In this document: piece by piece, positions 1-53,175 of the stretch
How the letters are laid out: each line of letters begins with the position of its first letter
Position numbering within the stretch: the first letter of the stretch is position 1
Origin: Spirulina sp. CS-785/01
Lineage (GTDB): Bacteria; Cyanobacteriota; Cyanobacteriia; Cyanobacteriales; Spirulinaceae
Direction: 5' to 3'
Assembly: GCF_028330525.1 (NCBI RefSeq)
Contig: NZ_JAQMSD010000207.1
Coordinates: 1-53,175, forward strand
DNA length: 53,175 bases
Position numbers and translations under genes: made by a program
The notes under the pieces: generated by a model
What the model was told of the DNA's origin: nothing
What the model saw: only the letters and a program-made list of their open reading frames with translations
Databases searched by the model: none

Positions 1-1
1 C

Positions 2-28
2 ATCTCCCCCATCTCCCCCATCTCCCCC
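2..28. repeat. Three 9-bp tandem copies of ATCTCCCCC
   Basis: Three perfect copies of a 9-bp unit lie directly upstream of the first gene. The complementary motif GGGAGATGG recurs downstream of the same gene (951-992), so the gene is bracketed by the same simple repeat in opposite orientation. No function can be assigned. Confidence 0.8.
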
Positions 29-115
29 CTATCAACTATCAACTCCCCCAAGGTGGGTTTTCTGAGCAGATTCTTGTACCCTGTAACCGTACCCTTTCAC
101 GCACAGGATATTTTT

Positions 116-910
116 ATGCTGGAGCTATATCAGTTTGAAATCTCCCATTATTCGGAGAAAATTCGCTTAATTCTGGACTATAAGGGGCTAGAGTATCGCA
201 AAATCGAAGTAACGCCTGGTGTTGGACAAGTGGAACTGTTCCAGAAAGCGGGCCGCAGACAAGTCCCTGTCCTTAAAGATGGAGAAACCTATATTGGCGA
301 CTCTACCGAGATTGCCATGTATTTGGAACGCAACTATCCCGATCAACCGATTATTCCAGCATCTGCCAAAGAGAAAGGACTTTGTTTGCTGATGGAAGAA
401 TGGGCGGATGAGTCCGTTGGGTTGAAAGGCCGCAAAGCGTTAGTGGGAGCAGTGAATAAAAATCAAACCTTCCGCAAGTCGATTCTTCCTCCCGATGTGC
501 CGGATTTTCTGAAAAATTTGGTTGAGGCTGTGCCAGGAGATGTGTTAGATGTGTTAGGGTCTGGTGTTGGTCTAGGGGGTGAGGCTGTTAAAGATGCAGA
601 AATGGGCATTAAACAGGATTTAGAAGCCCTTTGTTTGTTGTTAGAAGACCAACCTTATTTGATTGGAGATACTCCGACTCTGGCGGATTTTGCGGTTGCT
701 GGGTTGAGTATGGTGTTGAAATTCCCCGATGGGAATTATTTAGATATTCCCGATGATTTACAGGGGAAAGGTATTCCGGGGATTGCGGATAATCCGGCCT
801 ATGAGACGTTTTTCGAGTGGCGCGATCGCTTGTATCGCTCTTTCCGGACTCCTATTACTCCTTCTACTCCTTCGTCTGAGTCTTCTCCGACTAATATCGA
901 AATCGAATAA
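116..910 (+). CDS. Glutathione S-transferase family protein
   Basis: A 265-residue protein with an N-terminal thioredoxin-like GST domain (about residues 1-80). It opens with MLELYQFEISHYSEKIR, where the Ser/Tyr residues sit at the usual glutathione-contact position. It continues through the cis-proline strand (RRQVPVL) and the DSTEIAMYLE segment that normally binds the gamma-glutamyl group. The rest (about 95-250) is a helical C-terminal domain ending in the family-typical TPTLADFAVAGL stretch. The frame is open back to an ATG at 53, but the extra 21 residues do not fit the fold, so the ATG at 116 is preferred. Family members conjugate or reduce electrophiles with glutathione in the cytosol; the substrate here is unknown. 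It stands alone and is followed by a hairpin. Confidence 0.85.
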   Translation: MLELYQFEISHYSEKIRLILDYKGLEYRKIEVTPGVGQVELFQKAGRRQVPVLKDGETYIGDSTEIAMYLERNYPDQPIIPASAKEKGLCLLMEEWADESVGLKGRKALVGAVNKNQTFRKSILPPDVPDFLKNLVEAVPGDVLDVLGSGVGLGGEAVKDAEMGIKQDLEALCLLLEDQPYLIGDTPTLADFAVAGLSMVLKFPDGNYLDIPDDLQGKGIPGIADNPAYETFFEWRDRLYRSFRTPITPSTPSSESSPTNIEIE

Positions 911-922
911 TTCCCTTTAAAA

Positions 923-950
923 TAGGGGCAATTGTGAGCGATTGCCCCTA
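923..950 (+). terminator. Hairpin terminator after the GST-like gene
   Basis: A perfect 10-bp stem (TAGGGGCAAT and ATTGCCCCTA) with an 8-nt loop begins 13 bp after the stop codon. There is no strong T-run on the plus side, so it may act as an RNA-stabilising 3' end rather than a classic intrinsic terminator. Confidence 0.6.
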
Positions 951-1270
951 GGGAGGTAGGGGAGATGGGAGATGGGGGAGATGGGGGAGATGTAAGTAGT
1001 GAGTAGTCTGTAAATTTTTCTCTATTCTCTATTGTTTTTTCTCTATTCTCTGATGGGGGAGCATCAGGAGTATCGGAAACATGAAGAGACATGAACCAAT
1101 ATCTTGAAAAAGCTGTCGGCCTCGGTAGGGATGTTTTATGAACGGTTTCTAGAGTCGGATAGAGAAAAGAGACTTACTTTTTCTTGGTCTCTGAGTTTTC
1201 CGCATATTCCACAACTGACAATATAAAGAAATGTAAGTAATAATTAAAGATATCTTAATTTTGCCAACTT
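951..1270. other. Intergenic region with GGGAGATG tandem repeats
   Basis: From 951 to about 992 the sequence consists of repeated GGGAGATG/GGGGGAGATG units. A T-rich stretch (CTCTATTCTCTATTG, partly repeated) follows. The last 60 bp before the kinase start are AT-rich and hold an imperfect palindrome around GATATC (about 1244-1261), a reasonable promoter/operator area. No convincing gene was seen on either strand. Confidence 0.5.
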
Positions 1271-4200
1271 ATGTTTCCCCGTGCGACTCCGCTTACCCCT
1301 TTAGAAATTCAATCTCTGATTACCCGTAATCCCTTAATTGTCTCACCCGATACCCTAGTGAGTGATGCGATCGCACGAATGAATCAAGTCCAATCCTGTC
1401 GCATCATCACCGATAGCGAAGGCAGTCAACTCGATGACTTTCACCAACAAGCTCGCTCTAGTTGTGTCTTGGTTCTGAAACAGGAGCAAGTCGTTGGTAT
1501 TTTTACAGAAGGGGATATTATCCGTCTCAGTCTCCAACAACACCCCCTCCAAGAACTAACCATGGCCTCAGTCATGAGTCATCCGGTGATTACCCTCAAT
1601 GAACTTGCCTTAACCGATATCTTTGCAGTCCTCCAACGCTTTCAGGATCACCAAATCCGCCATTTGCCCATCTTAAACGAACAAGATCACCTCGTTGGTC
1701 TGATCACCTACGAAAGTTTACGGCAAGTGGCCCTAACTTGTCACCTGACCCGCACCTATCCCCAACAGACAGACGAAAAAGAGAACGAGATCGCCCAATT
1801 ATCCGTAAAAGAAGCGATCGCACTCCAGCAAACCAAAATCCGTCTCCGTCAAAGTGAACAACGCTACGCCAGTCTGGCCGCAGCGGCCCCAGTCGGCATT
1901 TTTCACGCCAATGCCCACGGAGACTGTATTTATGCCAATGAACGGTATTGTGCCATCCTTGGCTATCCCCTAAAAGACTGCATGGGCAAAAAATGGCAAC
2001 AAGGCTTACACCCCGAAGATCAACCGCACGTCATTGCCCAGTGGCAAGAAGCCCTCCGCGAAAACCACCTCTTTCAAATCGAATGCCGCTTTATTCGGCC
2101 TGATGGTACAGTGGTTTGGGTCTATGGCCAAGCCACCACCGAACGAGACTTAGAAGGGAAGATCATTGGCTATATTGGCACAATTATTGATATCAGCAAA
2201 CGAAAACAGATCGAAGCAGACCTTCAGACTCTCAACCAGCGTTACAGCTTCATCTTAGACACCATTAGAGAAGGAGTTTGGGAATGGAATATTGTCACCA
2301 ATGAAACCATTGTCTCCGACCGCTACTGGGAAATTTTAGGCTACCCCTCTCACAACCCCAATAGGCTGAGTTTACAAGAAGCCTTAACCTTCGTTCACCC
2401 CGAAGACGCGGCTCACCTGCAAAAAGTCATGGAACAACACCTACAAGGGAATCAGCCCTACAATGCAGAAATCCGAGTCCAACACCAAGACGGACATTAT
2501 ATTTGGATACACACCCAAGGCCAAGCGATTTGGGATGAACAGGGCAACCCCGTGCGCATGGTGGGAGGGATTCGAGATATCAGCGATCGCAAAAAAGCCG
2601 AACTCGAACGACAACAGGCCATTATCCAACTCGAAGAAATCAACCAAAAACTCCAACAACTCAACCAAAAACTCGAAACCCAAGTTACGCAACGAACCGC
2701 CAAACTCCGCAAACGAGAAACCGAACTCCAAGACTTCTTTGATAATGCCCACGACTTAATCCAAAGTGTCTCCCTAGAAACCGGACGCTTTGAATACGTC
2801 AACCGCGCTTGGCGAGAGGTTCTCGGTTATACCCCCGAAGAAGTCGAAACCCTCAACCTCTTTGATATTCTCCACCCCGACTGCCAACCCTACTGTCAAA
2901 ACATTATTACCCAGATGCAAGCGGGGACATTATCCACCGTTGAAAAAGTCGAAATTACCCTCATCAGCAAAACTGGCCAAGCCATTATCGTTGAAGGAGG
3001 GGTTAACTGTCGCTTTGCCAACAACAAACCCGTTGCCACTTGGAGCATTTTACGAGACATCACCGAACGCCAACGCAGCGAAGCCTTTCGCCGGGCTATT
3101 ATGGACCTTGCCCCCATGGGGATTTTTGTCTATGACATTAATCTTGGCAAGATCATTTTTGGCAACCAAGCCTATGAAGAATCCCTCAGCTATTCCCTAG
3201 AAGAACTTGAAGCCCTAGGGGAAGATTTACTCGCCACTATTTATCATCCCGACTACTTCGAGTATTTGCAAGCTCATGATCAGCAAATTAAGGCAGATCG
3301 AGAGGGAAAAATTTTTGAGCTAGATTACACCATGATACGTAAAGATGGCTCTTTACTCCTGGCCTATTCCCGTGAAGTGGTGTTAAACCGTAACCCTGAT
3401 GGCAGTCCAGCGCAAATTTTAGGGGTTGGGTTAGATATTACTAAGCGCAAACAAGCAGAACTGCAACTACAAAAAACTAATGAAGAACTCCTCCGGGCCA
3501 CCCGTCTCAAAGACGAATTTTTGGCGAATATGAGCCATGAACTGCGTACCCCTCTCAATGCCATCCTGGGGATGACAGAAACCCTACAGGAGCAAATTTT
3601 TGGGTCGTTGAATGAGCGACAACTGAACGCTTTAAACACCATTGAACGGAGTGGGACCCATTTATTGGAATTAATCAACGAAATTTTAGACTTGGCCAAA
3701 ATTGAATCGGGAGAAATGACCATTGACTGTCACCCCACCTCGGTGGTTTCTCTGTGTCAAACCAGTTTAACCTTTGTGAAACGGCAAGCCCACAAAAAAC
3801 GCCTCAAACTAGAGGTGAATGTGCCGCCTTATCTCCCGGAGTTACTGGTGGATGCCAAGCGCATTCGCCAAGTTTTAATTAATTTACTTAATAATGCGGT
3901 GAAATTTACCCCAGAGGGGGGGACAATTAATCTTGATGCCCGGTATGTCCCGGCTTTAGAGAAGCCTCTAGGGACGAAGATCACCGTAGAAACGCCGTTA
4001 CAGGATTATGTGGAAATTGTGGTCAGGGATACCGGGATTGGCATTGCATCGGAACATTTACCGAAACTCTTTCAACCCTTTGTCCAAATTGATAGTGCCT
4101 TAAATCGAAAATATGAAGGCACGGGGTTAGGATTGTCTTTAGTGAAACGAATTATTGATCTGCATGGGGGAGAGGTTAACGTGAGTAGTGAAGTGGGGGT

Positions 4201-4690
4201 AGGGAGTTGTTTTACTATCACTTTGCCGTCTCCCCCTATTTCTCCGGCTAGTCGTTCTTTTGTCTTGTCTTCTGCGGTAGAAATGCCCGGAAGTTCTCCT
4301 CAAGAAGACAAGCCTCCTTTAATTTTAATTGCTGATGATAATGAAGCGAATTGTAGTACCTTTGTTAGTTATTTAGAGGCTAAAGGCTATCGTCTAATTG
4401 TAGCAAGTAATGGAAAAGAGGCGATTACTCAAGCGGAGTCATCTCTCCCAGATGCTATCCTCATGGATATTCAAATGCCGGAGATGGATGGGTTAGAAGC
4501 GATAAGGATTATTCGTCAGAATCCCCAATTGGCGCAAATTCCCATTATGGCATTAACGGGGTTAGCGATGCCAGAAGATCAAGAGCGTTGTTTGGTGGCT
4601 GGGGCGAATGACTATCTCACTAAACCCGTTAAACTGAATGAATTGGCCCGTCGAGTGCAAGGGTTGTTGTTGATATCACGGGAAGATTAA
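1271..4690 (+). CDS. Hybrid sensor histidine kinase: CBS pair, four PAS, HisKA, HATPase, receiver
   Basis: A 1,139-residue soluble sensor kinase. A CBS-domain pair (about residues 10-160, containing VVGIFTEGDIIRLSL and LVGLITYESLRQVAL) suggests adenine-nucleotide sensing. Four PAS/PAC units follow at about 190-310, 320-445, 490-610 and 615-735. A Q/L/N-rich coiled coil separates the second and third. The HisKA H-box is NMSHELRTPLN with phospho-acceptor His756. The HATPase domain shows its N-box (NLLNNAVKFTPEGG), G1 (DTGIGI) and G2 (GTGLGLSL). The C-terminal receiver domain begins LILIADDNEANCS and has phospho-acceptor Asp1066 (LMDIQMPEMDG). No membrane helices were seen, so sensing should be cytosolic. 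No adjacent response regulator exists, so the phosphorelay output is unknown. The 1271 ATG fits the start of the CBS domain. Confidence 0.93.
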   Translation: MFPRATPLTPLEIQSLITRNPLIVSPDTLVSDAIARMNQVQSCRIITDSEGSQLDDFHQQARSSCVLVLKQEQVVGIFTEGDIIRLSLQQHPLQELTMASVMSHPVITLNELALTDIFAVLQRFQDHQIRHLPILNEQDHLVGLITYESLRQVALTCHLTRTYPQQTDEKENEIAQLSVKEAIALQQTKIRLRQSEQRYASLAAAAPVGIFHANAHGDCIYANERYCAILGYPLKDCMGKKWQQGLHPEDQPHVIAQWQEALRENHLFQIECRFIRPDGTVVWVYGQATTERDLEGKIIGYIGTIIDISKRKQIEADLQTLNQRYSFILDTIREGVWEWNIVTNETIVSDRYWEILGYPSHNPNRLSLQEALTFVHPEDAAHLQKVMEQHLQGNQPYNAEIRVQHQDGHYIWIHTQGQAIWDEQGNPVRMVGGIRDISDRKKAELERQQAIIQLEEINQKLQQLNQKLETQVTQRTAKLRKRETELQDFFDNAHDLIQSVSLETGRFEYVNRAWREVLGYTPEEVETLNLFDILHPDCQPYCQNIITQMQAGTLSTVEKVEITLISKTGQAIIVEGGVNCRFANNKPVATWSILRDITERQRSEAFRRAIMDLAPMGIFVYDINLGKIIFGNQAYEESLSYSLEELEALGEDLLATIYHPDYFEYLQAHDQQIKADREGKIFELDYTMIRKDGSLLLAYSREVVLNRNPDGSPAQILGVGLDITKRKQAELQLQKTNEELLRATRLKDEFLANMSHELRTPLNAILGMTETLQEQIFGSLNERQLNALNTIERSGTHLLELINEILDLAKIESGEMTIDCHPTSVVSLCQTSLTFVKRQAHKKRLKLEVNVPPYLPELLVDAKRIRQVLINLLNNAVKFTPEGGTINLDARYVPALEKPLGTKITVETPLQDYVEIVVRDTGIGIASEHLPKLFQPFVQIDSALNRKYEGTGLGLSLVKRIIDLHGGEVNVSSEVGVGSCFTITLPSPPISPASRSFVLSSAVEMPGSSPQEDKPPLILIADDNEANCSTFVSYLEAKGYRLIVASNGKEAITQAESSLPDAILMDIQMPEMDGLEAIRIIRQNPQLAQIPIMALTGLAMPEDQERCLVAGANDYLTKPVKLNELARRVQGLLLISRED

Positions 4691-4807
4691 TAATTAATGA
4701 TTAGTGATCAATTAGGGCATTTTTTAAACGGAATTGTAGAAACAATGTATGACTTTTTTCTACGCCAAAATTCTGGACGAACTAAAGTGCGTCCTACGAG
4801 CTTTTTA

Positions 4808-4858
4808 AGCCTTGGGTTTTAACCCAAGGCTAATAGTTGAAACCCGTTAAAACGGGTT
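4808..4858. repeat. Dispersed palindrome pair (P2 then P1)
   Basis: P2 (AGCCTTGGGTT-TT-AACCCAAGGCT, 4808-4831) is a perfect 24-bp palindrome. P1 (AACCCGTTAAAACGGGTT, 4841-4858) is a perfect 18-bp palindrome 9 bp later. The same two modules, usually in the order P1-P2, recur at 10998, 13270, 16706, 17798, 18565 and 18723. Here the order is inverted because the unit lies in the opposite orientation. The rest of this 261-bp gap between convergent genes holds no visible gene. Confidence 0.85.
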
Positions 4859-4951
4859 AAGTAACAAGAAAATTTTGTCGATTCAGGGATTACACCGTCA
4901 GGGTATGTTAAAAACCTTCAACGAGTGAGGTAACTGTTTGAAGCTAAGGCA

Positions 4952-5836
4952 TTATACTAATTCACCTTGGGCGACTAATAGCACTTTTCCGCCGACAAAA
5001 ACTTGAATTTTTGTTGCTGCAATATCGGTCTTTAAATATAGTAAAGAAGGCCGATTGATTTCATAGCCTTGTTCAACTTGAATGTCAAAATCCGGAGTCC
5101 CAAAATAATTGTGTTGGGATAAATAGGCCGCTAAACAACCATTCGCGCTTCCGGTGGCAGGGTCTTCAGGAATGCCAATGGCTTCGGCAAAAACACGAAC
5201 ATTTAACTGATGTTGGGGGTTGTAGGTTTCAGGGGAAAAAACTAGAATTTCTTGCGCTCGTTTATCTTGAATCCAATCAAAATATTGCTCCCGTTGAATT
5301 TTACTATCTTTAACGGCTTGGAGATTTTTTAGGGGTACAATAATAAAAGGAATTCCGGTGGAAACGGCTTGAATGGGGAAACGATAATCAATTTGGCCTG
5401 GAGAAATCCCTAAAATTTCGGCAATTTCATGGGGGTTGAAATTGTCGTAAAAATTGGGTGAGTTTTGCTGCATCCAAAGCAAGAGATTACCCTGTTCATC
5501 GCGGTTTACGCGAACGGGAATTTGTCCTACGGGTAAGTTTAGCTTGAGATTTTCTAGGGGTTGATTGAGGAGGTTTTGTAATAAAATATAAGCTGTGCCT
5601 AGGGTGGGATGGCCGGCAAAGGGAAGCTCTTTGGTTGGGGTAAAAATGCGGACTGGATAGCCCCCGTTTTGGGGATCAGTTGACCGAATGAAGGTGGTTT
5701 CTGAATAGTTCATTTCTCGTGCGATCGCGAGCATTTTTGACTCATCTAATTTTCCTTCATCCAGAACCACCGCTAACGGATTTCCGGTCAATGATTCAAC
5801 GGCAAAAACATCAACAATAAAAAAGGGTAAAGACAT
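4952..5836 (-). CDS. PhzF family phenazine-biosynthesis-like epimerase/isomerase
   Basis: A 294-residue PhzF-fold protein. The N-terminus MSLPFFIVDVFAVESLTGNPLAVVLD and the motif MNYSETTFI match the family; the Glu in SET is the conserved catalytic acid. The strand FTPTKELPFAGHPTLGTA and the C-terminal half-site EDPATGSANGCLAAYL are both intact, so the two-lobed fold is complete. PhzF-like enzymes catalyse proton transfer or isomerisation of small metabolites, but most family members, including this one, have no assigned substrate. An upstream extension to 5902 is open but encodes no fold. The ATG at 5836 has an AGAGGA ribosome-binding site and is preferred. A palindrome lies just upstream. 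Confidence 0.88.
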   Translation of the reverse strand: MSLPFFIVDVFAVESLTGNPLAVVLDEGKLDESKMLAIAREMNYSETTFIRSTDPQNGGYPVRIFTPTKELPFAGHPTLGTAYILLQNLLNQPLENLKLNLPVGQIPVRVNRDEQGNLLLWMQQNSPNFYDNFNPHEIAEILGISPGQIDYRFPIQAVSTGIPFIIVPLKNLQAVKDSKIQREQYFDWIQDKRAQEILVFSPETYNPQHQLNVRVFAEAIGIPEDPATGSANGCLAAYLSQHNYFGTPDFDIQVEQGYEINRPSLLYLKTDIAATKIQVFVGGKVLLVAQGELV

Positions 5837-5858
5837 AATAATCCTCTCTGAATCTGTG

Positions 5859-5901
5859 TGATCCCCAAAATCACCCAATTGGGTGATCCCCAAAACCCCC
5901 A
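5859..5901. promoter_or_regulatory. 18-bp palindrome flanked by direct repeats upstream of phzF-like gene
   Basis: ATCACCCAATTGGGTGAT (5870-5887) is a perfect palindrome. It is flanked on both sides by copies of GATCCCCAAAA. It sits about 33 bp upstream of the phzF-like start codon, where an operator would be expected. No transcription factor can be named. Confidence 0.4.
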
Positions 5902-6037
5902 ACTTGTTTAAGGTTTAGGGTTATTTGTCAAGGGAGTTGGGAAGAAATTTTCAAGAATTGCCCGCGATCCCAAAATAATTATGTATACTGAAACAGCATT
6001 TTAAGTTTCATTAACGTCAATTCTAAGAAAATGGCTC

Positions 6038-7519
6038 ATGTTCATTTTCAAACGTGCCTGGTTCACATCCTGTCTCGGTTTCGCTCTAGTAGTGAGTCCT
6101 AGTTTACTCAAATTAGCAGAGCGTTCCGCCATCGCCCAACCCCGTATGTTCCGAGAAGATAGCGGGGACTCCCTCTCATGGGATGCTGCGTGGGCATCCG
6201 GAATCCTCGTGGGAAGTTCTTTGGGATATCATCCCCAGTATCATGGGGAAACCTTCCCCAAAGCAACTTCCCATGACCCATTAAGAGAGGAAAACCAGGG
6301 ACATGACGAGCAATCCCTCCCACAGCAAGAGGAAACCCCCAGTCCTCTGTTTCACCCCAACCCCCATTTACAAGGGAAAACCCTAGTGTGGGAAGATCGT
6401 CCCCCCCACCAATTTTGTCCCACCCCTTCAGAAAGGGGACAAGGGGGGAGAATTGCTCAAGAAGCGGCAGAATTGGCGAGTTTTTCCGGAGACTACTCCA
6501 CAGGATTTGTCTCTCGTCCGGCGGAAGGGTTTTCTGACCCCAACTTGGCCACAGTCTCTCAGGAGAGAGAATACCGTTCCAGAGGAGCGGGAGAAACCGC
6601 GCGATCGCCTGTGAGTGATCCCACTTTGTCTCCCCAAACTTACACCCCAGTGGGGTTAAAACAGCGATTAGTGAAGATTTTAAGCAGTCTTCTCCAAGCG
6701 GCAGGATTAACCCAAAAACCTCCCAGTCGTCCCCAAATTGAGATCAAAGCGGTTAACCCACCTCACCCCGAAACCCGGTTACATTCTCTCCAATATGACT
6801 ATCAACCCCTCACCCATTGGGAAGTGTGGAATCCGTCAGTGGAATATGCCCATTGGACAACTCCTTCCTCCGGGGAGGAGTTCTCTGTTGTAGCCTTTAA
6901 ATTGTTAGTCAACGGTAAAACTATTCTAGAACTGAAAAATCGCGCAGTTCTCGACTTGATGGCTAAACGTCTCCAAACCACGCTAAATCAGCCTGATTTT
7001 CAACCGGATCATCTCCAACCGGGGTTAATGGGGGGAGAACCTGCCATTTTTCATGGCGATCGCTTATTATTTCGAGTCAATGATGTGATCTTGCGCGATG
7101 AAGACACCAATAAAGAACTCTTGGTGATCAACTGGGTCAATAATTTACGCACCGCGTTAGAGGGGCCTCCCTTGGAATTAGTGAAAGCGCAGCAAAAAAT
7201 GTATGGTGTTGTAGAAACCAACCAAGAGTTTCGCGGTTATGCGTCTTGGTACGGGCCTTATTTTCATGGTCGTTTAACGGCCAATGGCGAAACCTACAAT
7301 CAAGAAGCCTTCACAGCGGCCCATCCCTATCTCCCCTTTAATACCTATCTCAAGGTAACGAATTTAGAAAGTAAGGAGTCAATTATTGTCAGAATTAACG
7401 ATCGCGGTCCCTATGTCCATCCTAGAACCCTCGATCTCTCCCGTGGGGTGGCCCGGTGTTTAGACAGTAAATCGTCGGGGGTTGTCCCCTATCGCGCTGT
7501 AGTGATGGAAGCTCCTTGA
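6038..7519 (+). CDS. RlpA-like septal-ring lytic transglycosylase with inserted low-complexity segment
   Basis: A 493-residue exported protein. Residues 1-33 form a signal peptide (FKRAW then a hydrophobic core, ending SAIAQP). The C-terminal ~95 residues are a double-psi beta-barrel of the RlpA family: GYASWYGPYFHGRLTANGE, a conserved His in AAHPYLPFNTYLKV, and RINDRGPYVHPRTLDLS with the catalytic-type Asp. Family members cleave denuded peptidoglycan glycan strands at the septum. Residues about 40-150 are unusual. They are encoded by two imperfect palindromes and look like translated repeat DNA, making the protein about 100 residues longer than I would expect. The reading frame stays open throughout. 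The ATG at 6038 is chosen because the one at 6031 is in another frame. Confidence 0.82.
   Translation: MFIFKRAWFTSCLGFALVVSPSLLKLAERSAIAQPRMFREDSGDSLSWDAAWASGILVGSSLGYHPQYHGETFPKATSHDPLREENQGHDEQSLPQQEETPSPLFHPNPHLQGKTLVWEDRPPHQFCPTPSERGQGGRIAQEAAELASFSGDYSTGFVSRPAEGFSDPNLATVSQEREYRSRGAGETARSPVSDPTLSPQTYTPVGLKQRLVKILSSLLQAAGLTQKPPSRPQIEIKAVNPPHPETRLHSLQYDYQPLTHWEVWNPSVEYAHWTTPSSGEEFSVVAFKLLVNGKTILELKNRAVLDLMAKRLQTTLNQPDFQPDHLQPGLMGGEPAIFHGDRLLFRVNDVILRDEDTNKELLVINWVNNLRTALEGPPLELVKAQQKMYGVVETNQEFRGYASWYGPYFHGRLTANGETYNQEAFTAAHPYLPFNTYLKVTNLESKESIIVRINDRGPYVHPRTLDLSRGVARCLDSKSSGVVPYRAVVMEAP
6171..6290. repeat. Large imperfect palindrome inside the RlpA-like coding sequence
   Basis: Arms TGGGAAGTTCTTTGGG (6210-6225) and CCCAAAGCAACTTCCCA (6257-6273) pair with one bulge. 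An outer pair, CTCTCATGGG (6173-6182) and CCCATTAAGAGAG (6277-6289), extends the hairpin, and an inner CCCC/GGGG stem fills the loop. The whole ~120-bp structure is read through in frame. Confidence 0.7.
6401..6450. repeat. Second palindromic repeat inside the RlpA-like gene
   Basis: TTGTCCCACCCCTT and AAAGGGGACAAG form an imperfect hairpin flanked by a C-run and a G-run. It resembles intergenic repeats rather than coding sequence, yet lies in frame in the gene. Confidence 0.6.
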
Positions 7520-7578
7520 GAGTGGATCATTCAGGTTTTAAACAACTAACAACCTTAAAAATGGGCAACCTTAAAAAT

Positions 7579-7604
7579 GGGGAAATTGCCGTTGCAATTT
7601 CCCC
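7579..7604. terminator. Bidirectional hairpin between convergent genes
   Basis: A perfect 10-bp stem (GGGGAAATTG and CAATTTCCCC, 6-nt loop) lies 60 bp after the RlpA-like stop and 60 bp beyond the end of the convergent 7665-8054 gene. It is preceded on the plus strand by AAAAA, which supplies the U-run for the minus-strand gene. A 15-bp direct repeat (ACCTTAAAAATGGG) overlaps its left edge. Confidence 0.6.
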
Positions 7605-7664
7605 AGAGCTTTGTATTCATTTGGTAGGATCATTAAATCTTTATGCTGAATCATTAGCCTCCCT

Positions 7665-8054
7665 CTATGCTAGAGTTTCCGGACAATACCCTAATCCTTT
7701 AGTGAATTGTTGACGGAATGCCTCAATATCGGCACTATCGGGAATACCATGGGACACCACTGCAACTTGGTAGCGACGCATCACATTAATGGGGGATTGT
7801 CCCGTTTCCAGACTCCATAACGCCATTTGGACGCGAATATCCGGTTCGTAGGGGATTCCAAGCTCATTGAGATAGGCGACAAAATTACCGTGAGCTTGGG
7901 GGGTTATGGAGTCACTGACTTTAATTCTGATCACCCAACCGTCAATCTGGTGAACAACGGTAATAAATTCTACAGCGAGATGAGAAGCCGAGCGGAGGTA
8001 TTCGGTCACGCGGAGAGTTAAACTGGCATTGGCGAGGAAGTAGAGGTAATACAT
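7665..8054 (-). CDS. Conserved-looking hypothetical protein (129 aa)
   Basis: I do not recognise a named family. The 129-residue product starts MYYLYFLANASLTLRVTEYL and looks like a small soluble alpha/beta domain: alternating strands (AVEFITVVHQIDGWVIRIKV) then helices (MALWSLETGQSPINVMRRYQVAVVSHG). There is no signal peptide and no clear catalytic motif. It is divergent from queA downstream and convergent with the RlpA-like gene, with a hairpin after its stop. The regular protein-like composition, clean ATG start and lack of a better frame support a real gene. The function is unknown. Confidence 0.7.
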   Translation of the reverse strand: MYYLYFLANASLTLRVTEYLRSASHLAVEFITVVHQIDGWVIRIKVSDSITPQAHGNFVAYLNELGIPYEPDIRVQMALWSLETGQSPINVMRRYQVAVVSHGIPDSADIEAFRQQFTKGLGYCPETLA

Positions 8055-8239
8055 AATTGATTCAGGCAGTTAGCACATTAAGTTTGTCTTACTTATAGTG
8101 TCTCCCATGGGAACACCGCTTGCTAAGGGGCGATCCCCCCCATCTCACCCAAAGAAAATGGGGGAAATTACCCAATTTGTCGTAAAGAATTGTACCCACT
8201 GGCCTAAAATTGCTATTGACAATAGACCCTCGCGGATTA

Positions 8240-9364
8240 ATGACCTCGACGGATCGACTTTTATCCAGCTATCAGTATGAACTACCCAAGGAGTTGATTG
8301 CACAAACTCCGGTAGTTCCCAGAGATCATTCTCGTTTGTTGGTGGTCGAGTCTCCTACGACTCATTCCCATCATCATTTCTATGATCTCCCCAACTGGCT
8401 CAGGCCAGGGGATTTGCTCGTTTTAAACAATAGCCGTGTTTTACCGGCCCGCCTCTACGGACGGAAGTCCACCGGGGCACCCGTAGAAATTTTGATGTTG
8501 CGGGAACAGTCAGAAAATTGCTGGCTGTGTCTGGTCAAACCGGGGAAACGGTTTAAAATCGGCACGCAAGTTCTGTTCACCCCACCCAATGTGCCAGAAA
8601 GTGAAGCCGACGTTGGCCTTTGGGCCAAGGTCATTGCTCGGGATGAGCAGACGGGGGGCCGTTATCTTGAATTTCAAGTCCCCTCTGGCGAGTCCCTGAT
8701 GGAATTGGTGGCTCAGGTGGGGGAAATTCCCTTTCCCCCCTATGTGACCGACTCTGAAGCCAGTCCAGACCAATATCAGACCGTTTACGCCGAAGTGGAC
8801 GGTTCAGCCGCCGCACCAACGGCGGGTCTCCATTTCACCGAAGACTTGTTGGCGACCTTGACCGCTCAAGGTATTACCCAAAGCCAACTCACCCTTCATG
8901 TGGGGGTGGGAACATTTCGGCCAGTGGAGTCGGAAGATATTAGTCAGCACACAATGCACGACGAATGGTTCAGCATTAACTCGAAAACCGTGCAGCAAAT
9001 TCAAGAAACGAAAGCTGCGGGGGGACGGGTGATTGCTGTTGGAACAACGGTGGCTCGCGCCCTAGAGGGAGCGGCCCAACAACAAAATGGTCAGTTAACT
9101 CAACCCTTTACGGGATCAACCAATTTGTTTATTTATCCGGGGTATGAATGGCAGGTGGTCGATGGTATGATCACCAATTTCCATTTGCCGGGATCGAGTT
9201 TACTGATTATGATTAGTGCTTTGGTGGGCCGAGAGCGTTTGTTGGCCTTGTACCAAGAAGCGATCGCGGAACAATACCGCTTTTATTCCTTTGGAGATGC
9301 TATGCTGATTTTGCCCGATGCCGTGCAAACCGAATCGGCCACTGAGGCAGAGGCGAGACCCTAG
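8240..9364 (+). CDS. queA: S-adenosylmethionine:tRNA ribosyltransferase-isomerase QueA
   Basis: A 374-residue enzyme that transfers and isomerises the ribosyl part of SAM onto 7-aminomethyl-7-deazaguanine in tRNA, giving epoxyqueuosine at the wobble position. The N-terminus LLSSYQYELPKELIAQTPV is followed by the family signatures RDHSRLLVV, GDLLVLNNSRVLPARL, YQTVYAEVDGSAAAPTAGLHFT, HVGVGTFRPV, IAVGTTVARALE and TNFHLPGSSLLIMISAL. Together these span the complete protein. The frame is open to a TTG at 8210, but the ATG at 8240 gives the normal QueA N-terminus. It stands alone; the TPR gene starts 39 bp downstream and may be co-transcribed. Confidence 0.96.
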   Translation: MTSTDRLLSSYQYELPKELIAQTPVVPRDHSRLLVVESPTTHSHHHFYDLPNWLRPGDLLVLNNSRVLPARLYGRKSTGAPVEILMLREQSENCWLCLVKPGKRFKIGTQVLFTPPNVPESEADVGLWAKVIARDEQTGGRYLEFQVPSGESLMELVAQVGEIPFPPYVTDSEASPDQYQTVYAEVDGSAAAPTAGLHFTEDLLATLTAQGITQSQLTLHVGVGTFRPVESEDISQHTMHDEWFSINSKTVQQIQETKAAGGRVIAVGTTVARALEGAAQQQNGQLTQPFTGSTNLFIYPGYEWQVVDGMITNFHLPGSSLLIMISALVGRERLLALYQEAIAEQYRFYSFGDAMLILPDAVQTESATEAEARP

Positions 9365-9403
9365 GAAAAAGCACACCAACCAGGCTAAACACGATTAGTG
9401 ATC

Positions 9404-10807
9404 ATGTCATACCGCAGAAGAGGACTCGGCGTTTTGACCAGTATCGGGGTTGCATTACTCACTTTTGCTCCCCCGGTCATTGCCCACCCGAAACAAGTCC
9501 TCGATGGACTGTACACCAACGATTTGGATGCTGCCACCCTCTTTCAAAAAGGGGTGATGCAGTACCAGCAACAATTGTTTGCGGAGGCGGAGATTGCCTT
9601 CCGCCAAGCCTTGCGCTACGACCCGCTTATGGCCATGAGCTACTATATGCTGGGGAATAGTTTGATGCAGCAGGGGGAGGTTGAGGAGGCAATCGACCAA
9701 TACTCCCGTGCGACGGGGTTAGAACCGTCGCTGGCGGTGGCGCAATACAATCTGGGGGTAGCTTATTTTCGCCAAGGACAGTTGGCGGAGGCTGTTCCCC
9801 ATTTTCAACGAACGACGGTTCTGTCTCCTAAATTTGCATCAGGGTATTATAATTTGGCCCTAGCTCTGGATGCGTTGGGGAATTATGACCAAGCCAGTGA
9901 GGCATATCGGGAGACCTTGCTGTTACGGCCAGAGAATGCCCAAGCAGCTTATAATTTGGGGTTGATTGTGTCTCGTCAGGGGGCTTCTCAGGAAGCGATC
10001 GCACTTTTTCAAGATGCGGTAGCGGCTGATCCCGATTTTGCCGAGGCATATTATCAGCTAGGTTTGCTCTATGCCCGTCAGGGAGAGTTAGAACCCGCCA
10101 GAGATGCCCTAGGACGGGCCACCACCCTCGACCCAGAAAATGCCCAAGCTCAGTATCATTTAGGCTTAGTTTATGCCCAATTAGAGAATCCCAGGGCCGC
10201 CGCCGGACGTTTTGCCCGGGCCACGGAACTTGATCCCAACAATGCGGAAGCCTACGAACAGATGGGGGCCGCTCGCATTGAGACGGGAGACACTGGGGGG
10301 GCTATTCAGGCGTTAGAACAGGCGGTGCTGTTAGTTCCGGAAAAACCGAGCAATTTTTATAATTTGGGGATCGCCTATCAAGATCAGAATCGCTGTGAGG
10401 AGGCTATTGCCAGTTATCAAGAGGCGTTACGGTTGAATCCGGTATTGGCGGATGCGTTTTACAATATGGGGGTGTGCTATTACAAAACTCAGCAGTATGA
10501 CGATGCGATCGCAACTTTAGAACAAGCGATCGAACTCTACCGAAACCAAGGCAACGGGGAAATGGTCGAAGAAGTATCAATCTATTTACAAGACACCGTA
10601 ATCCCCAGCATTCCGCAACCCGAAGACTCCCCCAACGAAACAGAAACCATTGAACCCAACGACCCCGAAAACACTACTCCCAATGACCCCCTAGACCCCC
10701 CAAACAACGAAATTGAACCCTTCTCCCCCGAAGACCCCACCCCCACCGAACCCACCCCCACCGAAGACAATGAACCCTTTTTCCTAGAAACCCCAGACTT
10801 TGGTTAG
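9404..10807 (+). CDS. Secreted TPR-repeat protein with acidic Pro/Glu/Thr tail
   Basis: A 467-residue protein with a signal peptide (MSYRRRGLGVLTSIGVALL, cleavage near VIAHP). About ten tandem tetratricopeptide repeats span residues 45-390, recognisable by recurring A-x-x-x-x-G-x-x-Y-x-x-Q...A-x-x-x-F/Y...P-x-x-A units. The last ~75 residues are a low-complexity acidic tail rich in N, E, P and T (for example PTEPTPTEDNEP), probably disordered. It is likely a periplasmic or envelope scaffold; the partner is unknown. A GTG two codons upstream (9398) is an alternative start, but the ATG gives a normal signal peptide. It lies 39 bp after queA. Confidence 0.85.
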   Translation: MSYRRRGLGVLTSIGVALLTFAPPVIAHPKQVLDGLYTNDLDAATLFQKGVMQYQQQLFAEAEIAFRQALRYDPLMAMSYYMLGNSLMQQGEVEEAIDQYSRATGLEPSLAVAQYNLGVAYFRQGQLAEAVPHFQRTTVLSPKFASGYYNLALALDALGNYDQASEAYRETLLLRPENAQAAYNLGLIVSRQGASQEAIALFQDAVAADPDFAEAYYQLGLLYARQGELEPARDALGRATTLDPENAQAQYHLGLVYAQLENPRAAAGRFARATELDPNNAEAYEQMGAARIETGDTGGAIQALEQAVLLVPEKPSNFYNLGIAYQDQNRCEEAIASYQEALRLNPVLADAFYNMGVCYYKTQQYDDAIATLEQAIELYRNQGNGEMVEEVSIYLQDTVIPSIPQPEDSPNETETIEPNDPENTTPNDPLDPPNNEIEPFSPEDPTPTEPTPTEDNEPFFLETPDFG

Positions 10808-11193
10808 CAATTTTCTCATCGACCCTCCCATTCGTAATCAAAGTTTTAGCCCAAATCAAAGTAAGTCCACCAAAGGTTAAAACCCGTAGCTAATCTAGTT
10901 CGTAGTCAGGGCAAGTTCGTAGTCAGGGCTTTAGCCCTGATTAAAGTGTGATAATCTCATCCAAAGTTAAACAAGAAACCAAGTTTCTCAGTAGAATAAC
11001 CCGTTTTAACGGGTTTTCGCTCTTAGCCTTGGGTTGAAACCCAAGGCTTTACTTCTTGATAGAGATTATCCGGAAGATGGAGGGTGATGGGGGTACTCAT
11101 AACCAGCAATAATAAACCATTTTCTAAATTGTAAATAAAAGCGTAAACAATCTTTCTTCACAGCCACTTTGACCGAGGTTTCAACCCAAGGCT
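10808..11193. repeat. Repeat-filled intergenic region with P1-P2 palindromes
   Basis: This 386-bp gap holds a direct repeat of AGTTCGTAGTCAGGGC followed by the palindrome TCAGGGCTTTAGCCCTGA (10923-10940). Next come P1 AACCCGTTTTAACGGGTT (10998-11015) and P2 AGCCTTGGGTT..AACCCAAGGCT (11025-11048). A half P2 (about 11178-11193) abuts the stop codon of the next minus-strand gene. No gene was seen. Confidence 0.8.
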
Positions 11194-12630
11194 TTATTGC
11201 CCTCTCAGTCGAGCCAACCACTGTTTCCAAGGCAGTTGTAAAATTGCCCCTGTTCCCAAAGTAAACACTAATCCTACACCTAAACTCAAGAAAAAAGCCA
11301 AACTATAACTCGCCCAAAGATGGGAAACTGAAGCGGGTTTTTGGGGGGGGTGTCCTTGAGTAATGATTCTTTCTGCAAAGTTAGCCATAGAAGAAGCAGA
11401 TGCCGAGGCCGTGCCAATTCCAGCACTGACAGCAAAAATGGTTTTGTTGAGGTTGCGATCGCGCTTCGCCTGTTCAAGTTGTATAATCCCCTCTAGAGTT
11501 TTACTAGCATGATCGAGTAATTGTAATCCTGCACTCAAACTATTGTAATCATTGATCACTTGAGGGAGATATTTCTCAAACGTATAATCTTGAAAGTCTC
11601 GTAAAAACTCTAAATCACAATTGGGATCGAGTTCTTTCATTCGCGCTAAACGAATTTTATAATTTTCCGCATTGACTTCAATCGCATAACGGTGTTCTTG
11701 CAAATATCTTAAATTAGCACCATACAATGAGTATTTTTTCAAGGCTTCTGTTAGATTTTCTTGTAATTTCTGTAAATTCAGAGGAGAATCTTTGATTTGT
11801 TGTGGTAAATGATCAACAATCTCTTGAATTTCCGTTGCATCATCTTTTAACTTTTCTTTAATTTCCCGTGTTTTTTGATATATCCAGATAATTTTATTGC
11901 GATAATAAAATAATTGTATTAATTGTTTATAAAGTGGCTCAATTGTAGCAACAACATATTCATATTTTTGAAACTCTGGAAATAAAATAACTAAAATATG
12001 TTGGTTAGAGGGAGGAGGTTGCCAGAGTTCAAAGAGAGTCGCATCTTTAAATGTTCCTTGATTTTTAAAGTTAGTCTTTTTGAAAAGCCCTTTGTTGTCT
12101 TTATTTTCGGTTGGAGAGTTCCAATTGGGGTACGGTTCAATGTTAATTTGTTTCAGACAATCTCTAGCAATTTGTTCTAACTCTTGTTCAGGAATTCGTT
12201 TCGTTAATTGTCCCCACATTAGCCAACTTTCACCAAGTTGACCTGCTTCTCCTCGATGTTCTAACAGAATTTCCTTGATTTCTGTAAAAACTCCTACATT
12301 TTGAGGGTTATGTAGCCAGTTTTTTTTCCCAGAACAGTCTAATTGTAAACCATAAGTATCCCCTAATTTAACTGGATAATAATAACCATCTAGGGGATAT
12401 TTAAACTTTTCGATGCGTTGTTTCCCTAAAAGTTCAATATAATTTGATTGTTCTTGTTCTAATTTGGCATAGTTTTCGAGTTCTTCTTGATTTAATTCTC
12501 GCTGATAAATGCGCTGCCAAAACTGCTTACGGTTTTCTTGAACTTTCTCTGGTTTTTCCCCTAACCCTTCTCCTAAATCATAAAGATAAATATCAAGAGT
12601 CGGATAAAGTAGTTTTATATTAGAATTCAT
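11194..12630 (-). CDS. Hypothetical coiled-coil protein with C-terminal membrane helices
   Basis: A 478-residue protein of unknown function, encoded downstream of and coupled to the 125-residue gene. The N-terminal half is mixed and rich in aromatic, Asn, Gln and Glu residues (for example GYYYPVKLGDTYGLQLDC). About residues 215-400 are strongly helical and Lys/Glu-rich (TREIKEKLKDDATEIQEIVD), suggesting a coiled coil. Near the C-terminus a glycine/alanine-rich segment (VSAGIGTASASASSMANF) and a hydrophobic helix (SLAFFLSLGVGLVFTLGTGA) point to membrane association. The protein ends in the basic-aromatic tail LPWKQWLARLRGQ. It is probably co-transcribed with 12630-13007 and perhaps with the CHAT gene upstream at 13296-16349. 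No catalytic motif was recognised. Confidence 0.72.
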   Translation of the reverse strand: MNSNIKLLYPTLDIYLYDLGEGLGEKPEKVQENRKQFWQRIYQRELNQEELENYAKLEQEQSNYIELLGKQRIEKFKYPLDGYYYPVKLGDTYGLQLDCSGKKNWLHNPQNVGVFTEIKEILLEHRGEAGQLGESWLMWGQLTKRIPEQELEQIARDCLKQINIEPYPNWNSPTENKDNKGLFKKTNFKNQGTFKDATLFELWQPPPSNQHILVILFPEFQKYEYVVATIEPLYKQLIQLFYYRNKIIWIYQKTREIKEKLKDDATEIQEIVDHLPQQIKDSPLNLQKLQENLTEALKKYSLYGANLRYLQEHRYAIEVNAENYKIRLARMKELDPNCDLEFLRDFQDYTFEKYLPQVINDYNSLSAGLQLLDHASKTLEGIIQLEQAKRDRNLNKTIFAVSAGIGTASASASSMANFAERIITQGHPPQKPASVSHLWASYSLAFFLSLGVGLVFTLGTGAILQLPWKQWLARLRGQ

Positions 12631-13007
12631 TAATCTTTCTTACCACGTAACCATTTGAACCAAGATTGCGTTTTTTCTTTGACTTCGGTTTCTTGCATGG
12701 TGTCTAATTCTGTTAACGGTCTAACCAAATTCTCCCTTTCTAGAGGTCTGACTTCTGGGGTTGAGTCGGGCAAGGCAAAAGTTCCCACTCCTCTCTCAGC
12801 GGCCTTTTGACTTAACCATTGGCGACAGGTTTTATAGGGGGTTTGCAAGTTGGGGGAGTTGTGGGCAAACTTATGTAATTCTCCCACTCGATTCTCTAAA
12901 TCTGCAAAAATGTCTTGAATTGTTTGTTTTTCTTCCTCTGAGAGAGGGGGTTGACTGTCTAGGGCAGCTAAAAAGGCTTTCAGGGTTAAGAGTTCGATAT
13001 CTCGCAT
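12630..13007 (-). CDS. Small hypothetical protein ending in a WFKWLR motif
   Basis: A 125-residue, mostly helical protein of unknown function. Its TAA stop overlaps the ATG of the 478-residue gene by one base (TAATG), a classic coupling arrangement. The N-terminal ~85 residues look like a small helical bundle (LSEEEKQTIQDIFADLENRVGEL). The C-terminus ends KTQSWFKWLRGKKD. The WFKW-[FL]-R motif also opens the CHAT protein encoded upstream (MNWFKWFRKPQ), suggesting a shared interaction or membrane-docking motif. It is probably part of one functional unit with the CHAT gene. Confidence 0.72.
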   Translation of the reverse strand: MRDIELLTLKAFLAALDSQPPLSEEEKQTIQDIFADLENRVGELHKFAHNSPNLQTPYKTCRQWLSQKAAERGVGTFALPDSTPEVRPLERENLVRPLTELDTMQETEVKEKTQSWFKWLRGKKD

Positions 13008-13106
13008 GGGACAAGCTGGGTAGTCTGACTAATTTGATTATAAGCCTTCAGATATTGTTGATTCATTCCTAGTAAACTCGCAAGTGAGCTTATTTCACCC
13101 CTGACC

Positions 13107-13237
13107 GTATAATACGAAATCCGCACCCCAAATATTCACTATCCTTGTGAAGTATTAATCATTGTAGGGTGGGCATTGCCCACCCAGAGAGCGTTTCCTG
13201 ATTTTTTAGGGTCTTTCGATACCGGATGTCGTATAAC
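13107..13237. repeat. MITE-like element or IS remnant with imperfect inverted ends
   Basis: GTATAATACGAAATCCG (13107-13123) and CGGATGTCGTATAAC (13223-13237) form imperfect terminal inverted repeats about 130 bp apart. The interior contains the hairpin GGGTGGGCATTGCCCACCC (about 13165-13183). Part of that hairpin motif, GTAGGGTGGGCAT, recurs at about 27775. There is no coding capacity. Confidence 0.4.
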
Positions 13238-13269
13238 AGCTAAATTGTTAATTGTCTCGTTGGTTTCTC

Positions 13270-13321
13270 AACCCGTTTTTAACGGGTTTTAGCTATTAGC
13301 CTTGGGTTTCAACCCAAGGCG
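13270..13321. repeat. P1-P2 palindrome pair overlapping the CHAT gene stop codon
   Basis: P1 variant AACCCGTTTTTAACGGGTT lies at 13270-13288. P2 AGCCTTGGGTT..AACCCAAGGC lies at 13298-13320. P2 read on the minus strand encodes the last residues (PWVETQG) of the CHAT protein, and the stop codon overlaps its edge. Confidence 0.85.
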
Positions 13322-16300
13322 TATTCTGGGTTTCGGTTGTGGGAGAGTTGTCATACCCTGCAAGGATGAAACCTGCCCAATAATAGGGATCAGCATAAAG
13401 GGGTGTTCCCTCTGGGGCGTTGACTAATCTATTTTGTTGGTCTTCTAGCATCGCCTGTTCATTATCATCCTCTAATTGCTCAATATTTCGCGCTAACCAA
13501 GAGAGGAGGTCGCGTTTTTGGGCCGTTTTCAACCATTGTTGGGTTTGGTAGAGGGCAGGGATGGGGGGTGTTCCCTGTTGTAAGGTGTCGTAAAACTGCA
13601 CCATAAATAGGGAGGTGACGAAAGACTCCACTTGCCAGAGAGTGCTTAAAACGTAGGTGACTCCCGTTTGTAAAAAGGCACTGACTAAGCCCACATATTC
13701 ATCGGTGATGCTGTGGTTGCCTGTGATGGCGGTTTCGCAGGCCGCTAGGCTGACCAGGGCGTAGGCGTTGAGGTCTTGTTGGAGGATGTCTTCTAGGGTG
13801 AGGGTGTCTTCTCCTTGCAGGAATAGGCAGGAGTTGAGGGGGGTTTGGGCGTTGTAGGCGGCGTGGCCGCAGAAGTGGAAGACTTGGGCCCGGGTGGTGA
13901 GGAGGGAGAGGGTTTGGGGGTGGGTGGCTTGGTGTTTTTGTAAGCTGGTGGGGGTGGGGAATTTGTGCCGGAGGAGGGCGGCTTCGATTTCTGCGTAGGG
14001 GAGGGAGGCGAGGTCTTTTTTCTCATTGTTGACGGTGGGGGTACTTTGGGGGTTTTCGACGAGGTTGAGGGTGGTGAGGGGACGGGGAAAGGGGGTGTCG
14101 AAGAAGGCTAGGTAGGCACTGGGGAGGTAGGTGGCTGGCAGGTTGAAGAAACTGTGCAGGGGGAAGCGGTGCAGGTCCCGGTGGGGGATGAGGAGGAGGG
14201 TTTGGATATTGTGGGTTTGCAGGTGTTGTTCAATGGCGGGGATGTTGAGGAGGGTGTGCAGGTGTTGGAGTTGGTTGGCCAGTTGGTTGCGCCAAGGGGA
14301 GTTGGGTTTTTCGGTTTGGGTTTTTTTGCTGTGGGTGTTGTAGGTGGTGTGCCAGTTTTCGATCCATTTTTCCAGGTCGAGGAGTTGGTCAAGACTGGAG
14401 GTGGGGGAGGGAATGAGGAGAGGGGTGGGTTGGTTGGGGAGGAGGAGAAAGGTGGTGAGGGCGTTGGGGCTATAGTGCCAGTAGAGGAGGGCGGTGTTGG
14501 GGGTGAGGAGTTGTTGAAAGTGGGTGTCTTTGAGGGTGGGGGTTTCGCCATAGCCCCAGAGCCAACGGAGACAGGTGTTTTTGGCGGTTTCGGCGAGGTG
14601 GAGGGCTTGGGTGGGTTGGTTTTGTTGGACGGCGCGATCGACGGTGTATTGTTGAATGGGGAGGATATGGGGGATGAGGGATTGCAGGTTGGGGTCTCGG
14701 AGGATGCGGTCTGTGCGGGTGGTGGCTTCTTGGAGGAAGAAGTCGGTTTCGGGGTCTTGGAGGAGTTGGCAGACTTGGATTAGGTCTTTTAGGACTTGCA
14801 GGTGTTGTTTGGGGGATTGCTCGAAGGTGAGGGTTTGCAGGGCTTGTTTGTAGTGGGTTTTGGCTTTGCGCCAACAGTCTCGTTTGGATAAGTTTAAGTC
14901 TCGGTCTGAGGGGTGTTGAGAGGGGGTGAAACTTTGTTTTAAGTAGGCTTTGCCGAGTTGATGGTGTAGAAAGCCCCATGCTTCGGGGTGGGTGTCGGGA
15001 CGGATGAGGTTATGGGTGAGGGGGAATTGTAGGCTGTTTATTTTTCCCCAGAACCCCCGTTGGTTGAGTTCGGGGTGGGTAAGGTTGAAGTGGTTTTGGG
15101 CGGTTTGGTAGAGAGTAGTAATGATTGGTTGGGAGGGGGGTTGTTGAGTGATGGTTTTGAGGTTTTGTAGTTGTTCGGGAGTTGGGGTGAGTTGGTCTGG
15201 GTTGAGGGGGCGAGGGGTTTGGATGGCCTTGAGGAGTTCGGTGGAAGATATGCTGAGGCTTTGTTGTAGGTCTTCTAAGGAGGGGAGGGTGAGAGTTTCG
15301 AGAATTTTTGGGGAGTTGGCGAAGGTTTGGCGGAGTGTCTCTTGGCTTTGTTGCAGGGAGGTGTGGAATTGAGTCGAGAAGTTTTGATGGGGTTGGGGGG
15401 GGTTGAAGGGTTCAAGGAGGAGGGGTTGGTATTGTCCGAGGGAGGATAAGAGGCGGTTGGTTTTGGGGGTTGCAAGGGTGGAGGTGGAGAAGTGAACAGG
15501 GGAGGGGAAATAAAATAAAAAGTTTTGTTGGGATTGGGGGTTAAAGTGGGGAGAACTGGCAGCAGCATTCCCTCGTCCGTACCATGCCAGATGGAATTGG
15601 GGATTAAGAGTCAAGGCTTGGTCATAAGAGGCGATCGCTTCTTCTTTTCTTCCTAAATCATCTAGCGCAGCCCCTCGGTTGTGCCATGCCAGATGGTCTT
15701 GGGGATTAAGAGTCAAGGCTTGGTCATAAGAGGCGACTGCACCTGAAAAATCACCAGCCCTAAATTGCTGATTTCCTCGATTAAACCAAGATTTTGCCTC
15801 ACTGTCATTCCCAGATTGTGAAGATTGAACCCCGTCCTGTTCACCATTAACAGAGGATTGATCCCGGTTCGCTAATATCTCTTGCACCACCTCCCCCAAC
15901 TCCCCCTCAAACCTCTCACCCAACTGCTGCAACCCACTCCTCACGTTAGAAGGCGGTTTTTGTGACTGAGAATTATTAGAATTAATGGTGTCTAATAACT
16001 CGTACAACTTTTTGACTTCAGACCCTTCAGTGATTGAAGAATTATCGCTTATTTCTTCATAACTCCCCGACGACTCACTAAGTATCTCTTGCACCCCCTC
16101 CTCCAACTCCCCCCCAACCCTCTCACCCAACTGCCGCAACCCCTCCTCATCCACCGTATCCCGTTGCCGCAACCATGCCGCCAACTCCCCCTCCGTCACC
16201 TGGCGCGACGCTAACACCCGCAGAATAGCATCTCGCGTCATCCCCTGCTTCACCAGCTTTAGCAACCGAGGCACAAAGGTATCCATATCCACAGGTTGGG

Positions 16301-16349
16301 GGGGTTGTTCTTGGGGTTGGGGTTTACGAAACCATTTAAACCAGTTCAT
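13296..16349 (-). CDS. TPR-CHAT domain protein (caspase-like fold)
   Basis: A 1,017-residue protein. It opens with MNWFKWFRKPQPQ and a short helical module (MTRDAILRVLASRQVTEGELAAWLRQRD). Two acidic helices follow that resemble each other (LRQLGERVGGELEEGVQEIL and LQQLGERFEGELGEVVQEIL). TPR repeats lie at about 188-265. A long helical region follows, and a C-terminal CHAT domain (about 690-1005) carries the caspase-like dyad His829 (FHFCGHAAYN) and Cys871 (LAACETA). CHAT proteases act in bacterial programmed-death and defence switches, but the target here is unknown. The middle of the gene is extremely C-rich on the coding strand (P/T/S/L-rich protein). The 5' end is duplicated at 17406-17558. 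The 3' end is supplied by a dispersed palindrome. Confidence 0.88.
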   Translation of the reverse strand: MNWFKWFRKPQPQEQPPQPVDMDTFVPRLLKLVKQGMTRDAILRVLASRQVTEGELAAWLRQRDTVDEEGLRQLGERVGGELEEGVQEILSESSGSYEEISDNSSITEGSEVKKLYELLDTINSNNSQSQKPPSNVRSGLQQLGERFEGELGEVVQEILANRDQSSVNGEQDGVQSSQSGNDSEAKSWFNRGNQQFRAGDFSGAVASYDQALTLNPQDHLAWHNRGAALDDLGRKEEAIASYDQALTLNPQFHLAWYGRGNAAASSPHFNPQSQQNFLFYFPSPVHFSTSTLATPKTNRLLSSLGQYQPLLLEPFNPPQPHQNFSTQFHTSLQQSQETLRQTFANSPKILETLTLPSLEDLQQSLSISSTELLKAIQTPRPLNPDQLTPTPEQLQNLKTITQQPPSQPIITTLYQTAQNHFNLTHPELNQRGFWGKINSLQFPLTHNLIRPDTHPEAWGFLHHQLGKAYLKQSFTPSQHPSDRDLNLSKRDCWRKAKTHYKQALQTLTFEQSPKQHLQVLKDLIQVCQLLQDPETDFFLQEATTRTDRILRDPNLQSLIPHILPIQQYTVDRAVQQNQPTQALHLAETAKNTCLRWLWGYGETPTLKDTHFQQLLTPNTALLYWHYSPNALTTFLLLPNQPTPLLIPSPTSSLDQLLDLEKWIENWHTTYNTHSKKTQTEKPNSPWRNQLANQLQHLHTLLNIPAIEQHLQTHNIQTLLLIPHRDLHRFPLHSFFNLPATYLPSAYLAFFDTPFPRPLTTLNLVENPQSTPTVNNEKKDLASLPYAEIEAALLRHKFPTPTSLQKHQATHPQTLSLLTTRAQVFHFCGHAAYNAQTPLNSCLFLQGEDTLTLEDILQQDLNAYALVSLAACETAITGNHSITDEYVGLVSAFLQTGVTYVLSTLWQVESFVTSLFMVQFYDTLQQGTPPIPALYQTQQWLKTAQKRDLLSWLARNIEQLEDDNEQAMLEDQQNRLVNAPEGTPLYADPYYWAGFILAGYDNSPTTETQNTPWVETQG

Positions 16350-16768
16350 CGCCAGAGAAATGCAGAGAGGACAGAGAGACTCTGGTTCATTGTAACGCGA
16401 GGAAACCCCCGTGGAAGTACACCAAGCGTTAACCCTCTTAACAAACAGCGCGAGTCCTGCCCAACTCAGCTAATTTAGCTATAGCGAAGAAACCCGGTTT
16501 CTGCGATAGGTTATGTTTTTTTACCTAAACTCCTGAAAGAAACCGGGTTTCTCAACCTCTGTGTAAGTGAAAGAAATTGGGTTTCTCAATCCCTGTGTAA
16601 GCGAAGAAACCCGGTTTCTGCGATAGGTTATGTTTTTTTACCTAAACTCCTGAAAGAAACCGGGTTTCTCAACCCCAACGTAAGGGGAAAAACACTCAAT
16701 CAACTAACCCGTTAAAACGGGTTTTTGCTTTTAGCCTTGGGTTTGAACCCAAGACTCTAGGTAATAAT
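16201..16768. repeat. Left copy of a segmental duplication (CHAT 5' end plus upstream repeats)
   Basis: From TGGCGCGAC in the CHAT gene, through its start codon, to the P1-P2 pair at 16706-16756, the sequence is repeated in the same orientation at 17413-17848 with small differences. The untranslated part (16350-16768) contains two near-identical ~60-bp blocks with the palindrome AGAAACCCGGTTTCT (from 16498 and again near 16614). It also holds further AAACCGGGTTTCT blocks, then P1 (16706-16723) and P2 (16733-16756). No gene was seen in the 419-bp gap. Confidence 0.85.
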
Positions 16769-17119
16769 TTACGGAAAACGACGAATTCTTATTTTATTGG
16801 TGAGTGCAATAATAATCGCCCCGTTTTGTAAATCTTGACTATAATTTGCCAATACTTCTGCAAGTAACTCTTGTCTTTCTTGTCTAGGTAAATTTTCTAA
16901 ACGAATTACACCATAATGCTTTTGATTATTTTGCCAAATCATTTGTTCAAAATCATTATCTGTAGTCAGAATAATGCGCTTTTCTATCACTGCCCAGACC
17001 AAGATAGCTTCATCAGTCATTTCTGGATTAATATCACTCACATAAGCAACATCATATCCCGCATTAACTAACCACAATCCTAATGTGCGACTGGCGTTGA
17101 CATCAATTAAAAACTTCAT
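16769..17119 (-). CDS. DUF5615 family PIN-like toxin
   Basis: A 116-residue PIN-like protein. It begins MKFLIDVNASRTLGLWLVNAGYDVAYVSD, with the first acidic residue of the fold in FLIDVN. It continues with TDEAILVWAVIEKRIILTTDNDFEQMI, which carries the second acidic cluster (TTDNDF). Its C-terminal strand GAIIIALTNKIRIRRFP is typical of DUF5615. Such proteins are predicted RNases paired with DUF433 antitoxins. The gene lies 16 bp downstream of the DUF433-like gene, consistent with a toxin-antitoxin operon. RNase activity is inferred from the fold family, not demonstrated. Confidence 0.85.
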   Translation of the reverse strand: MKFLIDVNASRTLGLWLVNAGYDVAYVSDINPEMTDEAILVWAVIEKRIILTTDNDFEQMIWQNNQKHYGVIRLENLPRQERQELLAEVLANYSQDLQNGAIIIALTNKIRIRRFP

Positions 17120-17135
17120 GCAATCATTTCAATAT

Positions 17136-17366
17136 TTATTTTCGCTCTATGACTTCTTCATTATTGACCAAAAAATAAGCATAGGTGATTGCCGCTTCAA
17201 TGTCTTCAGTTTCTAATTCTGGATAATCTTCTAAAATCTCCTTTTGTGTTGCTCCCTTTGCGAGTAATTCTAGAATCATAGCGACAGAAATGCGTAAGTT
17301 ACGAATAATGGGTTTTCCGCCTAAAATATTACGATTAAAGGTAATACGATTTAAAGAGTTTTGCAT
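17136..17366 (-). CDS. DUF433 family antitoxin
   Basis: A 76-residue protein with the DUF433 signature NRNILGGKPIIRNLRISVAMILELLAKGAT followed by EDYPELETEDIEAAITYA (quoted in part). Members have a winged-helix-like DNA-binding fold and accompany DUF5615 PIN-like toxins. The gene is first in the operon and should both repress its promoter and neutralise the downstream toxin; this is inferred from family precedent. The module sits between two direct copies of the CHAT 5' end. Confidence 0.86.
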   Translation of the reverse strand: MQNSLNRITFNRNILGGKPIIRNLRISVAMILELLAKGATQKEILEDYPELETEDIEAAITYAYFLVNNEEVIERK

Positions 17367-17405
17367 GATTTTCTTGCCTCTGGTTTCGTAAAAAATCGTT
17401 TTATA

Positions 17406-17558
17406 TTATACATGGCGCGACTCTAACACCTGTAGAATATCATCTCGCGTCATTCCCCGTTTCACCAGCCTTAACAACTCAGCTACAAAGTCATCCATAT
17501 CCACAGGTTGGGGGGGGTCTTGGGGTTGGGGTTTACGAAACCATTTAAACCAGTTCAT
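17406..17558 (-). pseudogene. Truncated copy of the CHAT gene 5' end
   Basis: From the ATG at 17558 the first 50 codons repeat the N-terminus of the 1,017-residue CHAT protein (MNWFKWFRKPQPQ, then MDDFVAELLRLVKRGMTRDD), with a few substitutions and a 2-codon deletion. Homology stops at codon 50 (ESRHV versus ASRQV), and a stop codon follows in unrelated AT-rich sequence belonging to the toxin-antitoxin module. An open upstream extension to 17609 is only the shared leader. It is probably a relic of duplication. Expression of a 50-residue peptide containing the WFKWFR motif cannot be excluded. Confidence 0.85.
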
Positions 17559-17889
17559 CGCCAGAGAAATGCAGAGAGGACAGAGAGACTCTGGTTCATT
17601 GTAACGCAAGGAAACCTCCGTGGAAGTCCCCCAAGCCTTAACCCTCTTAACAAATAGCGCGAGTCCTGCCCAACTCAGCTAATTTAGATATAGCGAAGAA
17701 ACCCGGTTTCTGTGGTTAGTTATGTTCTTTCACTCAAACCTCTGAAAGAAACCGGGTTTCTCAATCCCAACGTAAGGGGAAAAACACTCAAGCAACTAAC
17801 CCGTTTTAACGGTCTTTTGCTCTTAGCCTTGGGTTTGAACCCAAGGCTTTAGGAGGGTTTCGCTCTCAGCCTTGGATTTTAACCCACAG
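17413..17889. repeat. Right copy of the segmental duplication, ending in degenerate palindromes
   Basis: This direct copy of 16201-16756 covers the CHAT start region, the leader up to AGCGAAGAAACCCGG, one AAACCCGGTTTC block (the left copy has two), a degenerate P1 (17798-17815) and P2 (17825-17848). A second, decayed P2 follows at about 17867-17889. The untranslated part (17559-17931) contains no visible gene. Confidence 0.82.
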
Positions 17890-17931
17890 TTCTCCTACAA
17901 TAGAGAAAAGGAATCTTTTAACTTTAAAACT

Positions 17932-18156
17932 ATGACCCAAATTTATCATTTAAAAGCAAGTGAGTTAGATGGTGATTTTCTAGAAATGCTGAAAGCAAAA
18001 TTTGGTGATAAATCTATTAAAATCATAATTTCAGAGGAAGATGAGACAGATTATTTGTTACAATCCCCAGAAAATAAGCAAAGATTATTACAAGCAATTC
18101 ACAATATAGAAAATCGAGAAAACTTAGTAGAAATCAATCTAGATGAGTGGGAATGA
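17932..18156 (+). CDS. Antitoxin partner of YoeB-like toxin
   Basis: A 74-residue acidic protein. Its second half (YLLQSPENKQRLLQAIHNIE) matches the toxin-binding tail of YefM-type antitoxins. The N-terminal half (MTQIYHLKASELDGDFLEML) does not look like the usual YefM/Phd DNA-binding fold. Its stop overlaps the toxin ATG (ATGA), so the two are translationally coupled. The ATG at 17932 is preferred over an upstream in-frame ATG at 17872 that lies in the P2 repeat. The role as antitoxin is inferred from position and the tail motif. Confidence 0.8.
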   Translation: MTQIYHLKASELDGDFLEMLKAKFGDKSIKIIISEEDETDYLLQSPENKQRLLQAIHNIENRENLVEINLDEWE

Positions 18157-18419
18157 GTCGCCAAATTATTTTTGAAGCCTCTGCTTTTGAAGATTTTAAT
18201 GAATGGGTTAAACAGGATAAAAAAATTTATCGTAAAATTCTTCAGTTAATTAAAGATATAGAGCGTTCTCCTTTTGAGAGATTAGGGAAACCTGAACCTT
18301 TGAAGTATGAACTTAGTGGGTATTGGTCAAGACGAATTAATAATGAGCATCGTTTAGTTTATCAAGTGACGGAGGGAGAAATTATTATAGTGGCTTGTAA
18401 ATATCATTATAGTAAATAA
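18153..18419 (+). CDS. Txe/YoeB family addiction module toxin
   Basis: An 88-residue RelE-fold toxin of the YoeB type. The C-terminal signature GKPEPLKYELSGYWSRRI, then NNEHRLVYQV and ACKYHYSK, contains the Glu, Arg, His and Tyr residues expected of the ribosome-dependent mRNA interferase active site. YoeB toxins cleave mRNA in the ribosomal A site. The ATG at 18153 overlaps the antitoxin stop, preferred over an in-frame GTG two codons earlier. The gene is intact and AT-rich relative to its neighbours, consistent with horizontal spread. Confidence 0.92.
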   Translation: MSRQIIFEASAFEDFNEWVKQDKKIYRKILQLIKDIERSPFERLGKPEPLKYELSGYWSRRINNEHRLVYQVTEGEIIIVACKYHYSK

Positions 18420-18778
18420 TATGGAGTTTTTTACCATAAGTTAAGAAAGAAACCCGGTTTCTCCTGTCTGCTTATCCCTAGTGTAAGGAAAGAAACCCGG
18501 TTTCTGTGATAGATTTTGCTGTTTTATCTAAGGTGTTGAAAGAAACCGAGTTTCTCAGCAAAATAACCCGTTTCAACGGGTTTTAGCTCTTAGCCTTGGG
18601 TTTGAACCCAAGGCTTTAGGGAGTTGGACGCATTCCTACTGTCAGGAAAGAAACCCGGTTTCTGTGATAGATTTTGCTGTTTTATCTAAGGTGTTGAAAG
18701 AAACCGAGTTTCTCAGCAAAATAACCCGTTTCAACGGGTTTTAGCTCTTAGGGTTTGAACCCAAAGCTCTAGACTCAA
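18420..18778. repeat. 158-bp tandem duplication of AAACCCGGTTTC/P1/P2 repeats
   Basis: The block starting AGGAAAGAAACCCGG at 18486 is repeated at 18644, a period of 158 bp, with about 105 bp identical. Each unit holds AGAAACCCGGTTTCT, AAACCGAGTTTCT, P1 (18565-18582 and 18723-18740) and P2 (18592-18615; the second copy has lost CCTTG). The array lies just downstream of the stop of the minus-strand gene at 18779. No gene was seen. Confidence 0.85.
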
Positions 18779-20512
18779 TTAATCAGAACAACCTACAGTA
18801 GGAAATTGAGAAAACATAGTTTTAGGATCAAGAGGAGGAGAAAAATAAAACCCTTGGCCCAATTCACAACCCAGCGTTTGCAAAATTTGAAATTGTCGCT
18901 GCGTCTCAATGCCTTCCCCAATCACATCTAATCCTAAACTATGGGCTAAAGTAATAATCGTCTTAACAATATCCAAACTCTTTTGAGACCCATCCATATT
19001 TTTAACAAAAGATTGGTCAATCTTTAAAGTATCAAGCGGTAAAGACTGTAAATAAGACAACGAAGAATACCCCGTCCCAAAATCATCAATAGAAAGCCGG
19101 ATATTTTGTTCTCGGAATCGCTCTAATAGACGCATCACCACCTCAGTATTGTCCATTAAAACACTTTCCGTAATTTCTAACTTAATCTGTGATCCCTTTA
19201 ACTTATAATGGCTTAATAAACGCTCTATATAGTCCGGTAACTCCACATTTAATAACTGAATTCCCGATAAATTAATACTCATAAAAAACGGGAATGATTC
19301 CGGATATTGTTGATGCCAATGGTGCAAGCGATCGCAAGCCTCCTGTAAAATCCATTCCCCCAACGGAAGAATCAACCCCGTCTCCTCCGCCACCGAAACA
19401 AAATGACTGGGAGAAATAATCCCTTTTTGGGGATGTTGCCACCGTAACAAGGCTTCAAACCCCGCCAACTTGAGCGTCTCTAAATTAAAAATCGGCTGAT
19501 AATATAAACGAAACTCCTGCTCTTTCAACGCCGTTTCTAACTCCGATTCCAGTTGTAACCGATTAAACACCGCCACCTGCATTTCCGGGTTAAACAGCAT
19601 CGTGTTATGCTTGCTAGTTTGCATCCTCGCGTAGTGCATGGCCGTATCGGCGGCCCGGAGGAAATCTTCCGCTTGGGAATAGTCTAAACTCGAAAGAGCA
19701 ATACCAATATGGGAATGAAAAGAGGCAATGGGGCGATCGCCCAACGAAAACTCTAACGCATCATGAAACTGTTCCGCCCGCTCCTTGGCCACCTCCGCAG
19801 TTTCCATCCCCGGCAAAAACAGCGCGAATTCATCCTTCCACACCCGCGCCAACATATCCTCCCCTGCCAAACATTCCCCCAGTCGTTTCACCCCCTGAAT
19901 GAGAAACTCCTCAGCCGTCACATCCCCAAACCCATACTTAATCACCTGAAACCGATTCAAGTCCAAAAATAACACCGCAAAGGACTCTCTCGCCTCAATA
20001 GCAGCACGAATCCGCTCCAAAATGGCATTTTGATTAGGTAAACCCGTCAACGGGTCATGATGGGCTAAATAATGTAAACTCGCCACCGCATTTTCTAACT
20101 GAGCTTGTTGTTGTCTCGCCTGACACACCAAAGACACCGTTTTCCGAATCGTGAGCATTAAATCCCGAAAATTAATCGGTTTCGTGAGAAAATCAAAAGC
20201 CCCTCGATTCATAGCCGTGCGAATATTCTCAATATCCCCATAGGCCGACACCACCACCGCTTTTAAAAAAGGATCAATTTTAGGAATCTGTTCCAACAAG
20301 GCAAACCCATCCATCCCCGGCATATTCAAATCCGTCAACACCACCGACACTTCTGGATGTTGGGCTAATTGTTCCATGGCCTCTACCCCATTGGTGGCAA
20401 AGAGAAACTGGAACTCACCTTTCTCTAAAGGGACTTGTAAACGTCGTTCAATGAGTCGCTGTAATTCAATTTCGTCATCTACAACGAGGATGGATGCGGG
20501 TTGGGATGGCAT
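18779..20512 (-). CDS. Response regulator with degenerate GGDEF and intact EAL domains
   Basis: A 577-residue protein: receiver domain (residues 7-125, phospho-acceptor Asp61 in VVLTDLNMPGMDG), a GGDEF-fold domain (about 145-310) and an EAL domain (about 320-565). The GGDEF signature reads VWKDEF (224-229), so diguanylate cyclase activity is unlikely. The EAL domain keeps its landmark residues: FEALLRW (EAL at 353-355), ITESVLMDN, IDDFGTGYSS and GEGIET. It should therefore hydrolyse c-di-GMP under control of receiver phosphorylation. Its start overlaps the 3' end of the histidine kinase gene by 34 bp, so that kinase is the probable phosphodonor. It is cytosolic; no membrane segments were seen. 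Confidence 0.92.
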   Translation of the reverse strand: MPSQPASILVVDDEIELQRLIERRLQVPLEKGEFQFLFATNGVEAMEQLAQHPEVSVVLTDLNMPGMDGFALLEQIPKIDPFLKAVVVSAYGDIENIRTAMNRGAFDFLTKPINFRDLMLTIRKTVSLVCQARQQQAQLENAVASLHYLAHHDPLTGLPNQNAILERIRAAIEARESFAVLFLDLNRFQVIKYGFGDVTAEEFLIQGVKRLGECLAGEDMLARVWKDEFALFLPGMETAEVAKERAEQFHDALEFSLGDRPIASFHSHIGIALSSLDYSQAEDFLRAADTAMHYARMQTSKHNTMLFNPEMQVAVFNRLQLESELETALKEQEFRLYYQPIFNLETLKLAGFEALLRWQHPQKGIISPSHFVSVAEETGLILPLGEWILQEACDRLHHWHQQYPESFPFFMSINLSGIQLLNVELPDYIERLLSHYKLKGSQIKLEITESVLMDNTEVVMRLLERFREQNIRLSIDDFGTGYSSLSYLQSLPLDTLKIDQSFVKNMDGSQKSLDIVKTIITLAHSLGLDVIGEGIETQRQFQILQTLGCELGQGFYFSPPLDPKTMFSQFPTVGCSD

Positions 20513-21675
20513 GGTAGAACAAGGGTGAATTCAGTAAAATCTCCAACAACTGAGTTTAGGGTAAGGCTTCCTCCATGTTGTAAAACCACAATATCATAAG
20601 CGAGGGATAAGCCCAGTCCTGTCCCTGCTCCTGGGGGTTTGGTAGTAAAAAACGGATTATAAATTTGTTCGGCGGTTTTTTCTGCAATACCGAACCCATT
20701 ATCACGAATACGAATGATGACGGTATTGTCCTCTTTTTGGGTACTTAGGGTAAGGGTGGGTTGAAAATCTGGGCTTGCCAGGGATTGTTGTTTTTGTTGG
20801 AGAGCATAACAAGCATTATGAATGATGTTGATAAAGGCTCGGTTAAGATCACCTGAAATTGCGTCAATACACCCCACCTCCTGATAGTCTCGCTGAAGGG
20901 TTAAGGTAAAGCCCGTCTCATTAGCCCGAAAGCTATGATAGGCCAGTTGTACACTTTGTTCGAGTAACCCATTAATATCAGTGGGTTGAAACGTCTCTTG
21001 GCCATCACTACGGGCCAGTTGCATCATGCTTTGGATAATTTTTTCGGCCCGTTGTCCATGTTGTTGAATGGCTTCTATGTCTGCTTGAATGGTGTTGAGG
21101 GTTTTTTGTAGATGTTCGGGTGCGGTGGAGGCCAAGTTCTGAGGCTCTTGGGTCAATTGTTCTAAACTGAGGAGGGCGGTTTCGGCATAATTGGTGACAA
21201 AATTGAGGGGGTTGCGCAATTCGTGGGCCACTCCGGCAGTGAGTGTGCCGAGGGAGGCCAGTTTTTCTTGGGCAATAATTTGCTGTTGGGCCTGTTGCAG
21301 ACGCAGATGGACCCGCACTCGCGCTAAAACGTCGGCTTCTTCAAAGGGTTTGGTGATGTAGTCCACTGCACCGAGGGAGAGTCCTTTAACTTTATCGACG
21401 GTTTCCGATAGGGCTGTCATGAAAATAACGGGAATATGCTGAGTGTCGGGGTTGGCTTTGAGGCGAGAACAGGTGCTAAACCCGTCTAATCCCTGCATCA
21501 TCACATCGAGTAAGATTAAGTCGGGGAGTTCTTCTTGGATTTGTTCGAGGGCTTCTTCTCCATCGGTGGCAATGGCAAGGTCAAACCCTTCTCTCATCAG
21601 GGTTTGGGAGAGAACTTTCAGATTTGTAGGGTTATCGTCCACAATCAAAACCAATGGCGGTTTTACGGTATCCAT
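20479..21675 (-). CDS. Receiver-histidine kinase (REC-HisKA-HATPase)
   Basis: A 398-residue soluble kinase with an N-terminal receiver domain (Asp57 in LILLDVMMQGLDG, conserved Lys in YITKPFEEADV). A coiled-coil linker follows, then a HisKA domain with His151 in AGVAHELRNPLN. The HATPase domain shows NAC..ALQ, RDNGFGI, FFTTKPPGAGTGLGLSLAYD and a terminal strand EFTLVLP. With no sensory domain of its own, it probably acts as a relay taking input through the receiver. It overlaps the REC-GGDEF-EAL gene downstream, implying translational coupling and a dedicated pair controlling c-di-GMP. The start MDTVKPPLVLIVDDN places the receiver normally. Confidence 0.93.
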   Translation of the reverse strand: MDTVKPPLVLIVDDNPTNLKVLSQTLMREGFDLAIATDGEEALEQIQEELPDLILLDVMMQGLDGFSTCSRLKANPDTQHIPVIFMTALSETVDKVKGLSLGAVDYITKPFEEADVLARVRVHLRLQQAQQQIIAQEKLASLGTLTAGVAHELRNPLNFVTNYAETALLSLEQLTQEPQNLASTAPEHLQKTLNTIQADIEAIQQHGQRAEKIIQSMMQLARSDGQETFQPTDINGLLEQSVQLAYHSFRANETGFTLTLQRDYQEVGCIDAISGDLNRAFINIIHNACYALQQKQQSLASPDFQPTLTLSTQKEDNTVIIRIRDNGFGIAEKTAEQIYNPFFTTKPPGAGTGLGLSLAYDIVVLQHGGSLTLNSVVGDFTEFTLVLPCHPNPHPSSL

Positions 21676-22049
21676 ACAGACCCAAGAGAGTGTGTAAATG
21701 GCAAGGTTTAATCCCCTTCTCTATCCTAGTTTAATTTAGCCACTCCCACTGAGTTATGCCAAGCAGAAAAGATGAATATTTACATTATCTTGACTTTGGG
21801 AGGGGAGAAATTCAGTGAATTTTGGGATTCTCTCTGGGGGAGGATATGTTATTTAGCGGTTTGTGGCCCGGTTTATAAAGATTCACTAAAAATTCGCCTA
21901 TTTGGCACAGGATTTTTAGGATCACTGCTTACACTGATCTTAGTTGCTTTGGCTCTGGGGGTTTGTCTCTTTGAGCCAGTTGAGCCATTTTCAAGGTTTA
22001 GTTATTTAGTTCTTTTTTTAAGTTAGTTTAAGTAAGCAAATTTAACATC
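21676..22049. other. Divergent promoter region
   Basis: This 374-bp gap separates the minus-strand kinase pair from the plus-strand kinase-like gene. An 84-codon plus-strand ORF (21772-22026) with one hydrophobic helix (GFLGSLLTLILVALALGV) is present. Its composition is unlike the neighbours and it has no recognisable family, so it is not annotated as a gene. Promoters for both directions should lie here. Confidence 0.4.
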
Positions 22050-23156
22050 ATGGTTAGTCTTGATCCTCTCGGTTTAGTTGTTATCTGTCTTGGTCTAGCT
22101 GTTGTGGTCAGTTATCCTCTGTCCAATGGGACTCCCTTGAATTGGCGGTTGCCTTGGGGGAAACAGACGGAAGAAGACGGTCCAAGGAGTGAACAGGAAT
22201 TGTATTTTCAAACTCTGATTCAAGGGATGCAAGTGGGGACGTTATTGCTGGATGCTCAAGGGATGATTTTGGTGAGTAATCCGGCGGCCTGTGAGCTTTT
22301 GGCGTTGCCGGAGCATCCTCAACAGAGGGGAGACTGGGGGATTCATCTCCAATGGTTACAAGAAGATGGGACGGTGTTGTCTGGGGAGGAGTTGCCGTTT
22401 CAAGTGGCGATCGCGCAACGGCAACCCGTCCGCAATCGGGTGATTCATCTGCAAACGGGAAGGCAACAACGGTGGTTGCAGGTGAATGCCGACCCCTTAT
22501 TAAATGCAGCCGGAGAAGTCACCCAAGTGGTTTGTACCTTTAACGAGATTACCACCTATAAACAGGTAGAACAGCAGTTGCGACAGTCGGAAACCCAAGC
22601 GAAACAAGCCAAAGATGCGTTTTTTGCCCAGATGAGTCACGAATTGCGCACCCCCCTCAATGCCATGTTAGGGTTTACGCAACTCCTCAACCGCGATCGG
22701 AGTTTATCCCCTCAGACGCAAGACTCCTTACACACCATTCATCAACATGGGGAACAGTTATTGAGCTTGATTAACGGCATCTTACGACAATCACGGGGCG
22801 ATCGGGAACAGATCTCTCGGTTTACTCAAGAGTTGCCTTTTCAGTCTTTCTTCTGGACTCCTCCGTCGCCCACCCTAGACGGGGAGTTGGGACAAACCGG
22901 AAATCCCCTGTCCTCCTCTGCTCAAAACGTCAGCGTGGGGTCCGTTGAGTCTCTCGATGAGATAGGGATGTCCCTGGCTTGGATGAAACAATTGCATTAT
23001 GCTGCGGCCCAAGGGAGTGATGAGCAGATTGTACAGTTAGTGGGGCAGATTCCAGAGGAGTATAGCGCGATCGGGCAACACCTCACCCAACTGGCCAACA
23101 ACTTCCAATTTGACCAAATTCTCCAACTCACCCACAGTGCCATCACCCCCCGTTAA
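22050..23156 (+). CDS. PAS-HisKA protein lacking the ATPase domain
   Basis: A 368-residue protein with an N-terminal hydrophobic segment (GLVVICLGLAVVVSYPL, probably a membrane anchor). A PAS domain follows (about residues 50-175, LIQGMQVGTLLLDAQGMIL), then a HisKA domain with intact H-box QMSHELRTPLNAMLGFTQLL (His near residue 199). The HATPase_c domain that should follow is absent. Instead the protein goes to a linker and a helical tail (MSLAWMKQLHYAAAQGSDEQ, then LTQLANNFQFDQILQLT). That tail resembles the C-terminal end of much larger cyanobacterial hybrid kinases. I infer an internal deletion of the ATPase and receiver parts. It could still dimerise with, or be phosphorylated by, another kinase. 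Confidence 0.85.
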   Translation: MVSLDPLGLVVICLGLAVVVSYPLSNGTPLNWRLPWGKQTEEDGPRSEQELYFQTLIQGMQVGTLLLDAQGMILVSNPAACELLALPEHPQQRGDWGIHLQWLQEDGTVLSGEELPFQVAIAQRQPVRNRVIHLQTGRQQRWLQVNADPLLNAAGEVTQVVCTFNEITTYKQVEQQLRQSETQAKQAKDAFFAQMSHELRTPLNAMLGFTQLLNRDRSLSPQTQDSLHTIHQHGEQLLSLINGILRQSRGDREQISRFTQELPFQSFFWTPPSPTLDGELGQTGNPLSSSAQNVSVGSVESLDEIGMSLAWMKQLHYAAAQGSDEQIVQLVGQIPEEYSAIGQHLTQLANNFQFDQILQLTHSAITPR

Positions 23157-23302
23157 CCCCGGCCCAAGAGAATCACAATTCCCATAGTCAACAACCCCAG
23201 TAAAACCACCTTCGGTAGAGGATCGGGAGTTGGCTTAGGATCAGGCTTCTTTTTCTGGACAGAGATTTCTAGCTCATCCTCTAGCTCAAATTTAATACTC
23301 AT
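23153..23302 (-). CDS. Small single-pass membrane protein (49 aa)
   Basis: A 49-codon ORF. The product has an acidic start (MSIKFELEDELEISV), a basic/proline linker (QKKKPDPKPTPDPLPK) and a single hydrophobic helix (VVLLGLLTMGIVILLG) ending in RG. The N-acidic, Pro-linker, C-terminal-helix architecture is typical of tail-anchored small proteins. Its stop overlaps the convergent stop of the kinase-like gene. The ribosome-binding site is weak and I recognise no family, so the call rests on composition and topology. Confidence 0.5.
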   Translation of the reverse strand: MSIKFELEDELEISVQKKKPDPKPTPDPLPKVVLLGLLTMGIVILLGRG

Positions 23303-23453
23303 GGTTGCTCAATTCTTGTCACTCTACTCACTCCTCTAGCAAAAGTACGAACTTTTATGCACATTTCCCCAAATTCGGGAAAATGCCTGATAGGATCAAA
23401 CTCATTGACTCTGCCCTGAGTCAGTCTTCTTTCAGAGTGGGACAAACTCAAAA

Positions 23454-24404
23454 ATGTGGGAAATTGTTACCGTTTTTGCCATCTTTGTGATTAGTTTGGC
23501 AGTTTTAATCAAATCTTCGGACTTTTTTACCGAAGCCGCCGAAAAAATTGGAATTATCCTAGGATTTAGTCCTTTTATCATTGGGGTGACAATCGTTTCT
23601 ATTGGTACATCACTACCCGAATTAATTTCTTCTTTATTTGCCATCTGGGAAGGCTCGTCAGAAATTATTTTAGGCACAGTGGTGGGGTCAAACATCGCCA
23701 ATATCTTCCTAATTGTAGGCATTGCCTCAGTGATTTGTAAAAAAACTTTGACCATTAGTTATGACTTAGTAAGCGTTGATTTACCCTTATTTGTCGGCTC
23801 GGCCTTTCTCCTCAGCTTAATTGTCCAAGATGGCCATTATCGTGTATATGAAGCCTTATTATTAATTGCTGCTTACATTCTTTATATCATCTATACCGCC
23901 AGAAATAGTCGAGAAGAATTAACCGTAGATACAGAAGTCAGCGAAAAATCCTCGAAACTTTTGAGCCGAGAATTTATCATTTTATTGATTGCAGGAGTAG
24001 GTATTTTTCTAGGGGCAAGATTTACAATTTTCTCCGTCATTCGACTCTCCGAAATGCTCGGCGTTGCCCAAGAATTAATTGCGATCAGTTTTGTAGCCAT
24101 TGGCACATCGTTACCCGAATTAGCCGTAACCATTTCTGCCGCTCGTAAAGGTCGCCCTGAAATTGCGATCGGAAATGTTTTAGGATCAAATATTTTTAAC
24201 TCCTTCATGGTAATGGGAATTCCTCGTTTCTTTGGAGGATTTATGATTTCAGAAGCCATTACAGAACGAGAATTATTTGTCATGTTAGGCGGAACATTAT
24301 TACTATTTTTTGCCACTCAAGATAAAAAAATGACCCGTTGGGAGGGCGGGTTATTTTTGATTTTCTACGCCTGGTTTATTGGCAAAATATTTGAATCCTT
24401 TTAA
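23454..24404 (+). CDS. CaCA family Ca2+/cation antiporter (YrbG-like)
   Basis: A 316-residue membrane protein with about ten transmembrane helices arranged as two inverted halves. Each half carries the family alpha-repeat: VSIGTSLPELISSLFA followed by GTVVGSNIANIFLIVG in the first, and VAIGTSLPELAVTISAA followed by IGNVLGSNIFNSFMVMG in the second. The conserved Glu of each TSLPEL binds the transported cation. Members exchange Ca2+ or related cations for Na+ or H+ across the cytoplasmic membrane. Its length is normal. The start MWEIVTVFAIFVIS gives the first helix directly. Confidence 0.94.
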   Translation: MWEIVTVFAIFVISLAVLIKSSDFFTEAAEKIGIILGFSPFIIGVTIVSIGTSLPELISSLFAIWEGSSEIILGTVVGSNIANIFLIVGIASVICKKTLTISYDLVSVDLPLFVGSAFLLSLIVQDGHYRVYEALLLIAAYILYIIYTARNSREELTVDTEVSEKSSKLLSREFIILLIAGVGIFLGARFTIFSVIRLSEMLGVAQELIAISFVAIGTSLPELAVTISAARKGRPEIAIGNVLGSNIFNSFMVMGIPRFFGGFMISEAITERELFVMLGGTLLLFFATQDKKMTRWEGGLFLIFYAWFIGKIFESF

Positions 24405-24802
24405 TTAAAATTTGCTGGAAAACTGTTAAATTGCTGATCTAGCATTTTCATTAGAGTTGTAAACTGACTTGTAAGGCATTGGGAACAGGGAATAGGGAGC
24501 AGGGAACAGAAAATTAGGCACACAGGACTTTTTGGTTTTCAGTGCAACCCCTGATCGGGTTTTATGTTTCATTTGAAAACGCTGTAGGGTTATTTGTTGT
24601 TGGTTATTCGTTGTTGGTTCTTGGTACTTTGTGTAACTCCCTAACTATCAACTATACACGATAAACTTCCCAATCTCCCCACTCTCCCAACTTCAGACAC
24701 TGGTTACTGCTGACTGGTTACTGCTTACTGCTTACTCCATTCCCAAACCTTTTGTTACACTGAGAATCAGGGCAAATTTAAAAAAACAGCAAAACAAACA
24801 TT
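24405..24802. other. Intergenic region with short degenerate repeats
   Basis: This 398-bp gap contains GGGAACAGGGAATAGGGAGCAGGG units (24480-24505 area), ATTTGTTGTTGGTTATTCGTTGTTGG repeats (24590-24620 area) and TGGTTACTGCTTACTGCTTACT units (24700-24735). These are simple repeats common between cyanobacterial genes. No ORF or RNA was recognised. The tldD promoter should lie in the last ~70 bp. Confidence 0.5.
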
Positions 24803-26275
24803 ATGGCAGCTAGCACCCTTCTCCTAACGAAAGAATTACCCACACTGGACTACAGCGCGACCACCGAACGCTTTGACATGACATGGGAAGCCCCCCTCTC
24901 TACATTACTCGGTCTGGGCCGGGCCGCCGGAGCAGATTTTGTGGAATTTTTCCTCGAACGAGTCAATTATATAAGCTGTCTAGCCGAAGAAGACCTGATC
25001 ACCAGCATCTCCCCAAAACTCTCCACCGGGGCCGGTGTACGGGTTTTCTTAGGGAAAGCGGACTGCTACGTTAGCACCAACGACCTCTCCTTCAATGGCT
25101 TAAAAGCCGCCTTAGAGAAAGCCCTCTCCATTATGGGACTCTCTCTCCCCTCCCCCAATGCCTATGTCCCCGAAATTTATCTAGAATTATTGCGGGATTA
25201 CGCCATCGCTAAAGGCAAAGATGCTTGGTTAGACGAATGTAGCTCAATTCAAGAAATGGGCGACATTCTCCTTGCTACCAGTGACCAACTCCAGAAAAAA
25301 GGATCACACATCCAATCCCGTCGGGCCGTATATTTCCGCGACTGGCAAGAAGTCTTAGTGGCCGCCAGCGATGGCACATTTGCCAGAGATATTCGCCTCA
25401 CCCAGTCCGTGGGTTGTAACCTCCTCTGTGCCGACGGAGAACACCGCACCTCCAACGGGTTACGCGACGGAAACACCAGTGATCCCGACTTCCTGCGGAA
25501 TTGGAACTACGACCACGCCACCAATAATGTCTCTGAAGCTGCCGGGAATATGCTCTATGCCGACTATGTAGAGTCCGGCACTTATCCCATCGTCATGGCC
25601 AACCACTTTGGCGGCGTGATTTTCCACGAAGCCTGCGGCCACCTCCTCGAAACCACCCAAATTGAACGGCAAACCACCCCCTTTATTGACAAAAAAGGCG
25701 AGAAAATTGCCCACGAAAACCTCACCGCTTGGGACGAGGGACGGTCTGAGGATGCCTTTGGGACCATTGATATGGATGATGAGGGAATGCCCACCCAACG
25801 CACCCTGTTAATTGAAAATGGAGTCCTGAAAAACTTTATTTCCGATCGCGCGGGGTCCATGCGGACCGGACACCCCCGCACCGGAAGCGGTCGTCGCCAA
25901 AGTTACGCCTACGCTGCCGCGTCTCGGATGCGGAATACCTACATTGCGCCAGGGGATTGCAGTGTGGAAGATATTTTCAATTCCATTGAGAAGGGCATTT
26001 ATTGTAAGAAAATGGGTGGCGGGAGTGTTGGCCCGACGGGAGAGTTTAATTTTGGGGTGGATGAAGCCTATTTAATTGAGAATGGGAAAGTCACGAAACC
26101 CTTAAAAGGGGCTATCCTAATTGGGGAAGCCAAAGAGATTATGAATAAACTCTCCATGTGTTCTCAGGATTTAAGCCTCGCTCCTGGTTTCTGTGGGTCA
26201 ATTAGTGGCAGTATTTATGTCACCGTGGGACAACCCCACATCAAGGTTGATTCCATTACTGTTGGCGGACGCTAG
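24803..26275 (+). CDS. tldD: TldD family metalloprotease subunit
   Basis: A 490-residue protein of the TldD/PmbA family. It carries the zinc-binding HExxxH motif as [10 protein letters not shown] (His275, Glu276, His280). Other family landmarks are [19 protein letters not shown], a third metal-ligand region near [18 protein letters not shown], and VDSITVGGR at the C-terminus. TldD pairs with TldE to form a heterodimeric peptidase that degrades or matures unfolded peptides, such as microcin precursors and CcdA in Escherichia coli. The partner gene follows 124 bp downstream in the same direction. The ATG at 24803 is the first in frame. Confidence 0.95.
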
Positions 26276-26317
26276 TCTGTTGCAGTGAACAGTCATCAGT
26301 AATCAGTAATTAATCAG

Positions 26318-26396
26318 TGTTGAAGTTTACTGTTTACTGTTTCTACTGTTCACTGTCCCTACTGTTCACTGTTCACTGTTTACTGTTTACTGTAAA
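26318..26396. repeat. Heptad tandem repeats (TTTACTG/TTCACTG) between tldD and tldE
   Basis: The spacer between the two subunit genes consists of a dozen TTTACTG- and TTCACTG-like units running up to the tldE start codon. This is a short tandemly repeated sequence of the kind widespread in cyanobacteria. It leaves no obvious ribosome-binding site immediately upstream of the tldE ATG. Confidence 0.75.
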
Positions 26397-26399
26397 ACG

Positions 26400-27737
26400 A
26401 TGCAAGTTAAAGAATTAGCCAATTACACTTCAGAGATTGCCCAAAAGTTAGGGATTCGCAAGTATGATATTTACGGGTCTTCGGCGGATTCCACTAGCGT
26501 ACAGGTTGACCGGGGCGACCCGAAACAGGTTAAGGCGGCCAATCGCTCCACGGTGATTGTGCGGGTGTGGAATGATGACCAGAAGGTGGGGGTGACAACG
26601 ACGACGGATGTTGATCCCAAGGGGATTGAGTTGGCGTTGTCCACGGCCAAGGAGGCCAGTACCTTTGGGGTGACTGAATACGCGCCAGATTTTAGTCCAG
26701 AGGCGACGAAACCTTTGCCAGAGGTGAGTTTTGAGCGATTTGATCCGGTGGGAGTGCCGGATTTAATTGAGCGTTTGGTGGGGGCTGAGAAGGAAATTTT
26801 AGAGGCGCATCGCGCGATCGCCAGTGTCCCCTATAATGGCCTCTCCCAACAAGATATTGACCGTTTCTACCTCAACAGTGAGGGAGCATTACGAGAAGAA
26901 GCTCGCACCTATGCCGCCCTATACCTATATACCAAAACCGAGCAGGAGGGCAAAAAACCCCGCAGTGCAGGTAGTTTCCGCATGAGTCACGGTCTGAAAA
27001 CCCTCGATGTGAATGGGTGCGTCAAAGAAGCAACTGAGAAAACCATCAGCCATTTAAATTATCAGAAAATTCCCTCTGGGAAATATCGAGTGGTCTTTTC
27101 CGGAGAGGCATTTTTAAGCCTCTTGGGGGCATTTTCTAACCTGTTTAATGCCCAAAGTATCTTAGACAAACAGAGTCTATCCACCCCAGACTCGTTAGGG
27201 ACACAAATCGCCTCTCCCCTCTTATCGGTGTATGATGATGCCCTACACCCCGAAAACGTCGGTGCAGAAACCTTCGACGGAGAAGGAACACCCACCCAAC
27301 GTACCCCATTAATTACCGAAGGAGTATTAAGCGGCTTTCTCCACAGTACCGGAACAGCCAAACGCCTAAACATGAAACCCACGGGACACGCGAACATCGG
27401 CGCGAAAGTCACCGTCAGCCCCCATTTTTACCACGTTTCCGCCGCCCAACCTGCCCAAGAAGACTATACCCTAGAGGATGCCGAGAATGTGGTCTTTATC
27501 GACGATCTCAGCGCACTCCATGCGGGAGTGAGTGCCTTACAGGGGTCTTTTTCGTTACCTTTTGATGGTTGGTTAGTAAACAAGGGGGAACGCATCAGCG
27601 TTGATTCTGCCACGATTGCAGGAGATTTCCGCGATTTACTCAAGTCAATCATTTTCGTAGAAAAGGAACTGGAATTAACGCCAGGTGGAGTTTGTCCCCG
27701 CATCTGGGTGGATAATTTATCAGTGACGGGAGAGTAG
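26400..27737 (+). CDS. pmbA: TldE/PmbA family partner subunit
   Basis: A 445-residue TldD/PmbA-family protein. It lacks the HExxxH metal site; the equivalent region reads SGEAFLSLLGAF. It keeps the shared fold signatures EGTPTQRTPLITEGVLSGFL, TGHANIGAKV and a C-terminal GVCPRIWVDNLSVTGE. The non-catalytic subunit forms the heterodimer with TldD and closes over the substrate channel. It is downstream of tldD in one transcription unit, separated by heptad repeats. Length and domain content are normal. Confidence 0.93.
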   Translation: MQVKELANYTSEIAQKLGIRKYDIYGSSADSTSVQVDRGDPKQVKAANRSTVIVRVWNDDQKVGVTTTTDVDPKGIELALSTAKEASTFGVTEYAPDFSPEATKPLPEVSFERFDPVGVPDLIERLVGAEKEILEAHRAIASVPYNGLSQQDIDRFYLNSEGALREEARTYAALYLYTKTEQEGKKPRSAGSFRMSHGLKTLDVNGCVKEATEKTISHLNYQKIPSGKYRVVFSGEAFLSLLGAFSNLFNAQSILDKQSLSTPDSLGTQIASPLLSVYDDALHPENVGAETFDGEGTPTQRTPLITEGVLSGFLHSTGTAKRLNMKPTGHANIGAKVTVSPHFYHVSAAQPAQEDYTLEDAENVVFIDDLSALHAGVSALQGSFSLPFDGWLVNKGERISVDSATIAGDFRDLLKSIIFVEKELELTPGGVCPRIWVDNLSVTGE

Positions 27738-27772
27738 TCTGCTGAAATCTTGAGGTTAACTTCTGTAACCCT

Positions 27773-27908
27773 TGTAGGGTGGGCATTTCCCACTCTACTC
27801 TCTGGTTGGCTCAAAAAAACGCTTTAAAACAGCGAAGGGATGTGTCCTACACCCCTCCTTTAACATCGTGAGCGGGAAGCTCTCGTTTTCAACGAGGGAG
27901 GAAGTCAC
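27773..27908. mobile_element. Possible IS200/IS605-type right-end remnant
   Basis: The plus-strand segment from about 27861 to 27908 (GAGCGGGAAGCTCTCG, then a CTCTCGTT/AACGAGGG hairpin and GAGGAAGTCAC) resembles the right-end structure of cyanobacterial IS200/IS605 elements, where TnpB guide-RNA scaffolds end. No tnpA or tnpB coding sequence remains. A GTAGGGTGGGCAT repeat lies to its left (27775). The identification rests on remembered motif similarity and is weak. Confidence 0.3.
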
Positions 27909-28063
27909 AAAGCAGCGTATCCAAACGTGACATTAAACTGACGACACCAAATAGCCACCGATTGATAATTGCTTAAATCTAAATCAGCAGGTAGCGCGTA
28001 ACGCTGTGAGCCTTCAAACCCTTGTAAGGGAGCTAAAGTGACATAATTCGCTAGTTTTCCATT
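27905..28063 (-). pseudogene. DM13-domain protein, C-terminal remnant
   Basis: On the minus strand an open stretch of 52 codons ending in TGA encodes YVTLAPLQGFEGSQRYALP, then DLDLSNYQSV and IWCRQFNVTFGYAAL at the terminus. This is the recognisable C-terminal end of a DM13 domain, with the conserved Cys in WCRQFN. DM13 is a small secreted domain proposed to have a redox role. An in-frame stop (28064-28066) and loss of similarity cut off the N-terminal part. It is therefore a gene fragment; its 3' end abuts the possible IS end. The rest of the 450-bp gap (27738-28187) holds no intact gene. Confidence 0.75.
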
Positions 28064-28187
28064 TTAGTGCTTTGCATAACTAAGATGCTGGAACTAGCAT
28101 AGAGACTAATTTTTGGATATTATTACTAACAGTTTGGCATATCATGTACTGAAGACTCTCTCTTCCTTCTACAATTTAGAGTCCTTC

Positions 28188-29459
28188 TTATAACATTTGC
28201 AGTTTTAATTGCTCTAATTCATGATCCGCTTCTAAATCTCGGAAAGCCATTTCTGTTTCATCGAGTCCATAAGACTCCATTAACAACTGGAGTTTTTCCA
28301 TGCCGTCTAAATTGGGAGTGTTTGAGAAAAGATTCAGTAACCGTTTTGCATAACTAGCAGTTGCAACAATCGTTAAAGGAGGAGCAGCTATAGTAGCTGC
28401 CCCAATAGCCAAGGGGCTGACAACAGGAGTAATTGCTATTACAGACATTCCTCCCATAATTACCGATGCAATAACTCCTGCTCCGATAGATTGGGTTACA
28501 GTATCTTGAACTCCTTGTTCAAGAGTTTTTTCGCCTCTCTGAACTGCAACAAAATTCTCTAACCCACTAAATCCAGCTTCACATAAAAAAGCCATCCCTC
28601 CTGCTTTTAATGAGTTTTGAATAATAACCGGGCGATAATATTTAAAATTTTGCTGAACTTTCTGGACTACGCTAACATCTAAAATTTCTTTCAAGTTCAT
28701 ATTTTTAGAGCCGCGACTCCAATTTGTTCCAGCTAATTCCCAATCTCCATTAATAGGTGAATTATTACCGCCATTCGCTTTTGATATACGATGACTCCAA
28801 TGGCGAGCATCTAAATATTCTCGCACTGCTTGGTCTCCTTGTTGTCGCACATTTACAGGAATTTTTTCATAGCGTTTAGCTGCTTCTGATGCAGAACAAC
28901 CTCCCCCTCTTGATTTAATTATATTTTGCAGTTTTGGATCAATTTGAGAAAACGGTTTGGATTTAGGAGGATGAAAGTTATTAGCAGCAAATCCGGCAGA
29001 GCTTACTGTATTATTTGTAGAGTGGCGGTTAGTATGATTCGTGTAGTAGTAATCAGTATTATTTTTAGAGTAGTGATTGGTGCTATTCTTACTAAAATAC
29101 GAACTATTACCTTGATTGGCAGTATTTTGGTAGGAATACGGAGAAAAATCAGGAATATAAATTAACTGATTCAGTTGATCCCATAACTGCTCAAAAATAG
29201 TTGTAATGTTTCTTTTAAAATAGACAGTGCCTTGAGCTAATGAATCTTTGGGAGCTTGCTCAATTTTCTGCTTTAACCAATCTGCAATTTGCTTTGCAGC
29301 ATTATCATTAATAGAGTAAAGATTCTGGTAAATACGTTCAACTTTTTGATTAACAACTTGATGTTCTAATATAGAGGCTTGCTGTTGCTGCCAATATTTT
29401 AGTGTAAACTCCACTTGTTGCTTGATAGTCTTTAATTGTGCTGAATACATCACAGACAT
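28188..29459 (-). CDS. Putative HNH-like protein with hydrophobic C-terminal region
   Basis: A 423-residue protein of no certain family. Residues about 1-95 are helical. About 105-150 are a low-complexity N/T/S/Y/H tract (NSTNHYSKNNTDYYYTNHTN). A conserved-looking block follows: CSASEAAKRYEKIP, ARHWSHRISKANGGNNSPIN and WELAGTNWSRGSKNMN. The His-containing WSHRI..NGG..N pattern, an Asn-rich strand and a late RG resemble HNH/EndoVII-type nuclease folds. Near the C-terminus a Gly/Ala/Val-rich stretch (GVIASVIMGGMSVIAITPVV) suggests membrane insertion. The combination recalls polymorphic-toxin or colicin-like effectors, but this is inference. The ATG at 29459 is chosen; upstream codons begin with TTG. 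Confidence 0.6.
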   Translation of the reverse strand: MSVMYSAQLKTIKQQVEFTLKYWQQQQASILEHQVVNQKVERIYQNLYSINDNAAKQIADWLKQKIEQAPKDSLAQGTVYFKRNITTIFEQLWDQLNQLIYIPDFSPYSYQNTANQGNSSYFSKNSTNHYSKNNTDYYYTNHTNRHSTNNTVSSAGFAANNFHPPKSKPFSQIDPKLQNIIKSRGGGCSASEAAKRYEKIPVNVRQQGDQAVREYLDARHWSHRISKANGGNNSPINGDWELAGTNWSRGSKNMNLKEILDVSVVQKVQQNFKYYRPVIIQNSLKAGGMAFLCEAGFSGLENFVAVQRGEKTLEQGVQDTVTQSIGAGVIASVIMGGMSVIAITPVVSPLAIGAATIAAPPLTIVATASYAKRLLNLFSNTPNLDGMEKLQLLMESYGLDETEMAFRDLEADHELEQLKLQML

Positions 29460-29526
29460 CCAAAAAATCCCCAATCTATCATAGCATCTGGAGTATATTT
29501 TAGCATCTGGAGTAATGGGTTTTTAG

Positions 29527-29779
29527 TCTGACGGGGTGACAACAGGAGCGAAAGTCAGGCGTAGTGGGCAAGAGGGAGAAAGTATGATATAAAAAAAATC
29601 GGCCGTGAGTAAAAACCCAGACCGCCAAAAAAAAATGTTACCTAAATTATACCATAGCTATATTAGTCCATACTTAATTGATGGCACTCAGTCCCAATAA
29701 ATGGCTATTTTACCAAAGGGGGTTAAAAGCTAAAACCGCCATTCAACAAGCATTGTAGCTTCCTTGTCACCCCGTCAGA
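29527..29779. mobile_element. MITE-like element with 16-bp perfect terminal inverted repeats
   Basis: TCTGACGGGGTGACAA (29527-29542) and its exact complement TTGTCACCCCGTCAGA (29764-29779) bound a 253-bp non-coding segment. The interior has two A-runs (AAAAAAAATCGG, GCCAAAAAAAAATG). No target-site duplication was identified with confidence. The geometry suggests a miniature inverted-repeat element mobilised by a transposase elsewhere. Confidence 0.65.
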
Positions 29780-29960
29780 AGACATATTCTAGCGATCGCA
29801 CCCTATCAAAAAATTGCGATCGCTCCACTTACACCACTGAGGAAGTTTTGACCCGATTGATCAATTTTATCTGTGGCTGTAATGGCTTTCATGGGTGATT
29901 TGAAAAAGCAAGAAGCAAACGAATTATGTTTGGGAATTATCCACTCTCAAACAAAGTAAA

Positions 29961-29981
29961 GGAGCGAGATAACCTCGCTCC
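29961..29981. terminator. Hairpin terminator downstream of SH3-like gene
   Basis: A perfect 8-bp stem (GGAGCGAG and CTCGCTCC) with a 5-nt loop is followed on the minus strand by TTTACTTTGTTTG. It lies 80 bp beyond the stop of the minus-strand SH3-like gene. Confidence 0.6.
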
Positions 29982-30061
29982 CTCAATTTTATCATTATCC
30001 TAGTTTCTTAATCTGGGTTTACTGGTCAGGGAAAAAAGGTTCACCCTACAACAAACCTTCA

Positions 30062-30424
30062 CTAATCTTCTCGAATTAAATTACCGTTCTGGTCATACCA
30101 CCGACAAGACAGATAATTCCCATTCACATACCCTTCTCGTCCCGTCACTTGGTTATTGGGGCCATCTAACACCCGGACATATTCCCAAATCTTCCCATCT
30201 GCTCCAATTGAACCACTATAAGCGCGGACAACATTGCCATTATCCAATCCGGCAAAGGGTTGGCCGTTGGGTTCAGGACGCAAGGCCAGTTGGCCTTGTT
30301 GCAGTCCTCGCACTGTACAGATCACCGTCGCATCGTAGATATCTGCACGGGCAACGTTACTTAACCCGATAGTCCCTAACCCGACACATAAACCTAGAGA
30401 TAGTAAAACAGCAGGTTTCATCAC
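30062..30424 (-). CDS. Small secreted SH3-like protein
   Basis: A 120-residue protein with a clear signal peptide (MMKPAVLLSLGLCVGLGTIG, cleavage near VARA-DIY). The mature part of about 92 residues resembles bacterial SH3 (SH3b-like) folds: ICTVRGLQQGQLALRPEPNG, then LDNGNVVRAYSG, IWEYVRVL and REGYVNGNYLSCRW. Two cysteines (ICTV and LSCRW) could form a disulfide. It is likely periplasmic and may bind envelope components; the role is unproven. Confidence 0.8.
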   Translation of the reverse strand: MMKPAVLLSLGLCVGLGTIGLSNVARADIYDATVICTVRGLQQGQLALRPEPNGQPFAGLDNGNVVRAYSGSIGADGKIWEYVRVLDGPNNQVTGREGYVNGNYLSCRWYDQNGNLIRED

Positions 30425-30498
30425 TCACCTCGATGTATGTTGTAACTAATTCTTTCTACACCCCTATCCGTAAAATTCCGGAGAAGTGCATTCAATGC

Positions 30499-30819
30499 TC
30501 AATGGTCTTGAATACTCACCTTTAACCCCAACGCATCCAGTAAGCGTAATAAAGCAGTAATTTCTGCTCCTCCTGACTCAGATAAGAGTTGTTTTAGTAT
30601 TGCAAATTGCTGTTTTGCTGTTTCAGAAAGTGTACTATTGCGCTGTTGGGAGTCTAGAATATCTTGGAGTCCTGCTTTTAATAATTCAATATCGAGGGGT
30701 TCTTCGCCTTCTAAATCTAACAGTTCTTCTAAGTATCCAGTGGCTCGATCGCGCTCTTGTAATGCAGTGAGAAAATAATCACGATAGCTCTCAGTTGTTG
30801 GTAGTTTGACGGTTGACAT
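30499..30819 (-). CDS. Addiction-module antidote protein (HigA-like)
   Basis: A 106-residue protein. It starts ESYRDYFLTALQERDRATGYLEELL and ends LLRLLDALGLKVSI, both typical of the 'putative addiction module antidote' family. The middle (STLSETAKQQFAILKQLLSE) is shifted from the canonical helix-turn-helix consensus, so DNA binding is uncertain. The gene overlaps the upstream toxin gene by 29 bp; the toxin-first order is usual for HigBA-like pairs. The antitoxin role is inferred from pairing. Confidence 0.8.
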   Translation of the reverse strand: MSTVKLPTTESYRDYFLTALQERDRATGYLEELLDLEGEEPLDIELLKAGLQDILDSQQRNSTLSETAKQQFAILKQLLSESGGAEITALLRLLDALGLKVSIQDH

Positions 30820-31135
30820 ATTCTCTCCAAAATTGCTTTGCTTTTAGAATATCCTGTGCTTGACTACTTTTGTCACCTCCACAGAGTAAGAGAATAATTA
30901 TATTGTTAATTTGTCCAAAGTAAACTCGATATCCTGGCCCATAATTAATCCTTAATTCAAACACTCCTTCACCAATAAATTTATGATCTCCTAAGTTCCC
31001 TAATTCTACTCGTTTCAGTCGTTTATCTATTTTAGAACGAGCTTTACGATCGCGCAGAGATTCAATCCATTCAATGTAGGGAGACTGCCCTGCTGCTGTG
31101 ACGTAATATTGGATTTCTCTGGGTTGTGCTTCCAT
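30791..31135 (-). CDS. RelE/HigB-like addiction-module toxin
   Basis: A 114-residue RelE-superfamily protein: EIQYYVTAAGQSPYIEWIES, then DRKARSKIDKRLKRVELGNLG, VFELRINYGPGYRVYFG and IIILLLCGGDKSSQAQDI. This matches the 'putative addiction module killer' family with its conserved Arg residues (LRINYGPGYRVYF). Members are predicted ribosome-dependent mRNA interferases. It overlaps the antidote gene. Both share a promoter upstream of 31135, next to the leuC 3' end. Confidence 0.9.
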   Translation of the reverse strand: MEAQPREIQYYVTAAGQSPYIEWIESLRDRKARSKIDKRLKRVELGNLGDHKFIGEGVFELRINYGPGYRVYFGQINNIIILLLCGGDKSSQAQDILKAKQFWREYVNRQTTNN

Positions 31136-31155
31136 GATAACAACGATGTAATCAA

Positions 31156-31216
31156 AAAGAGGTACAGCACCTCTGTCAGTCTTTTACTACAAACTTTCAA
31201 GAAACTGTACCTCTTT
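31156..31216. terminator. 12-bp inverted repeat between leuC and the HigBA-like module
   Basis: AAAGAGGTACAG (31156-31167) and CTGTACCTCTTT (31205-31216) are exact complements separated by 37 bp. The right arm begins 14 bp after the leuC stop on the minus strand. It may terminate leuC transcription, or act as an operator upstream of the toxin gene. Confidence 0.45.
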
Positions 31217-31229
31217 CTAGAAACTCCCG

Positions 31230-32636
31230 TTAATGGAGAATTTGTCGGACATCGCTGACTTGGCCGTTTAAGGCCGCTGCCGCAACCATGGCCGGACTCA
31301 TCAACAAGGTGCGTCCACTGGCAGACCCTTGGCGACCTTTAAAGTTACGATTGGAGGAAGAAGCACTAATTTGATCCCCCTGCAACTTGTCGGGGTTCAT
31401 GGCTAAACACATGGAACACCCGGCCCCACGCCATTCAAAGCCCGCTTCCAAGAAAATTTTATCCAGTCCTTCGGCTTCTGCTTGGACTTTCACCCGTTCT
31501 GAACCCGGTACAACAAAGGCTTTCACCCCATTGGCGACTTTATGGCCTTTGGCGACTTTGGCCGCTTCTCGTAAGTCGCTGATGCGTCCGTTGGTACAAC
31601 TACCAATAAAACAGACATCAACTTTAGTCCCCGCAATGGCATTTCCGGGTTGAAGCTGCATATATTTGTAGGCTTCTTGGGCGAGGGCGCGATCGCTCTC
31701 TGGTAAACTATCCGCAACCGGGATCGACTCATCCACCCCAATCCCTTGTCCAGGAGTAATTCCCCAAGTCACCGTCGGGGCAATATCCGCCGCATCAATC
31801 TTCACCACATCATCGTATTCCGCATCCCCATCCGAAGCAATACTTTGCCACCAGGACACAGCCTTCTCCCACTCTTCTCCTTTCGGGACAAAATCTCGCC
31901 CTTTCAGGTAGTCAAACGTCACTTGATCCGGGTTCACATAACCGCATCGGGCCCCCCCTTCAATAGACATATTACAGACCGTCATCCGTTCTTCCATGGA
32001 CATTTTCTCAAAGGTCGTCCCAGCGTACTCATAAGCGTAGCCTACGCCCCCTTTAACGCCCAATTGGCGGATAATATGCAGGATGACATCTTTGGCATAA
32101 ACACCGGGGTTTAAGTCCCCATTCACCTCAATACGGCGGACTTTTAACTTGGATAAAGCCAAAGTCTGAGACGCGAGAACATCCCGAACTTGCGATGTGC
32201 CAATACCAAACGCAATGGCCCCAAATGCCCCATGAGTGGAAGTGTGAGAGTCTCCACAGGCCACCGTCATTCCCGGTTGGGTTAACCCCTGTTCTGGGGC
32301 AATCACATGGACAATGCCCTGATTCCCTGACCCCACATTATAGAAGCGAATGCCATTCTCCTTGCAATTCTTTTCCAACTCCTGCATCATCTCTTCTGCA
32401 AGGATATCTGAAAAGGGTCGCGCTTGGTTTTCTGTGGGAACAATATGATCCACTGTGGCGACAGTACGCTGGGGATATAACACTTTTAATCCCCGTTCCC
32501 GTAACATGGCAAATGCTTGGGGACTGGTGACTTCGTGAATTAAATGTAAACCGATAAATAACTGGGTTTGACCGGAGGGTAATGTCCCTACAGCGTGCAA
32601 GTCCCAAACTTTATCAAATAATGTACCTTTGCTCAT
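31230..32636 (-). CDS. leuC: 3-isopropylmalate dehydratase large subunit
   Basis: A 468-residue aconitase-family enzyme of leucine biosynthesis. With LeuD it isomerises 2-isopropylmalate to 3-isopropylmalate. Signatures include [39 protein letters not shown] and the three [4Fe-4S] cysteines in FIGSCTNGR and GCSMCLAMN. The C-terminal [18 protein letters not shown] is also present. The full length is intact. leuD is not in this window immediately downstream, where a toxin-antitoxin module lies instead. The start [12 protein letters not shown] is the family-typical one. Confidence 0.97.
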
Positions 32637-32878
32637 ATAACACCGACAAGAATCTCTAGCTAGATCATAAAATTATACCGTTTTTGGGGGGAATGGTGTT
32701 CCTGTCCGCTAGTTGAGCAGATGGAGGAGTTGATGGTGAACGATTGAACCACAAAGACACAAAGGACACAAAGGAACAATCACGGAGATGGGGAAGTGTC
32801 GGGAGATAAGAATAATTTAAACGGTTTTAAGTTATTCTTGAAGTCTGACGACTGACTCAACCTCTGAATCAATTACCC

Positions 32879-34636
32879 TTGAATATTCAAACGCTCAAAA
32901 CTCAGACCAATTATTTACAATTAATCCCTGATGTCCTCTCCCAAGGGAAAACGGTGATTTTGGGGTTAATTTATACTCTTGTCTTTACGGCCAGTTGGCC
33001 GATTCTCATTTTGTTGGCCGAACAAATGGCCGCTGCGGTGGGGGAGGGGAGTATTCGGGGAAGTTCTGAGGTTGCCGGGTTGGCGATTTTTGTGTTTTTT
33101 GTGCGGAGTGTGGCGTTATATCGTCAGGATACCTTAATGGCGCAGGCGGCGTTACAAATTACCCTTGATCTCCGTAAGCGGGTGTTTTCCCATCTACAAC
33201 GTCTCAGTTTGAATTATTTTGAAACAACGAAAACGGGGGATTTATCCTATCGTCTCACGGAGGATATCGATCGCATTGGTGAAGTGATTAATCAATTATT
33301 TCATCAGTTTGTCCCCTGTGTGTTACAGCTTGTTGTAGTCTTGGGTTGGATGTTTTATCGCAATTGGCAGTTAACGGTGGTTGCGTTGACGGTGGCCCCC
33401 CTGATGGCCTTTTTAATTGAAAAATTTGGCGCACAATTGTTGCGGTTTTCCCATCGCAGTCAAACCCGCATCTCTAACCTGTCTGCGTTACTCATTGAGG
33501 TGTTTGGGGGCATTCGTTTGGTACAGGCGTTTGCGGCGGAGGATTATACGCTAAAACGGTTTAGTGTAGAGGCAGAGGATAATCGCCATGCTCGTTATAC
33601 GGCGGAACGGGTTAAGGTGTTACAGATGGTTGTGGTGGGGTTTTTATATGCCCTCAGTTTTACTTTAGTTTTCTTTTTGGGGGCGTGGCAAATTGGTCAG
33701 GGGAATTTAACGGCAAGTCAGTTTATTGGCTATATTGCGGCGGTGGGGATGTTGATCGACCCGATTAATATTACCTCGAATAATTATAATGAGTTTAAGC
33801 AGGGGGAAGCGTCGGTCGATCGCGTGTTTGAATTACTCTCGATACAGCCTACGGTAGTTGATCATCCTGATGCTGTCTCTCTCCCTCCGATTACGGGTAA
33901 GGTGGAGTTTCAGCAGGTGAGTTTTAGTTATACTCCTGGTGAACCTGTGTTACAGGATTTAGAGTTTTTAGTCCATCCTGGGGAAATGATCGCATTAGTG
34001 GGCCATTCCGGGGCCGGGAAAACAACGTTGGTGAATTTAATCCCCCGGTTTTATGATCCAGAGAGGGGCAAGATTTATATTGATGGCATGGATATTCAGG
34101 GGGTGACGTTAAGGAGTTTACGTCAGCAAATTGGCATTGTCCCCCAAGAGACTACTTTATTTTCGGGGACTATTGCGGAAAATATTGCCTTTGGCCAGCC
34201 TGAGTTAGATTATACCGCCATTGAGGCGGCGGCAAAGGTAGCCAATGCCCATCAGTTTATTAGTCAGTTTTCCCAAGGCTATCATACCTATGTGGGGGAA
34301 CGGGGGATGACGCTTTCGGGGGGACAACGGCAACGCATTGCTATTGCTCGTGCGGTGTTACTGAATCCCCGTATTCTTATTTTAGATGAGGCGACCTCTG
34401 CTTTGGATTCGGAATCGGAGGCGTTGGTGCAGGAGGCCCTAGAACGAATTATGCGCGATCGCACGGTTTTTGTCATCGCCCACCGTTTAGCTACGGTTCG
34501 TAAAGCCAATCGCTTGTTTGTCTTGGAGCAAGGGCGTATTGTAGAGTCGGGAACGCATCAGGAGTTATTGGCGGAAAATGGCCGTTATGCGCGGTTTTAT
34601 GCCCAACAGTTTGCCAGTCAGCATGAGGGAGAATAA
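32879..34636 (+). CDS. ABC exporter, fused permease-ATPase (MsbA/LmrA-like)
   Basis: A 585-residue half-transporter. Residues about 25-310 are a six-helix ABC exporter membrane domain (ILGLIYTLVFTASWPILILL, then MVVVGFLYALSFTLVFFLGA, with the coupling sequence YFETTKTGDLSYRLTEDID). The ATPase domain (about 345-580) has Walker A GHSGAGKTTL, Q-loop GIVPQETTLFSG, signature LSGGQRQRIAIARA, Walker B ILILDEATSALDSESE and H-loop AHRLATVRKA. It acts as a dimer; the substrate is unknown. It starts with TTG at 32879. A stop codon lies at 32846 and no in-frame ATG lies between, so TTG (or a later codon) is required. Confidence 0.93.
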   Translation: MNIQTLKTQTNYLQLIPDVLSQGKTVILGLIYTLVFTASWPILILLAEQMAAAVGEGSIRGSSEVAGLAIFVFFVRSVALYRQDTLMAQAALQITLDLRKRVFSHLQRLSLNYFETTKTGDLSYRLTEDIDRIGEVINQLFHQFVPCVLQLVVVLGWMFYRNWQLTVVALTVAPLMAFLIEKFGAQLLRFSHRSQTRISNLSALLIEVFGGIRLVQAFAAEDYTLKRFSVEAEDNRHARYTAERVKVLQMVVVGFLYALSFTLVFFLGAWQIGQGNLTASQFIGYIAAVGMLIDPINITSNNYNEFKQGEASVDRVFELLSIQPTVVDHPDAVSLPPITGKVEFQQVSFSYTPGEPVLQDLEFLVHPGEMIALVGHSGAGKTTLVNLIPRFYDPERGKIYIDGMDIQGVTLRSLRQQIGIVPQETTLFSGTIAENIAFGQPELDYTAIEAAAKVANAHQFISQFSQGYHTYVGERGMTLSGGQRQRIAIARAVLLNPRILILDEATSALDSESEALVQEALERIMRDRTVFVIAHRLATVRKANRLFVLEQGRIVESGTHQELLAENGRYARFYAQQFASQHEGE

Positions 34637-34665
34637 AAAATGCGCCTCGGTGAGGGTGTTTTTTT
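34637..34665 (+). terminator. Putative intrinsic terminator after the ABC exporter
   Basis: AAAAATGCGCCTC-GGT-GAGGGTGTTTTTTT starts at the stop codon. It consists of an imperfect hairpin followed by a run of seven T. Confidence 0.5.
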
Positions 34666-34689
34666 GCAGGGCTGGTGAAATTTGGCTGT

Positions 34690-34877
34690 AAGCTAGGGAA
34701 GGGTAAGGTTTGAGGGGAGTTGCGTTTTTGGGAGTGGGGCGATTGGCTCTGGGTGAGGGTTTTAGCGTTTCCTTGTTTTTTTGGAAAGGTGATGTTATAT
34801 TGTTTTCAGCGTCATAAAAAAGAGGGGCGCAGTTGTACCTTGAAAAGTTAATAGGGTCTGGGGTTCGGATGACCGCA
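34690..34877 (+). promoter_or_regulatory. CRISPR leader region
   Basis: This non-coding sequence precedes the first CRISPR repeat. It includes a TATATT box (about 34796-34801) and the stretch ACCTTGAAAAGTTAATAG near the array. It is assigned as the leader because the opposite end of the array carries the degenerate repeat. No cas gene adjoins it. Confidence 0.6.
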
Positions 34878-35705
34878 GTTTAAACGCTGTAAAATACCTA
34901 TGAGGGATTGAAACTGAGCGGTGCTACTATGGGGATTAGAGCTTACCCGTTTAAACGCTGTAAAATACCTATGAGGGATTGAAACTGGGAGGAAAGGGCA
35001 GGATCAAAGCTGAGGATGCTGTTTAAACGCTGTAAAATACCTATGAGGGATTGAAACTCAGGCAAAGCAAACAAGCGTGGCTATCAGGAATATGGTTTAA
35101 ACGCTGTAAAATACCTATGAGGGATTGAAACATTCCGTATTGCCAGAGTGGCTGAGAAGTTAACTAGTTTAAACGCTGTAAAATACCTATGAGGGATTGA
35201 AACTAAATATAAATCGACCTCAACTCGGTCTATCGCGTTTAAACGCTGTAAAATACCTATGAGGGATTGAAACTAAATATAAATCGACCTCAACTCGGTC
35301 TATCGCTAGTTTAAACGCTGTAAAATACCTATGAGGGATTGAAACGCAGGTTGCGGAATTAGTCCTGTTATTGGCAGAGGTTTAAACGCTGTAAAATACC
35401 TATGAGGGATTGAAACTGCTTATGGAAAAACGTGCCTTTTTATCCCCTCTGGTTTAAACGCTGTAAAATACCTATGAGGGATTGAAACTTGCCTAGGGTG
35501 AATGCAGTAGATTGGGGAAAGCTGTTTAAACGCTGTAAAATACCTATGAGGGATTGAAACCCAGAGAAGCTACTCCGGGCTATTTTGGAAAATCAAGTTT
35601 AAACGCTGTAAAATACCTATGAGGGATTGAAACTAATCGTAAGCATCCCCTAGCAACACCGCAATATGGTTTAAACGTTGTAAAATACCTATGAGGGATT
35701 GAAAC
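34878..35705 (+). CRISPR. CRISPR array: 12 repeats of 37 bp, 11 spacers
   Basis: The 37-bp repeat begins GTTTAAACGCTGTAAAATAC and ends CTATGAGGGATTGAAAC. Copies start at 34878, 34949, 35021, 35095, 35167, 35237, 35309, 35380, 35452, 35524, 35597 and 35669. The last copy has one change (GTTTAAACGTTG), marking the leader-distal end. Spacers are 33-37 bp. Spacers 5 (35204-35236) and 6 (35274-35308) are identical over 33 bp; spacer 6 has an extra TA at its right end. The GATTGAAAC 3' end is typical of cyanobacterial type I or III arrays. No cas genes lie in the window, so effectors must be elsewhere or absent. The terminal repeat ends 51 bp before the next gene. Confidence 0.98.
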
Positions 35706-35756
35706 GCACCCCCCAACCCTCCACACCATCCCCCTTCCCAGTTACTGGATATTGGC

Positions 35757-36884
35757 ATGATAGCACTCGAAACAGTTCAACGTGCGATCGCGCAAGCCTC
35801 AGATTATCTCAGCCGTCAAATCAAAGCAGATGGACAATTTGAGTATCGCCTTAATCTAGATACCACCATCAAAGTTAAAGCAAAATACAACATCCTACGA
35901 CACGCTGGAGCAATTTACGCACTCGCCTCAGCATACCAGAAACACCCCGACGCTGCATTAAAAACCGCCCTAGAACGAGCCGGGAACTATTTACGCAACC
36001 AGTCCATCGCACCATTACCTGGAGAGGAGTCTCTCTTAGCTGTTTGGTCTGATCCCAAAATTAATGGCAGTAATAAACCCCGACAAGCGAAACTCGGAGG
36101 GACTGGGTTAGGTTTGGTGGCCCTCTTGAGTCTCGAAACCATTACCCCCAATTTTACCCCCCTCGCTGAATTACAAGGATTAGGTCGCTTTTTGGTGTCC
36201 ATGCAAAAGGCCGATGGGGGTTTCTACTCCAAATATATTCCCTCACGAGGCGGACGGATGGAGGATTGGCAATCCTTATTTTATCCAGGGGAAGCAGCTT
36301 TAGGGTTATTGATGCTTTATGAACGGGATAACGCAGAAGTGTGGTTGAATACAGCCTACAAAACCCTGGAATTTTTGGCGCGGAGTCGTGAACAAGCAAC
36401 CGATATCCCCATCGATCACTGGGCCTTATTAGCTACTCAAAAGCTATTTTCCCTTAATATCCTCGATCGCGCTGCCCAAAACTTACTGATGACTCACGCA
36501 ATGCAGATTTGTGAAGCTATTCTCCAGACACAGGTGGTGAGTCCTCAACGGCCTGATTATACTGGAGGATTTACTAAAAATGGTCGTGTCACCCCCACCG
36601 CAACTCGCTTAGAAGGATTATTGGCCGCTATAACCTTTTTACCCCAAGAAGGAGACTGGCATTCGCGTCTTGAAACCTCTATCACTGCGGGGATTGAATT
36701 TTTATTGCGGAGTCAAGTAAAAACCGGAGCATTTGCAGGAGCATTTCCTCGGGCGATCGCAAAATTAAAACGAGATACCCCAACAGCTAGAAAATTTAAT
36801 CGTCGGGTGAGTGAAGTCCGGATTGATTATGTACAACACGCCTTGACTGCCTTGTTACAATATGCAGAAGTTAGTGCCAATTGA
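35757..36884 (+). CDS. Alpha/alpha-barrel (six-hairpin or terpenoid-cyclase-like) protein
   Basis: A 375-residue soluble protein with repeated helical hairpins: YNILRHAGAIYALASAYQK, LGGTGLGLVALLSLE, FLVSMQKADGGFYSKYIPS, YPGEAALGLLMLYER, DHWALLATQKL and GIEFLLRSQVKTGAFAGAFP. The recurring G-GF/GAF-type turns and (A/G)-x-x-L-x-x-L helices are typical of alpha/alpha-toroid folds shared by glycoside hydrolases, lyases and prenyl/terpene enzymes. No catalytic residues can be assigned. It lies immediately after the CRISPR array and converges with a sulfotransferase gene (14-bp overlap of 3' ends). The ATG at 35757 is the first in frame. Confidence 0.75.
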   Translation: MIALETVQRAIAQASDYLSRQIKADGQFEYRLNLDTTIKVKAKYNILRHAGAIYALASAYQKHPDAALKTALERAGNYLRNQSIAPLPGEESLLAVWSDPKINGSNKPRQAKLGGTGLGLVALLSLETITPNFTPLAELQGLGRFLVSMQKADGGFYSKYIPSRGGRMEDWQSLFYPGEAALGLLMLYERDNAEVWLNTAYKTLEFLARSREQATDIPIDHWALLATQKLFSLNILDRAAQNLLMTHAMQICEAILQTQVVSPQRPDYTGGFTKNGRVTPTATRLEGLLAAITFLPQEGDWHSRLETSITAGIEFLLRSQVKTGAFAGAFPRAIAKLKRDTPTARKFNRRVSEVRIDYVQHALTALLQYAEVSAN

Positions 36885-37722
36885 AATCAGTTCCCAGATA
36901 GTCGTACAACCTTTGATTATAAGGGTCAAAAAATTCGTTCAAGTCCTCTCTTACTTGAGAATCTAGTTCTGGGTTTTCTGGACTTGCATTATAAACTTTC
37001 CAACTTGAATCAGGCAAATCTGGGAGTTGCAGAAATTGCGTCACTCGATGCAGGGAATCGTTGGGATAACTAAAAAAATCTTCACTCTTTAAAATCAGCA
37101 TTTGATCAAGGGAAAAATATTGAACCCATTTCCTCAAATGAAGGAAATATAGTCCAGTCCCCAAATGAAAACACCCCGGACTCGGCAAAGAAGAAACATC
37201 AAAATTTTCACCCCAATTACAATCGAGAAATTGATGAATCAGTCGAGATTTTTCCTCTAACACTAACTGAGCAAAATTCTCAGATCGTTCTGCACCAATT
37301 CTATAGCGATGAAGATAATGAGAATAAGCTCTATCAATGGGATTACGTAAGAGTAAAATCAATTTAATATCAGGGAAAACCTCTTTTATTTGAGCAGGAA
37401 CTACAGTGGATTTACAAAAATATTCTGGACTGGCTTCTCCCGTTTGAAAAAATTGATTTCTTTGTGATAAACTAAGAGGAAAATATTTTTTATACCAATT
37501 CACACCCTTGTCAAAATTATAACTCCCAAAAAAATGTATTTCTTTTTGCCAAGATACCTTAATTTGAGGATGTTTTTCGAGATATTTTAAAAGTGATGTA
37601 GTCCCCCCTTTAGTCACTCCAATAATGATAAAATCCGGAGTTACTCTGAACAGAGTTGTCATAGCTCGATATAGCGTGGCAGCACGAAACTTGATAAGCG
37701 GACCCAGTGGCGATGTTTTCAT
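36871..37722 (-). CDS. Sulfotransferase family protein (PAPS-dependent)
   Basis: A 283-residue enzyme that should transfer sulfate from PAPS to a carbohydrate or similar acceptor. The 5'-phosphosulfate loop is FIIIGVTKGGTTSLLKYL. The 3'-phosphate-binding motif is LILLLRNPIDRAYSHYLHRY, as in heparan N-sulfotransferase-like and cyanobacterial cell-surface sulfotransferases. KEIHFFGSYNFDKGVNWYKKYF carries the substrate-side Lys/His region. The C-terminus (NPELDSQVREDLNEFFDPYN) is normal. A later ATG (residue 21, MTTLFRVTPDFI) is an equally plausible start. The gene is convergent with the alpha/alpha-barrel gene. Confidence 0.9.
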   Translation of the reverse strand: MKTSPLGPLIKFRAATLYRAMTTLFRVTPDFIIIGVTKGGTTSLLKYLEKHPQIKVSWQKEIHFFGSYNFDKGVNWYKKYFPLSLSQRNQFFQTGEASPEYFCKSTVVPAQIKEVFPDIKLILLLRNPIDRAYSHYLHRYRIGAERSENFAQLVLEEKSRLIHQFLDCNWGENFDVSSLPSPGCFHLGTGLYFLHLRKWVQYFSLDQMLILKSEDFFSYPNDSLHRVTQFLQLPDLPDSSWKVYNASPENPELDSQVREDLNEFFDPYNQRLYDYLGTDFNWH

Positions 37723-37877
37723 AATTAATTGACCTGTTTTTCTGAGATTTTAGTAGATGGTTTCATCAGATTAAACGATACTGATCAAAACAGGATCAGC
37801 GATAAATCTTCATACCTTTACCTTGGCGGTTGCTCATTGAGCATCAATTCCTGATTCAATTCTTGATTTAAAATGAT

Positions 37878-38210
37878 TTAAAATCTTGCCTCAGAAAACG
37901 CCTCTTGTGCCATGGTCAATAAAGCAACATCCAAAGAATAACTCAAATCAAGTTTATCCCATAATGCCTCCAAACTAAACCAACCCCAATCCTCATATTC
38001 CGAAGCCGTCAAAACCACTTGTTTCCGTTCCGCATCGGTTAAACTCACCCCATAGACCAAATTAACACTATGTAACCCATGATCCCTAGGAGGTTGCGTC
38101 CGGGTGGCAAAGCAGGTGGAATAGACATTAACAAAGCGAATTTGTGCCAACAGTTCCTGATCTTGCAGCAAATTGCCAAAAACTGATGTACTGTTAAGAA
38201 CAGATGCCAT
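37878..38210 (-). CDS. Nudix-like protein lacking the Nudix box
   Basis: A 110-residue protein. The strand-turn-strand FVNVYSTCFATRTQPPRDHG, then LHSVNLVYGVSL and YEDWGWFSLEALWDKLDLSY, resembles the second half of Nudix hydrolases. The catalytic Nudix helix with its REUxEExGU glutamates is not present. Either the gene is a 5'-truncated Nudix hydrolase or a binding-only derivative. Its ATG faces the HerA-like gene across a 15-bp divergent spacer, so there is no room for the missing half. I rate the family call as tentative. Confidence 0.5.
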   Translation of the reverse strand: MASVLNSTSVFGNLLQDQELLAQIRFVNVYSTCFATRTQPPRDHGLHSVNLVYGVSLTDAERKQVVLTASEYEDWGWFSLEALWDKLDLSYSLDVALLTMAQEAFSEARF

Positions 38211-38225
38211 AGAAACGCAGCATTT

Positions 38226-39920
38226 ATGAGTTTAGACCACCCCCTCGGTTCAGTTATTCAAGGTTCACTCAGTCAAGGAATTGAAGTCCGTCTTCATGCC
38301 GATGTATCTGTTGAAGATATGCGCGTCGGGAAATTTCTGGTTATCCAAGGGATGCGATCGCGCTTTTTCTGTCTCCTCACCGATGTCACCCTCGGCACAT
38401 CCAGTCCCCGCATCCTCACCAACCCCCCCCACCCCAACGACGACTTTCTCCGGGAAGTCTTGGCCGGAGGCGGCACTTACGGGACAATCGAACTAGCCCC
38501 CATGCTCATGTTCACCCCCGACCAACAACCCACCCCCCAAAGCAACTCCTCCCTAGCGTCCTTTGAACCCAACAGCAACAGCGAAGACCAACTCCTCCCC
38601 GTCAAAACCATCCCCAGTCACTTCAGCCAAGTCTATGATGCCAACGAACGGGACTTTCGCATCGTTTTTGGGTCGGAAGACGACCCCCAACGGAAAAACT
38701 TCAACGTCGGCCAACCCCTCGACATGGATGTTCCCGTTTGCCTCAACCTTGACCGCTTCGTCGAACGCAGTAACGGCATTTTCGGCAAATCCGGCACAGG
38801 AAAATCCTTCCTAACCCGTCTCCTCCTCTCCGGCATTATCCGCAAAAAAGCCGCCGTTAACCTCATGTTCGATATGCACTCGGAATATGGCTGGGAAGCC
38901 ATCCAAGAAGGCCAAGGAGTCAACACCGTCAAAGGACTGCGACAACTCTTTCCGGGTCAAGTGGAAATCTACACCCTAGACCCCGAAGCCACCAAACGAC
39001 GCGGCATCAAAGACGCACAGGAACTCTTTCTCAGTTACGACCAAATCGAAATCGAAGACCTCCGCTTAGTCCGGTATAACCTAGGACTCTCCGACGCAAG
39101 CATTGATAACGCCAACATACTCGCCGCAGAATTTGGTCGGTCATGGATCACCCAACTCCTCAACATGACCAATGAAGAAATCAAAGAATTCTGTGAAACC
39201 AAACAAGGTCACATGGGGTCAATCATGGCCTTACAGCGTAAACTCATGCGCCTAGATGACCTAAAATATATCCGCTCGGCCTGTCCCCACAACTACATTG
39301 ATCAAGTCCTCCAATCCCTCGATGCGGGAAAGCACGTGGTCATTGAATTTGGCTCACATTCCAGCTTACTCTCCTATATGCTGGCCACCAACATGATCAC
39401 CCGACGCATTCACAGCAGTTATGTCCAGAAAGCCGATAAATTCCTCCGGTCGAAAAACCCGGCGGACCGACCCACCCAACTGGTGATTACCATTGAAGAA
39501 GCACACCGTTTTCTAGATTCTGCCATTGTCAATCAAACAATTTTTGGCACCATTGCGCGAGAAATGCGCAAATATTTTGTCACCCTCTTAATTGTCGATC
39601 AACGGCCTTCTGGCATTGATAATGAAGTGATGTCTCAGGTGGGGACCCGCATCACCTGTTTACTCAATGATGAAAAAGACATTGATGCCATTTTTACGGG
39701 AGTGTCTGGGGGACAGGGGTTACGGTCGGTTTTAGCGAAATTAGACTCCAAGCAACAAGCCTTAATCCTCGGTCATGCGGTCCCCATGCCTGTTGTGGTA
39801 CAGACTCGCGCCTATGATTCCCAATTTTACAGCGAAGTGGGGGCCGTGGACTGGCGAGAACAGTCTGATGAGCAGTTATTACTGGCCGCCGAAGCAGCGA
39901 AGGCGGATTTAGGGTTTTAG
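38226..39920 (+). CDS. HerA-type hexameric ATPase (DUF87 family)
   Basis: A 564-residue protein with an N-terminal beta-rich HAS-barrel-like domain (residues 1-110), a linker, and a FtsK/HerA-type ATPase core. Walker A is FGKSGTGKSFLTRLLLSG (about 186-203). Walker B is QLVITIEEAHRFL (about 418-430). A sensor region (LLIVDQRPSGIDNEVMSQVG) and a C-terminal RSVLAKLDSKQQALILGHA with likely arginine finger are also present. HerA proteins translocate DNA in end resection with NurA, or act with nucleases in defence systems. No NurA or Sir2 partner is adjacent here. It precedes ureC by 93 bp. Confidence 0.88.
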   Translation: MSLDHPLGSVIQGSLSQGIEVRLHADVSVEDMRVGKFLVIQGMRSRFFCLLTDVTLGTSSPRILTNPPHPNDDFLREVLAGGGTYGTIELAPMLMFTPDQQPTPQSNSSLASFEPNSNSEDQLLPVKTIPSHFSQVYDANERDFRIVFGSEDDPQRKNFNVGQPLDMDVPVCLNLDRFVERSNGIFGKSGTGKSFLTRLLLSGIIRKKAAVNLMFDMHSEYGWEAIQEGQGVNTVKGLRQLFPGQVEIYTLDPEATKRRGIKDAQELFLSYDQIEIEDLRLVRYNLGLSDASIDNANILAAEFGRSWITQLLNMTNEEIKEFCETKQGHMGSIMALQRKLMRLDDLKYIRSACPHNYIDQVLQSLDAGKHVVIEFGSHSSLLSYMLATNMITRRIHSSYVQKADKFLRSKNPADRPTQLVITIEEAHRFLDSAIVNQTIFGTIAREMRKYFVTLLIVDQRPSGIDNEVMSQVGTRITCLLNDEKDIDAIFTGVSGGQGLRSVLAKLDSKQQALILGHAVPMPVVVQTRAYDSQFYSEVGAVDWREQSDEQLLLAAEAAKADLGF

Positions 39921-40013
39921 GTTTTTTTGACAAAAGACAGGTTATCTTAACTGGTCAGCAATGCCCATCCCCCATTACCCCTTAAAATTGCTCCAAACCA
40001 GTAAGGAGATGTT

Positions 40014-41723
40014 ATGAGTTATCGAATGGACCGACGGGCCTATGCTGAGACCTATGGGCCGACAACGGGCGATCGCATCCGATTAGCCGATACTGATCTC
40101 ATTATAGAAGTCGAGCAGGACTTCACCAACTACGGAGATGAAGTGAAATTTGGCGGCGGTAAAGTGATTCGGGATGGGATGGGACAATCCCCCATTATCC
40201 GGGCAAAAGGGGCCGTGGATGTGGTGATCACCAACGCCCTTATACTCGACTGGTGGGGCATCGTCAAAGCCGATATTGGCATCAAAGACGGCAAAATTCA
40301 GCAAATTGGCAAAGCGGGCAATCCCTACATACAAAACAACGTAGATATCATTATCGGCCCCGCCACCGAAGCCATTGCCGGGGAAGGCATGATCCTCACT
40401 GCCGGGGGAATAGATGCCCATATTCACTTCATCTGCCCCCAACAAATAGAAACCGCCATTGCTTCGGGAGTCACCACCATGTTAGGGGGAGGGACCGGCC
40501 CCACCACCGGGACCAATGCCACCACCTGCACCCCTGGGGCCTGGAATATTGCCCGGATGCTGCAAGCAGTGGAGGCATTTCCCCTCAATTTCGGCTTTTT
40601 AGGCAAGGGAAACAGCAGTCAACCGGAAGGACTCGCCGAACAAGTGGTGGCCGGGGCCATAGGGTTAAAACTCCATGAAGACTGGGGGACCACTCCAGCG
40701 GCCATTGATACCTGTCTCAGTGTGGCAGAAGAAGCGGATATTCAGGTGGCTATCCATACAGATACCCTCAACGAGGCCGGCTTTGTTGAGGATACCATTG
40801 CCGCCTTTAAAGACCGCACCATTCACACCTACCACACCGAAGGGGCCGGCGGAGGTCACGCGCCGGATATTATTAAGGTTTGTGGCCAGGCCAATGTTTT
40901 GCCCTCCTCCACCAACCCCACCCGGCCCTATACCACCAACACCCTCGAAGAACATCTGGATATGCTGATGGTGTGCCACCATTTAGATAAGAATATCCCC
41001 GAAGATGTGGCCTTTGCCGAGTCGCGCATTCGGCGGGAAACCATTGCAGCCGAAGATATCTTACATGACCGGGGGGCGTTTAGTATGATTGCCTCAGACT
41101 CCCAGGCCATGGGCCGGGTAGGGGAAGTGATCTTGCGGACTTGGCAGACGGCCCACAAGATGAAAACCCAGTTTGGCCCCTTGCCGGAGGACTCCGATCG
41201 CAATGATAATTTACGGGCGAAACGGTATATTGCTAAATATACTATTAATCCTGCGATCGCCCACGGTATGGCCGATCATGTGGGGTCCGTAGAAGAAGGG
41301 AAGTTGGCGGACTTGTGCCTCTGGAAACCTGCCTTTTTTGGCGTGAAACCGGAAATCGTCATCAAAGGTGGGGCCATTGCCTGGGCCCAGATGGGGGACG
41401 CTAACGCCAGCATTCCCACCCCCCAACCCATCCAGATGCGGCCCATGTTTGGGGCCTTTGGCGGGGCCGTTGCCCCCCTCTCCATCACCTTTCTCTCCAA
41501 AGCAGCTATGAATACCGGAGTCCCCATGAAACTCGGCCTCCAGAAAATGAGCGTCGCGGTTTCCAATACTCGCAATCTTCGGAAACAGGACATGATGTTA
41601 AATGACTTGCTGCCGGAAATTGAAGTTGATCCCGAAACCTACGAAGTTCGCGCCAATGGGGAACTTTTAACCTGTGAACCCGCCACAGTTTTACCCATGG
41701 CCCAACGTTATTTCTTGTTTTAA
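40014..41723 (+). CDS. ureC: Urease subunit alpha
   Basis: A 569-residue catalytic subunit that hydrolyses urea at a dinickel centre. Visible landmarks are [16 protein letters not shown], the metal-binding His pair in [14 protein letters not shown], and carbamylated Lys219 in GLKLHEDWG. The metal His of [27 protein letters not shown], the flap [22 protein letters not shown], and the Asp ligand in [14 protein letters not shown] follow. The C-terminal [13 protein letters not shown] completes the protein. The expected ureA/ureB subunit genes are not upstream; the neighbour is the HerA-like gene. Dispersed urease genes are known in cyanobacteria. A ribosome-binding site (AAGGAG) lies 7 bp before the ATG. 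Confidence 0.98.
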
Positions 41724-41732
41724 TCTCTCCAA

Positions 41733-41756
41733 GGGGGCAAGATCGTCATTGTCCCC
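41733..41756 (+). terminator. Hairpin after ureC
   Basis: GGGGGCAA pairs with TTGTCCCC across an 8-nt loop, starting 9 bp after the ureC stop. It separates ureC from the following defence-like operon. Confidence 0.5.
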
Positions 41757-41843
41757 TAGATCACGCCATCCTTGTGATTTATGTCCTTGTGTTGATGTAA
41801 CTTCTTCCGATTGAATAGAAAAGGACTCACACAAGTGATAGTC

Positions 41844-42488
41844 ATGGCTTGTCAGACAAACGTGCGGCATATTTTAGGCATTTCCGGGGGAAAGGACTCC
41901 GCCGCCTTGGCGGTACTTCTCCATCAAGAAATTCCTCAGATGGAGTATTTTTTTTGTGATACACACAAAGAACTCCCAGAAACCTACGAGTTTTTGGAAC
42001 GCATCCAAGCGCGGTTAGGGATTAAAATTCACTATTTAAGCGCGAATCAAGGTTTTGATCACTGGCTGGCTTTATATGGCGGTTATCTCCCCTCCCCTCA
42101 AAGTCGCTGGTGTACTCGACAAATGAAAATTAAACCCCTTGAGGCGTTTGTTGGAGACGATGAAGCCATTAGTTACGTCGCCATCCGGGCCGATGAAAAC
42201 CGCGATGGCTATATTTCGACAAAACCCAATATCAAACCCGTCTATCCCTTCCGAGACCGGGGTTTAGTGAAAGCCGATATTGTCCGACTCCTCGAAGATA
42301 GCGGCATTGGTTATCCCGACTATTATCGCTGGCGGAGTCGTTCCGGTTGTTATTTTTGCTTTTTTCAACGCAAGTATGAATGGGTGAAACTGGCCGAAGA
42401 ACACCCAGACTTGTTCGCCAAAGCGGTGGCCTACGAACAAGAACACGCAGACGGACGGACTTACACCTGGACTCAGGGAGAAACCTAA
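41844..42488 (+). CDS. PAPS-reductase/DndC-like ATP-pyrophosphatase, frameshifted at its C-terminus
   Basis: A 214-residue protein of the PAPS-reductase/N-type ATP-pyrophosphatase superfamily. The PP-loop is ILGISGGKDSAALAVLL. Next come YFFCDTHKELPETYEFLERI and SRWCTRQMKIKPLEAF with its cysteine, then VAIRADENRDGY and a cysteine pair in RSGCYFCFFQRKYEWVKLAE. Such domains activate sulfur or nucleobases; relatives include DndC in phosphorothioation and BrxP in type 4 BREX. The normal reading appears to continue after the TAA at 42488 in the next frame to 42648 (CLICHL), so a 1-base frameshift truncates it. The ATG at 41844 is preferred over a TTG at 41811. It is first in the candidate operon. 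Confidence 0.85.
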   Translation: MACQTNVRHILGISGGKDSAALAVLLHQEIPQMEYFFCDTHKELPETYEFLERIQARLGIKIHYLSANQGFDHWLALYGGYLPSPQSRWCTRQMKIKPLEAFVGDDEAISYVAIRADENRDGYISTKPNIKPVYPFRDRGLVKADIVRLLEDSGIGYPDYYRWRSRSGCYFCFFQRKYEWVKLAEEHPDLFAKAVAYEQEHADGRTYTWTQGET

Positions 42489-42648
42489 ACCGAATTATTT
42501 AGCCCGAAAAGAGGAAATTATCGCCAACCATGAGAAAGCCATGGCCAGAGAACAAAGCAAGCAACCCAACAAACCCCTATCGGAAGCCCTAGCGGATGTT
42601 TTAGACGAAGAAGACGAAGACCTCCCTTGTTTAATTTGTCACCTTTGA
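42485..42648 (+). pseudogene. Out-of-frame C-terminal tail of the PAPS-reductase-like gene
   Basis: In the frame shifted by one base from the gene before it, the sequence reads NYLARKEEIIANHEKAMA, then KPLSEALADVLDEEDEDL and PCLICHL before a TGA. This is protein-like, helical and acidic, and ends in a CxxC that would complement the GCYFC cysteines upstream. The simplest reading is that both parts are one gene broken by a single-base indel near 42482-42487. An ATG at 42541 could start a short independent peptide. Sequencing error is possible. Confidence 0.7.
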
Positions 42649-42691
42649 ATAATTAATCATTAATAATTACCCATTACCTGCCAAAAAAACC

Positions 42692-45013
42692 ATGTCATTT
42701 AGTTTTGGTGTACAAAAAGACCCGATTTATGGAACGTATGGAGAATTTTCCATTGGCAGTAAAGAGAATAAAATTCGCGCCCAATTTCTCTTAACAAAAA
42801 TGAAACCGGGGTCAGCCGGAAATTGGGAGAATACTTTTGCTTCGCAAATGATTCCGTGGCGAGAAGTTTTTAACGTAGAAGAACTCACCTTTGATGAACT
42901 CCTCCAACGGGACTTAGACGACTCACGGGTTGCCCATGACTTAATCCCCTATTTGTTAGGAGAATCGGGAGACTCAGCCCGCTTTTTTCCGCCTATTTTA
43001 GCGGTTCTAGTTCCCAAAAAACACGAAAAAACTGGCATTCAGCCCTATTATCCCACCCCCACACAAGAAGGAAAAACTAAACTTAATTTTGGCAATTTAT
43101 TCGAGTTTGAAAAAGCTATTGTTGAGGGTGAAGTTAGCCCCTTGGGTGTGATTAAATATAACCGTCACCAAGCCGCCTTTATGATTGTTGATGGTCAACA
43201 CCGAGCAATGGCAATTTTAGCCCTACATAGACAAATCAATCAAACGTGGAAAGGCAATCGTTACGCCACCTTTTATCAACATTTAAAACTCCAAGAAGAC
43301 CAAATTAAACATATCGAACTGCCCATTTGTGTAGTATTTTTCCCCGATTTACACGAAACCAATCAAACCGTCCAAGACCAAGGCATTGATTTAAAAAGTG
43401 TCTGTCGGGAAATTTTCCTAGTGGTGAATAAGAGTGCAAAATCGGTCAGCCAGTCCAGAGAACTCTTACTCGATGATGAAGACTTGGCCGCCCGCATGAT
43501 GCGGGAAACCCTCTCCAAACTGAAAGACCGGGGGGAAGATAAAGCCTCCCTAGCTCGCATTTATTCCTTTGCTTTTGGGGATAATGATGCCAGTAAACAA
43601 GAAGTCGTTGTCGGCCAACTGGAATATACCTCCGCCGTCGCCCTCCACAAAATGCACTGTGCTGCCGTTTTTGGGGTGCGAGATGCCTTTGAATTTAATC
43701 GAGAAAAAGGGGGAGATATCACCGATGGCCGCCGCATTCAAAACTCCAAACGTCCGGTGACACTGCTGCGGGGAACTGCCTTAGAGGACTGGCCCAGTTT
43801 AGCCCGTCGCTCAGGAAAAACCCACTCTCCCCAAGACATCCAAGACGCGGTGCATCTCTTGGCACAGATGACCGATGCAGTTCTTTTTCCCCTCTTTGAC
43901 CGTTTCCGCCCCTTTGCCGTCCACAACGCGGAAATGCGGGCATTACGCACCCGTTTACAAGACCCGGACATGATGGCCAACCCCACCCAACAAAAATGTT
44001 TTAGCCTCTTATTTGAGGGGAGTGGGGTGCGGACGGTGTTTGAGTCTCATTTAGAACGGTTGAAAAAACGGAAAAAAGCCGCCCAAGAGGAAGGAACAGC
44101 GATTAGTGATTATACCAATAATCAACTCAAGGATGCGAAAGGCATTGAGTCCGCATGGCACAGACACCGAGAAGACCTGAAAAAAAGTCGGGCGGCCCGT
44201 TTATTTTATATTGACCCAGAGCGATTTTTTGAGAATCCCGACAATCACGAAGACTGGTCTAAACTCCTCCACCAAGCCAACAGCGTCTATGATACGGTTT
44301 CGACCCAAGCCTTCCAACTGGGTTATCTTATGGCGGTGCATTCGGTGGTGGAACTGATGGTTTATGATGAAACGCCCTATGAACAACGGTTAGGGATGGT
44401 GCAGTTTGTGGCCAATTTGTTTATTGATGCGCTCAATGCTTATTTTTCGTCTAGTTCTGCTAAAGAACATCGCAGTTATACGGGACTGGTGAAAGAGTCG
44501 CGGGCTAATGTTTTTAACCGGAAGGCGTTGGGGTTGCGGGGACTGTTGATGCAGAGTGTTGCAGAGTTGAATGAGAAGCAATGGGTCTTTTTCCGCTATG
44601 CGGTGTTGGAGATGGTGCATTGTAAGCATACTTATCGCACTGTACAAGAGCAGTTAGAGCAAGCCTCTGATCTTGCTATTGCCCAACGATATCGGGAGGT
44701 TCTGCCTAATTTAATTGGCCATCTGCTCACTCTGCGTAAAAATTACATTGAAGCGGCCCAACAGAAGGCGTTAGAGTCTGCTGATTTTAAACAGGAGGTG
44801 CAGGTGTTACAGGCGAAGTTACAAGGGGCCGGAAAACTGGATACCGAAATTACAGAAGCGGTTAACGCCAAACAAGAGGAAAAAAGAGCAACGGTCCAAC
44901 AGCAATGTCGGGAGAATATTCAAGCGAGTTTAGGGGAGTTTCTCAGCCAACCAGATAAGCTCATTAATCGCCTCTTCGGGGATAGTACGGGAGAGAGTTG
45001 GGACGATGCCTAA
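42692..45013 (+). CDS. Large DGQHR-domain (DndB-like) protein
   Basis: A 773-residue protein. The N-terminal third carries the hallmark AAFMIVDGQHRAMAILAL (DGQHR near residues 168-172) with flanking FPPILAVLVPKKHEK and HIELPICVVFFPDLHETNQ. These are typical of the DndB/DpdB (DGQHR, ParB-like) family, linked to DNA phosphorothioation and 7-deazaguanine modification. Known DndB proteins are about half this size. The remaining ~450 residues are mainly helical, with a coiled-coil end (EVQVLQAKLQGAGKLDTEIT), and match nothing I can name. It lies 44 bp after the PAPS-reductase tail. Its stop overlaps the ATG at 45006, which appears to begin the interrupted ATPase gene. Confidence 0.85.
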   Translation: MSFSFGVQKDPIYGTYGEFSIGSKENKIRAQFLLTKMKPGSAGNWENTFASQMIPWREVFNVEELTFDELLQRDLDDSRVAHDLIPYLLGESGDSARFFPPILAVLVPKKHEKTGIQPYYPTPTQEGKTKLNFGNLFEFEKAIVEGEVSPLGVIKYNRHQAAFMIVDGQHRAMAILALHRQINQTWKGNRYATFYQHLKLQEDQIKHIELPICVVFFPDLHETNQTVQDQGIDLKSVCREIFLVVNKSAKSVSQSRELLLDDEDLAARMMRETLSKLKDRGEDKASLARIYSFAFGDNDASKQEVVVGQLEYTSAVALHKMHCAAVFGVRDAFEFNREKGGDITDGRRIQNSKRPVTLLRGTALEDWPSLARRSGKTHSPQDIQDAVHLLAQMTDAVLFPLFDRFRPFAVHNAEMRALRTRLQDPDMMANPTQQKCFSLLFEGSGVRTVFESHLERLKKRKKAAQEEGTAISDYTNNQLKDAKGIESAWHRHREDLKKSRAARLFYIDPERFFENPDNHEDWSKLLHQANSVYDTVSTQAFQLGYLMAVHSVVELMVYDETPYEQRLGMVQFVANLFIDALNAYFSSSSAKEHRSYTGLVKESRANVFNRKALGLRGLLMQSVAELNEKQWVFFRYAVLEMVHCKHTYRTVQEQLEQASDLAIAQRYREVLPNLIGHLLTLRKNYIEAAQQKALESADFKQEVQVLQAKLQGAGKLDTEITEAVNAKQEEKRATVQQQCRENIQASLGEFLSQPDKLINRLFGDSTGESWDDA

Positions 45014-45077
45014 ATTACAATTGGGGTTTCATGAGACTTTTGTAAAAACTATCGATCTAAGAAAAATTTATGAATAA
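45006..45077 (+). pseudogene. Detached N-terminal segment of the large ATPase gene
   Basis: An ATG overlapping the DGQHR stop by 8 bp opens a 23-codon reading: MPKLQLGFHETFVKTID, ending LRKIYE, then TAA. It looks like the N-terminus missing from the downstream ATPase. The ATPase frame resumes without its own start just after the HNH gene (from about 46232: KGFIFNYDEQKPEHSTVGIL). I infer that an HNH-encoding insertion separated the two parts. The match is judged by eye from sequence character and operon geometry. Confidence 0.6.
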
Positions 45078-46236
45078 TAGTTCAAGCTCATTTAATTTTT
45101 CAGCGTTACCTAGTTCAGAAATTGTCGATGTTTCGGCACTTTCTAGATTGTTTGCAGATACCACAAATTCTTACAAATATCTTTTCTTTTTTTTCCTTAT
45201 TGATATTCTCAAAAGAAATGATTTTGATATCAATTTGTCAATTAGCTTTCAACAGATTGTTGTAGAAATGATTGCTAATGCTTGGTATCCTCACAATTAT
45301 TTTAAACTTTCTTTTGGGACACAGGATAAATTGACTGAGAAGTTAGACTCATTAAACTTAGAATTGAGTGAGCCAGTTTTAAAATTTACCGATACAGATA
45401 AAAAGCTTTTAAGGAATACAATTGAGAAACAATCTTTAGATGATATTGTAAAGTTTTTAACTAGATACGTTCCTTATAGATTACTTTGTCCATTCCTAGA
45501 GCAAGAATTAAAGATCGAAAATGTAGATAGAGGAAAAGGTAATAAACTTGATATTGCTATGCCTCTAATTGCACGAAAATATTTTAAAGACAGGAGGCCA
45601 TTATATTGTTTTAATTCAGTTCAGTATAATCAGTGTAATGTCCTTCAAATTAATTCTGATTGGGCTAAATACTTAAAAGATAATTATGCAATTGTTAGAG
45701 GTTGGGCTTCATGGGAATGGCTCAATTATATGCAAAATAAAAATCCTAATATTCCTAATTTAGTTAATAAAATTTTTATACCTCAAAGACGAGGTGCATT
45801 ACAGCAACAAACGCAATACTGGAAAACAGTATTACAGAAACAATCAAAAACTTTATGTATTTATTCTGGAGAAGAATTAGATATAAAAAATATTTCTCTT
45901 GATCATTATATCCCGTGGTCATTTGTAGCCCACGATCAATTATGGAATTTAATCCCAGTGCGTAAAGAGATAAATTCCTCTAAATCTAATAATTTACCTT
46001 CTGATCAATATTTTGAGAAATTTGTACATCTCCAATATATTGGCTTAACAACGTATTATCAAGAATTTAGTCGGCGCAAATTTTTAAATCAAGTTGATTC
46101 TTATTTAAATGACTTAAACATTGATCTTGATGGCTTACTTGATTATCAAAAACTTAGAAATGCTTATCAAATTACAATGCAACCTTTAATAAATTTAGCA
46201 GAAAAACAAGGTTTTTCTACTAATTGGACATATTAA
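45070..46236 (+). CDS. HNH endonuclease, AT-rich insertion
   Basis: A 388-residue protein with a C-terminal HNH-type nuclease motif: LCIYSGEELDIKNISLDHY, then IPWSFVAHDQLWNLIPV and NSSKSNNLPSDQYF. The Asp-His pair (LDHYIPW), the Asn (LWNL) and a late Asn/Lys segment form the betabeta-alpha-metal site. Residues 1-260 are of unknown fold. The gene is far richer in A+T than its operon neighbours. It overlaps the 23-codon ATPase fragment at its 5' end and stops exactly where the ATPase frame resumes. This suggests a recently acquired selfish or homing-type endonuclease gene rather than an original operon member. Confidence 0.82.
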   Translation: MNNSSSSFNFSALPSSEIVDVSALSRLFADTTNSYKYLFFFFLIDILKRNDFDINLSISFQQIVVEMIANAWYPHNYFKLSFGTQDKLTEKLDSLNLELSEPVLKFTDTDKKLLRNTIEKQSLDDIVKFLTRYVPYRLLCPFLEQELKIENVDRGKGNKLDIAMPLIARKYFKDRRPLYCFNSVQYNQCNVLQINSDWAKYLKDNYAIVRGWASWEWLNYMQNKNPNIPNLVNKIFIPQRRGALQQQTQYWKTVLQKQSKTLCIYSGEELDIKNISLDHYIPWSFVAHDQLWNLIPVRKEINSSKSNNLPSDQYFEKFVHLQYIGLTTYYQEFSRRKFLNQVDSYLNDLNIDLDGLLDYQKLRNAYQITMQPLINLAEKQGFSTNWTY

Positions 46237-46300
46237 AGGGTTTATTTTTAACTACGACGAACAAAAGCCGGAACATTCTACGGTTGGCATTCTCGACGCT

Positions 46301-49300
46301 GTGCGATGCAGTTACGAAAGCCGGAATAATGCCAATATTCACCTAATTATCCAAGATTACGGTAAGGGCAAATCTCACTTTGCTGTCGTGGTGGCCAATT
46401 TCTTTCAAAACGCCTTAGAGAGTCAAGAAGTACAGGGAATTCTCCAGCAAATTGAGGTAGCTGCGGGGACATCTAAGGCAGTGGCGGAACGCTTTAAGGC
46501 GTATAAACGCAATCAACAGCGGCCTCATTTGGTGTTATGTCTAAGTGGGGATAAGGCGGGTGATCTCCGTAAACAGTTCCTAGAAGTCCTCTTGAATGCC
46601 CTAGAAGCGGAGGGAGTGGAGGACACCTTGGCCCAACATCTGTGTTATGAACCCCTGCGGTATTTGGAAAATTTAGGGGAACAGCAGCGAGTGGCCGCAG
46701 ACTCCTATTTAGAGAGTATTGGCAACCCGGATGGGGACTTGCGGTCTTTGATTCAATTATTGCGCGATCGTAACCTACAAGTCATTCCGCGAGTGAAAGA
46801 ACTCGTCCGCCACCTCACGGAAGTCACCCCCGATTTTACCAGCGAAATTGAGATTGATGTCATTCTCAAAGACCTAATCGAAAATCTCTGTCAAGGGGAA
46901 AACCAACGATTTCAGGGCATTCTTATCCTTTTTGACGAGTTAAACTACTATCTTACCTCTTGGGCAACGGATCAAATGGCCGCCGGACACAAGGCCCCTC
47001 AACACATTACCAACATTTGCGAACGCTACAAGGGCAAAATCACCCTCCTGAGTTTAACTCAAATCCCTCCTTTAAAAGCCGTCGGCATTTCAGCCCATGT
47101 CACGGAAAATTACAAAAAAGTGGCCAGTCGTTTCGCCCCCCAAGATAGCACCTACAACCCCATTTCTAGCCTAGAGTTAGTCGTCGATAACCTCCTAGTC
47201 CAAGAGGAAGACGAAACAACGCAGATTTGGCAGAACTTTTATAAAAAATGGCAAAACACCCTCCGCGAAGAAGCCCGCACCGCTTACGAGAAGCGGGTTA
47301 AACTTTATAAAGAGCAAAAAGGGTGGAAATTCGAGAAGTTTTATCGCCACCTAGGAAAAGGCGTTTTTCCTCTCCATCCCTTAACGGCTTATTTACTCTG
47401 TAATCTCGAATTTACCCAAGACCGAACCGCCATTCAATTCATCAAGGGTTACACCAAAAAATTCATCGAACAACATCCCATTGAAGAAGCGGGAAAACTC
47501 AACTATATTTATCCCATTGATCTCGTTGATAGCTTCGTGGATAACTTCTCTAATGCCTCCGTCTATGAAGCCTATCGCAAAGCCTACAACCTAGCAGTTA
47601 ATTCTGAAAACCCGGATGAAGTGCCGGTTTTAAAAGCCCTCTTTCTCTACTACGCTACCGGAGATAAAATTGCTAAGACCGACCGAGAACCCCATGAAGA
47701 TATTATCAAAACTTTAACGGGTTTAAAATCTTCAAAAATCAAAGCAGCCCTAAGAATTTTAGAACAAAAAAGAGAGGTTATTTATTACCGACCTGAAACC
47801 CGAATCTATCAATTTTTTGAAGGTATTAATCCCGGTCGTATCCAAGAAGAAATTGAAGAAGAAGTTAAAGAACGCTATCGCAAAAATCCGAATTATGATC
47901 CCTTCCCAAACTTTATTGTCCATTGTAACCAAAACATTCATAAATACTTACAAAATAAAGTCATTGCCGCCAAAGACTTTGTAAGAACCTATCAACAAAT
48001 TGAAGCCGATTGGCAATTTGAAAACAAAGTTTATACCATTAGCAACCTCTTACAAACCTTAAAGAAAAAAGACCTAGCGGGGTCAACTCCAGAACGGGGA
48101 ATTGTTGCCTATGCCTTAGCCGAAAACCAAGAAGACCTACAGGAATTACGGCGCACCCTTGACCAGCACCTCAACTCATCAAGCATTCAAGACCAGATCG
48201 CCATTGCCATTCCCGCCGATGCAACCGGAGACTTAGCCAGTTTACTGTTAAAACTAGACATCCTCAACCAACGGGACTCCGCCGAAAAACGCCTCTATGG
48301 TGCTGCCTATACCCAACTCAAACAACGTTGGGAAGAACAACTCGATAAACAATTGGGGGATTTGTTCGCCAATTGCACCTATCACAGCATGGTCAACGCT
48401 TCTAACCCTAACGACCCCCAATCTGTTGTCAGTGCCTTACTAGAGAAACGGTATCCGGGGGTTTTATCCATCGAGTCTCAGGACAAAATGCGCTCCAATC
48501 ACCCAACGGGGACGAAAATTGTCCGTTATCTGGCGATCGAGTTTCTCAAGCAAGGCTATCTTTCAACCCCTTTTTCTGAAAAGTCCTATAAAACTGTTAT
48601 TGACCAAATTTTCACCCGTCGTTGGGATTTACTCAAGCCCACCTCTCAAAAATATCTGTTACAAGTCCCTACGGATGAGAATGTGCGGGTTGCTTGGGAG
48701 AAAATCTCGGAGTTAACCGACTTACAGGGAGAGTCTAAAAAGACTATCCGTTTGCAGGCACTCTGGGAGACTCTCTCAGCCCCTCCCTTTGGGTGTAGCG
48801 AATATCTGTTTGTCGTACTGTTAACTGCTTGGATGGCCTATCATCGCAAAGAAATTATGCTATATGGGCCGGTTGGCATTCCCAAAAAAAACAAGTCAGT
48901 GCCACTGTACACTCAATCTCTTAGAGAATGGGCGAGTGTAGAAAGCATTTGGCAAAAACCCAGAGATTTTGTTCATCAGTGGGTGAAACATCCTCAAGCC
49001 AAACTGATTCGCCAACAACGCCTCGCTCCCCCAGAATTGCCTTCCTCTCCCATAAATTATGATCAAGCCCAAGAGTATTTAGGGAAAGCGCAGACCTTTT
49101 TAAATTCCAATGAACCCGATCCCACGGATGTCAAGGAGGTGAAGGAGACGGAAAAACAGGTGAAAGAGAAGATGAAACCGGTGCAGTCTTGGTTTAAGCC
49201 TGTGGACGAGACAGAAAAATTACCTCCGGTGGTGGCCTTAGACAGCTTGTTACCTCTTTATACCAAACTGTTACAACCCCCGCCGACACTGAATTTACGG

Positions 49301-51187
49301 TCGGATGTCCTGACGGTGACTCCTACTCACCAACAGCGCGATCGCCACGATAAAGCCTTAGAAACCCTGCGAACCCGTCTTGCTGACTGTATCAGCACCC
49401 ACGCACAAAAAGCCGAAACCCTCGCCACTCCCAACGACTGCACCACCTATAAACAAGAAACGGAGGCGAAAATTAAGCAACTGGGGCAACTTTCTCCCTG
49501 TCCTCCCCATCTCATCGAACAGCTTAACAACGCGCTGCAAGTGGCTGATCGCAGCCAAGTCAAAGGCCAGATTCAGTCACTCTACCGCAATCTAGACGAA
49601 CACGCCACGCAAGGGGATTACACGCAAACCCGGACAGACATAGAAGCTAGGGCGCGATCGCTGCCTGACTCGGCCAAAAGCGACATTGAGAACATCCTAC
49701 AAGACCTAACCCGCCGTTATGAAGAACTCTGTCAAATGTTGGCCACTTGGGAAGAACAGGCGGCCTCTGTCACCTCCAAAAATCAAATCCTCGATTTAAT
49801 TAAAGAAATTACCCATAAAGAGCGTTATTTCACTGAAGCAGACAGTCAGCAACGGATCAAAACCCTCCAACACCACCTTGAGCAAGAATTGCTCAAAGTT
49901 GAACAACAAGATAATACCGAAAAATCAATTCGAGGGGAACTGGCCAGCATCCAACAAAAACTGCAACGCATCCGAGATTTACCCTTTGCCAGACTGAAAG
50001 AATCTTTCCAAGTCTATCAAGAATTAGTGCAAAGTCAGTTATCCATTACCGAAACCCCAACACTTGCCCAACAATATGCCCCTAAATTAGACGAACTGGA
50101 CAAACTCAAAACCCAAGGCCGCACCGTGATGGCGGAGAAATTTGCCCAGTTAGGACAACGTTCTTTAACTCGTTTAGACGATTATGAAGTGTTTAAGCAA
50201 AAACTGACCAATAGTATTGAACTGCTCCAAAATTATGAAGAATTTGCCGAGAGTCGAGATATTTTGCACAAGGCTCTGCAAAATTTGGACATCCAATACC
50301 AGCAATTAGAACAACAACAAGTTACGAGGCAAAAGGAAAAAAAAGATGCTCAAATAATGCAGCAAATTCGCTCAATTCAGTCATCTCATTATCATACTAT
50401 TGCAGCCTGTAAAGTAGGGATAGAGGAGATTAATACTTTAAAAACTCAACTTCATTTCCTCCAACCTGTTGAAGCAGAAATTCAGCAAGTTTTGACACAA
50501 CTCCAAAAGAAAATCCAAAAATATTATGATGAATTAGCCCGATTTGAGGAATTTGTCACCTCAACTAATCACCTCACAGAAGCCCGAAAAAATTATGAAT
50601 TTTTCTTGCAGAAATTTCATTTTTATGCTAATAGCACAACCGCAGAAAATCGCTATAATACGATTAAATCTGACTTAGGTTTATTGGTGGAATTATTCCA
50701 ATTTACTGCCCTTCCCCAACAGACCATTTCAGACTATCAAAACCTCTTAAATCAATTAAACCATTGGCAGGAAAAACAGGAGTTAAGCCCCGCTTTACAA
50801 TACCAATATGAGACTCTGGTGACAACAGTAGAAAATCAACGTAATGCCTTATATCTCAAAAAACAAGAAGCGGCGAAACAGTGGGTAAAAGACTTAGGAA
50901 AACGAGTCGCTTGCGAAGTCACCCCCCCGGCCATTTCTGAGCGTAATAAATTAGAGTCAGCCCATGATATTTTAGAGCAGTTGGAGCGAGAAAAACCGCA
51001 ATATTTAGAGTTTCTGTCTGAGACGCACCGAAACTCTTTAACCCATATCAAAAAATACTGTAAAGATGAACAAGAAAAACACCTAGAAAACCAAATTATT
51101 ACCTCCTTTAAAAAACTTCCGCGCTTACAGCGTCAAAAAGTTTACAAAAAATTAGGAAACTATTTAGACCATAATCCGGAGGCGTAA
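46301..51187 (+). CDS. Giant P-loop ATPase with coiled-coil tail (PglY/BrxC-like), 5' end interrupted
   Basis: A 1,628-residue protein from the first available start (GTG 46301). The true N-terminus is probably upstream, since the frame is open from 46199 and reads KGFIFNYDEQKPEHSTVGIL. The P-loop is LIIQDYGKGKSHFAVVVANF (about 16-36). Walker B is GILILFDELNYYL (about 205-217), followed by a sensor-like ITLLSLTQIPP. These fit the large AAA+-type ATPases of BREX/Pgl systems (PglY/BrxC, DUF6079-like). Residues about 930-1628 are almost entirely Q/E/L/K-rich coiled coil (EEFAESRDILHKALQNLDIQ and similar). It is followed without a gap by the kinase gene. It would energise the complex; the exact family needs a profile search. 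Confidence 0.82.
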   Translation: MRCSYESRNNANIHLIIQDYGKGKSHFAVVVANFFQNALESQEVQGILQQIEVAAGTSKAVAERFKAYKRNQQRPHLVLCLSGDKAGDLRKQFLEVLLNALEAEGVEDTLAQHLCYEPLRYLENLGEQQRVAADSYLESIGNPDGDLRSLIQLLRDRNLQVIPRVKELVRHLTEVTPDFTSEIEIDVILKDLIENLCQGENQRFQGILILFDELNYYLTSWATDQMAAGHKAPQHITNICERYKGKITLLSLTQIPPLKAVGISAHVTENYKKVASRFAPQDSTYNPISSLELVVDNLLVQEEDETTQIWQNFYKKWQNTLREEARTAYEKRVKLYKEQKGWKFEKFYRHLGKGVFPLHPLTAYLLCNLEFTQDRTAIQFIKGYTKKFIEQHPIEEAGKLNYIYPIDLVDSFVDNFSNASVYEAYRKAYNLAVNSENPDEVPVLKALFLYYATGDKIAKTDREPHEDIIKTLTGLKSSKIKAALRILEQKREVIYYRPETRIYQFFEGINPGRIQEEIEEEVKERYRKNPNYDPFPNFIVHCNQNIHKYLQNKVIAAKDFVRTYQQIEADWQFENKVYTISNLLQTLKKKDLAGSTPERGIVAYALAENQEDLQELRRTLDQHLNSSSIQDQIAIAIPADATGDLASLLLKLDILNQRDSAEKRLYGAAYTQLKQRWEEQLDKQLGDLFANCTYHSMVNASNPNDPQSVVSALLEKRYPGVLSIESQDKMRSNHPTGTKIVRYLAIEFLKQGYLSTPFSEKSYKTVIDQIFTRRWDLLKPTSQKYLLQVPTDENVRVAWEKISELTDLQGESKKTIRLQALWETLSAPPFGCSEYLFVVLLTAWMAYHRKEIMLYGPVGIPKKNKSVPLYTQSLREWASVESIWQKPRDFVHQWVKHPQAKLIRQQRLAPPELPSSPINYDQAQEYLGKAQTFLNSNEPDPTDVKEVKETEKQVKEKMKPVQSWFKPVDETEKLPPVVALDSLLPLYTKLLQPPPTLNLRSDVLTVTPTHQQRDRHDKALETLRTRLADCISTHAQKAETLATPNDCTTYKQETEAKIKQLGQLSPCPPHLIEQLNNALQVADRSQVKGQIQSLYRNLDEHATQGDYTQTRTDIEARARSLPDSAKSDIENILQDLTRRYEELCQMLATWEEQAASVTSKNQILDLIKEITHKERYFTEADSQQRIKTLQHHLEQELLKVEQQDNTEKSIRGELASIQQKLQRIRDLPFARLKESFQVYQELVQSQLSITETPTLAQQYAPKLDELDKLKTQGRTVMAEKFAQLGQRSLTRLDDYEVFKQKLTNSIELLQNYEEFAESRDILHKALQNLDIQYQQLEQQQVTRQKEKKDAQIMQQIRSIQSSHYHTIAACKVGIEEINTLKTQLHFLQPVEAEIQQVLTQLQKKIQKYYDELARFEEFVTSTNHLTEARKNYEFFLQKFHFYANSTTAENRYNTIKSDLGLLVELFQFTALPQQTISDYQNLLNQLNHWQEKQELSPALQYQYETLVTTVENQRNALYLKKQEAAKQWVKDLGKRVACEVTPPAISERNKLESAHDILEQLEREKPQYLEFLSETHRNSLTHIKKYCKDEQEKHLENQIITSFKKLPRLQRQKVYKKLGNYLDHNPEA

Positions 51188-53175
51188 ATGGCAAGAATTA
51201 TTAGAATGGGTCCGCCTGTGAATGAGGTAGAACGAGATGCGATCGCCTATTTACGCGGTCATCTTCCCAATACTTACACCATTTTTCACAATCTCGAATT
51301 ACGAGGGAATCAGATTATCTCAGAAATCGATCTCGTTATCATTGCCCCCCAATGCGTCTTTGTGGTAGATATTAAAGGCATACATGGGACAATCGAGGTA
51401 TTTGGCTCGAAGTGGTATCCTGAAAATCGCCAACCCTATTATTCCCCCGTAGCCAAACTCAGACAACATTGTAGAGTGTTAAATAGCCTCATTCGTAATA
51501 GTAATTACACGAACTCTCAGTTAGGCAAAGTCCACATTCAACCGGCGGTTTTGTTAATGTCCGATGATGTAGAATTAATTGACCCTAGTGGCAAAGATGA
51601 CGAGGTGGTTATTCCTTGCGATCGCCAAGGACTCCAGTATTTTCAAAGTACAGACTTCATCCCCGATTATCGTTTACAAGATATTAGCCCTTATCTCTCG
51701 ACAGTAGAACAAGTCATCCGGGGAACAGCAAGGCCGAAAAACCCCCTCCCCCGTTACGGGAAATGGCAAGTCAGCGAGAAACTAGGGGAAAGCGATCGCT
51801 ATATTGATTATCGGGCTAACCACCTCTCCTTAAAAAACCTCACCACCCGTTTACGGGTCTATCCCATTGATATCTACCAAGATGCCACAGCCCGGGCAGA
51901 AGAAAAGAAACTCATTCATAATGCGTTTGAGACAGTGTACAAACTGCCCCTCCATCAGCATATTTTACCCCTTCGTGATCTCTTAGAAGGCGAAGATGGA
52001 GACTGTGTAGTGATTGCCACCGATGATATTGCCAGTCATACCCTCCGGCAGTCCATTCAACAAGATCACCTCACCCTCACGCAAAAATTAGACTGGATCG
52101 AGCAAATTTTAACAGGCCTAGACCACATCCACCAAAATCAGGTCATCCATCGCCATCTCACCCCAGACACCCTTCTCATCGACGCAGACCAGCAAATCCG
52201 AATTACTGGGTTTGATTATGCGCGAGTCCGCGATCGCACCACCACCATCGCCAATGACATTATAGAAGACCTCAACGAAGATGCCGCCTATCAAGCCATC
52301 GAATGTTATCGTGATCCCCAAAAAGCCAGTATTGCCTCCGATCTCTTTGCGGCCGGGTTAATTTTCTATGAACTTCTTACCGGAAAACAGGCTTTTGCCA
52401 ATGCTGAGGAAATTTGCGATCGCGCCGCCCAATTTCCCCAACCTCCCTCCCACCTCAACCCAGACCTCCCTCCCGGCCTCGATGAATGGTTGCAAACCCT
52501 TTGTGCGTTTGAACCCCAACACCGTTTCACCCATGCTGAGACGGCCTTACAACAACTGTCCGCCCTCCGTACTCCCCAACCCCCCCCAGAGGTAAATCCC
52601 CACCTCCCTCTCGATGATTTAACCGACCTTCCCCCCAAAACCTGCCTTGATGGTCGCTACACCATCCAACATCGACTAGGGAAACCCGGTAATTTCGCCG
52701 TTGCCTATAAAGTGGATGATGAGTGGGGGAAAGAAACCGTAGTCTTGAAACTGGTCACGCGCGATCGGTATTCCGTCTATGACCGCTTACGACAAGAATA
52801 TCAGACACTCAAACAAATTGCCCACCATCCCTACATCGTCCCAGTTTCTTGGGCTGGAGAATTAAAAGACGGCACACCCTTTATCACCTTTAAATACATC
52901 GAAGGAGAAGACCTCGCAACCCTGCTGGCCAAGCAAAAATTTACCATCGAACAAAGCCTCAAAATTGCCCAACAAACGGTAAGCGCGATCGATCACCTCC
53001 ACCAAAACAGCATCTATCACCAAGATATCAAACCCTCCAATCTCCTCTGGACAAAAGACGGCATCCGTCTCATTGACTTTAACATTGCCATCTCTGAAGA
53101 AAGTCAAGAAGGAGTCTCTGCGGGAACAAGACGTTATCTCCCCCCTGACTATCAATTAACCCCCACCCCCACCCG
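51188..53175 (+). CDS. PglW-like NERD-pseudokinase-kinase protein (3' end outside window)
   Basis: The ATG follows the ATPase stop immediately (TAAATG), and the frame stays open for 662 codons to the window edge. Residues about 10-130 are a NERD nuclease-related domain (NEVERDAIAYLRGHLPN, then ISEIDLVIIAPQCVFVVDIK, with the D and V-D-x-K residues). A first protein-kinase-like domain follows (about 200-455). Its catalytic loop reads IHRHLTPDTLL (His323 instead of Asp), with GFDYARV instead of DFG, so it is a probable pseudokinase. A second kinase domain (from about 488) has the Lys of VVLKLV, YHQDIKPSNLL (Asp613) and LIDFNIA (Asp630), then AGTRRYLPPDY, so it is probably active. NERD plus tandem kinase recalls PglW of the phage growth limitation system. 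Confidence 0.88.
   Translation, partial: MARIIRMGPPVNEVERDAIAYLRGHLPNTYTIFHNLELRGNQIISEIDLVIIAPQCVFVVDIKGIHGTIEVFGSKWYPENRQPYYSPVAKLRQHCRVLNSLIRNSNYTNSQLGKVHIQPAVLLMSDDVELIDPSGKDDEVVIPCDRQGLQYFQSTDFIPDYRLQDISPYLSTVEQVIRGTARPKNPLPRYGKWQVSEKLGESDRYIDYRANHLSLKNLTTRLRVYPIDIYQDATARAEEKKLIHNAFETVYKLPLHQHILPLRDLLEGEDGDCVVIATDDIASHTLRQSIQQDHLTLTQKLDWIEQILTGLDHIHQNQVIHRHLTPDTLLIDADQQIRITGFDYARVRDRTTTIANDIIEDLNEDAAYQAIECYRDPQKASIASDLFAAGLIFYELLTGKQAFANAEEICDRAAQFPQPPSHLNPDLPPGLDEWLQTLCAFEPQHRFTHAETALQQLSALRTPQPPPEVNPHLPLDDLTDLPPKTCLDGRYTIQHRLGKPGNFAVAYKVDDEWGKETVVLKLVTRDRYSVYDRLRQEYQTLKQIAHHPYIVPVSWAGELKDGTPFITFKYIEGEDLATLLAKQKFTIEQSLKIAQQTVSAIDHLHQNSIYHQDIKPSNLLWTKDGIRLIDFNIAISEESQEGVSAGTRRYLPPDYQLTPTPT

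Follow-up and report, generated by a model that had tools for sequence, protein, structure and literature searches.

A probable kinase–PglZ gene split by a contig end in the front half of a probably eroded, phosphorothioation-linked BREX/Ssp locus of Spirulina

Introduction

To which kind of system do the last genes of a Spirulina sp. CS-785/01 contig belong, and is that system still complete? The whole stretch of DNA analysed (the window; 53,175 nucleotides) makes up contig C192 in full, in a draft genome of 5.4 Mb and 351 contigs. A first-pass annotation of its 3′ part, made from the sequence alone, had proposed five genes acting together as a kinase-controlled, ATPase-driven module linked to sulfur or base modification of DNA and probably continuing downstream. 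That sulfur-modification parts and BREX/Pgl-type parts meet at this locus is confirmed. The reading favoured here, and considered probable, is that these genes form the front half of a BREX/Ssp locus, type-4-like, phosphorothioation-linked and of a kinase–PglZ type, which is split by a draft gap inside the kinase gene and eroded in this genome. The issue has a wider bearing, since type-4 BREX, like the action of PglZ and of PglW-type kinases, is little studied. A kinase fused to PglZ in nature indicates that both act at one site of the complex, and PglZ proteins that have lost their core show which of their parts serve assembly rather than catalysis.

Genes of the window

Positions 41,811–53,175 are occupied by five plus-strand open reading frames (ORFs), in agreement with the five co-directional genes annotated initially. 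Their junctions, described as tight or overlapping, are tight only between the ATPase and kinase ORFs, the gaps being 203, 56, 64 and 0 nt in order along the window.

The first ORF (41,811–42,488) belongs to the PAPS-reductase family, as annotated (Pfam PAPS_reduct), but it is SspD-like (PADLOC SspD, E=2.9e-105) and not DndC-like (best DndC match 1.7e-10). The start originally taken, at 41,844, is an internal ATG. In an alignment with 16 SspD proteins of relatives, the ORF stops ~45 residues short of their ends, and a three-frame reading recovers the C-terminal part, with its conserved Cys-x-x-Cys end, in another frame of the same strand (42,496–42,648). The gene thus carries two lesions close together, a stop and a frame change, and intact copies are found in relatives. 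Because sspD is interrupted, it is doubtful that a kinase-controlled module for sulfur modification works in this genome, although the kinase link itself is real, the kinase being fused to PglZ in relatives. This truncation had been missed, as had the lack of an N-terminus in the ATPase ORF (see below).

The second ORF (42,692–45,013; 773 residues) encodes the DGQHR (DndB-like) protein recognized from the start: it matches Pfam DndB at 3.1e-8 and the NCBIfam DGQHR domain below cut-off, and its DGQHR motif is intact at residue 167. Relatives 56–64% identical occur in four other genomes among the 386 searched, and no sequence match was found in the PDB. At its end lies a plus-strand remnant of the start of an additional DUF4007 gene, DUF4007b (45,006–45,077; 23 codons), where 15 of 42 DUF4007b queries match exactly, with a best E of 0.001 (0.029 in the first search) against 0.031 for the best match elsewhere in the window.

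The third ORF (45,070–46,236) is an HNH nuclease gene, as annotated (Pfam HNH_4, 8.8e-13). Its GC content is 29% (20% at third positions) versus 44–48% in its four neighbours, and the gene is probably a foreign insert. It starts directly after the DUF4007b remnant, and homology to the ATPase of relatives resumes right at its stop codon. Because it sits exactly between the remnant and ATPase residue ~35, the adjacency of DGQHR, HNH and ATPase genes is explained by replacement: the HNH gene looks to have taken the place of most of DUF4007b, of a small gene termed p144 and of the ATPase start. In three related loci (L045, L047, L077) a relative of the HNH gene is flanked by SspC and SspD; in two (L071, L131) it comes before DUF4007b, and in one (L100) it follows a fragment of an ATPase gene. 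An AlphaFold model of the HNH protein was set aside for its poor confidence (mean pLDDT 51.7).

The fourth ORF encodes a long SspC/BrxC-like ATPase. Homology extends over 46,235–51,187, and the ORF (46,301–51,187; 1628 residues) begins at the first usable start codon, a GTG at 46,301. It lacks its N-terminus, homology beginning at residue ~35 of the relatives, and it has GKGKS and LILFDE motifs. The proposed PglY/BrxC-like character holds in part: in PADLOC, SspC (4.7e-15) is preferred over BrxC-PglY (7.5e-4), both matches being weak. No Pfam family and no PDB sequence was matched. Matches to the protein occur in 7/386 sampled genomes of the phylum and in 8/99 nearer relatives, with its own genome counted.

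In relatives, p144 precedes this ATPase. A p144 query found nothing in this genome, in a search without a positive genome and hence weak as a negative, and the protein has no Pfam, PADLOC or NCBIfam match. Its predicted structure is good (pLDDT 86). Foldseek returned nothing at E≤0.001, the best hit being at 3.1e-3 and the hits mostly AAA ATPases, and the best VIA Z was 8.0, a value that, according to the tool, can reflect a common arrangement. The modelled fold thus suggests an AAA-like protein and nothing more specific; p144 may be a counterpart of BrxB.

The kinase gene and its probable continuation on a second contig

The fifth ORF runs from 51,188 to the contig end at 53,175 and encodes a NERD domain, a pseudokinase and the start of an active-looking kinase (Pfam NERD and two kinase stretches). 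In place of the HRD and DFG of active kinases, the first kinase domain has HRH and GFD; HQD, K and DFN are retained in the second. By these motifs, the first domain would be a pseudokinase and the second appears active. The NERD/double-kinase architecture described earlier is therefore retained, but not the PglW-like label, since the protein passes the MAD6 model NF047741 (645 bits, cut-off 460) and falls below the cut-off of the PglW model (224 bits versus 990).

The contig ends inside this ORF. A MAD6 C-terminal query gave one match genome-wide, the kinase C-lobe at bases 27–272 of contig C235. Both contig ends carry C-rich low-complexity sequence, and by comparison with fused homologues about 0–10 residues would fit between them, from which we infer that C192 and C235 are adjacent in the genome. 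The kinase frame goes on along C235 to base 701, through the kinase C-lobe, a PglZ N-terminal domain, a repetitive linker and a PglZ-like tail. It is followed by BrxL (759–2,204; 481 residues; PADLOC BrxL 4.1e-126; NCBIfam TIGR02688 422 bits, cut-off 329), the cysteine desulfurase SspA (2,201–3,397; 398 residues; SspA 3.3e-135, DndA 5.4e-135) and a convergent SspC (1162 residues; 1437 bits). The locus thus does continue downstream, as anticipated, and the contig end explains why PglZ and BrxL are missing from the window: BrxL is on C235, as is a fragment of PglZ. SspB lies on contig C40 (6.5e-118) and is the sole DUF4007 gene in the genome.

Related loci and the kinase–PglZ fusion

A scan of 84,980 species genomes yielded 47 related loci, mostly cyanobacterial, with four that are not (L097, L099, L101 and L102); some duplicate sampled genomes, for example L068 and G205. 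Counted within the fetched stretches, many of which are cut by contig ends, neighbours per 47 loci are DUF4007b (43), p144 (41), PglZ-matching ORFs (36), BrxL (33), SspB and SspC (16 each), SspD (15), SspA (14), DndC or DndD (10), HNH (4), SspE (3) and a DpdE-like helicase (3). In 9/47 fetched stretches SspB, SspC, SspD, DUF4007b, p144, PglZ, BrxL and SspA are found together. The order in relatives is SspB–SspC–SspD, then DUF4007b–p144–ATPase–PglZ–BrxL, then SspA, and the ATPase–(kinase–)PglZ–BrxL–SspA order of the two Spirulina contigs is the same. A Thermomicrobium roseum plasmid is annotated in this order too, with two DUF4007 proteins and two large unnamed proteins matching SspC and the ATPase.

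NERD-kinase matches occur in 14/47 loci. In eight, a single ORF of 1487–1589 residues runs from NERD through two kinase domains to the PglZ end; three more have ORFs joining parts of kinase and PglZ (1231, 968 and 997 residues), and in the remaining three the gene is broken or cut. Within the fetched stretches, SspE was found in none of these 14 loci and the kinase in none of the 10 Dnd-associated loci. Assignment of the second half of the fusion is based on PADLOC PglZ (1.8e-28 in L057, which is Stenomitos frigidus, and 1.2e-27 in L089) and BLAST; it has no Pfam match at E≤0.01 and scores 35 bits with NCBIfam BREX_PglZ_4, for which the cut-off is 140. In a kinase tree, where MAD6 and PglW rows are long branches, the MAD6 of Piscinibacter falls together with the fused cassettes (96/98), either inside or beside them. 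A single origin of the kinase–PglZ cassette is unsupported, the type-4 rows forming one group in 28% of bootstrap trees. The fusion looks new, a description not having been found in the open-licence literature.

At least three proteins, PglW, MAD6 and PglZ, are thus seen here as partners of the NERD–pseudokinase–kinase cassette; a fourth, DndF, is reported in PMC10853773.

PglZ reduced to its ends

The PglZ fragment of this genome comprises ~65 residues, 46% identical to residues 4–66 of the PglZ of a relative, and is the only match genome-wide to that protein. An acidic repeat linker and a tail resembling the PglZ C-terminus follow, so that the deletion is in frame, with repetitive sequence in place of the core. 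The catalytic core was not found in the genome by BLAST with the relative's PglZ or with Pfam PglZ, the latter a weak control since the PglZ half of the fusions also misses Pfam.

Similar reductions occur elsewhere. In G394, of the same family as Spirulina sp. CS-785/01, PglZ has 130 residues, made up of the N-terminal domain and the tail with a proline-rich linker between them. The Spirulina fragment has this shape too and is joined to the kinase; the ATPase of G394 is split by a transposase gene. In L070, L074, L096 and G326, PglZ has 215–219 residues, consisting of the N-terminal domain and the C-terminal beta-sandwich region. Six pairs among the latter give a dN/dS of 0.32–0.52, above the values for BrxL (0.16–0.23), p144 (0.23–0.30) and DUF4007b (0.17–0.22). 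A tail pattern, composed after tails and alignments had been seen, fits 29/37 PglZ ORFs, 0/570 others and the window protein. No close SspD was found anywhere in the genomes of L070, L074, L096 and G326, a search of seven genomes giving two weak matches (36–38% identity); these reduced-PglZ modules may therefore stand alone, as orphans, instead of belonging to a functioning sulfur-linked system. The full-PglZ controls L076 and G243 are likewise without a close SspD. Recurrent loss of the PglZ core with retention of both ends also looks new, as judged from the open-licence literature, where it was not found described.

In type-1 BREX, according to PMC13326643, PglZ residues 1–98 bind BrxB, itself seated on BrxC, and PglZ may dimerise through its C-terminal Ig-like domain. 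By analogy, the retained parts may be positional counterparts of these docking and Ig-like domains. A bolder proposal, which we consider rather unlikely, is that PglZ has a dispensable catalytic core set between an N-terminal docking domain and a C-terminal tail, each interacting autonomously. In cyanobacterial phosphorothioation-linked BREX systems, the NERD-kinase cassette would have been plugged onto the docking domain first and the core discarded later in some lineages; PglZ would then be a pure adaptor presenting a kinase or nuclease to the ATPase machine, and restriction would be effected through kinase signalling instead of by the PglZ nuclease.

Interpretation of the locus

By analogy with characterized Ssp and BREX systems, SspA–SspD of the better-preserved relatives would mark host DNA with sulfur, whereas unmarked DNA would be the target of a second set made up of DUF4007b, p144, the long ATPase, PglZ and BrxL. 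Some of the cyanobacteria have the kinase cassette, known elsewhere in PglW and MAD6, joined to the front of PglZ, whose N-terminal domain may dock it onto the ATPase complex, as type-1 BREX suggests. Erosion in Spirulina sp. CS-785/01 would then account for the interrupted sspD, the foreign HNH gene standing in place of DUF4007b, p144 and the beginning of the ATPase gene, the separate positions of SspB and SspC and the loss of the PglZ core, both PglZ ends still being on the kinase. Given the lesions in sspD, DUF4007b, p144 and PglZ, sulfur marking is probably off in this genome, and the frames still open for the ATPase, the kinase, the DGQHR protein and BrxL would be residual or in a reduced role. 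Several points count against this reading: the DGQHR, ATPase, kinase, BrxL, SspA and SspC frames are all open, unlike an old ruin; the PglZ half of the fusions stays below the Pfam and NCBIfam thresholds; the relatives, with two DUF4007 and two ATPases, depart from the five-component type-4 BREX; and with one draft genome, lesions could partly be sequence errors.

The last point leads to the reading that some lesions, namely the stop and frame change of sspD and the missing PglZ core, are errors of the 351-contig draft. The contig break itself falls at a C-run, but the two sspD lesions lie near each other, the HNH replacement is gene-sized, and the in-frame PglZ deletion with its repetitive linker has the same shape in an independently sequenced relative of the family, which makes draft error quite improbable. 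A streamlined working variant, in which the kinase cassette replaces the PglZ phosphatase as effector, PglZ is left with an adaptor role, played by its N-terminal docking domain and its C-terminal tail, and the HNH or DGQHR protein is a nuclease or switch, would explain why reduction of PglZ to its ends recurs here and in five other cases, four of them with a dN/dS of 0.32–0.52, why the post hoc tail pattern extends to the window protein and why the second kinase retains its motifs. It is judged unlikely, since sspD is broken, DUF4007b and p144 have been lost together with the beginning of the ATPase gene, a transposase gene splits the ATPase in G394, and the reduced PglZ is less constrained than BrxL, p144 and DUF4007b. 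The original view of an intact, unnamed operon of five genes acting together has five open co-directional frames in its favour; with sspD and ATPase incomplete, a compositionally foreign HNH gene, and relatives having a longer, different order (the five-gene order is found in 0/47 loci), it is very improbable. Erosion of a type-4-like BREX/Ssp locus is thus the preferred explanation.

Comparison with known systems

The locus shares parts with several systems. With MADS it has in common a kinase passing the MAD6 model, here joined to a PglZ domain and not to the MAD6 C-terminal half; membership was rejected, no MAD7 or MAD8 match being found in positions 41,500–53,175 of the window or bases 1–9000 of C235. 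The order NERD, pseudokinase, kinase is shared with PglW of type-2 BREX, to which PglW is specific according to PMC12839542; the present protein differs by its score below the PglW cut-off and by a C-terminal half that is a PglZ fragment. PbeABCD, considered as a candidate PglZ/BrxL module, proved unrelated by its described parts (PbeA, HKD nuclease-helicase; PbeC, ABC ATPase; PbeD, DndE).

Homologues of SspA, SspB, SspC and SspD are present in this genome, as in SspABCD–SspE systems, but instead of SspE, which has no match in the same two intervals, DGQHR and HNH proteins are found. DGQHR-type Ssp clusters on cyanobacterial plasmids (NZ_AP014825, NC_007410 and CP024914) have SspB–SspC–SspD, then a 56–63% identical DGQHR protein and SspA, with HNH between SspC and SspD in 2/3, and after these a DEAD-box helicase, an ATP-binding protein and a PLD-family protein (annotated in 2/3); no kinase or long ATPase was found there.

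The closest likeness is to type-4 BREX, and the claim that the combination matches no recognized system does not hold, the relatives' gene set being close to the phosphorothioation-based type-4 kit as described in PMC12839542. That paper lists a PAPS reductase, DUF4007, BrxC/SspC, PglZ, BrxL and often a cysteine desulfurase (56% of taxa), with PglZ kept in all 457 taxa. The component families are the same, with PADLOC matches here to SspD, SspB, SspC, BrxL and SspA; SspB (on C40), SspC, BrxL and SspA are present, and the PAPS reductase is present but interrupted. Because a PglZ phosphatase was sought and not found, the locus is not classable as an intact type-4 BREX. Beyond the five components of that kit, as given in the same paper, the relatives have p144, another DUF4007 gene and another ATPase, which is longer. 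In some of them the kinase cassette is fused to PglZ, and in this genome PglZ is without its core.

Features surrounding the locus

A short way upstream of the defence locus, a HerA-like helicase with a HAS barrel is encoded at positions 38226-39920 of the window, and an Rfam match to 5_ureB_sRNA (110 bits) lies on the minus strand at 40170-40455, antisense inside a ureC-like ORF. On contig C235 (L052) of the same genome, the inferred continuation of the window, a small gene pair on the minus strand (3603-4252), presumably akin to HEPN/MNT toxin-antitoxin pairs, is found between SspA and SspC. On contig C40 (L054), a repeated AT-rich motif occupies the contig end (1-190), adjoining the lone SspB gene.

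Variation and partners of the module

In Cyanobacterium sp. HL-69 (L047:20333-25912), the DGQHR (DndB-like) gene is followed by a BrxL-like gene interrupted by several kilobases, and two DUF4007b-type genes stand in tandem in both L092 and L100. A close SspD was not found in the genomes with reduced-PglZ modules (L070, L074, L096 and G326), where PglZ has lost its catalytic core, and dN/dS is ~0.16-0.30 for their DUF4007b, p144 (small AAA-like) and BrxL genes; these modules may be orphans maintained by selection.

In three Calothrix loci (L089, L091 and L094), a DpdE-like SNF2 helicase gene (PADLOC DpdE match in L089, 1.3e-232) precedes the set with PglZ fused to the NERD-pseudokinase-kinase cassette, and the fetched stretches contain no Ssp or Dnd genes. 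DndD and/or DndC-like genes occur in ten loci; in nine (L063-L067, L073, L084, L086 and L098) they, and not Ssp genes, adjoin the DUF4007b-p144-ATPase-PglZ-BrxL set, but the tenth (L101) is devoid of this set. Since Dnd-type neighbours replace the Ssp genes in these nine loci, the set may pair with either sulfur-marking machine, Ssp or Dnd.
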